Of a stretch of 64,000 nt of DNA, positions 1-64,000 are shown piece by piece. Source of the DNA: Hydnum rufescens UP504 (taxonomy: Eukaryota; Basidiomycota; Agaricomycetes; Cantharellales; Hydnaceae). The DNA lies in contig MU129080.1 of assembly GCA_014904985.1 (NCBI GenBank), positions 16,752 through 80,751 of the forward strand, given 5' to 3'. The translations under genes were made by a program, and so were the position numbers. The notes below the pieces were generated by a model that was not told the DNA's origin, did no database searches, and was given only the letters and a program-made list of their open reading frames with translations. The first letter of the stretch is position 1. Each line of letters begins with the position of its first letter.

Positions 1-1165
1 TTGTTGGATGGCGAGAGGCCGGACGGCGAGCTATGCGCATGACTCGGGCAGCTGAGGAGGGCATAAGAGGCTTGAAGCACAGTGGGGGGAATAGGGACTC
101 ACCACAACCCCACTCATGGACAGTGTCTACGCTGGCAAATGGGAAGACACCGACGATAGGGTAGTCCGAATTCTGTGCAAGCTTAATCAGAGGCCGGACC
201 AAGTGGTCTGCGATAGGGATGGTGACGGAGAGTACGGGAAGGACTATAATGGGCCCCGAGAGAAAGATACAAGGCAAGACAGGCGGTCGGGGGTGTTCGA
301 GACGGCGATCGGCCATTGGGTAGGATAATTTCGAGTGGAATCCTCACACGCACCGCATCGCGGCAATAGCCGGTAACCGGTGGAAACTCCCCAGAATCCC
401 CAACAATTCAGATACTTCATGGACCAATCTAGTGGATCTAGACCCTATCTAGTCGCGGATGGTTAACCCTGTATTCCCGTGAAAGTACTTGAAGCTGACA
501 CTCAAAGGTAGTTAGGCTAGATCCGAAACGGAGATTACTAGTAATTCCGGGGAGATACCTTAGGTCATCACGTGATTTTAGTAAGCCCCAGGCACCGAAG
601 TGCAGGTCACAGGGGGGCTGTGACCTGTGACCGGCCCCCGTCTAAGCATGTCGCCAGTGACAAGGGCTAGTGCACTCTCAGGAGTTCTGATATGCCCACC
701 ATTCTGCTGCCCTATGCCACTGTTACTGAGATATACTGTACTATACTTTTCTACTGTACTGTACTCTTGTGATTGTGCCATGCTCCTGGTAACCTTAACC
801 ATGTATGGTAAGTGACTTTTGACACCAAAAAGAAAAGAAAAATGATCAAATCCCCCCTCCCTATACCTCTTCAGTGTACTTGTAAAGTTCTCCTCACATA
901 GCACTGTCTGGTTTGGCAGCAGCCTATGGATGTGCACTGTGAGTCACTTGTACACTGACCTGTACCACAGATCTATGAAGAACTACCTCATGCCCTCATT
1001 GGACAGTATTGTCCCCCCTTGTTGCTTACTATTGGGGAGCTGCTAGCATGGTCTCTTCCTATTGTCCTCTCATTACAGAAGGAGTCAGCTGTATTTTTTG
1101 CATCCTCCAGCCAGCAACTGCCAAATCAGTCACTCACACCTGACATTATGTCAAAATTTCCTCTT
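1..1165. other. Left flank without a recognised gene
   Basis: I see no recognisable gene here. The longest plus-strand open frame in the CG-containing first 550 bases runs 116-328 (70 codons, charged, matches no family I know). A GTGAGT motif on the minus strand near 100 could be a splice donor of a gene lying off the left edge. From about 620 onward the sequence becomes CG-poor and repeat-like, with a low-complexity actgtactgtac stretch near 740-770. Confidence 0.5.
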
Positions 1166-1170
1166 ACCCA

Positions 1171-1293
1171 TGTCGAAAAAACTGGTCAGCAAGAGCCGAA
1201 TACGTTACATAATACATATATACACGACAGGGCCACTTATCTAAATACGGACAGGATACAATCGGGATCGTCTGCGGACCCAATCTGCTGACA
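1171..1293 (-). repeat. 3' LTR of the gag-only element
   Basis: A 123-bp copy of 2691-2813 with scattered transitions. It is preceded on the minus strand by the purine run GTGAGTGGGAG, a plausible polypurine tract. Confidence 0.9.
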
Positions 1294-1550
1294 CTCCCAC
1301 TCACAGCGATAACGATCGGGCGGGGGTGTAGCAATAAACAAAGAGAATGCAAGGAAAATGGGGGGGGGAACAAGAGGAGTGCTCCCACTGAAGTAGGAAA
1401 AGGCGAGAAAATAAAAGGCAATTTGCTCCCACTTGAGCGAAAAAATGCAATATTGAGCAGAGAACTCCCACTGGAGCAAATGGACTGGGATGAGCAAGAC
1501 AAAAAGATGAAGAACAGAAAAGATGAGGCAGCAGGTATATACTCCCACTG
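1294..1550 (-). repeat. Five dispersed polypurine-tract-like motifs
   Basis: In the non-coding tail the minus strand repeats AGTGGGAG near 1541, 1467, 1427, 1382 and 1294. Only the last touches the 3' LTR and is positioned to act as the polypurine tract. The rest may be extra tracts or relics of small duplications. Confidence 0.6.
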
Positions 1551-1794
1551 GATTAAAGAACAGAGACATGGCAATAATTACCCCACAATCGCAAGTACCG
1601 TGAGCCGAGAGTTCCAATCTCCCTCACGCGAGTAATGGTGGATGTCTTGATAGTGTCGTGTGCCAAGAGCTGGACATCCAAATCCCCTCTGCGCACCCCG
1701 ATCGACGAGCCGGATCCATGGCAATCCCCTTGCCCGGGCACCACCTCCATCCCACCCAAAAGAAAACATGATGTGAGTACATCTGAGTACTCTT

Positions 1795-2625
1795 TTAGAA
1801 CAGCTCAATAGATTTGCTATTGGCAACTGCAACGGTAGCAGTTTCGGCATGAACGGGGGCAGGGGCCATACAGTCACGTGCAAAGTGGCCAGGCTGTTGA
1901 CAGCAGTAACAATGGTTACCCTTCTTGGTGTCGTCTGCCGGCTTTGAGTTTGCTGACTTCGAGTCTGCCGGGGTCTTTACTCCACTAGGTTTCCCACGGC
2001 CACTTTTGGCAACATTCGCAGTGATTCGGTAATCGAGTTCACCCTCTTTTAGCCGCATCTCATACTCGAGGAGAGCAGCTGACACTTCGGATATGGTAGG
2101 TCGCCCATGACGGATGATGAGGGCAGTGGCAACAGAGTCGTAGGAGGGGGGGAGGTTTGCAAGGAGGATGTCGGTGATATCTTGATCACTCACAGTGATC
2201 CCCATGGATCGGAGTTGGTTCGCATAGGTGGTGATGGTATTCAGGTAGTCCCCTACTGTGTCTCCACAGGCAAGCCATGTGTTTTGCATTTGCTGCTTAA
2301 TGGCAATTCAATTGGCAGCCGAGTTTCGCGAATAGAGTTGTTCGAGGGCACTCCATGCCGACGGTGCATCAGCGCAGTTACGAATATGAATCGTTTGGTC
2401 CGGGTTCAGTGTCAGGCCAATAGCGGTATAGCCGTCCGCAGATTTGGCATTCCAATCCTCAAGACACGCGAGATCAGTGTGGCGGGGTCTGGAAACCAAG
2501 CCATTAACAACCCCCCAGCAGCCCGAGCGCATCATGATGAGCTGCATCTGAAAAGCCCAGTCATAGTAGTTATCTGCTCCAGACAACTTGGCTACAGCAG
2601 CCAGGAGGGCATTAACATTTGACAT
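1795..2625 (-). pseudogene. Copia-type Gag polyprotein, one in-frame stop
   Basis: This is the retrotransposon capsid/nucleocapsid protein, which packages element RNA in cytoplasmic virus-like particles. The ATG at 2625 opens a frame of about 277 codons. The N-terminal half carries the YYDWAFQMQLIMM and W-rich segments typical of the Copia Gag (UBN2-like) fold. The C-terminal part has a zinc knuckle CYCCQQPGHFARDC (C-x2-C-x4-H-x4-C). The frame is broken only once, by a TGA at 2308-2310, and continues in the same frame on both sides. That change is consistent with CGA mutating to TGA. No pol gene follows, and the coding sequence ends near 1795 with about 500 bp of non-coding tail before the 3' LTR. 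Confidence 0.85.
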
Positions 2626-2678
2626 GGTGGCGGGTGGCAGGTACTAGCTTAGAAGGTGGTATATGCTACAGGGCGCAT

Positions 2679-2690
2679 GGGCCCATAACC
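2679..2690 (-). other. Primer binding site, half-tRNA iMet type
   Basis: The minus strand reads GGTTATGGGCCC directly after the LTR end. It is complementary to the anticodon-loop region of initiator methionine tRNA (GGGCYCAUAACC) rather than to a tRNA 3' end. Drosophila copia is known to prime from an internal fragment of tRNA-iMet. The same 12 bases occur at 62422-62433. Confidence 0.75.
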
Positions 2691-2813
2691 TGTCGAAAAA
2701 ACTGGTCGGCAAGAGCCGAATATGTTACATAATACGTATATACATGACGGGGCCACTTATCTAAATACGGACAGGATACGATCGGGATCGTCTGCGGACC
2801 CAATCTGCTGACA
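2691..2813 (-). repeat. 5' LTR of the gag-only element
   Basis: On the minus strand this is the upstream LTR. It reads TGTCAGCAGATTGGG at its 5' end and ends TTCGACA, next to the primer binding site at 2679-2690. Its partner is 1171-1293. Confidence 0.9.
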
Positions 2814-2818
2814 ACCCA

Positions 2819-3219
2819 ATCCTCCATCAATCACATTCTCAAGATTAAACTGGGGTCTGGGCATTGCTCCATTTGTGTCTCTGTCTCCAATTTGGGCACA
2901 GTGTACTTTCCACTCCCTTAGTCTGGGATGCCTTTGAATAGACACAGGTGGTTACCAAACTGTATTGTTTGTTAAGGCACCAAATGAATCATGTGATTTT
3001 TGCCCATGAGGTCTTAGGGGGATGGAGGTGACTGGGATGAAGACCAACTGTCCCAAACATCACCCTACAGTAAAGAGAATCTCAAAAAATTTCAGAGCCA
3101 GTTCTTTATTGCCATTTTTTCATCTCCAAGGCCCAATTGGGTTACCCATAAGAATCAGGTGATTTATTTGGACCTTAACTGCCATATTTGGATGGCAATA
3201 GTCAATATAATTGGGTACT
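2819..3219. other. Repeat-derived flank, no gene seen
   Basis: A CG-poor sequence with no open frame I can support. It is probably part of the transposon relic that continues at 3220. Confidence 0.4.
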
Positions 3220-4310
3220 ATGTTATGTGTATACAAAGGGGACCCAGCCTCTATATATAGAGGCTGGTGATCCTGCCTACCACTCCCTGTCTGTGAGGTC
3301 TGGAGTGCACTCTTGATTGCTACTGGTATCTGCCAGGCCTGGTTGGAGGCTGCCCAATGGATGGAAATGCTCCCTGATTGCATGCATGATATCTGTCAGC
3401 ATGCACATGTGAATCTCCTTGTGATTCCCTGGGGGAGCATGGCTCCTCAGTCCTGCTGTGGTATATTGGGCTTGGTGCACTTCCTTGGGGAACAGTGGTT
3501 ATCAGATGGCAAGATGGCACAGCAGGTGATGATTTTCAAGAAGATGTGGCAAAATATTTGAAGATGGCCTCACAAAGGGTCCAGGAGACTCATTTTGTGC
3601 ACACAGTAATGGAACACTATCATGACTCAAAAGAGGTCCCTTATGATGCTACCACAGTATCACATTATATCTATTCTCTTGGAAAACACATCCATGAGGA
3701 TACAGTCACCCATGAGGAATGGACTTTGTGAATGGGAATCATTTTGTTGCCTTTGCAATTGACATGTCCCAGCAACACCTGCTCATTGGAGACTCATTCA
3801 ATGACCCATTGACAATTAAGAAGGTTGTTGCTGCATTTACTTGGTGGCTTGGCCAGCACTCTTGATTGTCACAGGCTTGTCTGGCTTTTCTGTTGGCAGC
3901 TTCCCCATTGCAATGCAGACAGATGGGCCATCTTGTGGCATTCTCACTCACAATGCCATTGAGGTTTACCTTGCTCCAGAACAATTCTCATTAATCAATT
4001 CAGATGTCTCAATGAAGCATGCTCAAGTTAATAAGTTTATTTCTATTTCAGACAAACATCTGCAAGCAGTGAGTGTTGTGTCAAAATTCAATGAATCTTC
4101 TCTCACCTCACAGCCACAAACAGACTGGAAATGTTATTCACAAGTCTATGCCATTGTCCATTCCCTTGTGTCCCATTCCCATGCATCCCACTCCCACTCC
4201 TGCACACCCAATTCCTGTTCATCACATTCCTGTGCACCCTGTGCACCCTGTTCTCATGCATCCCATTCCAATCATATGGGCCAAGTGCCAGGAATCTCAT
4301 GCTGACAAGA
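3220..4310 (+). pseudogene. C48/Ulp1-like cysteine protease of a transposon, degenerate
   Basis: Pieces of one protein can be read across frames on the plus strand. Near 3470-3560 is GEQWLSDGKM, resembling the substrate-binding segment of Ulp1-like proteases. Near 3730-3800 is NGNHFVAFAIDM, with the histidine, followed by LIGDSFNDP, with the aspartate. Near 3890-3960 is IAMQTDGPSCGIL, with the glutamine and the catalytic cysteine. This order H-D-Q-C is the C48 catalytic set. Such proteases are common partners of DDE transposases in basidiomycete elements. Frame changes near 3730 and 3870 make it non-functional as read, unless unseen introns restore it. Confidence 0.6.
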
Positions 4311-4371
4311 GCTTACTGGATCCTAAGCACCATGCCATGCAATCCTCCCTTTCTGAATATCTCCCATAATT

Positions 4372-4656
4372 ATGTGTGAGGAATATATGGCACAGAATGC
4401 CAGAAGCCTCCAAGACATGGCTGAGGATCATCAAAATTGTAAAACTATCACTACTCTTCTGGAGGAACACCAGAAGATCAAATTGCAGGAGGATTCCAAG
4501 ATGTGGAAGCATGCAAGCTGTGCACAGAAGAAGGGAAAGGAGCAAATTGCTGGTCTCTGTGATGACAATCTGAGGGTAATTCACATCAAGAGGGATCCCA
4601 CTACTTTGGTATGTGAAATCACTGTTGAATATACCACTCACATACTTGAATATTGA
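4372..4656 (+). CDS. Unrecognised charged ORF downstream of the protease
   Basis: An open frame of 94 codons, rich in Glu, Lys and Gln in its first half (possible coiled coil). It lies in the same orientation as, and just after, the protease relic, so it is probably the tail of the same transposon protein. No family recognised. Confidence 0.3.
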   Translation: MCEEYMAQNARSLQDMAEDHQNCKTITTLLEEHQKIKLQEDSKMWKHASCAQKKGKEQIAGLCDDNLRVIHIKRDPTTLVCEITVEYTTHILEY

Positions 4657-5059
4657 GTACATCACCCCTTAGGATGATGGATCCTCCCCCCTGATGTCAA
4701 CCATTGAAGAGAATGTGTTGAAGTCACCTGCAGTCAACATTGCTCAAATTTCAAGACCTTGGTGAGAAATCATGGCAGGACATACCAAACTCAGCATAGA
4801 TCCTTCAAAAGGCAGTCATCCAGTGAGCCAGAAATTTTCAAAAGCAGTACAATGGACAAATTGGCAGCATCCCATGCTCTGGAGTGCAATTACCTATGCC
4901 ACAGCTCATGTCCCATTTTGACTTGGTGTTTCTGAGATCTTAAAGATATTTTGGCCTGATGTACACAAGACTTGACTTGTCTGTGATGAGTCACTGGATT
5001 GATTGGGAAAATCAGAGCCAGCAGGTGCTCTAATTTGGAAAGATAATGTTCTTGCAAGG

Positions 5060-6170
5060 GCACAGAGAGGCATTCTCAGGTCTGGAAGATCCACAAACAA
5101 ATCTATCTTGGTAAGGTTTCCCCATGTGTGCCTTGGTCATAGTTGATGTCTAATTCTCTAGCAATAAGAGTCAATTTCCTCAGATTGAGGAAGTGGTAAA
5201 GACCCAGATCAAAATGTGCAGAAGTCTGGGGGACCACTTGATATTGCCACAGCATATGGCTTTATGGTTGCTGCAATACAGCATTTTGCACCACACTTGT
5301 TTGATCTCAAGACCAAGAAGGGGGACCAGCAATGCTTTCAATGTTGGGAAGCATTCATTTGTCACTTTTTGTCAAAGAAACTTGTTCTTTCATACTGCCA
5401 TGTGACTTGGCTGCTCAGAAAACCCCTGAAGATGCCCCAAGGCAAGGACTTGACATATTCCTCCAACCATGCAACTTAATCATGGAGCAACTAGACAAGT
5501 TTCTTATTGATTATGAAGTATGCTGTGAAGAAGCATTATATACAGATGAGGAGAAGTGTAGGCATTTGAACCTGGGTTAAACCTGAACCTAACCTGAACC
5601 TAACCTAAGATAGGTTTTCTTCAGGTTAGGTTCAGGTTTTGCCAATTGAGGAGATTCAGGTTTTGGTTAAGTTCAGGTTTTTCTCAAATGGGCAAAACCT
5701 GACCTGAACCTGACTTTGGCAACCATAGTCAGTACACTGTGGTCAAGAGTTGTGTGCATGGGTACAGCAGGAATCCTCATGGATCACCCTAATCTATGTA
5801 CAGCAGGTTGTATGGGCATTTTCCAGCCCTGGGATGTGGGCATCCAGCATATTTTAAAGCTGATAATTAAGCATGCTGCTCATGCTGACATTGTAAATGA
5901 AATACTTGCACTTCTTGACAATGGCACTCTTCCAAAGAATATCTTGCTAGACAAGTCTCTTCCATCACTGAGAGACCATTCACTGCATTGGATTGTCAAG
6001 GGATTCAAGAAATTATTGGGGATCCAGATCTCATACAAAAGGTATGTCATTTTTCATGTCTATGCCAAGCAACTCTGACACAAGCCATCAGGCCTTTGCA
6101 TTATGTGTCATCAACAGTGGCTCATACTCAATCAATCACTCCTACTCATCACTCACATCTATGGAAGCTC
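5060..6170 (+). pseudogene. DDE (pogo-like) transposase relic, left copy
   Basis: Segments match basidiomycete DDE-endonuclease transposases. At about 5215-5440 is an N-terminal DNA-binding segment (SGGPLDIATAYGFMVAAIQH, then FQCWEAFICHFLSKK). At about 5800-6030 is the C-terminal core (GIFQPWDVGIQHILK, then a segment ending WIVKGFKKLLG). The central catalytic part, where the first two aspartates should lie, is missing. In its place is the short repeat at 5572-5725. A missing G near 6018 shifts the frame relative to the second copy at 9436. Confidence 0.65.
5572..5725. repeat. AACCTGAACCT-type palindromic insertion
   Basis: About 150 bp built from AACCTGAACCTAACCTG and its complement, arranged as an imperfect inverted repeat around 5640. 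It interrupts the transposase relic at the point where the catalytic domain should be. It is not the TTAGGG telomere repeat. Confidence 0.6.
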
Positions 6171-6173
6171 AAT

Positions 6174-6300
6174 GTTGGAGGGATAAATCCCTATTACATA
6201 CAATTCACATCACCACCCAACACCTCCTCAAATGAATCCATTATATCCAATTCAATCTCATCCATTTCCATCATTCCTTTCATTATTACAGGCTGGTCAG
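6174..6300 (+). repeat. 5' end of an LTR (TGTTGGAGGG family)
   Basis: About 125 bp starting TGTTGGAGGGATAAATCCC. It matches the 5' end of the LTR copy at 47923-49268 read on the minus strand. Only this start is present, so it is a truncated insertion in the transposase relic. The second duplicated copy lies at about 9738-9850. Confidence 0.65.
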
Positions 6301-6305
6301 TCACA

Positions 6306-6366
6306 TGGGGGACCTAATTTAGGCACCATTTTGGGGGCAGAAAATGGTACCTAATAGGTCCCCCAG
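6306..6366. repeat. Long hairpin GGGGGACCTA...TAGGTCCCCC
   Basis: Arms GGGGGACCTA and TAGGTCCCCC, with inner arms ACCATTTT and AAAATGGT, around GGGGGCAG. A copy is at 9871-9931 and a diverged relative near 22230-22270. It probably marks a transposon end. Confidence 0.6.
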
Positions 6367-6584
6367 ACAGTACAGCTGATATATGGCCATTACAGTTCAT
6401 TTTGGCCAATCATGGCTGTGCTAGATTATATATTTATTATCATTATTACTACTATTATTATATACATATTATCCCCCCCCTGGGGTCTGCCACCACAGGG
6501 GCAGTTCATGCAGGTCACAGGTTTGCAGGTGGTGGGCCAGGTTAATAAATAGCACATTAGTAGAAGAAAAGTACCTTAAATCCA

Positions 6585-7150
6585 CCACACACCCACTGCA
6601 GCAGGTGTATGGCTCATTTGCCCAGTGGGGGCCTGGGCTCCATTTGGGCAGACTTTCAAGGGGTGTTTGTGGTTTCATTCATACAGGTGTTTGCAGTTTT
6701 CATTTGTGTGGTTGTGCATGGTTTTGTTCCCAATTTTCATTCCTGGCATGTTGTTCAGTGGGTTGTGGTCTGGGGTTCCACCAGGTTCCACTGGCAGGTT
6801 GGTGGATTCAGGCTCAGTGGTGTAAGTTTCAGGTGTTAGCTAAAATTAAAAGAATACATACATTATATGGCCACACACCACTGTGGTGGGGTGTGTGGCC
6901 CTATTCTCCTGCTCTTCTGGTCCATGGTTTCATATGGGTGGGTTTTGTTGGTGGTGTACTTGTTGGCTTGGGGGTCCATGGGTTCACACATTGAGGTTGG
7001 ACAGATTGATCTAGAATAGAAATAAAACATTAGTTATATCAAAACTTCATGCAAAAAGAGCAGCAACTGCTGCTCTTTTTGTGCATTTGTAGCTATTGAA
7101 AAAAAACACATAGCTAGTATTGCCACACACCTGCTGCAGTGGGTGTGTGG
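6585..7150 (-). repeat. Hairpin/intron-like module array 1, leftward part
   Basis: Read on the minus strand. Hairpin type 1 (arm CCACACACCYRCTG followed by its complement) occurs at 7123-7150, 6871-6898 and 6585-6612; type 2 (arm GCAAAAAGAGCAGCA) at 7052-7081. From the first type 1 hairpin the minus strand passes a damaged donor (CTATGT), the type 2 hairpin, a branch-like AACTAAT (7029-7035) and an acceptor-like CTATTCTAG ending at 7011. A T-poor stretch follows down to the next hairpin, then a GTATGT (6856-6861). No open frame links the exon-like parts convincingly, so I do not call a gene. Confidence 0.6.
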
Positions 7151-8480
7151 TACTATTTAAGGTGAGTTTCCCACTGCCCTGATAGGTACTGTGGCACAAA
7201 AGAGCAGCAAAAGCTGCTCTTTTTGTGCAGGATTTAAATTTTTTACTAACACTTTTATTTACTGCTCTAGGGAAAGCTGTCCCACCCACAAATGACACCC
7301 CACACATGACCACATGAACAGAAACATGTGAACAAACAAATAGCAACAACACACACAGGAAGCCACCAAGAAGAGCTGGAAAACAGAGGCCACACACCTG
7401 CTGTGGTGGGTGTGTGGCCATATAAGGTATGTATCATTTTTAATAGTTACAAACATGCAAAAAGAGCTGCTGCTGCTGCTCTTTTGGTGTGACATTTGAT
7501 TTCAACTAACATACTCACTATTCTAGGTCAATATATCCCATCCCAATGCAAGAAGTTATGCAGCCATGAGCCAAACCCATGGGCCCACCAGAATCCCATG
7601 AAACCCACACCCCATTACATGCAAACATGCCAACAAATGAGGGAGCCACACACCTGCTGCAGCAGGTGTGTAGCAATATAAGATATATAATTTTTTGTTT
7701 AAATAGCTACAGTCATGCAAAAAGAGCAGCAGTCACTGCTCTTTTTGCATGACTCTTGAATTTTAACTAATGCCTTGGTTTTTCTAGGCCAAGTTATCCC
7801 AGCCCAATACATGAACCCATGCAGTTGCAAGCCCAAACCCACTTACCCACCAGTACACCAAAGAAACCCCCCTGAATGATGAGGCCCAATCAGCCAGGAC
7901 CCCAACAGCAACACATGAACTGTGAACACACCAAATGAAACCCAACCAAACAGAGCCAGCCAAACAAAACCATGCCAAACACCATGACACCATACCCAAT
8001 GAAACAATGCCAAACAAAAAGGCAAGAGGTGGCCATGTGCCACCCAAGTGCCCATGTGAACCACACACCTGCTGTGGCAGGTGTGTGGTTCTATATAAGG
8101 TAAGTGCACCCAGCAACAATGCCCTGTGCATGACCACATGAACAAACCAACAAATGATGATGGCAACAGGCACATACAGCCATGGAGAAGACAAGCAGGA
8201 AAATGGAGAGCCACACACCCACTGCAGTGGGTGTGTGGCCACATAATGTATGTATTTTTTTAATAGCTACAAATGCACAAAAAGAGCAGCAGTTGCTGCT
8301 CTTTTTGCATGAATTTTAATTTTGACTAACATATTCTCTATTCTAGGTCAACCCCAACACATCATGAACCCAAATCCACTGACCCCCCAGGATCTCAGTG
8401 AAACCCTGTGCATGTCAGGGCAACACTGCCATTGAGGCCACAAACAGAGAGAGAGAGAGAGGAGGTGAATAACCACACAC
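7123..8480 (+). repeat. Hairpin/intron-like module array 1, rightward part
   Basis: Type 1 hairpins at 7123-7150, 7390-7417, 7646-7673, 8061-8088 and 8211-8238, with a decayed one near 8473. Type 2 hairpins at 7195-7227, 7457-7488, 7715-7750 and 8274-8308. Intron-like stretches: 7162-7270 (GTGAGT to CTCTAG, branch CTAAC at 7246), 7427-7526 (GTATGT to TTCTAG), one ending at 7787 whose donor is mutated to AT, and one ending at 8346 with GTATGT at 8248. A GTAAGT at 8100 has no type 2 hairpin after it. The donor lies 9-11 nt after the type 1 hairpin. Exon-like stretches are poor in T (about 9 of 118 bases at 7271-7388). Confidence 0.7.
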
Positions 8481-9120
8481 CTATTGCAGTGGAAATCCTA
8501 AGAGATCAAAACTGAGGATCATCCAACTGTGAAGGGCTATAAATACTATTCCTTCTACACAGCACCAGCCTTCCAGAGCCTTCTGCCAACTTCTGTAACC
8601 TTCCAGATCCTTCTTAAAGCGCAGCCTCTGCAGCCTTCCTGACTAACCCTTACTAAGCTTACCCAGCTGCTTATCAACCATGATCCATCTACTGACTAAC
8701 CCTTACTCATCCTGCACACATCCCTCCACATGTCCCATGCCCATACTCCAGATATGCCATGCTCATAGTTGATATCTGAAGGTTGCCCATGCATGGGTAT
8801 GCCAAGGTGTTGAAGGACTGTAGTGATGGCAAGGGGTTGGGGATTGGAATGGGTGATGACAATGGTGGAGGAGGAGGGGGAGTCTAGATTGGTAGCTGTA
8901 GGGACTCACATGGGGGGGTGAGGTGACAAGGGATGCTGACATAGCCACAGTGCTGCCAATGATCAATTACCCAACCCACAGCCTGCTGACCTATGCCCAA
9001 TAATATGAGGGCAATGATGATAATCAAAATGCCAATGATCACAGCAAGGATGACTGAGCTGGAAAGAGGAGGTGAGGCTGTATGAGGATACAGGTGCCAT
9101 GTGTGAAGATTGATGTAGGA
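8481..9120. other. Non-coding tail of unit 1 with a conserved TATAAATA
   Basis: No gene recognised. A TATAAATA motif at 8538-8545, followed by a pyrimidine-rich stretch, is conserved at 13578-13585 in unit 2. It could be a core promoter, but nothing shows transcription or its direction. The rest is repeated at about 13540-14168. Confidence 0.45.
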
Positions 9121-9435
9121 TATAGTTAATCACCTATGTAGTAAATATATTCAAATTTGGCCAATTCTGATGTGTAAAAGTGGCCCAATCCCCTTCCAAT
9201 AGCTATATGTGCCTATATTTGAGCTCTGACTTGTTATCATTGTCATTATCACATTTTGTGGACAAATATTTATATATAGTATCTATTACACATGTGCATT
9301 GGCTATTAATGTGTATTGTGCTTGTAGCACCAGCACTTGGGCACTTCTTGAGTACTGGCAATTGCCAGTGTTGAATGTGCAAACTACACAGCCACACCCA
9401 GCACCTGCCAGAATGCCAGAAAGGTGAGACATGAC
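9121..9435 (+). repeat. Single arm of the central palindrome
   Basis: This stretch matches 11800-12115, the right half of the palindrome in unit 2, up to the GGTGAG-ACATGAC junction. It then joins directly to the DDE transposase fragment of unit 2. It marks the boundary between the two duplicated units. Confidence 0.8.
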
Positions 9436-9737
9436 TCATGCTGACATTGTAAATGAAATACTTGCACTTCTTGACAATGGCACTCTTCCAAAGAATATCT
9501 TGCTAGACAAGTCTCTTCCATCACTGAGAGACCATTCACTGCATTGGATTGTCAAGGGATTCAAGAAATTATTGGGGGATCCAGATCTCATACAAAAGGT
9601 ATGTCATTTTTCATGTCTATGCCAAGCAACTCTGACACAAGCCATCAGGCCTTTGAATTATGTGTCATCAACAGTGGCTCATACTCAATCAATCACTCCT
9701 ACTCATCACTCACATCTATGGAAGCCCAATGTCGGAG
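9436..9737 (+). pseudogene. DDE transposase 3' end, right copy, with a 50-nt intron
   Basis: Begins abruptly inside the transposase at HADIVNEILALLDNG and runs in one frame through LLGDPDLIQK. A GTATGT...CATCAG intron (9599-9648, 50 nt) then joins to AFELCVINSGSYSINHSYSS and a frame that continues to the truncated LTR start at about 9738. Splicing restores the usual C-terminal segment of this family, so the fragment looks only recently disabled. It lacks the catalytic core. Confidence 0.65.
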
Positions 9738-10143
9738 GGATAAATCCCTATTACATACAATTCACATCACACCCAACACCTCCTCAAATGAATCCATTAT
9801 ATCCAATTCAATCTCATCCATTTCCCATCATTCCTTTCATTATTACAGGCTGGTCAGTCACATGGGGGACCTAATTTAGGCACCATTTTGGGGGCAGAAA
9901 ATGGTACCTAATAGGTCCCCCAGACAGTACAGCTGATATATGGCCATTACAGTTCATTTTGGCCAATCATGGCTGTGCTAGATTATATATTTATTATCAT
10001 TATTACTACTATTATTATATACATATTATCCCCCCCCCTGGGGTCTGCCACCACAGGGGGCAGTTCATGCAGGTCACAGGTTTGCAGGTGGTGGGCCAGG
10101 TTAATAAATAGCACATTAGTAGAAGAAAAGTACCTTAAATCCA

Positions 10144-11376
10144 CCACACACCCACTGCAGCAGGTGTATGGCTCATTTGCCCCAGTGGGGGGCCTGGGCT
10201 CCATTTGGGCAGACTTTCAAGGGGGTGTTTGTGGTTTTCATTCATACAGGTGTTTGCAGTTTTCATTTGTGTGGTTGTGCATGGTTTTGTTCCCAATTTT
10301 CATTCCTGGCATGTTGTTCAGTGGGTTTGTGGTCTGGGGTTCCACCAGGTTCCACTGGCAGGTTGGTGGATTCAGGCTCAGTGGTGTAAGTTTCAGGTGT
10401 TAGCTAAAATTAAAAGAATACATACATTATATGGCCACACACCCACTGTGGTGGGTGTGTGGCCCTATTCTCCTGCTCTTCTGGTCCATGGTTTCATATG
10501 GGTGGGGTTTTGTTGGTGGTGTACTTGTTGGCTTGGGGGTCCATGGGTTCACACATTGAGGTTGGACAGATTGATCTAGAATAGAAATAAAACATTAGTT
10601 ATATCAAAACTCATGCAAAAAGAGCAGCAACTGCTGCTCTTTTTGTGCATTTGTAGCTATTGAAAAAAACACATAGCTAGTATTGCCACACACCTGCTGC
10701 AGTGGGTGTGTGGCTCCCTACTTTCATCTTGGTGTGTTGTGTGCCCACCTTCATTCATTTATTTTCCTGTTTGGGCATTCCAATTCATGTGATGTAGGGA
10801 CTTTTGGTCATTGGGGGGGGGGATATCCTGGCCTAGAATAGGCAATAAAACATTAGTTAAAATTTTAAAAACAGTGCAAAAAGAGCAGCAAGTGCTGCTC
10901 TTTTTGTGGTGGGTGGGAACATGGACTTAACTTATGGAACCACACACCCACCACAGTGGGTGTGTGGTTCACTTGGCCACTCAGGCAGTGTGTTACCACC
11001 CCTTGCATTTTTGTTTGGGCTCAGTTGGCTGGGTGTTGTTTCATTGAGTTTGGTGTTCTTGGGTTTTGTGTCACATGGTGTTGCATTGTGTGGTGTCACA
11101 TCATTGGGTTTTGCATCATTGGGTCACATTGTTGGGTCATGTTGTTTCATTTGGTGTGTTTTTGGTTTGCATATTACCATATGGGGCCTGACTGGTTGGG
11201 TCTCATCCTTTGGCACCTGTGACCAGGCTATGACCTAGAATAATAAAGGTTGTTAGTAAAAAAGTTCAAAGCAGCACAAAAAGAGCAGCTTTTGCTGCTC
11301 TTTTTGCACTGTTGTATCTATGATGAAAAAAAAGAAGACTCGCCTTATGACCACACCTGCAGTTGTGGGTGTGTGG
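10144..11376 (-). repeat. Hairpin/intron-like module array 2, leftward part
   Basis: Minus-strand modules. Type 1 hairpins at 11351-11376, 10940-10967, 10686-10713, 10435-10462 and 10144-10171; type 2 at 11274-11308, 10876-10909 and 10613-10649. Acceptor-like TTCTAG ends lie at CTAG 11235-11238, 10833-10836 and 10576-10579 on the plus strand, each preceded on the minus strand by CTAAC or CTAAT. The donor after the first hairpin reads AAG-GCGAGT (possible GC donor), the next is mutated to TTAAGT and the third to CTATGT. The exon-like segments are T-poor on the minus strand, so composition follows module orientation. Confidence 0.7.
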
Positions 11377-11440
11377 TTGTTGTGTGCTTGCCTTTTCAGG
11401 CAGTTGCCTGATGTGGTTACAAAGATGGGAGGAGATGTAG

Positions 11441-12057
11441 ATTCAATGCTGGCAATTGCCAGTACTCAAGAAGCACCCAAGTGCTGGCACTACAAGCACA
11501 ATACACATTAATAGCAGGCATGCACATGCATAATAGATACTATATAATAAATATTTGTCCACAAAAATGCAATAATGATGATGATAACAAGTCAGAGCTC
11601 AATAAGGCATGATATAGCTAATTGGAAGGGGATTGGGCCACTTCTACACATCAGAATTGGCCCAAATTTGAATATATTTACTACATAGGTGATTAACTAT
11701 ATCACATGTTCTGGGCATTTTTCAATTTTTCACACCTTCAATTCCCTATTTAGGGAATTGAAGGTGTGAAAAATTGAAAAATGCCCAGAACATGTGATAT
11801 AGTTAATCACCTATGTAGTAAATATATTCAAATTTGGGCCAATTCTGATGTGTAGAAGTGGCCCAATCCCCTTCCAATAGCTATATTGTGCCTTATTGAG
11901 CTCTGACTTGTTATCATTGTCATTATCACATTTTTGTGGACAAATATTTATTATATAGTATCTATTACACATGTGCATGCCTGCTATTAATGTGTATTGT
12001 GCTTGTAGCACCAGCACTTGGGCACTTCTTGAGTACTGGCAATTGCCAGTGTTGAAT
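11441..12057. repeat. 617-bp near-perfect palindrome
   Basis: Two arms of about 305 bp meet at about 11750 with almost no spacer (AATTCCCTA-TT-TAGGGAATT). The arms differ by a few small changes. It sits between the leftward and rightward hairpin modules and could extrude as a cruciform. One arm alone recurs at 9121-9435. Confidence 0.9.
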
Positions 12058-12116
12058 TGTGCAACTACACAGCCACACCCAGCACCTGCCAGAATGCCAG
12101 AAAGGTGAGCACATGA

Positions 12117-13480
12117 CCACACACCCACTGCAGTGGGTGTGGTACTATTTAAGGTGAGTTTCCCACTGCCCTGATAGGTACTGTGGCACAAAAAGAGCAG
12201 CTTTTGCTGCTCTTTTTGTGCAGGATTTAAATGTTTTACTAACACTTTTATTTACTGCTCTAGGGCAAGCTGCCCCACCCACAAATGACACCCCACACAT
12301 GACCACATGAACAGAAACATGTGAACAAACAAACAGCAACAACACACAGAGGAAGCCACCAAGAAGAGCTGGAAAACAGAGGCCACACACCTGCTGTGGT
12401 GGGTGTGTAGCCATATAAGGTATGTATCATTTTTAATAGTTACAAACATGCAAAAAGAGCTGCTGCTGCTGCTCTTTTGGTGTGACATTTGATTTCAACT
12501 AACATACTCACTATTCTAGGTCAATATATCCCATCCCAATGCAAGAAGTTATGCAGCCATGAGCCAAAACCCATGGGCCCACCAGGACCCCATGAAACCC
12601 CACACCCCATTACATGCAAACATGCCAACAAATGAGGGAGCCACACACCTGCTGCAGCAGGTGTGTAGCAATATAAGATATGTAATTTTTTGTTTAAATA
12701 GCTACAGTCATGCAAAAAGAGCAGCAGTCACTGCTCTTTTTGCACGACTCTTGAATTTTAACTAATGCCTTGGTTTTTCTAGGCCAAGTTATCCCAGCCC
12801 AATACATGAACCCATGCAGTTGCAAGCCCAAACCCACTCACCCACCAGTACACCAAAGAAACCCCCTGAATGATGAGGCCCAATCAGCCAGGACCCCAGC
12901 AGCAACACATGAACTGTGGACACACCAAATGAAACCCAACCAAACAGAGCCAGCCAAACAAAACCATGCCAAACACCATGACACCATACCCAATGAAACA
13001 ATGCCAAACAAAAAGGCAAGAGGTGGCCATGTGAACCACACACCTGCTGTGGCAGGTGTGTGGTTCTATATAAGGTAAGTGCACCCAGCAACAATGCCCT
13101 GTGCATGACCAGATGAACAAACCAACAAATGATGATGGCAACATGCACATACAGCCATGGAGAAGACAAGCAGGAAAATGGAGAGCCACACACCCACTGT
13201 AGTGGGTGTGTGGCCTCATAATGGATGTATTTTTTTGATAGCTACAAATGCACAAAAAGAGCAGCAGTTGCTGCTCTTTTTGCATGAATTTTAATTTTGA
13301 CTAACATATTCTCTATTCTAGGTCAACCCCAACACATCATGAACCCAAATCCACTGACCCCCCAGGATCTCAGTGAAACCCTGTGCATGTCAGGGCAACA
13401 CTGTCATTGAGGCCACAAACAGAGAGAGAGAGTGAGGAGGTGAATTAACCACACACACCTATTGCAGTGGAAATCCTAAG
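12117..13480 (+). repeat. Hairpin/intron-like module array 2, rightward part
   Basis: Type 1 hairpins at 12117-12142, 12383-12410, 12641-12668, 13036-13063 and 13186-13213. Type 2 at 12187-12220, 12449-12481, 12711-12744 and 13250-13283. Intron-like stretches: 12154-12263 (GTGAGT to CTCTAG), 12420-12519 (GTATGT to TTCTAG), one ending at 12782 with its donor mutated to ATATGT, and one ending at 13321 with donor GGATGT. A GTAAGT at 13075 has no type 2 hairpin after it. Order and spacing match array 1. Confidence 0.7.
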
Positions 13481-14305
13481 CATACAGCAACAACCAAACA
13501 GCTATGCACAAGACTTGCACCTATCACAGTGGAAATCCTAAGAGATCAAAACTGAGGATCATCCAACTGTGAAGGGCTATAAATACTATTCCTTCTACAC
13601 AGCCACCAGCCTTCCAGAGCCTTCTGCCAACTTCTGTAACCTTCCAGATCCTTCTAAAGTGCAGCCTCTGCAGCCTTCCTGACTAACCCTTACTAAGCTT
13701 ACCCAGCTGCTTATCAACCATGATCCATCTACTGACTAACCCTTACTCATCCTGCACACATCCCTGCACATGTCCCATACTCAACTTCCAGGTATGCCAT
13801 GCTCATAGTTGATATCTTGAAGGTTGCCCATGCATGGGTATGCCAAAGGTGTTGAAGGACTGTAGTGATGGCAAGGGGTTGGGGATTGGAATGGGTGATG
13901 ACAATGGTGGAGGAGGAGGGGGAGTCTGGATTGGTAGCTGTAGGGACTCACATGGGGGGTGAGGTGACAAGGGATGCTGACATAGCCACAGGTGCTGCCA
14001 ATGATCAATTACCCAACCCACAGCTTGCTGACCTATGCCCAATAATATGAGGGCAATGATGATAATCAAAATGCCAATGATCACAGCAAGGATGATGAGA
14101 ACCCATGACTGAGCTGGAAAGAGGAGGTGAGGGTGTATGAGGATACAGGTGCCATGTGTGAAGATTGATGTAGGACAAAAGTTTGCTGGCTAGCTCTGAG
14201 GGTGGAAGCAGATGTCAGTTCACTCCTGACAGTGCACAAGTACACACAAGCACACATATGAATGAACAACAACACACACATGAAGCCATGGAGGAGAAGA
14301 GGGAG

Positions 14306-14860
14306 CCACAAACCTGCTGCAGTGGGTGTGTGGCAATATCAGGTAAGTATTTCTTAGTAGCAACAAATGCACAAAAAGAGCAGCAGTTGCTGCTCTTTTT
14401 GTGCAATTATTACTCTTCAACTAACTTTTATTTTTTATTCTAGGCTAAGATGTCCACCTAAACCCACAAAACCATGCAGCCATGATGAAACCATGCAGCC
14501 ATGGTGAAACCATGGAACCACACCAAAACCACACAGCCATGAACACAACCACAGCCATGAATGCAATGCACAAGCCCCAAATGACACCCCACAACCATGC
14601 AATGAATGGGACCTGTGCAAAGGGGCAACCAAAGGTCCCCAGCATACCCCCTGAAAATGCATGGACCACCAAATTACCACACACCCACTGTGGCAGGTGT
14701 GTGATCATCTAAGGTGATTCCCCCCCTCCTGTAGATACAACAATGCAAAATGAGCAGCTTTTGCTGCTCTTTTTGCATCACTTTTAACTATTCACTAAAC
14801 TTTTTTTTATTTTAGATCTTGCTCCCCCAAATCCACATGAGCCCTGTATGAAAAATTGAG
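14306..14860 (+). repeat. Hairpin/intron-like module array 3
   Basis: Two further modules on the plus strand. Type 1 hairpin 14306-14333, donor GTAAGT at 14343, type 2 hairpin 14369-14404, branch CTAAC, acceptor ending 14453 (intron-like 111 nt). Then a T-poor exon-like stretch full of CCATG repeats, type 1 hairpin 14677-14703, donor GTGATT at 14714, type 2 hairpin 14743-14778, acceptor ending 14815 (102 nt). Confidence 0.7.
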
Positions 14861-14861
14861 G

Positions 14862-15240
14862 GTGGAAAGTACACAGCTGTGGTACAAATGTAACAAAGTG
14901 GAGTTGACAGGGGAGGGAGTAGAAATAGGGAGAAGAGGAGAAGGGGTAATCACACCACCCTTAGCACTGGCTTCAGGTGGGGGAGCTGCAAACAGGGCTA
15001 AGCACTGGCTTTGCCCTGGACACAGGAGAAAAGGTTGTGAGGGAGAGGAGATCATGATGAAAGGCATAAAGAAGTAGTGACTGGCCAAGTGGCACAGTCA
15101 CTACCTAAGGAGAGGAGGTGGGGTCAGTAAGAGGAAGGGGTGATCCTGCTTACTGCTTTCCCTGCTAGAGTCCAAAGGTGTTGTTCCAGAGCCAGGGAAA
15201 GTCCTAGTAGTTAATGGCGACTAGATAAGCCAGCCAGATA
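14862..15240 (+). repeat. Repeat R, left half, split by the Plavaka insertion
   Basis: Matches, in inverse orientation, about 43190-43500. Its right half is 21387-21547. The two halves become continuous when the Plavaka element is removed, so R was the insertion target. Confidence 0.75.
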
Positions 15241-15409
15241 CACTGTGGGAAGTGGTCCCATGACTTTTATCTGGTCTGCCCAGGTAAATTTCCACCAACC
15301 TGGTTTGCCCAGGGAAACAGCCCCCTGGATTTTCCCCAGGAGAAATTGGACCCCAGGTAAATTTGAGCTGTAACAAGATCCCTGGTTTACCCAAGAATTT
15401 TTGCAGTGA

Positions 15410-18400
15410 ATCTAAATGTGACTTTGGGCAAGGTGTAGGCACTACATTTTTTCCATACAGACTCCTAGATAAAAAGTAAAATTCCTCTTCATCTTCTAAA
15501 CCATCTCCATCATCATTCTTGTCAGCAAAGACAGCTTGGGCAAGATTCCCACTCCTGTTGACAATGGCCCATTGTTGGTCCACTGAACCATACTGGAAGT
15601 GCTTGATTACTGATCCAATGGATGCTAGATCCACAAAATGTGACATCACCTCCATTTGAGAATACAAGAGAGGTTCTTTTGATGCATTGCCACCACCAGT
15701 CATGCAGTCAGTAATGTAGGCTAGAAGATATTGCATAGCATTCTTGAGACCAAGAACTTAAGATGCAGGAAGAACACAATCAAGAATGAATTCAAGCTGG
15801 CCATAATAAATTTGTCATATGAGCTCTTCTGGTGCATGCCTGTGATTGGCATGACAGTCTACTAATACTTCATACTAAGGAATATGATGTTAAGTAGAGA
15901 AAATACTGAGAATATGTGAGAGATGTCCATACTCAAACAAATGATGCATCTCACTGCCTGCCCAAACCACATTGTGCAATGCCAGACTGGATAGAGTCAC
16001 CACCTCCAGCAATCTCCACTTTCCCCCACCAAGGCATAATTTCTGGCAGGAGTGGAACAATGATGGTGTATGGTTTGTTGAAAACATTTGTGAAATAGAT
16101 CCCTATTTTTCGGTGTATCATCTTGTTGGGGTTGTAGACAAGTTGTCATGGCCTTTGAAGGATTGAGAGTGGGTCTGTAATAAATCTGCATTCATGAGAA
16201 TACAGCCATGATTAAAATTCAATACTGACATTCTTTATACACTACTTCACCCTCCAATGGGCTGTCGGATACCCAAGGTTGTGAGCATATATCATCATAT
16301 AAATCATACTGTGCCAAAATTTGGTCCAATTGTGCTAAAGGCAGTTGTCAGCAAGCCAACATGATGTAGGGATTGAGACATGATTTGACTGCCAGTAGGA
16401 GAGATCCGCACCAACACTCCATAACAAAGGACCAGTTCATGCAAGGCTGGCCATTCCTTTCAATGTCTTCGGTGACATGCAACATTGCATGCAGGGTAAG
16501 TGGGCATGTTGATAGTTGCTCAAGATTGTACTGCTAGTACAACCTGGACAAATTGGAGCAAGGGGGGAGAACCCCAAGATCAGTATCTGAAACACTGCAG
16601 TAGCAAAACAAGACATACTTTTCATAATCTCTCACATATGATATGATGAGCAAACAAAGTGCATTGTGTTCATCTCACGAAATTGTGAATTGCATGCAAA
16701 TAGACATGATCTCTCTTAACTTCATGAAGTGGACATAGTATTTCTATTTTGGAAAGCGATCTTTGAGGATGTGGGGGCCAATATATAGGAACCAGAAGGC
16801 CCAATCTTTGGCAGTGAAGTTGTGATGCTCCATCCAGACATTAGGTGTATGACAAGCAAAGGTTGATGGTATTGTGGAACCTGATGATGCTGTTTTGGTA
16901 CCAATTGTTTCCCATGTGACATCACTGATTCAAAATTCACTGCTGCCCTTGTTGAGACCTTTGAATGTGCCTGTCCAAAGCTTAATCATGTTCTTGCAGT
17001 GATTTTCCAAGAACAAGTGCATCCATTCATGAGGGAATGAGGAAAATAGACAAATTGATGGAATCTTGCACACATCACTTTCCCCATTGATTCCGTACTC
17101 CTGACCAAGGGTTTTGCAGTGACCAACTTGAGGTTTGGCATAAATTGCCTGCAATTGAGCTTGGTGCCTTTCCTCAGTATGGTAAGGAAGTTCATGAGGG
17201 TCCCATGATGACAGCTCAACATTGTTGCCATTTGGTTGATGCAATGGGACATAGTAGGTTGAGCAACCCTTTTGTGCATCATGCACAGCCCATATCTTGC
17301 ATGCACAACAAGGACAGAGAGCATTATGCCCCTTGAGGCATGTCACATGTTTGATGGCCTGCATATCACCATTAACAGAAAGGGGATAGACATGAAGATC
17401 AAAGCCATCATTGGATGTCACATCAAAGGCACAAATGCCACAGGCAAGCTGCTTGCACTCATCAATGAATGGCCAGAGGAAAGAATTGAAATCCTGAGGG
17501 GACTTTGGGCCATTAATGATTCCAAGGGGAATAATATGGATGAGGTGTGTACAGATTTCTGGGGGTAGATTGAGATTCATGGCAATGAGGGCCAACATGA
17601 TGCATTGCCACCATGTATGTGCTTGAATATCTGGAAGCCATCAAGCATCAATGCAAGGGTGATATCTTGTTGATCACTGAAGAATGTGTGTCCATATTCA
17701 ACATTGTCGATGGTAATGCACTTGGTGCACAGGATTCAATAATGTGAGCCACCGAAAATATTGCCAATCTCATTGGGATCATATGTAAATTGTGAGCAAT
17801 AAGACATGAGATTGGCAAGACAAGGATTTAGGATGTACACTTTGACTTGAGGGGTAATTGGGATGTAGTTGAAGATCTGACAGGGTTTCCCATTAACATC
17901 ATAACATGGTTCATTACAGAATCGACAAGAGGTGGCATCAATCAGTTTTCTGGTATAGCAGTAACAACTGTTGATACAACTATCATATGCAGTGGGTTTG
18001 ATTTCAGCAAGGCCCATGATCCTCCAATGCAATTTGAATAATGAATCAAGTTCCATACAATTGCAATACATAAATCAAAGTTTGGAATGTGTAGTGTGTG
18101 AGAGGTGCCCACTCAACTTGATACTGAATGCCTTGATATTGTTGAGGTCTGCATCAGTGAGATATTCATTGTCTAATAGACATATATCAGGACCTTGATT
18201 TGAATAAGTTTGGACCCATACCAAATTCATGCATTTCGCAAGCTTGATCATCAATTTCCATATGATTGAGTTCCACTTCAAGCTCATCTCCCCAGTCTTG
18301 TGAATCAACATCACTCACAATATCAGTGGCTGAAGCAGGTGCTTCATCCTTCTTACTGTCTTCATTGTCTTCATCATAATCATCATATGGTTCAAACCAA

Positions 18401-18719
18401 TCATTATCATGGGGGACAGTGCCAGAATTTTCATTTGTCAACATGTTCATCACTCCATGAGCATGTTCTACATAATTATGAGCTAGTAATTGGGCTGGAT
18501 GTTCCTCACCAGCTTCTGAAACATGGTTAAGATGTAGGAATCCCATATTTGGGAGAGTTCTGATGAAAGATACAAACCTTGCAAAGCATTGCCAGCTGTG
18601 TCACCATCATTTGAATTTGCTTGGAATTCCAGCAGATGTTCTTGGGCAAGGTGGCAGTTAATTTGGCTTTGTGATAGTAGGGCACCACAGTGAGGACGAT
18701 GTGTTTTAGCTGGAGCCAT
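15410..18719 (-). pseudogene. Plavaka transposase
   Basis: Cut-and-paste transposase acting in the nucleus at the element's ends. The ATG at 18719 opens a zinc-finger-like N-terminus (HCGALLSQSQINCHLAQEH). An acidic stretch follows at 18187-18546. A Cys-rich block (17736-18071) contains CINSCYCYTRKL and CRFCNEPCYD, matching the family's CINSC...CPxC segment. The core (16930-17598) reads GIINGPKSPQDFNSFLWPF, later CPCCACKIW, then FPHEWMHLFLENHCKNMIKLW, the family's conserved (F/Y)DxMHLxxEN segment with Glu in place of the usual Asp. The C-terminal part near 15500-15736 has SIGSVIKHF and WAIVNRSGNLAQAVF. Parts lie in different frames; introns may join some, but stops near 16450-16750 suggest decay. 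Confidence 0.75.
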
Positions 18720-18799
18720 TACAATGACAAGAGCTATCATTCAATTTGCATCCGGTCTTACTTTCTTGTTTCCCCCCTCTACTCCCAGCACTCCAAAAT

Positions 18800-19555
18800 C
18801 ATAATATCCCTTCTATGCCTTCCAGTACTGAAAAAGACACATCAAAGGCTTCAACAGATGATCTTCTCACAATAATTGCTAGATTAAAGAAGGAAAACAT
18901 GGTGCCTGCAGGTATACATGTTATTTGTGGCAGACTATGCCCAAATTTGTTCCCATTGCTGATCATGGCTAAAAAGCTTCCTCTAGTAAATCATCTTCCA
19001 GTGGTAAACACACCAGAACACCCAAATACAAGTCAGGAAGTGGTGACAAAGATGGGCAAGACCATCATAAGGCCAAAGAAACACACAAGAGGTTCATACC
19101 ATGACCCAAAGGCGAGGCAGGTAGGAGTGGGATCTGTGGTTTCTCAATTCAGGATGCAATGGGTTTGGAAGATGACTGAGATCAATATCTTTGTATTTTG
19201 GTAAGTTATGTGCTCTATAACTTATTAATACTTGAGTCTCAGATGGATACCACACCAGGCCACTGCCTGCTCTCTCGCACAGCACTATCTCTCAGAGAGT
19301 GACATTTTATCTCTCCCTTGGTTGAAACAGGATAAGCACAAAGCTGGCCTTATTATTTGTGACATAAGCATTATATGGTCCTTCATGCCCCCTGTATTAC
19401 ATAGCCAATATGAGTCTTTACAGGCACAGAAAAAACATCCAATCCTGAAGACTTTTGAAAGTACCTGGCCATTTGAAGAGTTAGTCAAGGCATATCTCAG
19501 AAATCGGAAGGCAACAGAGGGGAAGAAGCTGCACAATTGTATCTTTCATGCCTAA
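18800..19555 (+). pseudogene. Second Plavaka gene, divergent from the transposase
   Basis: Starts about 80-100 bp from the transposase ATG on the other strand, so the two share a promoter region. The first part (18800-19200) has a Ser/Thr/Lys-rich segment with DDLLTIIARLKKEN (possible short coiled coil). A second part (19380-19555) has HPILKTFESTWPFEELVKAYLRNRK. That FxxFxxxWPxxxxxxxYLxNRR pattern recurs in accessory proteins of basidiomycete transposons, whose function is unknown. The first part has an early CTG/ATG choice; I did not resolve the start or introns. Confidence 0.55.
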
Positions 19556-20679
19556 ATCACAATCAAGGTTACTAATAATGTTCTTGCTTTAGTGGGTATC
19601 AAGCCCCATAAAGAGTCATCAACTCCTCAGATCAGGAGTGAGGATGCATACACCCACACACCACACAGGATCACCTGACTTACAGGCATCATGAACCACA
19701 CAAACTGTGCAAGAGTCACAAGTGTCATGTTCTGAATCTGAATCTCCCTCACATTCAGCAGCTCATCTTCCCCTACTGGCCTCGAAGAAACATTCAAAAG
19801 ATCTGGCCAAAATCTCCAATCAACCCCACAACCATCTACCCACACCACCAGTCATGAAGACACTGCCTTTCCCAAAAGCTCTGGCTCAACTCTCGAACTG
19901 ATAATGCCCACAATAATAATGGTGCTGATGTCAATCAATCCTTGCCCTTGAACAACTTCTCAGTTTCATGAAGGCACAAGTGCAGGGTGCTGGAGCCAAC
20001 AATATTTGATAATGATGACAACATGCAAGGTACATATACTGTTTCATTATCTTCACTTGTGATCTGACAAATCATTCACCCAATAATTCCCCTTCAGCCT
20101 CTAGTTCTACTACACTGGCATCCACTCAACTTCCTGTTCAAGACCAAGCTCCACACAGTCCCAAACATCTGACCCCCCAGCCAAAGCCAAAAGCTTGCCA
20201 GCCAAGAACACATGCATCTGTGCTGAGCCACAACAACAACAGCAATGATCTCAGGAAGAAATTCAAACAAAATCATCAAATGAGTATGAATTTTCAATTC
20301 TAATCTTCACCATACTCCAAACCTGTTAACAAATCACACTAGCACAAGAATCTTCAAGGCAGATCCAGACTCCCGCAACATCAACATACTTTCCCAGTCC
20401 ATCTCGCACTGGCAGTGCTCACACTTAGCACCTTTAATTGGTGAGTTTCTTGGCAATATAGGGACTCTACAATGATTTCCCTTAACCATCTTCACTAGCT
20501 CTGCTGCTACTTTCTGGAATGCTCTCCCTTTCCTACAAGCTAGTTCTCAACTATTCTGGTCTCATTCTCCAATGCTTTCCCTCTCAACTGCCCACTGCTC
20601 AAAGCCACTATTCTGATTTCCTCAATGCTACAATGCTTTCTTTGAGGCTAGATACTCTCACCCAAGGTCAATGATTTGT

Positions 20680-21010
20680 TCATGGTTTGCTCAACATCAC
20701 AACAGTTCACTCAACATCGCAACATTGCAATGGTTCGCTCAACATCACAATGGTTTGCTTGATGTCACAACAATTTGCTCAATGTCACAACAATTCACTT
20801 GATGTCACAACAGTTCACTTGACATCACAACAGTTTGCTCGACATCACAACAGTTCGCTCAACATCACAACAGTTCACTTGACATCACAACAGTTCACTC
20901 AACATCATGATGGTTTGCTTGACATTGCAACAGTTCACTCAGGATCACAATGGTTCATTCAAAATTGCCTTGGTTTGCTCAAGATTCCAAGAATTCATTC
21001 AACACTTGCC
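20680..21010. repeat. 20-bp minisatellite
   Basis: About 16 tandem copies of a 20-bp unit of the form TTCGCTCAACATCACAACAG, with transitions such as TTTGCTTGATGTCACAACAA. The unit is not a multiple of three, so it is unlikely to be selected as coding sequence. It lies inside the Plavaka element. Confidence 0.85.
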
Positions 21011-21386
21011 ACAATTTATTCTGGGTTATAATACTCAAGATTCTGTTTGTACAAGAACTAGTTTTCCCATCTTGTAGTCATAAATAATATTCACTATCGC
21101 AAAGTTTACATTGTTGAATTAATGGGAACCCTGGGAGAAAATCCCAGTTTAATCTTGGAAACTCTGCCTCATACTTGTGGTTTAACCACTTAAAACACCT
21201 GGGTTTCTTGCTTATTCTCAGATTTTCACCCCAGGTAATGACACATGTGGCCCCAGTTTGCCCACAACTATCATTTCATGGGCTAACCAGGAGACCATCC
21301 TTGGGAACCACATAATTTACCTGGTTTGCCCATGGGTACTGCCATGGGCAGACCAGGTAAAAGTCATGGGACCACTTCCCACAGTG

Positions 21387-21547
21387 GATAGGCAGATAGA
21401 AGCAGAGGCAGAGGCAGAGGCAGAGTATCATGGTTTCTCACTAGGTGACAAAGATCTGGGCAAAAGGTTAACTATTTGATTCTGTGAAATCTGCTGTATA
21501 TACATGACTTTTGAGTTCTAACTTAATTATGTAATACACTATATTAC
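21387..21547 (+). repeat. Repeat R, right half
   Basis: Continues the sequence of 14862-15240 after the Plavaka element. It matches, inverted, about 43030-43190. It includes a short GCAGAG tandem run near 21402-21424. Confidence 0.75.
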
Positions 21548-21556
21548 AACAAATGA

Positions 21557-21965
21557 GTACCACACACCTGCTTTGGTGGGTGTGTGGTACTACAAGGTAT
21601 TTAATTTTTTTTTACTAATGTATGCTATTATTTTAGGATCCAAATCAATGCTCCCAAAACAATGACCCACCACAACAGCAACCCACAATTTGTCTGAACA
21701 ACCTGCCCAACAGTGAATCACCAAGCCCAGCCCCTCATACCACACACACCTGCCCTAGCAGGTGTGTGGTGCTACTATGTACTTTTTTTTGATTTCTATG
21801 GGCAGAACCACACCCACTACTGCAGGTGTGGTCCTAAGTACTTTTTTTTAAAATTTCTATGGATGGTACCACACACCCACCCTAGTAGGTGTGTGGTGCT
21901 ACTAAGTACTTTTTTTTTTGAGATTTATGGATGATACCACACCCACCTAGGGAGGGTGTGTTTTT
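21557..21965 (+). repeat. Hairpin module array 4, with a 40-nt intron-like stretch and tandem hairpins
   Basis: Type 1 hairpin 21560-21587, then donor GTATTT at 21597 and acceptor TTTTAG ending 21636. This is only 40 nt and lacks the type 2 hairpin, but keeps ACTAAT. Four more type 1 hairpins follow at 21740-21769, 21807-21832, 21869-21896 and 21937-21960. They form a tandem array of 62-68-bp units, each hairpin followed by GTACTTTTTTT and ATTTCTATGG. Confidence 0.7.
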
Positions 21966-23090
21966 TTAAATTGAATTCTTGAATAAATAAATAAACAAGT
22001 CAATAACAACAAAACATGAGACTGCCCTGCTGACCCAGGGCAGTATATGTATAATATAGCAATAATAAATAAATAATTATAAATGGAACATACTATCCCC
22101 AATAAGCCCATATGGCCCACTGCAAGTCTGAGATTCTCTAAGTCCCAGTTTCAGCCAATTTTTTGGCCACTTTGGCCAATTCTGGGCCAGGAGGTGAAAA
22201 CCATGAAAGACCAAATTTGGCCAGAATAGTGATGGGACCTACTTAGGTACCATTATCTGCCCTCAAAGTGATACTTAATTGGGTAGGCTTAGGTGACTGA
22301 CCAAGGTGGATAGTAGCTAGATCTGTGTTAGGCACCATGTGCCCCATAACTGCTGCAGCATTGTTATAAGACCCCCTATAATTATTAAAGTGAATATCAT
22401 ACCCCTAGCTATTGGACCACACATAAGGGAGATATCAGGCCACATCATTCTGTAAGCTCCAAGCTATGGTAGTTTATAAATACATGATTCTATTCAGACT
22501 CCTTTGCTAGTCTGTCTTCACACATTGAGCCCATTATGACAAGCTTGTTTCAGTGGTACAATGGGGATTGTTAGCAGGTTGTTGGGGAACCTATTTGGGC
22601 AAGTCAGTACAAGTCAGCTGAGTCAGCTCCTAAACAGCTTCTGCCAACTTGATGCCTGCTCAGCTCTGGCCAAAATCCATTCAGCCAGTGGCTTCCAGGC
22701 ACTCACTTGACAGCAACACTAGAAACAAGGGATTGGGTGGTTTAGCTGAGTTACTGGTCATATTTTCCCTTTTGGATGATAAGGTGCTTAAAGGCTTGGT
22801 TAATCTTACTGCAAGTGTTATCTGAAACATAAGCCATACTTGGGGAGATTGGAGGTTCAATTTGCCTTCAGAACAAATAAGTTTGTGAATGAGACTAGTG
22901 TTAGATGAGGTCATTAGGTAAAGTAAATGAGACAATAGGAATTAGCCAGCAGATATGTGTAAAGTTAAAGTTCAATAGAAAGTGAGGTTTGAGAGACACC
23001 CCCAGGGTAAAGCCCAGGGGGATAGGTTTGCTTTTGGTACCAGTAATGCTTATATTATATAACCTTGTAAGTGCTGTATCCTAGTATTGT
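21966..23090. other. CG-poor repeat debris
   Basis: No gene recognised. Contains a diverged relative of the 6306 hairpin (near 22230-22270). Near 22552 is TGGTACAATGGGGATTG, which matches the end of the MITE at 42030. Confidence 0.5.
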
Positions 23091-23879
23091 TACAGCTGTT
23101 TGCACTTTAGTTGGCATGGTGCAATTTGCTGATCCCTGGGATATCAAAACTGCTGAAAAAGTAATTTTGTGTTTTCTTCTCAACAACACTAGATACAAAG
23201 AAGTGGTTTGCTGTGCTGAGTTTGTAATAAAAATCCCCAGGACCTGTTTTTTGATTTTTGATTTAGCTTCAAAATGGAGATTCTGGATTTTAGTACAGTA
23301 ATTCATGGTTTCTGAGAGAATGGCTGGGCCAAATCATTCAAAAAAGCTACATGCTTGGAGAGAAAAAAAATACCCCAGACCTGTTTTTTTTTGCTAAGCA
23401 AAACAGGCAGTTTTTGGTGTTCACCAATTCAAGGCTTGTGTGCCTATATGGATATTTCAGTGTGGCTCCCACAGAAACTGCCAAACATCTCCATTGTGCT
23501 TTTGATCTGTTTCTATGACCACTTTGAGACCCCTGGAGTACATTCCATGTGTCCACAGAACACCATTTGCCTGTCCTTTGGGCCCTTGCCAGTACTACCA
23601 GAAGCAAATAGGTTCTCTTTCATTGGTTCTAAGTTCTATGGTGCCATCACCTTATTCCACTGACACCAAGGCTCTCCTGGTCCATTTTGCCAGTATCTTA
23701 CCTCTGCAGCAAGTAGTTGCAATCTCTGGTGTTGGCTTGTGAACTATTCAGTGATGGATGGCACAATTTCAAGAAACTGGGTCCATAGACACTCCAGTCA
23801 GGAGAAATGTACAGTGTGGTCCCCCCCACAAGTTGAATGAGGCAGATATGCTGGTGTGCTCTTGGTGAATTGGTTTGAG

Positions 23880-24850
23880 CATAAGACAAGCACTAATCCT
23901 GCCAGTGCTAGTTTTTAGATGGGACTCTCAGTCAATGGCCAGACTACTATCTGGATGAGCTTCAGAAGAAGCTACTATGATATAGATCTAAGCAAGTCTC
24001 TCTTTCTACAATTTGGCATGCTTTACAGAATCATGGGTATAAATTAAAGAAGGTAAGGATGTGTTATTACCGAGAATGGTACTGTACTGGAAGTTTGTTG
24101 CCATAGCTTCACTGCCTTGCTGTTGAACAGAATGAGAAACTATGAGATAAATATTGCCAGCAAATATATGACTCATATTTGGCAGAACAGCTTGTTTTTA
24201 TAGATGAGTGTTTGCTGGACAGGAAGACTATGTATCAACTACATGGCTATGCAAAGGGTAACAAGCATGCTTGCCGACAAGCACATTTCCTCCAAGGCAA
24301 ATGGTTTGTCCTTTTTTCATCTCAGATTGACAGTATTCCCTCTAAAATTTGTCCAAAATTCAGATATTCTATACTTCCTGCCCTTTCTCTGGACAGCCTG
24401 GTTCATATTGACATTCATGAGGGGGCATACTGTAGGAAGTCATTCAAACAATTCCTACATGATTTGCTCAATGAGATGAACCCATTTCTGGGCCCAAACT
24501 CAGTGATAATTCTTGACAATGTCACAATACATAAACACCATAGTATCATAAACATGGTAAAAGAAAAGTATGGATTATCTATCTGCATTAGTTTGTGCTT
24601 TGCAAGGGTAAGGAATGGATTTTCACAGAGGATGTTGTATAATCTTCCTTCCACCATACTCACCAGACCTAAATCCAATTGAAGAAGCATTTGCCAAGCT
24701 AAAAGCTTACCTATGATGGCATGGTGCAAGGATGCATGTGGCAATGGGAAACAAGGATGGCGAGCAGCATGTGCATGCCCTTATCATGGAAGGGCTGCAC
24801 AGCATCAGTACAGGCAATGCTGCTGGGTGATTCTGTGACTCAGGCTATGA
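23880..24850 (+). pseudogene. Tc1/mariner (DDE_3-like) transposase
   Basis: Cut-and-paste transposase. The first catalytic Asp lies in QLVFIDECLLDR (24180-24220), the second in SVIILDNVTIHKH (24500-24540), and the third acid in [21 protein letters not shown] (24647-24708). Between them FRYSILPALSLD and VHIDIHEGAY match the family. An open frame covers 24179-24643, then a frameshift separates the third acid and a TGA follows near 24710. Upstream pieces at 23880-24180 resemble the helix-turn-helix linker but contain stops. It is likely inactive. Confidence 0.75.
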
Positions 24851-24979
24851 TGTAATAGATGAGTAGATGAGGAAATGCTTGATTAGCTAAACTCCTAATC
24901 AAAGATACCTTGGGGGATGAAGTAGTAGTCATGGTAAATAGATAAAGAGTACAGTACATAAGAACATTGTAACCAAGGC

Positions 24980-26990
24980 TTATGAAGTATGTTCATTCCC
25001 AGACTCCCATTTCTTATGAATCTCATGCACATCACACTTTCCCCACTTAAAAATTAGATCCACCTCACCTTCACCCATTCTGATCCCAAGTTTAATTAAA
25101 TAAGAATCCTTATCATCACCACATTTCCCTATGAGGTGATTGAGCTGTGTGAACCCCTTTGCAAGCAATAGGTCACCAAATCTAGTAAGATTTAATTTGT
25201 CAGGGCACCAGCAAGTGTTGCTTTCAAGGTTTGAGAGCCATTCTGGGATACATGGGAAGATACTTGAGGGTGAAGGCTTCTGACCATCACTGCTGGCAAA
25301 CTGAACATGCTGGTTGTGGCCCTTTTTTGGAACAGCATAACTCTTGTCAATAATCATCTTCATAAATGGATCCTGGACCAGGGGGTACCATGGAGATGTA
25401 GGAGGATTTGGTGTAACTGGGGGAAGTGGAGGCATGTGCACATTAAATGTCATTGGAGGAGGGACTGGAGTTTGAAGGGGGATGGGCAGAGGATCCACGG
25501 ACAATTTTTTTTGCAATGAACCTCCACTTTGTCACCCAAGAGGTGGCAGCATGTTTTTCTGCTGTTCAGCAACCTCAGAAATAGACACAGGGGGCTCATC
25601 AAAAGTCAGAAGACCCATTTTCTATGAGACAGTCAATATTTTGACATCTGGCCATATAGAAATCCTAGTTACATACCAAGCATTGTGCCCATTTCTTCAT
25701 GTCATCATGTGAATAAAGCACATGCTGACCAACTTGATCATTGCCAGCAAGAACACAGCATGGAAGTCCAGGATGCTGTTGACATTGCTTCCCAGGATGC
25801 ATGTGAAGCTGTTCCACAATGACAGGAATCATAACACCCTTGAATCTTTCCAAACCTTTCCCTTTCAAATTGCTTGTCCTGTACAGAAATATTACTCAGC
25901 TCTCCCTTTCAGCTTGGATATGAGTGAGGCTGGCCCATATACCTTGTTCAGTACTTCCAATAAAATCTCTCTAGCATTAGTTCTGCTATTTTGCTTTCGT
26001 TGTTTGAAGTTCTTGCACATAAGACTGATCATCCACTCATAGTCTTCTTCATCATCAAGGGCATCATATGTCTCTGCCATTGTAGCACTCATGAATTTCC
26101 AGCCTAATTCGAGCCTCCACCTTCCTGTTTCTTTCAACCTGCTGAGCTCAACAGAATTCTTCCAAAAATCATTGAAGGTGAGACTGGACTTCCATTTACA
26201 AGTGATGTTCTTTTTTGCCACAACCATTTTGTACATGATATCAAATACTGGATCATCCTCAGGCTCTGGTTCAGACTCAGCAGTGGTTGGCTTTGGTTTA
26301 TCTCCCTGGTCTATGAATTGATATTGATCTCAGCAGTGTTCATGTATCTAATTCTGGAACCCTGACTTATCACTTTTGAATGTCCAATTTTTCAGGCATT
26401 CTGCATTATAGGCCACACACTTTTGGGTCTCTTTATCCTTGGTGCTTATTTGAATAGAGTATGAGTTCATTTAATATTCTATATGAATTCAATGGTATTT
26501 ATGGGCATTCTCACCATCATCTTTATCCTCTGGGGCTATGATGTTTCCATATGAGCCTATATCACTGCCATCATCTGCATATTGTCATAATCAGATTGGT
26601 TCTCACAATTCCATGGCAGATGACTAACCAGCAGGTCTTTTTCCACCACTACCGCTTGTTGGTGTTAGGTCTAATTCATTGTTTGGCTCAAAATATTTGT
26701 TTCCCACAGGGCTGGGTGAATCATGCATATCATCAAATTGTACTGTAGGATCCATGGAGGGGCCTTTGGGCCCTAACTTTCAATAGTCCAAGGGGTGGGA
26801 GAAGGAGTCAATGTGAGAATCCTCCATGGCATGGGAACCAGTAGACTGGGGGGTGTCCATGGCTTCCTGATTTTCTGGTAGGTTCCCTCCAGGGATCACC
26901 ATTGAATTGTCTGCCATGCTATAGCAGGGCTTTGGTCAGGGTCTGGGAGCAGAGACATTTCCATCAGGAAGCTCAGAGGAAGAAGCAGGA
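24980..26990 (-). pseudogene. Second, unrecognised gene of the Tc1/mariner-like element
   Basis: Minus-strand frames are arranged in order: near 26880-26990 a start region with SMVIPGGNLPENQEAMDTPQ; 25892-26236 with FNDFWKNSVELSRLKETGRW and an acidic YDALDDEEDYEW; 25665-25868 with CxxHPGxPC-like residues; and 24980-25516, a Pro-rich stretch then LESNTCWCPDKLNLTRFGD and a charged C-terminus. I do not recognise the family. It ends about 130 bp from the end of the transposase, tail to tail. Introns or frameshifts join the pieces. Confidence 0.5.
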
Positions 26991-27899
26991 GACATATCAC
27001 AGGGAGTGAAGATGGCCTGAAAGTGGGACCATTTCTCCTTTTTAGTTAGTTTGTTGAGCACTTTCTGGGACATGAATTACAGATGGGACTTTGCTTCCAG
27101 TAGTACTGGCAAGGGCCCAAAGGACAGGCAAATGGTGTTCTGTGGACACACGGAATGTACTCCAGGGGGCTCAAAGTGGTTGTGGAAACAGATCAAAAGC
27201 ACAACAGAGATGTTTGGCAGTTTCTGTGGGAGCCACACTGAAATATCCATATAGGTGCACAAGCCTTGAATTGGTGAACACCAAAAATGGCCTGTTTCGC
27301 TTAGCAAAAAAAACAGGTCTGGGGTATTTTTTTTCTCTCCAAGCCTGTAGCTTTTTTGAATGATTTGGCCCAGCCATTCTCTCAGAAATCACGAATTACT
27401 GTACTAAAATCCAGAATCTCCATTTTGAAGCTAAATCAAAAATCAAAAAACAGGTCCTGGGGATTTTTATTACGAACTCAGCACAGCAAACCGCTTCTTT
27501 GTATCTAGTGTTGTTGAGAAGAAAACACAAAATTACTTTTTCAGCAGTTTTGATATCCCAGGGATTGGCAAATTGTGCCGCTGATGATGATGATGATGTA
27601 ATCAAATTAGAGTGCATATCCGTGCCAAGGAGACATATGCCGCACTGTAGGTCTACTGTGAGTTGGTATCTAAATTGGGGGAAAGCAGAGGAATTGGAGA
27701 GTGAGAGAACTAAGAGGACAGAAGTAGGGGGGGTGTTCAGCGCGGGAAGGATGAAGGCGGCTGTGGGGGAGAAAAGGGTGGGGTAGCATATGGAGCAGTA
27801 TAAGAGAAAATAGGAAAGGCATAGACCAATAACTAGTTGTAGTAAAAGGGAAGAAAGAGCATATATGGGTATAGAAGAGAAAGGAAGAGTGGAGAGCAT

Positions 27900-30800
27900 A
27901 AAGAGAAGCTATGGATTGATGGTGTGGAGAGGGAAGATGCGTGTGTCACGGATGTAGCGAAGAGTGAGTGGTACAACCCGTGGGTCTGAGAGGAGGGTGG
28001 ACATGTTGGTAGTGGAGAGGTGGTGATCGATGCAGAGGATATCATGCCTTAGCCAAGTATGTTTGCATGCGAAGCGTGCACAAAACACTAGAAAGTGCTC
28101 AGGGGTTTCTCGAGCCTCACATCGGGGGCACAGTGGGGAGTCCACATGACCGAAGCATTCCAGATAGTCTCATAGTGCCACATGCCTGGTGCGTAGTTGA
28201 GCGATAATACTGCAACCTCCCTGTGGAAGGGAAGCTAGCATGCGGAATGTGGCCTTGCTTGAGAGAGTTCCTCGAATGTGTTGATGGCGTGCTCCTGCCC
28301 ATTGAGGGGGAGTGGGAGGGGGGGGATGGATTTGGTGGCACATTCCCGAGCTGCAGCGAGTGAGGCTGGGAGGGGGGAAAAGAGGATAGGGGAGTGAAAC
28401 ACTGTTGCCAACTTAGCCAGTTCATCAGCTTTTTCATTCCCTGGGATGCCTTCGTGCCCCGGGATCCAGATACGGTGGATTGGGGTCTGGGGGTGGCCAC
28501 GTTTGAACGTTTCACAGAGTGCATGTATCTCGAGAATGAGGGATTGGCCTGCTTGGTTGCAAGTCCACCTGGTACAGGCTGTTATAGCTGCTTGGTTGTC
28601 GAGGAATATGGATACTGAGGTGGTGGAGGCTGGGAGAGATGTCGCGAGGGTGAGGGCTAGCTGTATGCCTATGAGTTCTGCCTTGAAGACCATATGGGTT
28701 GAGGCTGCACCTAGGTGATGGGTTGTGGATTGTTTCTGTTGGGGTCCACTGCTGAAGCACCTATTCCCTTTTCTGTCTTTGAGCCATCACTGTAGATTAA
28801 GGCCTGGGTGTAGGAGAAGGGGATGTTAGTGTGGTTAGCTATTGCCTCATCCTTCGATGGGCTATGTGGCCCTCCAGCTGGGGTTTCCACCAAGGTGGTT
28901 GGGGGAGAGGGAGAATGGTCTCTAGTGTTGAGGGGGTTGGGGTTGAGGTTGGGGAGTGGAATATGCACTGGAGTGCCGATCGTGGGTTTTGACGTTGCAC
29001 GTATGGGCTCGGCGCGCCAGGGGGCCAACTGGATTTGAGTTGGGTGTTGCCAACATGCGTAGTGCTGAGAGGGTAACCTTGCGGTCCAGGCAGGTGCGAG
29101 TTGGAATGAGGTCAGAGTCAAATTCGAGTGCGGGTCCTGGTGAGGTTCGGAATACCCCTAGCATTATGCGCTGGGCCAAGCATTGGACTGAGTCGAGCAT
29201 GTGGACTGCCAGGGTGTTGGTGGCAAATGGGTGCCAGGCTACTGCACCATAATCAGTGTGACTGAAAATGCATGTAATGACCAGGCACCTGAATTGGATT
29301 AGTGGGATCCCCCATGTCGTGCATGCAGGGGAACCTAGAGCCATGAGGGCCGCGCAGCCTCTAGAGGCTGCCTTTTCCCCTTGAAGCTTCCAGCGAAGTT
29401 CTGAATCAAAGATTATACCTAGGTACATTACATTGGATGAGGGTGGAATCTGTGAGTTGCCGAATGAGATGGGAGTATCGTCGATAAGGTGGTGGTTGTG
29501 CGTGAAGATGATGAACTGGGTTTTTACCACATCGAGGGTTGAGGCGTGGTGAGTGCCCCATCGTAGGGAGAGGATGGCTGCCTCCTCTAGGGTCCAGCGG
29601 GCCTCTCGTGCTGTGGAGCCTGAGGCTAGGAAAATGATATCGTCTGCCCAGCCTTGGGCACTTAGGGAAATTACAATATTGGGAATGTCCAGGAGGTCAG
29701 CATTATAGAACAGATAGAGGATACCTGAAAGTGGGGACCCTTGTGGAATTCCAACATTGCAGGCCAAGGACTCTGATGTGTAGTATCCACATACTATGGT
29801 AGAGGTGCACTCCGACATGAAAGATGAGATGAGATTAGTGATCTCTAAGGGGATCTTACGCTTTCGCATGTTGTGGATCAGGCGTGGTTTTGAGACTGTT
29901 GGGAATGCATTCTTGACATCAATGAGGAGAGCTCCTACGACTTTCTTGCAGCGCCATTCATGTTTTATGTATTCTTCAATCGCGACTACTCCGTCTTCTG
30001 TTGAATGCCCTGGGCGGCAGCCTAAGTGGGTATTGGGTAGGAGCTGGAATTTGTCGGCCAAGTAGGTGATGCGCTGGGCTATAATGCCTTCGAAAAGCTT
30101 TCCCATAGTGCAAAGGAGGGCGATGGGGCGGTATGCATTTGGTTTGGAGTAGTCAGGTTTGCCCGGTTTTCACAGGATTAGGGTTGTTGCCTTACACCAA
30201 GGGGATGGGTAGTAGCCAATGCAAATACATGCCTTGAAGATATCATAGAGGGGCTGGCGGATCGTGTCCCAGGTACATCTTAGGACTCGTACTGGGATTC
30301 CATCAATCCCCAGGGCTTTGTCTGGGGCCATGCACTTCATTTGCTTGTCAAGTTTGGTGATTAGGAGTGGGTGGAACTGGTGGGAGGCAGGGTATGCATG
30401 GCCTGGGTGGATATCTGAGAGGTCTGGCTCCTGGGGAGGTGAGAAGAAAGTATCGCGGAAGAGATTTGCTTGGTCAGTAGGAGCTGAGGCAAGGGAGCCA
30501 TTTGGGCATGCCAGTGGGGGTATGAAGCAGGGGGCTTGTTCCTTCGTGGCATAGCGGGATGCTGTAAATAAAGTGGAGTCATCTAGGGAGGCTAAGAAGT
30601 CACGCCAGTGTTGGCGTTTGTGGCACCGGACTTCCTGCTGGAAGGTCCTCTGGGCCGCCTTCCAGGCATTGCGTGCTTCATCTGTTTGGAGGTGTTGAGC
30701 CTGGTGGCGGGTATGACTGGTTTGTTTCTGGAGTGCTGTCAGCTCCGTGGACCACCAGCGCTTTGAGTAGGGGGAGGGTGCAGCAACTGGTACGTGAGTT

Positions 30801-31808
30801 TCGATTCCCCTTTTGACAGTGTCAGTGAGCTTGGTGATTGCAAGGTTGATGGAGGTACAGTCAGGGCGGGGTGCAACCCATGTGGTGAGATTCTTGCCTA
30901 GGAGGGTCGAAAGCTTAGCCCAATTGGCTTTCTTCCAGAGACAATGTTGGGTGGTGGGCAGAGGGAGGGTATGGAGGGAAAGGCAGTGGATTAGAGGGTA
31001 GTGGTCAGATCCATGGTTGAAGTCGGGGTCATGAGAGGTGGTACTGTACATGAGATATAGGAATCTCTTGCTGATGGGGAAGCAAATATGAGATCAATTA
31101 CCATAGTATGGTCTTGGGCACTATGGAAGGTGATGATGCCTGGTTGGGATTGAAGGCGCGCCCCAAGGTGTGACATCATCAGGATTAGGTCATCTGCTTC
31201 TGGGTCCCCGATTCCAACCCTTCCTGGGGCATCCCAAAGTGGGGAGTGCAGGTTGAAATCGCCCAGTACTACGAAGGGGGAATCTGGTGGGAGGAAGAGG
31301 GGGTCAGCCAGCAGGTCATAGAGGGGGCGCAGAGAGGAGAAGGTGCCTGGGGGATTGTAGACATTAATAAAGGTGAAGGGTAAAGGGGTTGAGGGAAAGC
31401 AAAGGAAACTGATGAAATATTAATAGAATTGGTGCAAGGGATATGGTAAAGAGAAGAGGGGATGCGTGAATTGACATAAATGACAGAGCGGGGGGAAGCT
31501 AGGGGGTCCAGGACTGGGGCTGTTGGGAGGATTAGGCGCCATTTGGGATGCTGTAGGATGTGGCGGACACCATTGAGGGAGTATGTATAGGGTTCCTGTA
31601 TGAACAAAATGTCGAATTGAGCTGTATGGGGGCTATTAAGTAAGGAGTGGTGTACAGCGGAGGCATGGTGGGCATTGTATTGAAAGGCAGAGAATTCAGG
31701 AAGTGTGATAGGAGGGTCATCAGGAAGGGGGGGGCTGCTGTGAGGTGGGGACTGTGTGGTTTCACTATTCATGAATTGGGTATAGGAGGGCATCACCGTT
31801 GGAGTCAT
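27900..31808 (-). pseudogene. LINE ORF2: endonuclease, reverse transcriptase, RNase H
   Basis: Target-primed reverse transcription protein. Endonuclease: FDILFIQEPYTYS (catalytic Glu) near 31600, VVLGDFNLHSPLWD near 31240, IDLIFAS near 31100. Reverse transcriptase: RKPGKPDYSKPNAYRPIALL with its first Arg codon now TGA (about 30167), GIPQGSPLSGILYLF near 29730, catalytic GWADDIIFLA near 29650. RNase H: IYSDGSKTEKG (28790), KAELIGIQLAL (28680), LDNQAAI (28610), NEKADELAKLA (28420). C-terminal CPRCEARETPEHFLVFC (28090-28140) is the CCHC motif typical of Tad1-like LINEs. Frame changes near 31350, 31100, 29010 and 28700 make it non-functional, although 28922-31051 is a single frame apart from the TGA. 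Confidence 0.85.
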
Positions 31809-33073
31809 TGAGCCGTGCTAGGGCTTGGATATGTACCGGGCATTCCTTGCTGGATGCCCGGTGGTTACCTTTGCACAATATGCATGCAAGAGCTACATGG
31901 TTGCATTCCCGGTGGTCACAACAGGTGGGGGTAGCTGTACAGTGGCATTCTGTGGTCAAGTGGGAGCCGGCACAGCGGCCGCAGGCTTTCTGCGCTGAAC
32001 ACCGAGCTGCGGTATGTCCAAAGCACTGGCAGTTGTGACATTGGAGGATAGAGTGGTGCGACTTCTCCGTGGCTAAGAGAGTTCCATTGTAGGAGATGGA
32101 GTTAATAATCGCTTTATTGGCTTTGCAGGGATTGTGCAGATGGAGGATGAGGGATGAGTATTTCTTGGTGGTGTCCAAGTTGGGGCGGGCCCACATGGCT
32201 CGTGCCAAAAAGTCTAGTATACCTGGATTACTTTGTCGAAGGTCCTCGAGGTCATCTTTAGAAGAGGGGTCAAAAGAAGTGGGGATATGGTGTGCAATGA
32301 TAGCATATATTGGGTGGCGGAGAGTGAGCTCCTTGCTAAGAAGTGGTACCCAGCTGGTGTTAAAGTGGAGGTGGTCAGCATCTGAAACCGAGTTCATAGT
32401 GATAATTATGTCTTTGGAGGCATGGCGAGAGACTGTGCGGACTTTTAGGGGTTTACCATCTGCATCGACGATGGCTGCAGTTTCAATGGCAGTGTCTGTC
32501 AACCATTTGAGCTCTGGGAAGAGAGTGGTGGGTATACTGGATTGGCTGGGTGCGACTGGATCAGAGTGAGATCCAGTTCAGGGTTGCGGCTTTTGGATGT
32601 GGGTAATGGAGGGGCTGTCTTTTGACAGCCAGTAGGAGCAGAGGTTTTGCCTGAGGAGAGAGCCTGGCTGTAGGACAGAGGCAGTGGGGGAGGTGTGTTA
32701 GAAGAGATAGCAGACATGTCTGCTTCTAGTTTGTCAAAATGGGTGTGGATATCTTCTGAGAGGGTGGCAAGTTGGGTAGCAATCCGATTACCTGCTTCAA
32801 CGTTGCGACCAATCTGGTGAGCCAGTTCTAGAATACCCTTGAAGTCCTCTGCCAGTATAGAGAAGGACTTGGGTTCCTTTCCTGGGGTGCATTGTGACGT
32901 CGTTCTTTTGGCCGAAATCTGTTCAAGAATATCAACAAGTTTGGATGCACAGGCACCTTGGTCCTTATAGTTGGGGAGAATAGAGTGGAGTCTAGCTCTC
33001 CCCAGGGTCTGGGGGACATAGGTGGATGAGAAACATCAGCGGGTGCGTGTAGGGAACTATCACGCTGGGACAT
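31765..33073 (-). pseudogene. LINE ORF1, zinc-knuckle nucleic-acid chaperone
   Basis: ORF1 protein binds the element's RNA. The N-terminal part is read from ATG 33073 (SQRDSSLHAPADVSHPPMSP) and 32717 (Pro/Ser-rich). The C-terminal part below 32580 has an RRM-like region (WVPLLSKELTLRHPIYAII) and three CCHC-type knuckles: CHNCQCFGHTAARC, CGRCAGSHLTTEC and CILCKGNHRASSKEC. Frameshifts lie between 32828 and 32717 and again between 32580 and 32530, where an in-frame TGA (32578) is bypassed. It overlaps or nearly touches ORF2 at 31808. Confidence 0.75.
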
Positions 33074-33424
33074 ATTTTAGCGGATGATACATATAGCTGC
33101 GTGGAGGCTAGGTGATTATGAAAGGGCAGCTTTTTTTTTTTGGTTAAGAGGTAGAGGGTGTAGGAGAGAAGAGTTTTCTTGAGGTTCCACAATAAGCGGC
33201 GTGTCCGAGTGGGGTGGGTAGGTGGACGACTATAACGGTTTTATCTGGAATAGTTCACTGCGTTGAGCCAGTACCGTTTGCCAAGCTAAGCACTTTATTT
33301 AGGTGTAGCTATGCGAGAGTGAGGGCCGTGCAAGGACTGCCGGCTGAACACACTCAAGTTGCGGAAGCTTTTGAGAGTAGCAGAGATCCAAATTGCGCCG
33401 CACCAACTAAAGTGCAAACAGCTG

Positions 33425-33987
33425 TAATGTAACCACTACAACCTTCATGCAAACTATATTGAAAATAACCATTATAGCTATTATAGCCATTATAGCATGT
33501 ATGGGCCGTTACTTTGTTCACTTCCAGATTATAGCGAGAAAAAAAATTATGCTGATATATCGTCTCATATCAACCTATATCTTAAATTTGGTTTTTCGGA
33601 CAGTTAGCCGATAAGCGATCTTCTGGCTACAGCCAACTCTATCGATTCATCATAAATACATGTATTCAGCCGTACGTTAGTCGACCGAAGTTGCCAGTAC
33701 CTGTGTCTAAGAGCGTCAACTTGTCTTAACTTTATTACAAGCGAAACATGGCCGCCAGTGCGCTGTTACAGATTCGGGATACGCCAAATGTGGCTTAGGT
33801 CTTTAAGCCTGAATCCCCTCTCACAAGACTGGCAAGTGCTACGAGCCAGGACTGGGATAGTGGTTGAACTGGAGGACCTTGGTATCAAGAGACAACGTGA
33901 GTTCAGAGTGGTTGAGGGCCAATTTAACGCAAACCACAGGTTCGCGCTTCAGCTCAAATAGCTTCGCTCCACCAACTTGGAGGAGAG
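33425..33987. other. AT-rich flank outside the Tc1-like element
   Basis: Nothing recognised. An AT-rich stretch (33430-33680) contains short TATAGC tandem copies near 33472-33497. A 67-codon plus-strand frame (33758-33961) has no known match. Confidence 0.4.
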
Positions 33988-34330
33988 TTAGCGAGGGCCG
34001 TTCTTGAGTTGATACATGCACTCTAGGACAAAACGACTACCCAGTGGACCAGAGACCCTAATGACAGGACCAGACGCACGTTTGACGAGTGGGGGTGGTA
34101 AGGGAACTTGCCTGAGATCAAGGGAAGGTGTTGGAGGGACAGAAGCTGAGGAGACGAGAAGACCTAATCGTTTGTTTTTCTTGCCCAGTTTCATTCCAGT
34201 GCCTTCGAACGCCGGCAATTTCGTACGAACAGGAGGTGTGTAGGGTATTCTGGGGATCTCCGGCGCTGGTGCGTCATAGCGTGGCAAAGCCGCATGTCCA
34301 CTGATACCTCCACCAAGGCCGCCGACGCTG
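33988..34330 (-). CDS. Hypothetical protein, probable last exon
   Basis: A minus-strand open frame with coding-like composition: Gly-rich start (GGLGGGISGHAALPRYDAPA), then IPRIPYTPPVRTKLPAF, a basic GKKNKRLGLL, and SGPVIRVSGPLGSRF, ending at 33988. It is open upstream to about 34330, where a TGA blocks it, so an upstream exon is likely. I do not recognise the family. It is transcribed away from QCR6. Confidence 0.35.
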
Positions 34331-34745
34331 CTGTGTGGTTCTCATAACGCGAAGGACGGTCCTTATGGTCCTCGCGACTCCCCTCAGGGCAGTGACGTTT
34401 GGATGTCAATCCTCTAGATCTCGTCGTTAAATCTCTTACACAGCACCAAATGCACGGGCTCAATCGTACCGCAGGAACTAGCATCTGGTGAGATGGAGAA
34501 TTCGACACTCTAGCGCCGACCTCCACGCGGTTGCGTACAGTCGTCGCATTCTTCAGTTTTTCAACGACCCACACATTTTGCAGTCTAAATTTTCGACTCA
34601 GACCGACCTCGAAGTGGAGCGAAAACGAGAAGAAGAAAGACTCGAGACCTTGGAACAAGAGCATATTTTATATCTAGCATCGAGTACCGCGTCAGGATAT
34701 AGACCTAGTAGGCGGTTGCTTCCGTGAAGCTCTCACTTTCAAATA

Positions 34746-35355
34746 ATGGCATCCTCCGTCGCTGCCTTCTTTTCATCAGTTTTTCTCCCCGAACCGCTAC
34801 ACAATGACGCAGCCGGTCCAGAGCCTGACTCCAAGCCCGACGCTGTAGATGAAGCAGACGCTTCCGAAGTCGGCGAAGTTGAACCCGAGGAAGAAGAGGC
34901 CGAACCACAGGATGTAGGTCTACAGACCTCAGATCCTCGGCGTAGTCTTACCAGATGGTGCAATGAACATAGCCTGCTCCCGGGATCCGGGAAGAATGTG
35001 CTGCAACGGCTGCTTGCGCTCCATTCAATCATCATTTCGTCCACTGTACTGAGAAGGTGACTGAGGGAAAAGGCTATCCTCACGAGGACTGCGTAGAAGA
35101 ATTATGTATGTCAAACCAATTCTTGAAGTAGCCGACTGGAGAAACTGAAGTTTTATATGAGCAGTCCAGTAGGCAGCCCATGCGATGTTGTTGTGATGGT
35201 CTACTGATGTGCTGATTTCGAAGCGTCATGCATTGTGTAGATGTAAGTGTCATCTTCATCAAGTTCTCCGCTGCCCCGTGCATTTCGTCTGATGATCTCA
35301 CTTGACATTGTTCTAGAATTGCCTTGCATCCCGACTCTTCAGCAAGTTGAGCTGA
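34746..35355 (+). CDS. QCR6: Complex III hinge protein (cytochrome bc1 subunit 6)
   Basis: Acidic hinge subunit of mitochondrial ubiquinol-cytochrome c reductase, which helps cytochrome c1 pass electrons to cytochrome c on the intermembrane-space side. ATG at 34746. Four exons: 34746-34913, 34973-35109, 35224-35242 (19 nt) and 35317-35355, giving about 120 residues. The N-terminus is followed by an acidic run (EVEPEEEEAEPQD). The conserved part reads PGIREECAATAACAPFNHHF, then VHCTEKVTEGKGYPHEDC, then MHCVDNCLASRLFSKLS, with the paired cysteines of the family. Introns 1 and 3 have GTAGGT and GTAAGT donors. Intron 2 keeps frame only with the weak donor GTCAAA (35110); the stronger GTATGT at 35106 would shift frame. 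That junction is uncertain. Confidence 0.88.
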
Positions 35356-35521
35356 TTAGGACGGAAAGCAACAGTCTCTCGTGGAGACAGAAAAAATTTC
35401 ACAAAACATTGACATGTAGAAGGATGCGAGGATTGCAAGAATCTACTGGGGAGAAGTTTTTTTTGAAGTCCACGAATTACATATGTCGAACGTCCCCCAA
35501 ATAAACGAAACATGCCTAGCA

Positions 35522-36200
35522 TTAGGCCCGCGGCACAAGAGAAATGAACAGCACGGCTGTAACTGTGCTGGCAATCCACCCGTGGCGGGGACATGTGCTC
35601 CAAAGTGAGGATGCTCCAGAGACAGCAAATGTCTGGGCAAAGGGCCGAGTGGGATTTGGTGACCCACTTACTGTCACGGTTGCTATCGGCCCGTCTTTGG
35701 GATTGACGGCCCCAGTGGGTGAAGCAGTTCCATTCGAGAGGATCTGAAAGCGGGGAGATATAGAATACACCGAACTATCCGCGGAATTGAGGAATACTAA
35801 GTAGTAGTCACTCCTAATCAAGAAGTATCAGAAGATATAGCTCCTGAAAACGCTCAACTCACCCTGGCGGGGTATCTTCCAGATATATGTTGAGGGCGAA
35901 CCAGCTGGTTGGCACTAAATATGGGGGTCAATGAGAGTCTTGGTGACACAGATTCTGGTGTTGCTATACCAGTCATGGCGATGGGGAGGATCCCATCTGT
36001 GCTAAGTCTAATGAGATGCATATCCTATGGAACGAGATCAGATTGGCGAGTAAAGCCCCAAAGCATGATGCGCACAAAACTGGTGATCCCTTCATTCGCG
36101 CTCACCCATCGAACGACATTCAGGCCAGTGCTAGTCCATGTGGAGTTTGCAACGGGTGATTGCACCTGGAAGTATGCTAGAAGGACGAAGCATTATGAAA
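35522..36200 (-). CDS. Ser/Thr-rich GPI-anchored-type surface protein (structure uncertain)
   Basis: Minus-strand pieces resemble fungal Ser/Thr-rich, Kre9/Knh1-like cell-wall proteins. An upstream exon (about 36030-36168) has VQSPVANSTWTSTGLNVVRW and ITSFVRIMLW. A middle piece near 35880-35910 has TYIWKIPRQ followed by a GTGAGT donor. A final exon (35522-35821) has SDYYLVFLNSADSSVYSISP, a Thr/Pro/Ser linker and a hydrophobic C-terminus (WIASTVTAVLFISLV) suited to a GPI anchor. The phases do not join cleanly: the acceptor near 35825 leaves the frame off by one, and a TAG lies near 36028. So this is either a pseudogene or contains splice sites I did not find. Confidence 0.4.
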
Positions 36201-36630
36201 ATCCTTGAAAAAGAGTGGAAGTTTGAGCTACATGGTGTGCCTGCCAGACATGGGGCTAATAAAGTAGTAAGAAAGAGGAGGTGCTTCCACAATCTCATGT
36301 TGCACCCAGACGTTCTGGAGGTTGCCTGACTTTGCTTCCGATTCAGCCAACTGGTCTATTACATAGGGTGATTTAGTCTTTGCAGACCTAGTGCGGGGGA
36401 AAGACCTCAAGAATGTCTGGCGACTACCTGAAGCTGAGTCAAGTCGCCTCAAGTCACTCATGGCAACACTTTAGGGATCTCACTTTGCTAACAGTCGCTT
36501 TTCACCGAGCGGCACATTACATATTGGGAATCAGGCTGCCTATTGCTAATGAGCTCTGGCCCAAAAACGCCAGAGGTCTGGCCACGAGATTAGGTTATTT
36601 GGAGAGCAATTAATAAGGTCAGTGGTATCT

Positions 36631-36760
36631 AGTGTTGCCGCGACTCCTGCTCGAAGTCGGCTCGAGCCGTGAGTCGAGTCGGATACAAGCCGAGCTGTCC
36701 AAGTCGACTTGAGTCGATAAGAATATACAACGAGTCTTTCACAAAAAATGACTCAATTTC
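36631..36760 (+). repeat. Truncated hAT-like MITE end
   Basis: Starts TAGTGTTGCCGCGACTC and continues with GAGTCGACTTGAGTC-type subterminal repeats, as at 41269. No matching right end follows, so only one end is left. Confidence 0.65.
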
Positions 36761-37700
36761 TCACTATACTGTGGTTCCATAACTTCTAAACCCTTAAAGT
36801 TAGATAATTCTCTTTCCCATGACATGGTTAGGCGGCAAAGGGATCCCCAATCTAGAACACGTGACTCAATCACTCATCTGCTTATCTAACCGTCTGACGC
36901 TCGTTCCAGTCCCATTCCTCACTCTCAGTCTCCGGCATCCAGTGCTAAGTGCCTACAGTAGGTTGTAAGTTCACCAAAAAATTCAAGGTGTACTTTTTAC
37001 TGCTTGTATCCCAAAGTTCATTTGTAAAAATTGAGAAATTCCCCTTAACTGAAAATATCTGGTAAAATATGGTAGGCATTGTTGTAAATCCTCTGAGCTA
37101 GCTAATGGTGCTGCCACCTGTGTCCCCCAAGACAGTGAGTTCTCAATGTGGACCAGAGCACTATTTGAACAGTTCCTTGGGCATTCACTTAGGATGGTGT
37201 TTTTCTTCCACAATTTATTATTGGCAAGCTGAGGCTATCACTTGGTGCAATTTCCGAGACTCCTTGCAGCCATACGGTATGAGTATGGCTCTGATGCCAT
37301 AGTGTGAAACTGACACCGGAAGCAAATACCACTTTAGTTCAAGTGCGCTTTGTCCATCTCACTACACCTCACTCCCTTGTCAGGTTGCCATGAAGTTCTT
37401 GAGGAGTATGAAAAATAGTTAAATATGTCTCACTGCTGAAGGGATAGGGGATTGGGCTTGAATTGGAAGAGAAATAAGCAAGTTGTTCAAATGGTGGTGA
37501 CAGACTGTATTTAACAGCCATTCAAAAAGCACCTGGCAGTTGTCTAAGGATGGTATGATTGGTCCCCGGATAAGTTTTGACCCTGGCGGCAAGCCCCATT
37601 TTAGCAGCTGAAGGAAGACTGGTCACGAGTCTACCCACGTTCTCGGTTGAAGGCGAGCGCCGGAGTTAGCCGATCAGAATCCTGTGCAAGACTGAGTCTC
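36761..37700. other. Intergenic region upstream of the Rho gene
   Basis: No gene recognised. 37000-37560 is CG-poor and may be repeat-derived. From 37600 the CG content rises and 37690-37760 is pyrimidine-rich (TTTTGCTTTCTTTCTCTCTTTTTC), typical of a fungal core promoter just before the Rho ATG. Confidence 0.45.
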
Positions 37701-37762
37701 CTTTCGTGCTTTCCTACCATCCCCGCGCTGTCCCCTTTTGCTTTCTTTCTCTCTTTTTCATC

Positions 37763-38914
37763 ATGTCGTCTCAACCACCGGTAAATGAATTACTTTCTCT
37801 ATCTCCTCCCTGTTCGCCTGGCTTCCACTCACCAAATATGTCTCGTGGCCCCTCAGATCAGGCGCAAGCTTGTCATTGTGGGGGATGGAGCTTGTGGAAA
37901 GGCAAGTGAATTGTCCGTTACTGCCAAAAATCTACAATGGCAAGGGTGGTTTTCTTGAATTCATTCTTAGCTCTACCCTTCATTTTTAGACTAGTTTGCT
38001 CTGTGTGTGAGTATATGTGGGCGTGATGAGGTGTCCTCCATCTCACTGTTTCTTAGCTTTGCAATGGGGGAATTCCCAAAAGAATACGTGAGTCTCACGT
38101 AACCTTGCTATAGTTTTCCTCTTAATATTTTTCTGCAGGAACCAAGTATGTTGATCCGATTGAGTGTTGAGTTTGTCTTCACTCTACCTGGAAATTTGTG
38201 ATCCTATAGCAATATTTGAGAATTATGTCGCTGAAATTCGGCTGGACGGCAAGCCTGTGCAATTAGCATTATGGGATACTGCGTACGTCTCATTTTCTCC
38301 TTTCCTTTCCTGTTGTTGAATCCTCTGCAGTGGTCAGGAAGAATATGAGGTACATATAGCGCCTTGCTCCTTTTCTCTGTCTATTTCACATCTCCGGCCG
38401 CGCCAGCGGCTTCGTCCTCTCTCGTATTCAAAGGCCCATGTCATATTGATTGCATTCGCCATTGATACTCCTGATTCCCTTGAGAACGTAACTGTCAAGG
38501 TGAGGCTACCATACCCAAGGTACTAGGAACATCGGAGCTTGGGGTTTACATCTCTTTCACTTTGCTCAGTGGATCGAAGAGGTCCGTCAAATTTGTGGGC
38601 CTTCTGTCCCAGTCATTCTGGTCGGCTGCAAGGCCGATCTCCGCCCCCCAAATGCACCCACTCATCCAGTCTCCGAGGAGGAAGATTTGCCTTATGTTCC
38701 CCGCTCGCGCGCTGAAGCCGTCGCAACTGCAATCGGGGCACGAACGTACAAGGAATGCTCGTCCATCAAGAATGAAGGGGTCGATGACGTATTTGAGGCT
38801 GCTACTCGAGCGAGTATGTTGTTGGGGTCGGGAGCTCATGCTTCACATGGCAGCCGAGATCGCCGATGGAGTGATGCAGGTGATGACGCGGGGAAGTGCT
38901 GTGTAGTATGTTGA
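37763..38914 (+). CDS. Rho-family small GTPase
   Basis: Membrane-anchored GTP switch of the Rho family, which controls actin, polarity and cell-wall synthesis. Nine exons join in frame: 37763-37780, 37857-37901, 37990-38006, 38057-38087, 38139-38145, 38210-38282, 38331-38349, 38407-38499 and 38570-38914; total 648 nt, 215 residues. P-loop GDGACGKT (15-22), effector YEPTIFENY (37-45), switch [22 protein letters not shown] (62-81), GCKADL (120-125), ECSS, and the Rho-typical [11 protein letters not shown]. The C-terminus CCVVC is a prenylation box ending in Cys. It most resembles fungal Rho2/RhoA-like proteins; I do not assign a number. Intron 2 (37902) starts GCAAGT (GC-AG type) and exon 5 is 7 nt long. 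The insert helix between GCKADL and ARTYKECSS lacks many usual charged residues. Confidence 0.92.
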
Positions 38915-39473
38915 ATAGCGCCTTTCAAATCTATCCAGCAAGATAGCCGGAACATAGGCCAGGATATTCCGCTCATGATTTTGTACATTGCACTTTCTTC
39001 TTTGTTCTCCCCGTCTCCCCTATCCACGAATTATATTTCTTAGCTCGCAATTGACGGTGAATTTACGAGTCCTGATGTTGTCACTCGTAATGAGTACAAA
39101 GGCAGTGTAATTGCATCGATTGCCCCTCAAACTCAAATCGCTGTTATGTCCATACTCAGTTGTCTAGAATTGCCAAGAGACTATGGAAACGCAATCGTCA
39201 ACTTTGGGATATGGCCTCAAGCCGATTTTTCTCAGACGAGTTGCTAGTCACTTGCGACCCCACCGGGAGGAAAACAACCAGCCGAGATTGGCCTAGGGGG
39301 ACTGGTCCCGTTCGTACTGTATATCCCGGATCTATAATCATGCAGTCGTTGCTGCGAAAGATCAATCCCCACCATTTGGAGACAACAACCGCCCTTATAT
39401 TCGAGTAGACGACCCCCAGAGGCACCCTGCATTTGCAGAGGTCTGCTGTTTGCAAAGATTGGAGGGTAGGGGC
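38915..39473. other. Region between convergent genes
   Basis: 3' flanks of the Rho gene and of the membrane-protein gene on the other strand. An 82-codon plus-strand frame (39160-39408) has no known match. Confidence 0.45.
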
Positions 39474-41033
39474 TCATAGGGCTGCCGCGGCATGGCCAAG
39501 GGAGTCTGATCCTGGGACATCTGTGGAGGTTTGTGAGTATTTTGATGCCGCAGACGAAAGTCTGGATAGTCCCTGGCCAGTGCTAGTGGAAGGGTGTCGT
39601 TTCCTGCCGGCACTTCCCATGCTCGATCGTGTAGGAGCCCTTGTAAAATGATCTCCCGCGGCGTCCTGCGAGCACTCCCTTGGCGTTGACTCCATAGATT
39701 CAGGTCCAGAGAGGTGGGCCTTCCTAAGGAGAACGTTCGTGAACAACTTGTTGCGAAGGACATCTGCTCGCCATCCGTCGGCGGAGAGCGTCGATGGATG
39801 CTGAGGAACAACAGGTGCAGCACGAAATCGATATGGATCATACACAATGCCTTCAGATCCTGGCAAAGGGAGATGTATGGTAGAGGGTTCCTCATAACTA
39901 AGTCCATTGTCAGTGATCACGAAAAATGGCGCCCGAGATAGTCTTGGTGTGCCATAGATTTCAAGGGGATATGGACTGGTTTCGTCTGGGCCAAAACTGT
40001 TCGATGCGTGATTAGCGACGTGAAGGGGGTGCGAGATAGGTATCGGGTCGAGGTCAATGGACTGCGATAGCAGACTTCCCACACCCAGTCCTTCGTTCGA
40101 TATGCGGCCCATACCATAGGTCCTCTGAGTGTTTGCACGATACGGCGGCCACCTGTCCTCTATATCCCTATGTATATTATCGTTCTGGAGTTTCCTCGTG
40201 TGGCGCATTTTCAGAAAAAACAATGACAATATCAATATGAGAATGAGACCTAGGAGGGCCCCAAAAATTGACCCTACAACAACACCCACGGTACGACTAG
40301 TATTCCCTGAAGTTGGGAGACTGGAGGCGGATGGAGTCGTCGCAGGGGAAATTATGTCTATACTCGAAGGCGAAATGGGTCTGACAACTGCGGTCGCGGG
40401 TGTTGTAGTTGTTTCTGGTGCCTCAGTGGATGATGTAGATAATGCCGTAAAGAAAGGGGCGAGGTCATTGGAACCGGAGGAAGTTGAGTGGGAAGCCGAC
40501 CCGGATGGGAGAGGGACTGGGGGAGGCGAAGCAGGGGCAATAACAATTAGGGGTACAGTGGTAGGTGGGGTCATGGATCCATTGGAAGTTTCAGGGGATT
40601 GCGCGACCAAGGGAGTGGAGATGGACTTGGAGTTATATGAAGATATCGAGTGAGTGAGAGAACCAGAGGAAGGGAAGACGGGATTGGCTGAGGTAGAAGA
40701 GATCCTGACGAGGCGGGCAGTAGTGGAAGGGTTCACAGAGAGGGGCAATGAGGTAGATGATTCTGCACCATTATCAGATGCTTCATTGGAAGGCAAGATT
40801 CGAGACCTTGGTAGAATGCCCCCAGATCGATTTAGAATGTGGAGTGGCAACAAAGGGGTTGGAACGGACTCGCTCAATGGAAACGCCTCAAACTCATTGA
40901 TATTGGGCTCCATAATAAGAGACATGTGTCCGACATGTGCAAGAGGAAGTTGAGAATAAGTATAAACGGTGGAAGAGGTGCTTGCCCTGACATAGAAGTG
41001 AGAGGACGAGCGTCGGAATGAGAAATATTGCAT
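39474..41033 (-). CDS. Ser/Thr-rich single-pass membrane protein
   Basis: A 519-codon uninterrupted frame on the minus strand. The N-terminal half is a low-complexity Ser/Thr/Pro-rich region expected to be heavily O-glycosylated. It is followed by one transmembrane segment (VVVGSIFGALLGLILILILS), a basic stop-transfer (KMRHTRK), and a cytoplasmic tail of about 230 residues. This layout is like fungal cell-wall sensors (Mid2/Wsc type) and similar basidiomycete surface proteins. No conserved ectodomain is recognisable, so function is inferred from shape only. No clear signal peptide follows the ATG at 41033. The frame stays open for some codons upstream, so a short first exon near 41040-41150 may supply it. 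Confidence 0.65.
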   Translation of the reverse strand: MQYFSFRRSSSHFYVRASTSSTVYTYSQLPLAHVGHMSLIMEPNINEFEAFPLSESVPTPLLPLHILNRSGGILPRSRILPSNEASDNGAESSTSLPLSVNPSTTARLVRISSTSANPVFPSSGSLTHSISSYNSKSISTPLVAQSPETSNGSMTPPTTVPLIVIAPASPPPVPLPSGSASHSTSSGSNDLAPFFTALSTSSTEAPETTTTPATAVVRPISPSSIDIISPATTPSASSLPTSGNTSRTVGVVVGSIFGALLGLILILILSLFFLKMRHTRKLQNDNIHRDIEDRWPPYRANTQRTYGMGRISNEGLGVGSLLSQSIDLDPIPISHPLHVANHASNSFGPDETSPYPLEIYGTPRLSRAPFFVITDNGLSYEEPSTIHLPLPGSEGIVYDPYRFRAAPVVPQHPSTLSADGWRADVLRNKLFTNVLLRKAHLSGPESMESTPRECSQDAAGDHFTRAPTRSSMGSAGRKRHPSTSTGQGLSRLSSAASKYSQTSTDVPGSDSLGHAAAAL

Positions 41034-41268
41034 GAAGCTCCAGAGATTCGACCGAGGAATGACGTGTAAGGGATGGTTCGGAATCAGGAGAGAAAGTGGT
41101 ATCGATCAAGGTAGATATAGAAGTACACAGAATTATCATTGTCGCGTCCAGTGTGATCCAGACTCTGGTTGAGTCTGAACTCGCAGCATTGGGCCCAGAA
41201 AACATTTCGGGTCCGCCGGTCAAGTCCGGAAGACAGCTATAACTAGACTCGTGACCAGTTCCCTCGAC

Positions 41269-42021
41269 TAGTGTTGCCGTGACTCGGGCTTCGAGTCGAC
41301 TTGAGTCACGAGTCAAGCCATTTCAAGCCAAGTCAAGCCAAGTTGATTGATTACAAATCATTGACTTGACTTCGACTTCAGCCGACTTGGCTTCGCTCCA
41401 AGCCAGCTCAAGTCAAATTCATGGGAAAATAAGAGCAAACACTACTGATACTTGTTCATATATGGCAGTACTATGTGGCAAATTTTAATACAGTCCTGCC
41501 TTGTGAGTGCTATGATGCCTGCCAAATTGCAAGCAGAGTCTGCAGTGGGATGCTATGCCCAACCTTCATCAAATAGGAATCACGCACATGAAGCTTAATC
41601 TCACCAATGACAATGCAGAATGAGTGGAAACAAGCTTGCCTTTTACCTCAAGCCTCCAAGGCAAATTTCTGCCACTTCTTTATGCTTCATCAATCCGCAT
41701 GCATGAGCTTAATGCTTAGTCAGCACTTGTTTCTCGGGATGTACCGACCCTTCTCTCCGCTGCCACCCTCTGATCTGCTGTTGTTGCATGAGTCTCTTGG
41801 CAAAGTACAGTTGACACTTGATCCAGAAGGCACAGAGTGATTTTCCTGCGATGTATATATGTATTATTGTTACATACAGATATTTGACTTGAGTCAACTT
41901 CGAGTCAAGTCGAGTCGGTAAATTTGGCTTGACTTCGGAGATAAGTCAAAGTCAATGGAAGTCATGTGGAGTCGCCCGAAGTTGAGCTGAAGTCGAACCA
42001 AGCGGAGTCACGGCAACACTA
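41269..42021. mobile_element. hAT-like MITE, 753 bp
   Basis: Ends TAGTGTTGCCGTGACTC and its complement. The 8-bp target duplication is CCCTCGAC (41261-41268) and CCCTCAAC (42022-42029), one C/T change at a CG site. Both ends carry many GAGTCGACTTGAGTC-like subterminal repeats. The inner 450 bp is unrelated and has no transposase. hAT elements make 8-bp duplications. Confidence 0.85.
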
Positions 42022-42026
42022 CCCTC

Positions 42027-42646
42027 AACTGGTACAATGGGGATTGCCGGCAACTGGGACACCATACATCCGAGGCTAGTTGATTTGAAATCACTGTGCA
42101 ACAATCTGCACATTCCCCCCATGTCTTCTCAGAGTGTTCTGTTCCTGTATGTGGCAAATATGGGTGCTCACCCTCAATTTAACTGGTTCCTTCTGTTGCA
42201 TAAGAGTGTTGTGAATTATGGGGAAGCTTCAAACTGCTGCTCAAAACCGCATGGCACCTAACTGTTGGAAATGACTTCTTGATGATACTTTGATGAATAT
42301 GGATGCCAAAAATGGTGCCTCAGGGCTTGAAGGGTTTGGAGGTATGCACAGAAATTTGTTATTATCCAATTTGTTCTCATGAGGGTACTTGCATGGTGCA
42401 GGATGAGCCTTGGTGCCTTCAAACCCAGTAGCATCAAAAGACTTCTATGCACCTCCTGTCAATGTCAATTGAGACTATAAGCAATGCTGCAATGCATATT
42501 ACCAGAAATATTGGCACCATTAAACACAATAACTAGAATTTCTTTGATTGCACAATCAGCCAAACTCCATTAATTGCTATACAGTCTAAGATGAAATCCT
42601 GGATGCATGGTGTCACAGTTGCTGGCAATCCCCATCATACCAGTCC
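42027..42646. mobile_element. Second MITE with 45-bp inverted ends
   Basis: Left end ACTGGTACAATGGGGATTGC with the following GGCAACTGGGACACCATACA; right end (42603-42646) is its complement with a few changes. No coding capacity. The hAT-like MITE inserted at its left border. A related end occurs near 22552. Confidence 0.7.
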
Positions 42647-43029
42647 CTCTGGTAAGACAGAACTGGTCATGAATCTAGGCTATAACATCAGAACATCAGA
42701 CCTGCCAATTACAGCAACAGCCAAATTGCAATGCCAGAGACAAACATGACCCTAATGCTATGCTGTTGTCCTTGCCAATCTACTGCCTGTTGAGATGTGG
42801 GTATTGGATTTGACATGATTGAAATATTTGTTATTTCTCCCTATTCCTTATTTGGTTAGCACCATTTATGGTACCCAGTGATATTGGGCCAGATGCCCTA
42901 TATACCTCAGAGATCTGGAGTGTGTCACTTAGTTTGACACCTCCAAACTCTAGGTATCTCCCTTTCTTTTCTTTTCCCTCATCTAGTTTGACACCTCTGA
43001 ACTCTAGATATCACCCTTGGTGGGATTCC
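42647..43029. other. Transposon fragment shared with 49350-49600 and 52260-52430
   Basis: Contains TTTGGTTAGCACCATTTATGG and CTCTAGATATCACCCTTGG, the same outer-arm sequence as the long inverted repeat of the 46-52 kb element. No gene. Confidence 0.55.
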
Positions 43030-43595
43030 ACTGTAGATGCTTTGTAATATAGTGTATTACATAATTGAGTTAGGACTCAAGAGTCATGTATATATGGCAG
43101 ATTCCATGGAATGAATAGAAAACCTTTGCCCAGATCTTCATCATATGAAACTGTGAAACCTGTCTGGCTCTGCTTCCTCTATCCATTGAGCTATCCAGTT
43201 GGCCTGTCTAGTAGCCATCAATCCTAGGCCTTTCTCTAGCTTGGGAGCTGCACCTTGGATACCAGCAGGGAAAGCAGTAAGCAGGAGAGCCCTTTCCCCT
43301 TACTGATCCCCCCTCTATTCCTCAAATAGTGACTGGGCTAGTCACTACCTTACTCTCTTTCACCATCCACCCCTTTCCCTCACAACCTTTTCCCCTGCAC
43401 TCAGAGCAAAGCCAGTGCTAAGGGTGGTGTGATTACCTCTTCTCCTATTCTCCTTATCCTCCTCCCTCCCTTGTTGACTCCACTTTGTCCAAGTATGACA
43501 CAAGTACCCTCCCAGAATTAGGAGCACTTTGTTACATGCTTCACACTGCCCTATATTAACTGCAGGTTCAATAAAATTCCAGTTCATGTTTTTTT
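43030..43595 (-). repeat. Repeat R, uninterrupted copy
   Basis: Inverse copy of 14862-15240 plus 21387-21547 without the Plavaka insert. Read on the minus strand it contains GATAGCTCAATGGATAGAGG where the insertion occurred in the other copy. It provides the empty-site comparison. Confidence 0.75.
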
Positions 43596-46342
43596 TTTGC
43601 TTCTGCCTAAGTTTAAGGACCTCTGTTGATGTGTGCCAGTTAAGTTTACTGCCAAATTGGGACTGAGGAACTAGAAATGGTAAGTAGTATTGGTCTTCTG
43701 GTGTACACTATTGAGGCTATAATCAAAAAGGCTTGTAAGAGGTGTCACTGGATCTAATATTTCCATAGGGGAAAAAGAGACCTACTGCATGAGGACACAT
43801 TTTTCCTTCATAAATATGGTACTGAAGATGGATAGCATAGGGAATACAACAATTGAACTAGGACCCAAAGAAACACATGAATTGGCAGACTCCTACCCAT
43901 TCATTCAGCAGATACCTCATTTCTCTGAGAAATAACTGAAAAAGATAGATGAGATATCTTGCTGAATACTGGCACAACTCATGTTGTGCCTTGTTGTTTC
44001 TGAGAATTTATTGACTCCCATTGCCAGTGATATATCTTCATCAGCATGCAGAGAATGACTGATGTGGTTTCTTGTGACATTGATAGTGTTCTGAAATGCT
44101 TAGAAGAGTCTCAATCTTTCAGTTCTATATCAGATTTCATTATAAATCTCATGGCAAGCAAAGACATCAATCAGTGCCATTGGGCTAACAATTCACTTCT
44201 ACTGGGATGAAGAATATGTTACAGGTGATTGGTAGCAATAAGGATGGCTGTAAACATCTACTTGAGTGGTTGTGTGAGCTATATGCAAGTGAAATCCACA
44301 CCATTGCCAATGAGCACTGGATTATGATTCAGGGCCACAAGTTTGAATGCTGATCAGATTATGGACTTCTCTCTTGGGTGGATGGCCAAAATGTTTGCAA
44401 AGTACACACATGGAGTATGGTCACTCATACAGCTCCTCCTTGATGCTAACCATCTTGCCTGAGCTTGTGCAATGCCACAAGAGGGGGGCAGACAGTATGA
44501 AAGAGCTCTATTCCTAATGTTATAATGTATAGGGTGTAATAAACTCTGTCCAGGAAAGATGAAGTATGTGAATACTAATGTCAACAAAGAGAACACAGGT
44601 GTACCAAGTGCATCAAACCAAAACTCACTGTAGTGTAGACTTGGTTCAGTTTGTAGTACCTTCTGATTTTATCATCTGTTCCTCAATTCCATGTACTACA
44701 TTATATTTGCATGTTTATACCTAAGGATTGGTACCTCCAGAGTACTTCACAAAGAACCCTTTCCTTGAGATGAGAGTCAATAAATTCTCAGAAACAACAA
44801 GGCACAACACAAGTTGTGCCAGTCATTCAGCAAGATATCTCATTTCTCTTTTTCAGTTATTCTTGGAGAAATGAGGTATCTGGGAATGAATGGGTAGGGG
44901 TCTGATGAATTGGCAGAATTGCCCCAGAGGGAAATTTTTCATGTGACACCCCTCTTTTTAGTTGAGTGACCCCCTGTGATGCATGACAAAGCTGGTTTAG
45001 GTTCATTTCAAGAGCCTCCATGATCCATGACATGAACCTACAGTCAAAATTGGACAGTACACCCAGATATTGCAGCTCTTTTTTACCAGGAATCTCCTCT
45101 TTTCTTCTCTGGCACCAAGTCACTTCAAGGGTGTTAATACTGAAGTACTTTGACACCCTCTCTTGCATCCTCTCTCCTGCCACTCACTGCCTGGCTCTTG
45201 TACAGTAAATAGTATAAAAAGATGGGGCATTGTTTGTTAAATGTAAGGATGTATTCCTGTCATCATCTCTATTGACTTCAGCACATGTGGACAGGTGAAT
45301 TTTGCTGATGGATCTTGGGATAAATTTCACCACTTGAGGACAATCAGAGATTAGGGGGTTTCATGCCATGAGACTTTTTCAGGAATTGAGTTGAGGATCA
45401 GTTTTGGAATCAAGTGGGAATCTGACTTCATACATCAGATTCTCAGGTATGCAATTCCAGCTCAAGAGCTGGAATCAACATTCTGCAATTCTGGTGCTCA
45501 AGAATTGATCTCTGGAATCCAGAGTATGTAAGGGTACAAGGGCCATGCAAGCATGACTAATGAGCTGTGCAGTCCAACCTCACTTTCTCACTATCCCAGC
45601 TTTCCCCCTGTACTGTGACCATGACCAACATGTGCCATCCCTTTGTTGAGATGTGACATGGTGCCACAAACCAATCCAGTCCATGCTGGAACAAAGCTTT
45701 GGCTTCTTCCCTCAGTTGTCCTTCCCATTTCAGGTGACACTGAGGTAAAGTTGGTTCCACCACAATATGTGCTAGACCTGTTACTTATAACTCATGTATC
45801 ATACAGTACCCCCCATTAGGTAATCACAATACTAGTTGTCCTTCCCATTTCAGGCAACACTGAGTATGCCCCATTACCCTTTCCACTCAGCTTACATGGT
45901 ATCATGGCACCCACTAGGGCACTCTCCCCTCAGTCTGTGGCTTGGCTGCACCCTTAATTCTTAGTGCTACCAGTACTGCCCCAACTTTGTATATGCCAAT
46001 CAGTGGAAATTCAAACTGCCATCACACATATTGGAGGCTAAAGGAATCTCAGTACTCATAAGAGCATATGGACACCTCCACTTGTGAATATCAGTATGGA
46101 ACTATGTGAGCGGTCCCTACCTCCCCTTGTGCAGTGCTAGGAGCCTCAAGGATGTAGAGTCAAGGGGAGACAGTGTTGAGGAAAGTACAGGATGCCACCA
46201 GGGCACAAAGCCAGTCTGCAGGGAAGCTACTGGACATCTGTACATCACCTCAGATACACAGGACAGTCAGACAGTTGTAGGGGCTGAATGCAATGTTGGC
46301 AACATGGATGAAGCTGACAGACCCATACAGCTTCAACAACAG
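43596..46342. other. Transposon relics, no intact gene
   Basis: CG-poor debris. Near 44060-44480 plus-strand pieces (VVSCDIDSVLKCLEESQSF, then FSLGWMAKMFAKYTHGVWS) resemble transposon-associated basidiomycete proteins but are full of stops. Near 45350-45520 and 46100-46340 are fragments that recur at 52.66-52.80 and 55.9-56.1 kb. Confidence 0.45.
43878..44925. repeat. Inverted repeat, arms about 150 bp
   Basis: Left arm 43878-44035 and right arm 44783-44925 are complementary, including GGCACAAC..GTTGTGCC and AATTTATTGACTC blocks. About 750 bp lies between them, containing the degenerate coding pieces near 44060-44480. Probably the ends of a decayed DNA transposon. Confidence 0.65.
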
Positions 46343-46649
46343 GGTTTGAATTCCCTCAGGTCCCCCCATTTTGGCAACTTCCTTAGGTTGACTACTTTCT
46401 GAGTGGATGTCTACCTAAGGAGGTTCTACTGAATATGTTTTCCTGTGATATTACACTCATACATGTGGTATTAGATACATGCAGTTACATTCAGGTAAAT
46501 GTTGCACTGCTGGGGGTCTGAGGGTGCTGCCAGGAACTCCAGGACACTGTCACTAAATTTTTCAATCAGAATCTTGATGGAGCCACAGTTGTATACACAG
46601 CAGAAGCCACAGTGTCTATGTAGTTACACTTGAGAAAGGTCTACAGTGG

Positions 46650-49349
46650 TGTAAGCAGGATGATAATGAACCAATCCAACTACTGTCCATGATATTAAAC
46701 CAGAGACAAAGGAGAGAATCATGGAATTAATTCAGCTGCTCAGGTTCAAGTGGGGGAGGTCTTTTGGATAGGGGGAATTGCTTGTAAGTTTGCACTGCCC
46801 AAGCAATTGAATATAAGGGAGTTTTGTTGGTTACTGTACCACACCCCTAAGAATATCCTCTTGAGACCTTAGTCAAAGCATAGTTAGAGTAGTCTTTTCA
46901 AGTGAGAAATCACCCAGAAACCAGCAGCAAGACACTGTGCTTCAGACTAGAGGGAGGGGGAGAACTACTGAATTTGTGTGCTAGCTGCACCTAATATACA
47001 ATCCAGACTTTGACTCAATAGAAAGTGAAAAGTCGGACATATGGGACACATGGAGAAAAATAAATGAAGTTAAAATACTTAAAACTGATGGAGATATTTC
47101 AATTTCAAGATAAAAGGGAGGATTCACACATTACATGCTATTCCTCCTTCAATTCTGGACAAGTTCCCTTAAGGAAAAGTGGAATAGGTCTCCCTGAAGG
47201 TCTTCTCCATCAGACATAAGAGGGCTGGAAGTAATTCACTATTTGTGATGGTGGAGCAAGGGGGGAGTCATGAGGAAGGGGTTGTCTTGTGAAAAATGGA
47301 GTTTGCATCCAATTGCTTTTCCCTTGGTACTGTTTGATGTGCATGTTTAACAGCTTTCAGGGTGTGGTAGTCACAAGCAAATCAGATAATAATTGATTGA
47401 AAAATTGAAAAATACTCCTTCAGAGTATGAATCATGGAAAGATAATGGTACAGGGACTGCATTTTTGATCTGATCATTGCATTCTTGGTACCATTAGATA
47501 GGTATAATTTGTATCTTTCTAGAAGTGGTTATTTCAACTTGATCCAATCACAATTGATGGAGAACTTTGAAACATACTCCTTGAGAGTAGTGTAGCCCCT
47601 TTCTGGATCATGTGACAGATCTGCAAGTCCAGAATCAGAACTAGGCCCAGTCCACATCATTACATAATCACAATCCTTCACCCTTAAGGCAGTAGGATGA
47701 CTTGAGAGAATAGAGTCTTGGAGAGGAATGGCAAGCTGAATTGCCTTGTCCAATATAGGGCATAAACTGACCCCTTTTGATGGGGACTGTTGAAGTCCAT
47801 CAGACAGTCAATAAATTGACTGATGTTTGTGGTAAAGGGGTGCAGTGGAATTGTGGATTGATAGGGGGTGGGATCCCAATTGATTCTTGAGTAAATGAGT
47901 GACAAAGGAATTCAACAAGTGGTGTAAGTGGGAAACAGAGGTTTAATCCAGCCAAAGTCCACAATACAGAATAAAGAATAAAGAGAGGGTATCATGGGAT
48001 CAATCTGAGTGTTCAGGTCCTTGGAAAGGAGCAGTCTTTGGATGGGGGAAATATACTGCCTTGAAAGAGTCTATCTAAACAGTGAATAAAGGGATCAGAT
48101 CACACCCTAAGTCCTCCTCTTGAGAACCTATCAAAAGTGTGATAAGTAATGGTTATGTTGTGGAGTTTTCCCTTGGACCAGTGGCAGTTTCTCAAGCCTT
48201 CAAGACTGGGGGTGAGGGGAAAGACAGTGGAAATTCGCATCTCCTGCACTTAATATGCATCCCTAAAGAGTGCTATGGTAACCAGCAGAAAGGTGGGGTT
48301 AAGGTGAAAATGGTGAAAAAGAAATAAAGTCAAAAGCTTTAAAACTGAAGGAGATATTCAAATATCAAGTCAGAGTAAGGGAATATAGCTTAACCAAGCT
48401 ATTCCTCCTCTCCTACTGAACAAAATCCCTTGGGGAAAAGTGGAACTGGTTTGCCTAGATGTACCCTCCTATCAGACATAGGGTGCCAGAATCATAATTG
48501 CCTTTAGTAATCAGAAAAGTGGAGGTAAAGCTGAAATGAGACATGGGGAGACTAAATTACAGAAACCCAAATTCTAATCCATTTGTTTTTCCTTTGGTAC
48601 CATTCAATGTAAATTTTCAGCATCTTTCCAGGTGTGGTAATTGAGAACAAATCAGATCAAAACTGGTGGAGATATTCACAAAATACTGAAGGATAGTATG
48701 AAGCACAAGGCAAAATCAACCTGGAGGGTGCAGTTCACATCAGATAAACACATTTTGGTATGATTAGATAGGTATTGATCACAGTTTTCCAGGTGCTATT
48801 TTGACAAGTTCATCTGATCAAAACTGAGGGAGATATTCTTCATTTACTCCTTGAGAGTGTTGCAATAGCCCCTATTTAGCATGTGACTAGTCTGTGAGTT
48901 GGATCCAAAGGATTAGGCAACCTCAATTATGTAATTGGGACTCATATATCACCCTTAAGGCAATGGACACAGTATAATGGATTGAGCATCAAATGAAGAA
49001 GGCAGAATTGCCATAGCCACAATTGGCTGGACTCAAGGTAAATACAAATTCAGGTGGTCTGTTGAAGACCTGGAGGTGGACAAATAATTGTCTCATATAC
49101 AAGGTGGAGGAAGAACAAGTGGGCCATGGTTTTGAAAGAGGGGAATCTGTGCCATTTAATAATAAAAAGAATAATGAGAAATGGAGGTGGAATCAAATAT
49201 ATTGGATTCATTTGAGGTAGTTGGGTGATGATACAAATTCTATGCAATAGGGGTTTATCCCTCCAACAGCAGGGTGACATATAATTAATTCATTCATAAG
49301 GAAATTTGGCCTTGGATAAGGATTCTATGGTGTAGGGATTTATCCCTCC
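46650..49349 (-). repeat. Solo LTR A (TGTTGGAGGG family), split by LTR B
   Basis: On the minus strand it starts TGTTGGAGGGATAAATCCC at 49349 and ends CTTACA at 46650. Flanking GTGG on both sides is a likely 4-bp duplication. LTR B sits within it at 47923-49268, leaving 81 bp plus 1273 bp. It contains about 157-bp internal subrepeats with an AAAACTGATGGAGA core near 47085, 47396 and 47550. Confidence 0.65.
47923..49268 (-). repeat. Solo LTR B, nested inside LTR A
   Basis: Starts TGTTGGAGGGATAAACCCC at 49268 and ends ACTTACA at 47923 on the minus strand, 1346 bp. It is a full-length relative of LTR A and of the copies at 57.4 and 62.6 kb. Subrepeat cores AAAACTG(A/G)(A/G/T)GGAGATATTC lie near 48341, 48658 and 48817. 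The expected target duplication is not clear. Confidence 0.65.
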
Positions 49350-50797
49350 AACAGTGGAATCACATGAAGGGTGATATCTGGAGTTTGGAGGAGTCAAACT
49401 AAGAATGATGATATATACATGACTGAAAGGAAATGGAGTGTACCTGGAGTTCAGAGGAGTCAAACTAAGGGGCATCCTCCAGAACTGCCTGGCATATATA
49501 GGGCATCTGGCCCAAAATCACCAGATGCCATAAATAGTGCTAACCAAATATGGAATAGGGGTGGGTAACAAATGTGTCAATCAGGGAAGAGGAATATCAA
49601 AAAGGAACACCCATCACATCTCAACAACACTGCTATGAAGTGTTGCTATACTCTGAATCATGTAGCTACATAACCACTAGCCTGTAGTATTCCATATTCA
49701 TTAGGGTAGTCAGACTGTACACTATGCCTGATGTAGCCACCTATCTGATTCAAAACCATAGTAGTCTTTGGAGTATTATTTATTTATTTATTATTCCAGT
49801 TACATAATATATATTTTATAATATGAAAAGCCTAAATGCAGTAATCACATAGACCAATAGGGAAGGCTGCATTAGACCCAAATTGAATTGATCTAGAAAG
49901 TTTCTTGAATAACTGAATGAATATTGCATGGAACCCCTGAAATTTAAATCATGCACTGTCATATACTACTACATGGCAACAAAGTCCATATAAATTGGAT
50001 CACAGAGTGAAGCAGGAGGAGGGGGAGATCTTGGTCATGTGATCAATGTCAAAAGTGCTTAGAATGGGCTGAAAATTTGAGGCTGAGCCTCAAATGGTGA
50101 CCAGGTGTGGCCTACAAAACATTAAAGTGATTGGAGCTGTGGAAGTGCCTCAACTGGAGGGTGTATTTTGGTGGGACTTGAAAATATAATGGAAAATCTC
50201 ACACTGGAGTCATAAATCTGAAATTTTGAGGGATATTATAAATGTATTTGGATCACCTAAGTGTGGATTTTCAGGGCAATTGCATGGATGGAAGGCTCTG
50301 GGGGGGAAATTGTTATTTTGGGAGGAGTGCTGTGGATCAGTGCCTGAATGGAGTTGATTTAGGCTGATATTTGGCATGTATACTCCCATATATATATTAG
50401 ACTAGTGGTATAATATCAGAACCATTCATGCTCTACATCTTATATATTTCACTTTTCACTTTTGATCTTCCTTCCCCTCCCCCTCAATTTCAGCTACTTT
50501 CACACATCCAATTCATTCTATTTTTAAGTATAGTTAGTTTTATAATATTCTGAGTCCATTCCATCTGTTTTGGGCCTAATGTGGAGTGGTTCACATTCAT
50601 GGTAGGGTTTTGTTCCCATTTTTTCCTGCCAAGGGAGTTGAATGCCTAGAAGTAAACAAAATAAGCTGTTTTTTTGCACATATTTGATCAGTTATATGAA
50701 TATACTCCATGCAAAATTTCAAGTCCATATCTTGTCTGTAGGGAGAGTAAATCAATTCTCAGTGTTCAGACTTGTTTGCCTCATAGCTCTATAATGT

Positions 50798-51370
50798 TAC
50801 AATAACCTTTGGCAGGGGTTGCCACTATACTATGCACATATGGTGGCTAACCCTGCCAAAGGTTATTGTAACATAATTACTTGTCAGATCTGGCTGAAAT
50901 TTTATATGTCCTTTCCCTTGGCAGTGTCTAATCACATGACAAGTTTCAGAACAATCTGCTGAGTGTTTAAGTTTCAGCAATTTCCAGTGCTTCTGGCATC
51001 TATTGTCCAGTTCACTGCCTCAAACTGGATGGATTGGAATGATTTTGGGCCCATCATCAGTACATTACATTTTTATACTCTGTGTAAACTCCCAAGTTCC
51101 CAGCTATGTAGATTCCTCTTAGTCCAAAGGCATGATGATGCAGAGGGGCTAGCAAATGGAGGAGTGCCAAGCTTGCAAAGGCCAGTTTGCTTCTGGCCAT
51201 TCTTCACATCATCTCATCCACTGGGACATTTGCCCTGTCTGGGAGGGGAGACTAGGCACCTTTCTTTCCTGACCCCCTGACCCTTCATTTTGTGTCATCA
51301 CTTTGTTTCCTGGCTTAGTTGTGAGAGTGGCAGATAACCCCACCCACCTGCACAGTCATCTGCTGCCCTC
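50798..51370 (+). repeat. 570-bp repeat starting with a hairpin, copy 1
   Basis: Begins with a palindrome made of TTACAATAACCTTTGGCAGG and its complement around TATGCACATA. Nearly identical to 56463-57040, with few substitutions. Its source element is unknown. Confidence 0.75.
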
Positions 51371-52662
51371 ATGCACTGAGATTGGCAAAGCAATTGCTTT
51401 GAAATCTCATGCAACCATGCCAGTAGAGACAAAGGGTTTGACCAACAAGCAACAGATACAGACTTGACTTGCTAGCTTGCAACAGCAAATTTAATTGTAC
51501 TTCAGAGGCTTCAAGGTCTTTGAAGTGCCAGAAGCTGGACTTCCAAGACTTTGGAGCCTCCAAAGGACAATTGATTTTGCTGATGTGTAGGGGGAGGAAA
51601 TCAATTTTCAATGTCCACACTTGGTTCCTTTGTATTGCAATAACTATTGGATGGATTTAGCTGAAATTTTGATATGTTATGCCCCAGATAGCCTTTAATC
51701 ATGTGCCAAATTTGAAATCAATCTGCCCAGTGCTTAGGTTTTGGCAATTTCTGGTAGTTCTGGAACTGTCCTTACTGGTCTCATTGTTTCAGGCACTAAC
51801 CATTGGCCCTGGGCCTGGTTTTATCACTTGATAAGGGTCCCTAGGGGTCCATCAATCCATCCCAGACACCTCCCCCTGGTCCTGGGCCCCCCATTAGGCT
51901 GGATGCCTAAATATGTTTTGGATGTACTTCACCCAATTTCTACATTTAGGCATTTAAAAAAAATAGGAAACACTGTATTATGTAATGGGATGTTATATAA
52001 CTGGAATAATAGATAAATAAATAATACTGCAAAGACTACTATGGTTTTGAATCAGAGATGTAACTACATCAGGAATATTGTACAGTGTGACTACCCTAAT
52101 GAATATAGAATAACACAGGCTAGTGGTTATGTAGCTATGTGATTCAGAGTATAGCAACACTTCATAGCAGTGTAACTACATAGATGCTGTAGCTTCTGCC
52201 ATCAATATTCTGTTGAGATGTGACAGGCATTCCTTTTTCATATTTCTCTTCCCTGATTGACACATTTGTTATTTGCCCCTATTCCATATTTGGTTAGCAC
52301 CATTTATGGCATCCAGTGATCTTGGGCCAGTTGCCCTATATATACCAGGCAGTGCTGGAGGATGTCCCTTAGTTTGACTCCTCTGAACTCCAGATATCAC
52401 CCTTCATGTGATTCCACTGTAGACCTTTTTCATATTCTGATTGAGAAATATAGTTACAGTGTCCTGGAGCTCTTGGGGCTTGACCTCCAGACCCCCAATG
52501 ATGCCACATTTATTGGAATGTAACTGCATGTATTTAAGAAAATATGTATGAGTGTAACACCACAGGAACACATTCAGTAGAACCTCCTTAGGTAGACATC
52601 CACTCAGAAAGTAGTCAGCCTAAGGAAGTTGCCAAAATGGGGGGCCTGAGGTGGTTTGAATT

Positions 52663-55600
52663 GTATTTCTTTCAATTACAGTATGTACAAGAATCCACCT
52701 GTCAGTGCTGGAATTGCTGGATTCTGGGCCAAATTCTAGCTCAATTCCAGGTTTCATCCCAGCTCAATTCTCATGGCATGAAACCCCCTAATAGGTGTTT
52801 CCAGTGGTGTGGACACTAGTGGAGACTAGCAACCACCCACAGTAATTGTGAGGCAGTGACCATGACCCATTGTGGACACCTGCCCCTCACCTTGTGTTCC
52901 CTCTCCTTACTTCTTAGTCTGCTGCAACTTTGTATATGCCTGCTTGTAGTGGGACATCAAAATTGCCATTGCCCATTTAGGTTCAGGGTCAGAATATATA
53001 TACAAAAATCAAGTACAATAAGGGTCATCAGGAAAACCAATTTGCTCCCAAGATTGGACTCATCTCTGAAGACTTCTGAAGGCTTCTGAAGACTTCAAAG
53101 ACTTGAAATGTGGAAGCTTGGAGAATATATAAATTTAGAGGAAAAGGCTGTTATTGACTGTTGAAGGCATGCATATATGATCACTTTTACTTGAAAACTG
53201 ATTGGTATAAAATGAAGAATTTTTTGCATAACTATCTTTACCATTTAACACAGAGTTACAAGCACCATCAATAACAGGTGCAAGGGGGCAGTGAGAAAGA
53301 ATAGAAGATAGTGGGACAACACCACTGGCATGAATTCCCTTTGCCCACATTGCACTGCCAAGACTCAACTCAGCAGCAATGAGTTCAAACTGTTGTCCTT
53401 TATTATGTAACCCTGCAGTCTGCATGCCTATGTAGCAGGAGCTGAGGGCCTTTGACTCAAATAGATTCTGTTATGGCAGTTTGTGTGCCTGTACAACAGG
53501 AGCTTGGGGCCTTTGATTCTGACTTGTGGATTCTATTATGTAACCTGGCAGTTTGCATGCCCACATAGTGGGAGCAGGACCCTGGAAAGCTCCAATATAG
53601 GTCTCATCCACAGTGACCACTTTTTGGCCCTGTTTTTTGGAAAATGTCCAGGGCAAAACTGGACCACCCTTTGCCATTTTGGGCTCTATGTCCAAGTTTT
53701 TGATGACCACCAAAGTGGATTTGCAGCTGATGTCTGAGGCCAAGGACCACCACCTTATATATCATCTTTCCCAATGCTTTCATATGATGAGCTCCCTCAA
53801 TATGTAAAGAAATCAGTCCTTCCATCACACTCAATGGGTTCATTGGTCAAGAATCCCTTACTATGAAGGCTAATGGATGCATGGCAACCCTGGCGACACT
53901 GGGGAGTGATGCTACAAGAGTCTACCAAGCCCATCAATTGCCTCAAGAGTGAGCTATGAGGGAAGATGTTGACTCATAGCCTCAATTGGGCTTTTGGTAT
54001 ACTTTTTGAGGGGCATGGCCTTTCTTGGCATTTTCTTGATTTTTTGGGCATTTATTTTGATTTTTAGAGGTGTGATCCCCAAATGACTACCAAACAACCC
54101 TTTTCAACATGTTCAATCCAAAAATGACCACCAAATGGTGGAAATTTTGAGAAATTTGAGGACCACTGAAGCCCTGAGAATGGCATTTTGTGGATCAGAC
54201 CTACATTAGAGCTTTCCAGGGTCCTGTGGGAGCTTAATCCAACTTGCAGATTAGTCATGTGATCAATGCTCAATGCACCACTCTTGAGGAGTATTCATTG
54301 GATTTCTCTGTCAGTTTTTATCCACTCCTCTTGAAAAAATGGTGCACAGAAAGCTATGAATTATGCCTATCAAATGGTACCAAATACAGGTCAGGCTCAT
54401 TGGAACTCTTGCTTCCATCTAGCCCTGTTTTTACACATTTTCACTGCTTGCCAATGCTCCCCATGCTCTTACCCTTCAAATATTATCCTATAGCCAAACA
54501 TTCTGCAAGTACTGTGGCAGTGTGTAGTCTAGTATTGCATGTGCATTGACTAGGACAGATATCTTACCTGGGATATCACAGCAATGGAATCATATCTGGA
54601 ACCCTGTGGCCAGGGTGGGAAAAAAACAGCTTAAAAAGGTAATCATCTGGCAGCAGTGTTGCCATGAGTCAAGTTGAGTCAGCAGAAGCCATCTGGGGGT
54701 GAAGTGGAAGCAAATGTTGTTTATGTACTGTGATTTTTTCAAACTCCACTCTCTTCATCCAACTTCCTTCACCCTTGCTCCTCCTCCTTCACCTCCTCAT
54801 CACTGTGCCTCCATCCCATTCTCTTGCTTGTTCTCAGTCTTGGTTCCATATATAGGACTGGCACATGTTAAACCCTGGTGCATGGGGGGGATGATGGATG
54901 GATGCCACAGTGTGTATGCCACATGTCTATCTCTTAACAGATTTTCTAACCAGTTGCTTGTGTGCAGAATAACATGTACTGGATATATATGTATATTTTG
55001 TATCTGTCCTTGGTGCTGAACTGACTTGCTCCATTTTAGGTGTGTATTGGGTATCTATTCTGGTAAGTCTCATCCATGTTCAAATATTTAAACACTATTG
55101 TGAGAGTTATGGTATTCACATGAGAACTCCCCTGATTACTAAGTGGGTGAAGATGAATTTGAGAAATCAATAAGACTTGAGGAACTCAGGTGAATAAGCA
55201 GTGACAGGAAGAGACACTAGAAGCCCTTGATCTTTTTGTGGGACAAAGCCCATCTTTATAGTATTACAGGAGAACAGAAGACACATGAAAATGGGAAAAA
55301 CCTGAGGTAAAAGATGTCTGAGTGCCAGTGGTGCTGGCAAGTAAAGATGTAAGGGTTGCCAGTGAAACCTGGCTGTGAGATCTAAAGCATAGATTGGCAA
55401 ATGTACAATTGTGAGGTCATCAGCATAGCCTCATAGGGGTTGTGCTTGTCTCCAACATCACACCCAGTAGCTTCTGTATCCACTTGCTCCAACACACTAG
55501 ACACTGAAATCCATGCTTCCCATATACAGTTTGTCTTTTATGCTGGAGATTGTTTTGCAACAACAGTTTTATGATGGGATGGCCTTATGCATAGTCTTTT

Positions 55601-56462
55601 TGCTGTCAACTTTTCACCTGATAGACTCTAAATATAGCCAGTTTTATCTCTGTTTGATTGAAGCCTCAGAGCTTATAGAGCTTGGCTTCTGTGATGCAAA
55701 GACACTTCAGAAAGCTCCAGAAGGCTTCAGAAGGCTTCAGAAGGCATGAAGCTTATGGTTCACAGGCTCAGAATAAGGACCATGCTTATTTTGGTTCTCA
55801 GGCTTTGAAGCCTTCAGAAGTCTCTGAACCCATTCTTGGTTTTCCTGATGGTGTCAGAGTCAAAGGAAAGAAAATGTCAATGATGGCAAGCACCTATAAA
55901 GTGCCACCTAGGATCAAAGCCAGCCCACAGGGGAGCTGGTGGACATAGGTAAGATGTCTCAGATATACAAGACAACCGGACAGTGGGGGCTAGATGCAGT
56001 GTTGACAACATGTATGTATTTGACAGACCCGTATAGATTCCATACAAGGTTTGAATTGCATTTCTCTCAATTCCCGTGGAATTCTCGTGGCATGAAGCCC
56101 CCTAATGTATAAATCCAATATCATGTACTTCCCACAGTGTCTGTATATGTTAGGCAGCCAGGAGAAGCCAAAGTCTTTAGACTTCCACTCCTAGCACCTT
56201 ATTTATGGAGCACAATAAAGTGATTTCAGTGTAGATTGGCTACAGAAGACCGGCAAATCTCCAAGAGCATACCGTTGCTCAGGATCTCTCCATGTATGAA
56301 TTTAATGGTTGATTCAATCATAAACTGGGTGAAAATATTGTAGAAGTAATTGCCCGAAAGGGGGCACTTAACGCCCTCGAGACATACGGGCTGTAGAAAA
56401 AAAAGAAGAGAAGATGTCTGGCTTACAACAGGTTTGAACACAAGATCTCTGAATCTATAATT
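52663..56462. other. Transposon relics, no intact gene
   Basis: CG-poor debris. Contains GAAGGCTTCTGAAG-type repeats near 53060 and 55710-55750, a truncated hAT-like MITE end at 54655-54685 (AGTGTTGCCATGAGTC), and an imperfect inverted repeat (53575-53700 against 54060-54240). The copy of the Mutator-like target site is at 55900-56110. I see no gene. Confidence 0.45.
53405..53590. repeat. Three tandem copies of a roughly 65-bp unit
   Basis: Units share GCAGT(C/T)TG..TGCC, AGGAGCT(G/T)(A/G)GGGCCTTTGA and ATTCT(G/A)TTATG. The third copy is partial. No coding meaning seen. Confidence 0.55.
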
Positions 56463-57040
56463 ATGTTACAATAACCTTTGGCAGGGTTAGCCACTATACT
56501 ATGCACATATGGTGGCTAACCCTGCCAAAGGTTATTGTAACATAATTACTTGTCAAATCTGGCTGAAATTTTATATGTCCTTTCCCTTGGCAGTGTCTAA
56601 TCACATGACAAGTTTCAGAACAATCTGCTGAGTGTTTAAGTTTCAGCAATTTCCAGTGCTTCTGGTGTCTATTGTCCAGTTCACTGCCTCAAACTGGATG
56701 GATTGGAATGATTTGGGCCCATCATCAGTACATTACATTTTTATACTCTGTGTAAACTCCCAAGTTCCCAGCTATGTAGATTCCTCTTAGTCCAAAGGCA
56801 TGATGATGCAGAGGGGCTAGCAAATGGAGGAGTGCCAAGCTTGCAAAGGCCAGTTTGCTTCTGGCCATTCTTCACATCATCTCATCTGCTGGGACATTTG
56901 CCCTGTCTGGGAGGGGAGACTAGGCACCTTTCTTTCCTGACCCCCTGACCCTTCATTTTGTGTCATCACTTTGTTTCCTGGCTTAGTTGTGAGAGTGGCA
57001 GATAACCCCACCCACCTGCACAGTCATCTGCTGCCCTCAT
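56463..57040 (+). repeat. 570-bp repeat starting with a hairpin, copy 2
   Basis: Matches 50798-51370 almost base for base. It ends where the Copia LTR starts. Confidence 0.75.
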
Positions 57041-57044
57041 TAAT

Positions 57045-57240
57045 GAGGCCATGACTCAGCAGACACCCAGAGGGGGAGAAGACTCTATTAGTACCTAATG
57101 AGGCTGTGACTATATATAGTGTTATAAGTACTATGCTGGAGTGGTGGGTGAATGGTTCTGGACTTTACCTCAGCAGATGCCCAGAGGGGGAGAAGACTGA
57201 GGGAAAGTCTGCTGGCAGTTTCTGGATTGTGTTACAGTTC
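57045..57240 (-). repeat. Copia 3' LTR
   Basis: On the minus strand it begins near TGAACTGTAACAC, directly after the G-rich polypurine tract, and ends at GGCCTCA. It contains two copies of TCTTCTCCCCCTCTGGG. Confidence 0.65.
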
Positions 57241-57410
57241 AATACCCCCCCGCAATCTAGGAATCATGCCTGGGAGCTTGACAAAGTGGTTGTGTTTTGT
57301 GCTAGGTAATGGTTTGGTGAGTATGTCCGCTGCTTGGTCTTTGGTAGGGCACCATTGGATGCTTATTTGTTTTGAGGTGATGATGTCATGGATAAAATGG
57401 TGTCATACAT
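57232..57410 (-). pseudogene. Copia RNase H C-terminus
   Basis: Reads HHFIHDIITSKQISIQWCPT then KDQAADILTKPLP and PGMIPRLRGGIEL before a TAA. ADILTKPL is the hallmark end of Copia Pol. A TGA stands where the family has Arg in VRHHF, again compatible with CGA to TGA. Confidence 0.85.
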
Positions 57411-58958
57411 TGTAAGCAGGAGAAAATGGAGGAATCTCCACTACAGTCCATGATATGGAATCGAGAACAAAGAATGGGGGCCACCAAAATAATCTGAATA
57501 TTCAGGTCTGAGTGTAGGAGGGTCTTTAGGATAGAAGATAATCTGCTGTCAGCAGTAGTTGCTCAAGCAGATGAATAAAGGGAATTATGCCACAAATACC
57601 ACACTCCAAGGTCCTAGTCTTGTGGCCTTAGACAAAGTGTAGCAGTAGCAGTGTCCTCAGATGGAATTTTCCTGGAAATCCAGCGGCAATACTTCAGTGC
57701 TTCAGACTGGGGAGGGGGAAGACAATGGAATTTTCAACACAATTCACTTAATATACAGCCCAGCTATGAGATCAAATATCCGACGGAAGCAGGGGGATAG
57801 GGGAAATATGTAGAAAAAGGAATCAAGTCAAAAGCTTCAAAACTGACAGAGATATTCAATTTACAAGGCTGGGGATAGGATAGAGCATAAAATGACTATG
57901 TCTCCTTCCCCTTTGGACAGATTCCCTTGAGGAATGGTGGAATAAGTTGTCCTGGATGTCCTATCCTTTGATATAAGGCTGCTGAACAATATTCAATATT
58001 TGAAAATTGGAAGAGGGAATGATGTTCTCCTGAGACAAGGGGGAAATTTGTATGCAGAACACCTAGTTCTTCTTCGTTCGTGACGCCCTTCATACCTTTG
58101 GATGAGCATTTTCAATACCTTTCTAGGCATGGTCGTTTCATGCAAATAATATCAAAACTGAGGGAGAAATTCGAGAAATACACCTTCTGATTATGAATGA
58201 GCAGGTGTAATCATTCCAGAAGCTTCAGTTTTGATCTGATAAACACATAATTAGTATCATTCGATAGGTATTGATTACAGATTTCAGGGAGCTATATTTG
58301 CGAATCGACCGGATACGAATTGACTTCGGAAAGCAGAAAATACTCCTTAAGAGCATGGATCTCATAGTAAAATTGTTTTAGAACATGCAATTTTAATTGG
58401 ATAGACTTGTGCTCAGTATCGTTGGATAGGTGTAAATCATGTCTTTCTGGACACTACTGTTCTGAGCCGATCCAATCAAAACTGATGGAGAAATTCGCTG
58501 AATACTCCTTAAGAGTGCTGCATTTGCCCCTATTTGATTATGTAACCATATCTGCAAGTAGGAATGAAGGCCCGGGTGTGTAATCCATCATATTACATAA
58601 TCACCATTCATTAGAGTTGCCCTTAAGGCAACAAGATCCATATGAGCAGATTGAAGGAGAATTCAGGACGATATACAGAAGGGCAAGTTGAATTGCCAGG
58701 TCCACCATATCATGGCTTATGGTAGGGCATAAATGAATACAGCCCCTATGGCCTGTTGAAGACCCCAGGAGATTGACTCATGTACAAAGGAAATGAGCAT
58801 TCCATTTACATCTTTTCAGGCACATGGAATTCATGCTCATCCATGAAGAGATGAAAGGCTTGTTATTGGAATGACATATTGGTACATTTTTAATTCATTC
58901 ATCAGAAAATTTGACACTGAAATGGAACTCTATGTGGTAGGGATTTTTCCCTCCTACA
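57411..58958 (-). repeat. LTR copy C (TGTTGGAGGG family) inside Copia RT
   Basis: 1548 bp. On the minus strand it begins TGTAGGAGGGAAAAATCCC (58958) and ends CTTACA (57411). Internal subrepeats of about 158 bp have cores near 58151, 58309 and 58467 (TCAAAACTGA(G/T)GGAGAAATTC). No target duplication is seen (TACAT against CTGTC), and about 660 bp of Copia coding sequence is lost at the site. So it is not a simple solo-LTR insertion. Confidence 0.65.
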
Positions 58959-59950
58959 CTGTCTGTGGGGATTGGGCACTAGATAGGGGGTGTTCAGGTC
59001 TAGGGGGTGTGTGCTGTGTTGGCATCAGCCATTCACAGATGTCCTGAATGTAGCATTGTTGGGATAGTGTGATCATCTGTTTTGGGTGATCATGTATTAT
59101 CTCTATTCCTAGGAGGAGGTGTGCTTCACCTAGTTCAGTGATATTGAACTGATCCTTTAATTTTTGTTTAGTGTATGACCAGAATTCTGGGGAATTGCTA
59201 GCAGCAAGTAGGTCATCAACATAGAGTGTGATGATAACAAGTATCCCATTGTGGTGGTATATGTATAGACATTTGTCACCAGTGCAGGCAGCAAAGCCAA
59301 GTTCTGTGAGTATGCTGTGGATCAGGTCATTCCAGATCTTCCAGATTGTTTCAGGCCATAAATGGTGCATTGTAGTAACCATACATCATCGGTCTCAGAG
59401 TTGATACCCTCTGGTGGCTTTGTGTATATTTCTTCTTCTAGGTGGCTGTTCAAGTAGGCTGTCTTGATGTCAAGTTGTTCAAGGTCCAGGTCAAGGGTTG
59501 CAGCAAGGGTGCAGATGATCTGGATGGAGGCAATTTTCATTACTGGTGTGTAGGTTTTGAAATAGTCTACCCCTGGGACTTGGCTGAAGCCTTGGGCGAC
59601 AAGTCAGACTTTATAGTGTGTGATGTTCCCAGCTGCATCCCATTTAAGTTTGAATATGAGTTTGCTGCCAACTAGTTTTCGGTTGGGGGGGACATCTTTC
59701 CATTTGAGTATGCTGAGTGTCTTGTTTTCTAGGATTGAGTTCATTTTGTTGTCAATCCCCTTTTGCCATTCATCAGCATGGTCACTTCACATGGCTTCTT
59801 TGTAGGTATGGGGTTCATTGATACCTTGTGAGGAAGTGATTTCCCTGAGTGCAAACAGGTTATGTTCTTCAGTTGTGGTAGCAGCTGTGTTTGCAGCATG
59901 GTCAAAGTAGCCAGCAGCCTCAAGGTATTCTTCTTCACTAGCAGCATTCT
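58959..59950 (-). pseudogene. Copia reverse transcriptase, C-terminally truncated
   Basis: DVPPNRKLVGSKLIFKLKWD then VRLVAQGFSQVPGVDYFKTY (59560-59690), LDIKTAYLNSHLEEEIYTKP (59410-59470), IYGLKQSGR (59345), and the catalytic LYVDDLLAASN (59190-59230). The last codons SAQSPQTV abut LTR C. A frameshift near 59340 splits the domain. The thumb and most of RNase H are missing. Confidence 0.85.
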
Positions 59951-59996
59951 CTAGGTCATTTTGATGCCATGCTGGTGGTCTGTGGACTTGCTGGGG

Positions 59997-61488
59997 TCAT
60001 ATTTGTGGTGGTGGATCTGGTGGATCTGGTGCTAGTATGGCTTTGGGTGCTTGTTCCTCAGCTTCAGGTGTGTGTTCCTCAGTATCTGGGGTTTGTTCCT
60101 CAGCTTTGGGGACATCTGTGCTGATCAGGGCTTCATGTGGTGCATCTTGTAGATAGGAGCCATTGTTGAATGTGACATCATGGGAGATTATGATGTGGTG
60201 GTCCTTGATCTGCCACAGGTGGTAGGCTTTCATCCTGACTGCATATCCTAGTAGGATACATTTGTTGGATTTGTCATCTAACCCCCTTTGCAGAGCTTTT
60301 GGTATGAGGGCATATGTGATAGTACCAAATTCATGTATGCCACAGAGGTTTGGTTGCTTCTTGGACCAGACCTCTATTGGGGTTTTATTTTCTAGCACAG
60401 TATGAGGTGAAATATTTCTGAGGTATACAGCAGTCATAGCAGCCTCTGCCCAGAATCTCTTCAACATCCCCACGGCCCTCAACATGGGTCTTATTTTCTC
60501 AACAATCATTTGATTTCCCTGCTCAGATAATGCATTCTGTTCTGGAGTGTATGGGGTGGATGTCTGGGAAGTTATTCCTTCAGTCATGAGGTAGTGTTGG
60601 AAGTTGTGGGAGGTGTATTCACCTCCGTTATCACTCTGGATCATCTTGATCTTCCAACCAGTTTCTTTCTCAGCAAATGCTTTAAATTCCAGGAAGCATT
60701 GTAAGACCTCACTTTTGGCTGATAGGAGGTAGAGGAATTTATGCCATGAATGTTACAAAATAACATTTGCTGCCAATGGATGTTGGGAATGGTCTGCATA
60801 CATCTGAGTGGATGAGGTTGAGGATGTCTGTGGCTGTAGTTTTGTTGTTGGGGAATGGAAGTTGGTATGCCTTTCTGAAAGTGCATGCTTCGCAGAATTG
60901 TTGTTCTCTGGTGATTTTGTCAATGTTGCCTACCATTTGCTGGCTTATTAGTTTGCAGACATTGTTGAAACCAAGGTGGCCAAGTTTGCAGTGTAGGACA
61001 TTGATGTCAATTGAGTGGCTGGCAGCTGCGTTTAATGAGACTGTGTTGCTTGTAATGCATGCATGGAGTTGATATAGGTCACTCGGGCCCTGTCTTGAGG
61101 CTATGCCCATGAGGGTTCCATTGGTTTTCAGCCTTATCTCACAGTGATTCCCATCAAAGATGAGTATGTGTTTATGCTTGGTGAGATCTGCCACAGATAG
61201 TAGGGTTGTTTCTATGTGTTCTGCATATAGTACATTTTTAATCCAGGCATAGGATATGTGCCTGTTGATGTTGAGTTCCAGGTGGATTGTTCCTGACCCG
61301 GTGGCTGATATGGAGGAGGCATCTCCAAGGTCAATGTTGATGGGTTTGTCAAGTATGCAGAATGTGGTGTTGTCAAACCAGTTGCGCCATGGTGATATGT
61401 GGCATGAGCAGCCAGAGTCAATCAGTATGTCATTTAGGGCTTCATGTGTGGCAAGGTTTGCTTTTGTGCTGTGTCTCGTGTCATTCAT
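59997..61488 (-). pseudogene. Copia protease end and integrase
   Basis: DILIDSGCSCHISPW (61380-61430) contains the aspartic protease DSG. HCKLGHLGFNNV and CEACTFRK (60900-61000) are the integrase zinc-binding HHCC part. Catalytic residues: LIHSDVCRPF (first Asp), QSDNGGEY (second Asp, about 60635) and PEQNALSEQGN (Glu; the usual sequence is NGVSERRN). The GKKxNL-type WSKKQPNLCGIHEFGTITYA follows. A frameshift lies near 60740-60640. Integrase inserts the cDNA into the chromosome. Confidence 0.8.
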
Positions 61489-61489
61489 T

Positions 61490-62388
61490 GATGCAAGGAA
61501 GACATGCAGAGACCCTCATGCATATGCGACTACCAGGGTTGAGGTTTTTGGGGAAGTGTCAAATGGGACACCAAATTTTCCCCCACCCTCTCCATGGCAG
61601 TCCTCAGCCTTGTGTGGACCCTTTCTGCAGTTGATGCATAGTGGGCAAGGTGGTTTTGCCTTTGCCTGGGATGCCAGGGCTTGGCAGGTGGCTACAGCAA
61701 GAGCGGATTGACCATGGGTAGGATCATCTTTGAGTAGTGACTCTGCATGGAGCAATCAAGATTTGATGTGTGCGACTGTTAGGGGGATAGAGTTGGATGT
61801 GGCTTTGACAGTGTTTGAGATGAATCTTACCCACTGTTTGGTTTTTGGTAGGGAGTGGAGTAGTAATAGTGCTAAGAATTCATTGTCCAAGCCCTTTTTC
61901 ATTCCCAGTAGACATTGGTTTTCAGTCTGTATCCACCCAATGTGGTCAGCCATGGGGTTGCCATTGATAAATTTGTGTTCGATGATTCCTATTTTGATGT
62001 AGAAGGCTGTGATGCCAGGGTGTGTGTCCTGGTTTACAGACAGTACAATTCTCCATATGGCAGCAGATGTGGTCTTGTCACCAAATTGGGTAATCATGTT
62101 GTCATTGACATGCTCAATAATTATATTGAATGCCTCTGCATCATGTTTTGTCCAGGTGGCAATGTCACTTAGTCGTTTTGTTGTGGCATGATCATGGGCC
62201 TCCTCCAAGATGAGGGTGCTTGGGGCATAGGAATCCAATGGTTGGGGGCATGTTTCTGCTCCAGATAGGATTTCTGAGGCACCTAGGGTGCATATTTTGG
62301 CACTGATTCATACTTTCCATATCAGGAAATTGGAGCTTGTGAGGCATGGTATGTGGGATTTTGCATCAATGGGTTCTGGAGTTGTCAT
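61490..62388 (-). pseudogene. Copia Gag with zinc knuckle, three in-frame stops
   Basis: ATG at 62388 opens MTTPEPIDAKSHIPCLTSSN. The frame continues through the Gag domain to a nucleocapsid knuckle CINCRKGPHKAEDC (C-x2-C-x4-H-x4-C) and on to the protease/integrase frame below 61488. It stays in one frame throughout. It is interrupted by TGA codons at about 62308, just above 61755, and just above 61513, each compatible with CGA to TGA mutation. Confidence 0.75.
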
Positions 62389-62421
62389 GGTGTTCAGGGG
62401 CAACTGAGTATGGTCTAAAAT

Positions 62422-62433
62422 GGGCCCATAACC
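62422..62433 (-). other. Copia primer binding site, half-tRNA iMet type
   Basis: Minus strand GGTTATGGGCCC, the same as at 2679-2690. Complementary to the internal anticodon-loop part of initiator tRNA-Met. Confidence 0.75.
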
Positions 62434-62573
62434 TAATGAGGCCATGACTCAGCAGACACCCAGAGGGGGAGAAGACTCTATTAGTACCTAATGAGGCCAT
62501 GACTATATATAGTGTTATAAGTACTATGCTGGAGTGGTGGGTGAATGGTTCTGGACTTTACCTCAGCAGATGC
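62434..62573 (-). repeat. Copia 5' LTR, truncated by the inverted LTR D
   Basis: Nearly identical to 57045-57182. It stops at GCAGATGC, where LTR D begins; the corresponding 3' LTR continues with CCAGAGGGGGAG for about 60 bp more. Confidence 0.75.
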
Positions 62574-64000
62574 TGTTGGAGGGAAAAATCCCTACCACAT
62601 AGAGTTCCATTTCAGCATCAAATTTTCCAATGAACAAATTAAAAATGTACCAATATGTCATTCCAATAACAAGCCTTTCATCTCTTCATGGATGAGCATG
62701 AATTCCATATGCCTGAAAAGATGTAAATGGAATGCTCATTTCCTTGTACATGAGTCAATCTCCTGGGGTCTTCAACAAGCCACAGGGACTGTATTCATTT
62801 ATGCCCTACCATAAGCCATGATATGGTGGACCCAGCAATTCAACTTGCCCTTCTGTATATTGTCTTGAATTCTCCTTCAATCTGCTCATATGGATCTTGT
62901 TGCCTTAAGGGCGACTCTAATGAATGGTGATTATTTAATACGATGGATTACACACCCGGGCCTTCACTCCTACTCGTGGATGCATTACATAATCAAATAG
63001 GGGCAAATGCGGCACTCTCAAGGAGTATTCATCAAATTTCTTTGTCATTTTTGATTGGATCAGCTCGAAAAAGTAGCACCCAGAAAGAGACGACTCATAC
63101 CTATCCGACGATACCAATTACGAGTCAATCCGATAAAAACTGCATGTTCTAGAACAATTTTACTATGGAATCCATGCTCTTAAGGAGTATTTTCCGCTTT
63201 TCGAAGTCAATTCGTATATGATCAACTCGTAAATATAGCGCCCTGAAAGCTGTGATCAATACCTATCGAATGATACCAATTACGTGTTCATCGGATCAGA
63301 ACTGAGGCTTCTGGAACAATTTCACCTGCTCATTCATAATTAGAAGGTGTATTTTTTAAATTTCTCCCTCAGTTTTGATCGGATTTTCATGAAACAACCA
63401 CGCCTAGAAAGGTATTGAAAATTTCCATCCAGCGGTACCAAGGGCGCAGCGAACGAAGAAGAACTCAGTGTTCTGCATACAAATTTCCCCCTTGTCTCAG
63501 GAGAACATCATTCCCCCTTCCAATTTTCAAATATCAAATATTGTCTGGCAGCCTTATATATGAAGGATAGGACATCCAGGACAACTTATTCCACCATTCC
63601 TCAAGGGAATCTGTCCAGAAGGGAAGGAGAAATAGTCATTTTATGCTCTATCCTATCCCCAGACTTGTAAATTGAATATCTCTGTCAGTTTTGAAGCTTT
63701 TGACTTGATTCCTTTTTCTACATATTTCCCCTATCCCCCTGCTTCCGTCGGATATTTGATCTCATAGCCAGGTTGTATATTAAGCGAATTGTGTTGAAAA
63801 TTCCATTGTCTTCCCCCTCCCCAGTCTGAAGCACTGAAGTATTTCTGCTGGATTCCTGGGTGAATTCTATCTGAGGACACTGTTCCTACTGCACTTTGTC
63901 TCGGGCCACAAGATTAGGACCTTAGAGTGTGGTATTTGTGGCACATTTTCCCCTTTATTCATCTGCTTGGGCAACTACTGCTTACAGTGGATTATCTTCT
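62574..64000 (+). repeat. LTR copy D, inverted relative to copy C, runs off the window
   Basis: Starts TGTTGGAGGGAAAAATCCC at 62574 and follows the reverse complement of 57411-58958 closely to the window end, at positions homologous to about 57520. It retains more CG dinucleotides than copies A and B, so it is younger. The rest of its element, if any, lies beyond the window. Confidence 0.75.

Follow-up and report, generated by a model that had tools for sequence, protein, structure and literature searches.

Arrays of hairpin-bearing, intron-like modules in Hydnum rufescens as the body of a putative KDZ-type non-autonomous transposon with predicted divergent spliced RNAs

What are the repeated hairpins, framed by splice-like signals, that fill positions 5881-14860 of the 64,000-nt stretch of Hydnum rufescens UP504 DNA analysed here (the window)? 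A sequence-only reading had claimed about 20 near-perfect palindromes of a first type (T1), and a loose pattern indeed finds 18 T1 in this interval, together with 14 hairpins of a second type (T2), and one more, degenerate T1 lies near 11350. A motif-free scan of the same interval (stem of at least 12, loop of at most 8) detects 25 hairpins, a few of which are neither T1 nor T2, whereas none of 10 Markov shuffles contains more than one. Six introns with all strict signals (donor, T2, branch-like motif and acceptor) are predicted on the + strand. The five junctions proposed earlier agree with these predictions, except for the last acceptor, which ends at 14443 and not at 14453. The claim that the sequence is T-poor on the sense strand in both orientations also holds: in hand-picked segments of the window, T represents 11.5% of + sense exons and 12.7% of − sense exons, vs. 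37.6% of predicted introns and 27.9% of the whole window, exons and introns thus differing threefold. The observation of hairpin-bearing, intron-like arrays is confirmed, and it extends further than first noted.

Each module is composed of a T-poor exon ending in T1, a donor located mostly 7-11 nt after T1, and a T-rich intron containing T2, a branch-like motif and an acceptor. Of 256 T1-T2 pairs, 158 have a strict donor 4-14 nt downstream of T1, vs. 4 when the mirrored side is scanned, and a branch-like motif plus acceptor follows T2 in 192, vs. 2 in the mirrored control and 18 after shuffling. The predicted intron length is 92-121 nt in the 112 pairs with both a strict donor and a branch plus acceptor. 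Genome-wide, the T1-donor pattern is found 1003 + 1023 times, the reversed control giving 0 + 1. The strict donor is missing in 98 of 256 T1-T2 pairs, and AT replaces the expected GT in at least 27 of 195 T1 sites, in families of related copies. In the arms tested, the donor is better conserved than its surroundings in the two left ones, which is not the case for the two right ones. The exon-intron layout, as well as the long open frames arising from T-poor exons, could evoke a decayed protein-coding gene. Yet no open frame of the CpG-rich copies exceeds the shuffle range, in four of four arms, and a 239-aa frame running across an array has no protein match at E <= 10, so that a coding origin is scarcely credible. 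The fixed splice-signal geometry and the T-rich introns, with no coding signal, rather lend support to one proposal of the sequence-only reading, a multi-intron non-coding RNA, and we consider it likely, with good confidence, that the arms are spliced non-coding RNAs.

The element of the window begins at an outer left end (9846..9911, + strand) with CAGGCTGGTCAGTCA as its terminal motif, accompanied by a subterminal hairpin (TTAGGCACC..); the stretch before it is presumably pogo-like. The left arm, which reads outward, occupies 10435..11377 on the − strand, with T1 hairpins at about 11350-11377, 10940-10967, 10686-10713 and 10435-10462, and T2 hairpins at 11277-11306, 10877-10906 and 10616-10645, each followed by a branch-like motif and an acceptor. 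Between the two arms lies a central inverted repeat (11441..12057; gapped self-match of 94.8%), within which 11621-11748 and 11751-11878 are perfect arms, and which could be a bidirectional promoter. The right arm, on the + strand, starts with a T1 (12117..12142) and a predicted intron (12154..12263; GTGAGT...CTAAC...CTCTAG, T2 at 12189-12218), followed by the T1 of the second exon (12383..12410) and another predicted intron (12420..12519; GTATGT...CTAAC...TTCTAG, T2 at 12451-12480). Further along are a module with ATATGT at the expected donor (12641..12782; T1, T2 at 12713-12742, acceptor), a T1 that has a GTAAGT donor after it but lacks a T2 intron downstream (13036..13063), a module with an altered donor (13186..13321; T1, T2 at 13253-13282, acceptor), a T1 at 14306-14333 with its intron at 14343-14443 (14306..14443 as a whole; GTAAGT...CTAAC...TTCTAG, T2 at 14372-14401), and a last module with GTGATT at the expected donor (14677..14815; T1, T2 at 14746-14775, TTTTAG ending at 14815). 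No right end of the element was found, and a different repeat matches 14893-15240.

Self-matches within the window also reveal a rearranged partial copy, in tandem (5879..9435, + strand), in which 5879-7150 resembles 9435-10713 (98.6%), 7123-8502 resembles 12117-13480 (96.0%), 8478-9120 resembles 13518-14175 (95.3%) and 9119-9435 resembles 11796-12117 (95.7%). It contains predicted introns at 7162..7270 (T2 at 7196-7225), 7427..7526 (T2 at 7458-7487) and 8248..8346 (T2 at 8278-8307), all on the + strand, the last of which had been missed by the sequence-only reading. A further copy on the − strand (21549..22149), outside the interval first noted, is an outer left-arm fragment with three T1 and no T2. 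The divergent layout around the central inverted repeat, the element ends and the genome-wide copy number were likewise absent from that reading.

The arrays of the window are part of a family of mobile elements, whose hairpins number in the thousands across the 63-Mb genome. Intact copies (L015 and L050) are 5.3-5.5 kb long and are bounded by short inverted termini, CAGCCTGGTCAGCCA / CAACTCAGTCAGCCA. In L015, the two termini are accompanied by an 8-bp target duplication, and a related site without the element is found at two loci. Among eight end pairs flanking arrays, an exact 8-bp duplication is present in four (L015, L020, L050 and C193, the latter from two loci), and in four of the five pairs that combine the two main end types. 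The four pairs with no duplication correspond to a nested insert plus another centre (L049), two left ends (L051) or other end types (L024 and L025). At first look, the two ends had 236 and 264 candidates, respectively, of which 40 per end were scored. In this family, two arms of modules run outward from a central inverted-repeat region; among 64 neighbour pairs from the first 100 genome-wide T1-donor sites, 43 are oriented the same way, 18 outward and 3 inward. The ends, duplications and related empty sites indicate that the arrays are almost certainly the body of a mobile element.

The great number of introns, very alike in length and content, would fit introner-like units, proposed in the sequence-only reading, with each insertion making one new intron. 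This reading fails because the hairpins are grouped in arrays that form part of a larger mobile unit: the target duplications, where found, enclose the whole element of about 5 kb with its ends, and 272 of 275 T2 have another module within 600 nt, in 24 stretches that we picked from T2 and end matches and that are not a random sample. Adjacent modules of L015 moreover look like local tandem duplicates, and an introner origin is hardly tenable.

Which transposase could move such an element? Its ends match the 3' ends of KDZ (Kyakuja-Dileera-Zisupton) transposons of the same genome, and it is therefore read as a non-autonomous KDZ element. With a 15-base end motif (100 of its 599 places, and 150 of 154 KDZ matches, being used), 14 KDZ-end pairs are found within 6 kb inside the 100 listed end motifs, 12 of which read toward the end, and 6 pairs on the outer side. 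The KDZ-to-end distances recur (1516, 1527, 1527, 1527; 1606, 1613; 2102, 2110). None of the 150 listed KDZ matches lies inside L015 or L050. The 8-bp duplications described above are of the length reported for Zisupton and for a Dileera element (PMC12730594). The Kyakuja subgroup, described with 7-bp duplications and CA..TG ends without inverted repeats (PMC12730594), has traits that count against the KDZ link. hAT, a candidate because of the 8-bp duplication, was rejected as mobiliser since none of 90 hAT matches lies within 6 kb inside the 100 end motifs, and 5 lie outside. L049 was also rejected as an autonomous copy, because its DDE gene (a weak Pfam match) is enclosed by a separate pair of inverted ends (ACATAAGTCATCACT, identified by visual inspection). 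Taken as a whole, these data make mobilisation in trans by KDZ transposases probable.

Do the hairpins act as DNA or as RNA? Both are DNA palindromes in transposon arms, the ends of which resemble KDZ ends, and they could be transposase binding sites or palindromic repeats, the splice-like motifs being incidental. Their loops are nevertheless strand-specific: GNRA is found in 73 of 254 T2 loops on the sense strand and 0 on the reverse complement, and UNCG in 48 of 195 T1 loops vs. 10. This contrast is weaker after lineage collapse, the loosest clustering leaving GNRA in 2 of 10 T2 clusters vs. 0, and that of T1 drops to 112 vs. 53 of 195 when CpG-decayed forms are allowed. The donor and acceptor motifs on the sense side, and the threefold T difference between exons and introns, also oppose the DNA-level reading, which is very improbable. 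The stems resist substitution, with 0.010-0.033 non-CpG substitutions per site in T1 stems vs. 0.065-0.157 in exons, and 0.001-0.021 in T2 stems vs. 0.084-0.172 in introns (in four arms). The T1 stem sequence is nearly fixed across copies and its loop variable; gene conversion among near-identical hairpins could be a partial source of stem conservation.

The T1 covariation first put forward (CCTGCTG with CAGCAGG, CCCACTG with CAGTGGG) did not stand as stated and is explained mostly by CpG decay, CCTGC and CCCAC being two ways in which CCCGC decays. CpG is lost in both arms in 66 of 190 T1, of which 37 match and 29 do not, vs. 32.9 matches expected under independence, 17 of the 29 non-matching ones being still able to pair as G-U. 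Compensatory changes at non-CpG positions are present, mainly in T2; in T1, compensated variants at pair 3 represent 12 of 136 distinct ones. The strand-specific loops, substitution-resistant stems and T2 covariation together argue that the hairpins are very likely under selection as RNA. Unstructured linkers were rejected as a selected property: linkers of three arms pair at 0.444, 0.412 and 0.488, vs. 0.440, 0.374 and 0.486 once shuffled, and 0.547, 0.544 and 0.570 for random four-base linkers. As real and shuffled linkers pair alike, linker openness reflects composition only.

Such hairpins might be small-RNA precursors, a source of small RNAs being also among the proposals of the sequence-only reading. 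T2 would be mirtron-like and T1 would give dsRNA pieces, directed against host or transposon transcripts; in 11 introns, the long T2 stem is indeed the core of folds of -31.2 to -40.2 kcal/mol. Usual Dicer substrates are, however, longer than the stems of T1 (12-bp core) and T2 (13-19 bp), and small RNAs would need neither stable tetraloops nor splice-site spacing. Rfam gives no match in the window and, on L050, 22 weak matches at E <= 1, none of which reaches the family gathering cut-off and 12 of which fall on the central palindrome. A small-RNA role is thus quite improbable. The T1 and T2 patterns are found in no stretch of viral contigs; that of T2 is found in 20 stretches of prokaryote contigs, with a single site each, which look like intrinsic terminators.

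The best explanation is that of a KDZ-type non-autonomous transposon carrying two divergent, multi-intron non-coding RNA genes, which we consider fairly probable, this judgement covering the anatomy and the RNA-gene reading and excluding the T1 step. Sequence statistics support mobility, divergent layout, splice-signal geometry and selection on sense-strand hairpins; the promoter, transcription, splicing and KDZ mobilisation are what we infer. The central promoter would start two divergent RNAs running outward, to which each module would contribute one T-poor exon, ended by T1, and one T-rich intron, whose inner T2 would, by folding, reduce its approximately 105 nt to the span of a usual short intron of fungi.

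The role of T1 might then depend on its position, from about -39 to -8 of predicted junctions, a range partly set by the donor search window (4-18 nt after T1). The deposition site of exon junction complexes, located 20-24 nt upstream of junctions (PMC4509934), is one that T1 overlies, and the one component checked in the host, Mago nashi, is present. T1 could cover this site and keep the complexes off; the spliced untranslated RNA would thereby escape junction-dependent decay, and the element would stay open and transcribed. This leading mechanism is unproven and quite tentative. With the same element and spliced RNA anatomy, T1 could alternatively be a docking site, the string of near-identical hairpins titrating or assembling a host RNA-binding protein as a decoy or scaffold, and splicing only maturing the RNA. 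The nearly fixed T1 stem with its variable loop, the several T1 predicted per transcript and the T1 stem pairing of 0.976-1.000 in three folded models would fit docking, which leaves unexplained the clustering of donors 7-11 nt after T1 and the compensated variants at pair 3, and seems rather doubtful.

Non-autonomous DNA transposons are usually regarded as inert products of deletion. The present family, which is very abundant, shows signs that RNA structure and the geometry of splice sites are under selection across many modules, which raises the question of how a transposon benefits from a long RNA that is spliced many times but not translated. With less than even confidence, we propose that the family represents a new class of selfish element. 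The cargo of such a transposon would be an RNA built by splicing, and a module that can be amplified in tandem would place a stable hairpin at a fixed spot upstream of every junction, the RNA escaping or redirecting exon-junction surveillance so that the element stays expressed. The family offers a natural, highly replicated test of the effect of hairpins near splice sites on fungal splicing, exon-junction loading and RNA surveillance, and calls for caution in gene prediction, since spurious genes may be annotated in such arrays.

A literature search, mostly at the level of titles and abstract openings, found no described equivalent of the element; several known systems are nevertheless related to it. 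Foldback elements and MITEs are non-autonomous, with an inverted-repeat architecture and a high copy number. The present family shares these features, L051 being a foldback with two left ends, but it differs by its conserved sense-strand RNA hairpins and splice signals. With the KDZ transposons of fungi (PMC12730594), it has in common 8-bp duplications and the end motif of the KDZ-carrying elements of this genome, whereas its body is made of divergent hairpin-intron arrays, in which no transposase was found, nor any TET/JBP gene in searches that were not TET/JBP-specific. Introners and introner-like elements, some families of which have target duplications and terminal inverted repeats, also provide many similar introns (PMC9860276), but here one mobile unit bears many introns plus its own exons. 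Finally, the oskar SOLE, a 28-nt RNA stem-loop that spans a junction and acts with the exon junction complex in an mRNA (PMC4509934), is linked, like T1, to an exon junction and this complex, whereas T1 lies wholly upstream, over the site of the complex, in a predicted non-coding transcript.

The palindromes described by the sequence-only reading are real, as a loose pattern recovers in 5881-14860 18 type 1 hairpins (T1, at the exon end) and 14 type 2 hairpins (T2, inside the predicted intron), and a motif-free scan of this interval finds 25 hairpins, compared with 0-1 per sequence in 10 Markov shuffles. In the whole genome (63.2 Mb in 539 contigs, where the window is G000:C172:16752-80751), the T2 pattern has 2209 and 2213 matches with up to two mismatches, which are the counts on the two strands of a near-palindromic motif, and its reversed control has 0; the T1 pattern has 4806 matches per strand with up to one mismatch, and its control 0. 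Twenty single T2-like hairpins from bacterial contigs (L052-L071) look like intrinsic terminators.

The unit carrying the arrays is a transposon. In many of the 20 genomic stretches of 7.1-9.5 kb that we picked around T2 matches, the modules (T-poor exon ending in T1, donor, T-rich intron with T2, branch-like motif and acceptor) form two arms directed away from each other. When neighbours within 3 kb were drawn from the first 100 of 2,026 genomic T1-donor sites, a list not selected by us, 43 of the 64 pairs had the same direction, 18 pointed outward and 3 inward. In the stretch L015, the left-arm modules lie on the minus strand (5705 to 3270) and the right-arm ones on the plus strand (6456 to 8165), and an inverted repeat occupies the centre (around 6022-6150). 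The whole element, whose ends read CAACTCAGTCAGCCA and CAGCCTGGTCAGCCA, starts at 2866 or 2867 and stops at 8403. A copy of CCCAAATC flanks it on either side, and related sequence in L019 and L024 continues across its insertion site without the element. Three or four adjacent left-arm modules (L015:4613-5483) are near-identical by eye, with a period of ~257 nt, which suggests that the arrays grow through local duplication.

Candidates for the two ends numbered 236 and 264 at first look, and 40 of each were scored. A script run over all stretches and requiring at least three T2 between ends found seven end pairs, with an exact 8-bp duplication at those of L015, L020 and L050 and none at those of L024, L025, L049 and L051; an eighth pair, divided between L030 and L043, also has the duplication. 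Among the pairs that combine the two main end types, 4/5 have it. L024 and L025 have end types other than the main ones, L049 has a nested element and a different centre, and L051 has two left ends, within a 2.9-kb foldback (2826-5678) that does not match the centre of the element. The element nested in L049 (~3517-6610) carries, between inverted ends (ACATAAGTCATCACT), a DDE_3-like gene with a weak Pfam match, under the cut-off (E 0.0045); the genome contains 77 matches to one of the element's open frames.

The window copy starts at 9846 with the left end CAGGCTGGTCAGTCA, of a different type from that of L015, after a stretch that we take to be pogo-like and of which a 58-aa piece had no Pfam match. 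Its left-arm modules (10435-11377, minus strand), centre (11441-12057) and right-arm modules (12117-14815, plus strand) follow. Its right end was not found between 4001 and 18000 with up to four mismatches, and 14893-15240 matches a different repeat. The segment 5879-9435 is a partial, rearranged tandem copy, whose outer left arm is fused to a right arm inside one T1 hairpin; as this junction (7123-7150) falls within a hairpin common to opposite arms, T1 hairpins may promote recombination. A perfect 128-nt inverted repeat lies at the centre (11621-11878), and the central palindrome of L050 gives sub-threshold Rfam matches, many of them to microRNA families. CpG observed/expected is 0.00-0.12 in 4001-28000 and 44001-56000 vs 0.43-0.73 in 28001-44000, and near 1.0 in CpG-rich copies outside the window (L050, L015). 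A separate, perfect 24-nt palindrome, CCAGCCTCTATATATAGAGGCTGG, is found at 3244-3267.

Splice-like signals are arranged asymmetrically around the hairpins. All stretches together gave 256 T1-T2 pairs, of which 158 have a strict donor 4-14 nt past T1 (mirrored side 4, shuffles 4) and 192 a branch motif and acceptor after T2 (mirrored side 2, shuffles 18). In the 112 pairs with both signals, the donor lies 9 (46 pairs), 11 (40) or 7 nt (21) from T1, with 5 others, and the predicted intron is 92-121 nt long. T content is 12.7% in exon flanks and 37.2% in introns. At least 27 of 195 T1 sites, within families of related copies, carry AT instead of the GT of a donor (ATAAGT, ATAAGC or ATGAGT at L015:7262-7267, 7618-7623 and related copies), and these could be either dead or non-canonical donors; at further T1 sites the motifs are altered in other ways, and part of the module set does not look intact.

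The data, which are sequence comparisons, support selection acting on the RNA hairpins that a mobile element carries at its splice sites. With T2 oriented by its acceptor and T1 by a downstream T2 with acceptor, loops not being used, GNRA occurs on the sense strand in 73/254 T2 loops (reverse complement 0) and UNCG in 48/195 T1 loops (reverse complement 10; 112 vs 53 with CpG-decayed forms). As many of these hairpins are related, the counts were redone on clusters, giving for GNRA 30/95 vs 0 at 85% identity, 3/18 vs 0 at 75% and 2/10 vs 0 at the loosest setting, and for T1 clusters with at least one UNCG member 10/17 vs 3/17, or 12 vs 4 of 26 at a stricter setting. Non-CpG substitutions per site, counted in four arms by comparing a reference arm with other copies (14-37 alignments), are 4.6 to 6.5 times lower in T1 stems than in exons (0.010-0.033 vs 0.065-0.157) and about 8 to 84 times lower in T2 stems than in introns (0.001-0.021 vs 0.084-0.172). 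They are 0.126-0.505 in T1 loops, 0.032-0.362 in T2 loops, 0.021-0.076 at the branch, 0.008-0.081 at the acceptor and 0.075-0.195 at the donor. Relative to its surroundings, the donor changes more slowly in both left arms but in neither right arm. In T2 (106 distinct), compensated pairs at non-CpG positions number 25 at pair 6, 16 at pair 2 and 7 at pair 4. The Watson-Crick fraction is 0.937 for T2 (maximum 0.886 in 500 shuffles) and 0.891 for T1 (shuffle maximum 0.879). The example of T1 covariation put forward by the sequence-only reading turned out to be CpG decay: among 66 cases of CpG loss in both arms, 37 are matched and 29 mismatched, for 32.9 expected matches.

In four arms of CpG-rich copies, where the script left some introns in, the longest open frames (183, 134, 121 and 130 aa) are close to shuffle means (157, 124, 120 and 131) and all under shuffle maxima. 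Rfam gave no match over the cut-off in the window or L050. An AATAAA-rich stretch precedes the right end of L015, L049 and L050, and is also present at the 15 inspected of the 31 ends that have an exact T2 close by; it is less clear at the left end.

The proposed mobiliser in trans is a Kyakuja-Dileera-Zisupton (KDZ) transposon, whose domain has 154 genomic matches. When the first 100 of 599 end-motif places were paired with 150 of these, 14 pairs within 6 kb lay on the inner side (12 reading toward the end) vs 6 on the outer side, among the matches listed, with recurring distances (1516, 1527, 1527, 1527; 1606, 1613; 2102, 2110). For hAT, rejected as mobiliser, 90 matches gave 0 inside and 5 outside over the same number of places (100 of 599). 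PMC12730594 gives 8-bp duplications for Zisupton and a Dileera element and 7-bp ones for Kyakuja. No listed T1-donor site lies within 10 kb of any of the 7 listed KDZ matches between C1 and C6:270442, and the 31 ends close to an exact T2 include 0/4 of the KDZ-linked ends at 1516-1527 nt. From these samples, typical KDZ elements thus do not seem to contain the arrays.

What the hairpins could do is suggested by folding and position. T1 stems are paired at 0.976-1.000 in three folded models, and 11 introns fold around T2 at -31.2 to -40.2 kcal/mol, by which T2 would make the intron effectively shorter. With the donor search confined to 4-18 nt after T1, T1 lies at -39 to -12, -37 to -10 or -35 to -8 relative to the predicted junction (13 cases, 15 junctions). 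eIF4A3 requires single-stranded RNA, and the host Mago nashi was found as three exon-sized matches. According to PMC4509934, the exon junction complex (EJC) is loaded onto RNA 20-24 nt 5' of junctions. We therefore propose that T1 may bar the EJC from the junctions of a predicted non-coding transcript. In the literature searched, mainly titles and abstract openings, no described equivalent of a mobile element with RNA hairpins at its splice sites was found. T1 could alternatively be a plain protein-binding hairpin, which would explain the clustered T1-donor distance less well; we propose that an EJC block, placed over the known deposition site, better accounts for this distance.
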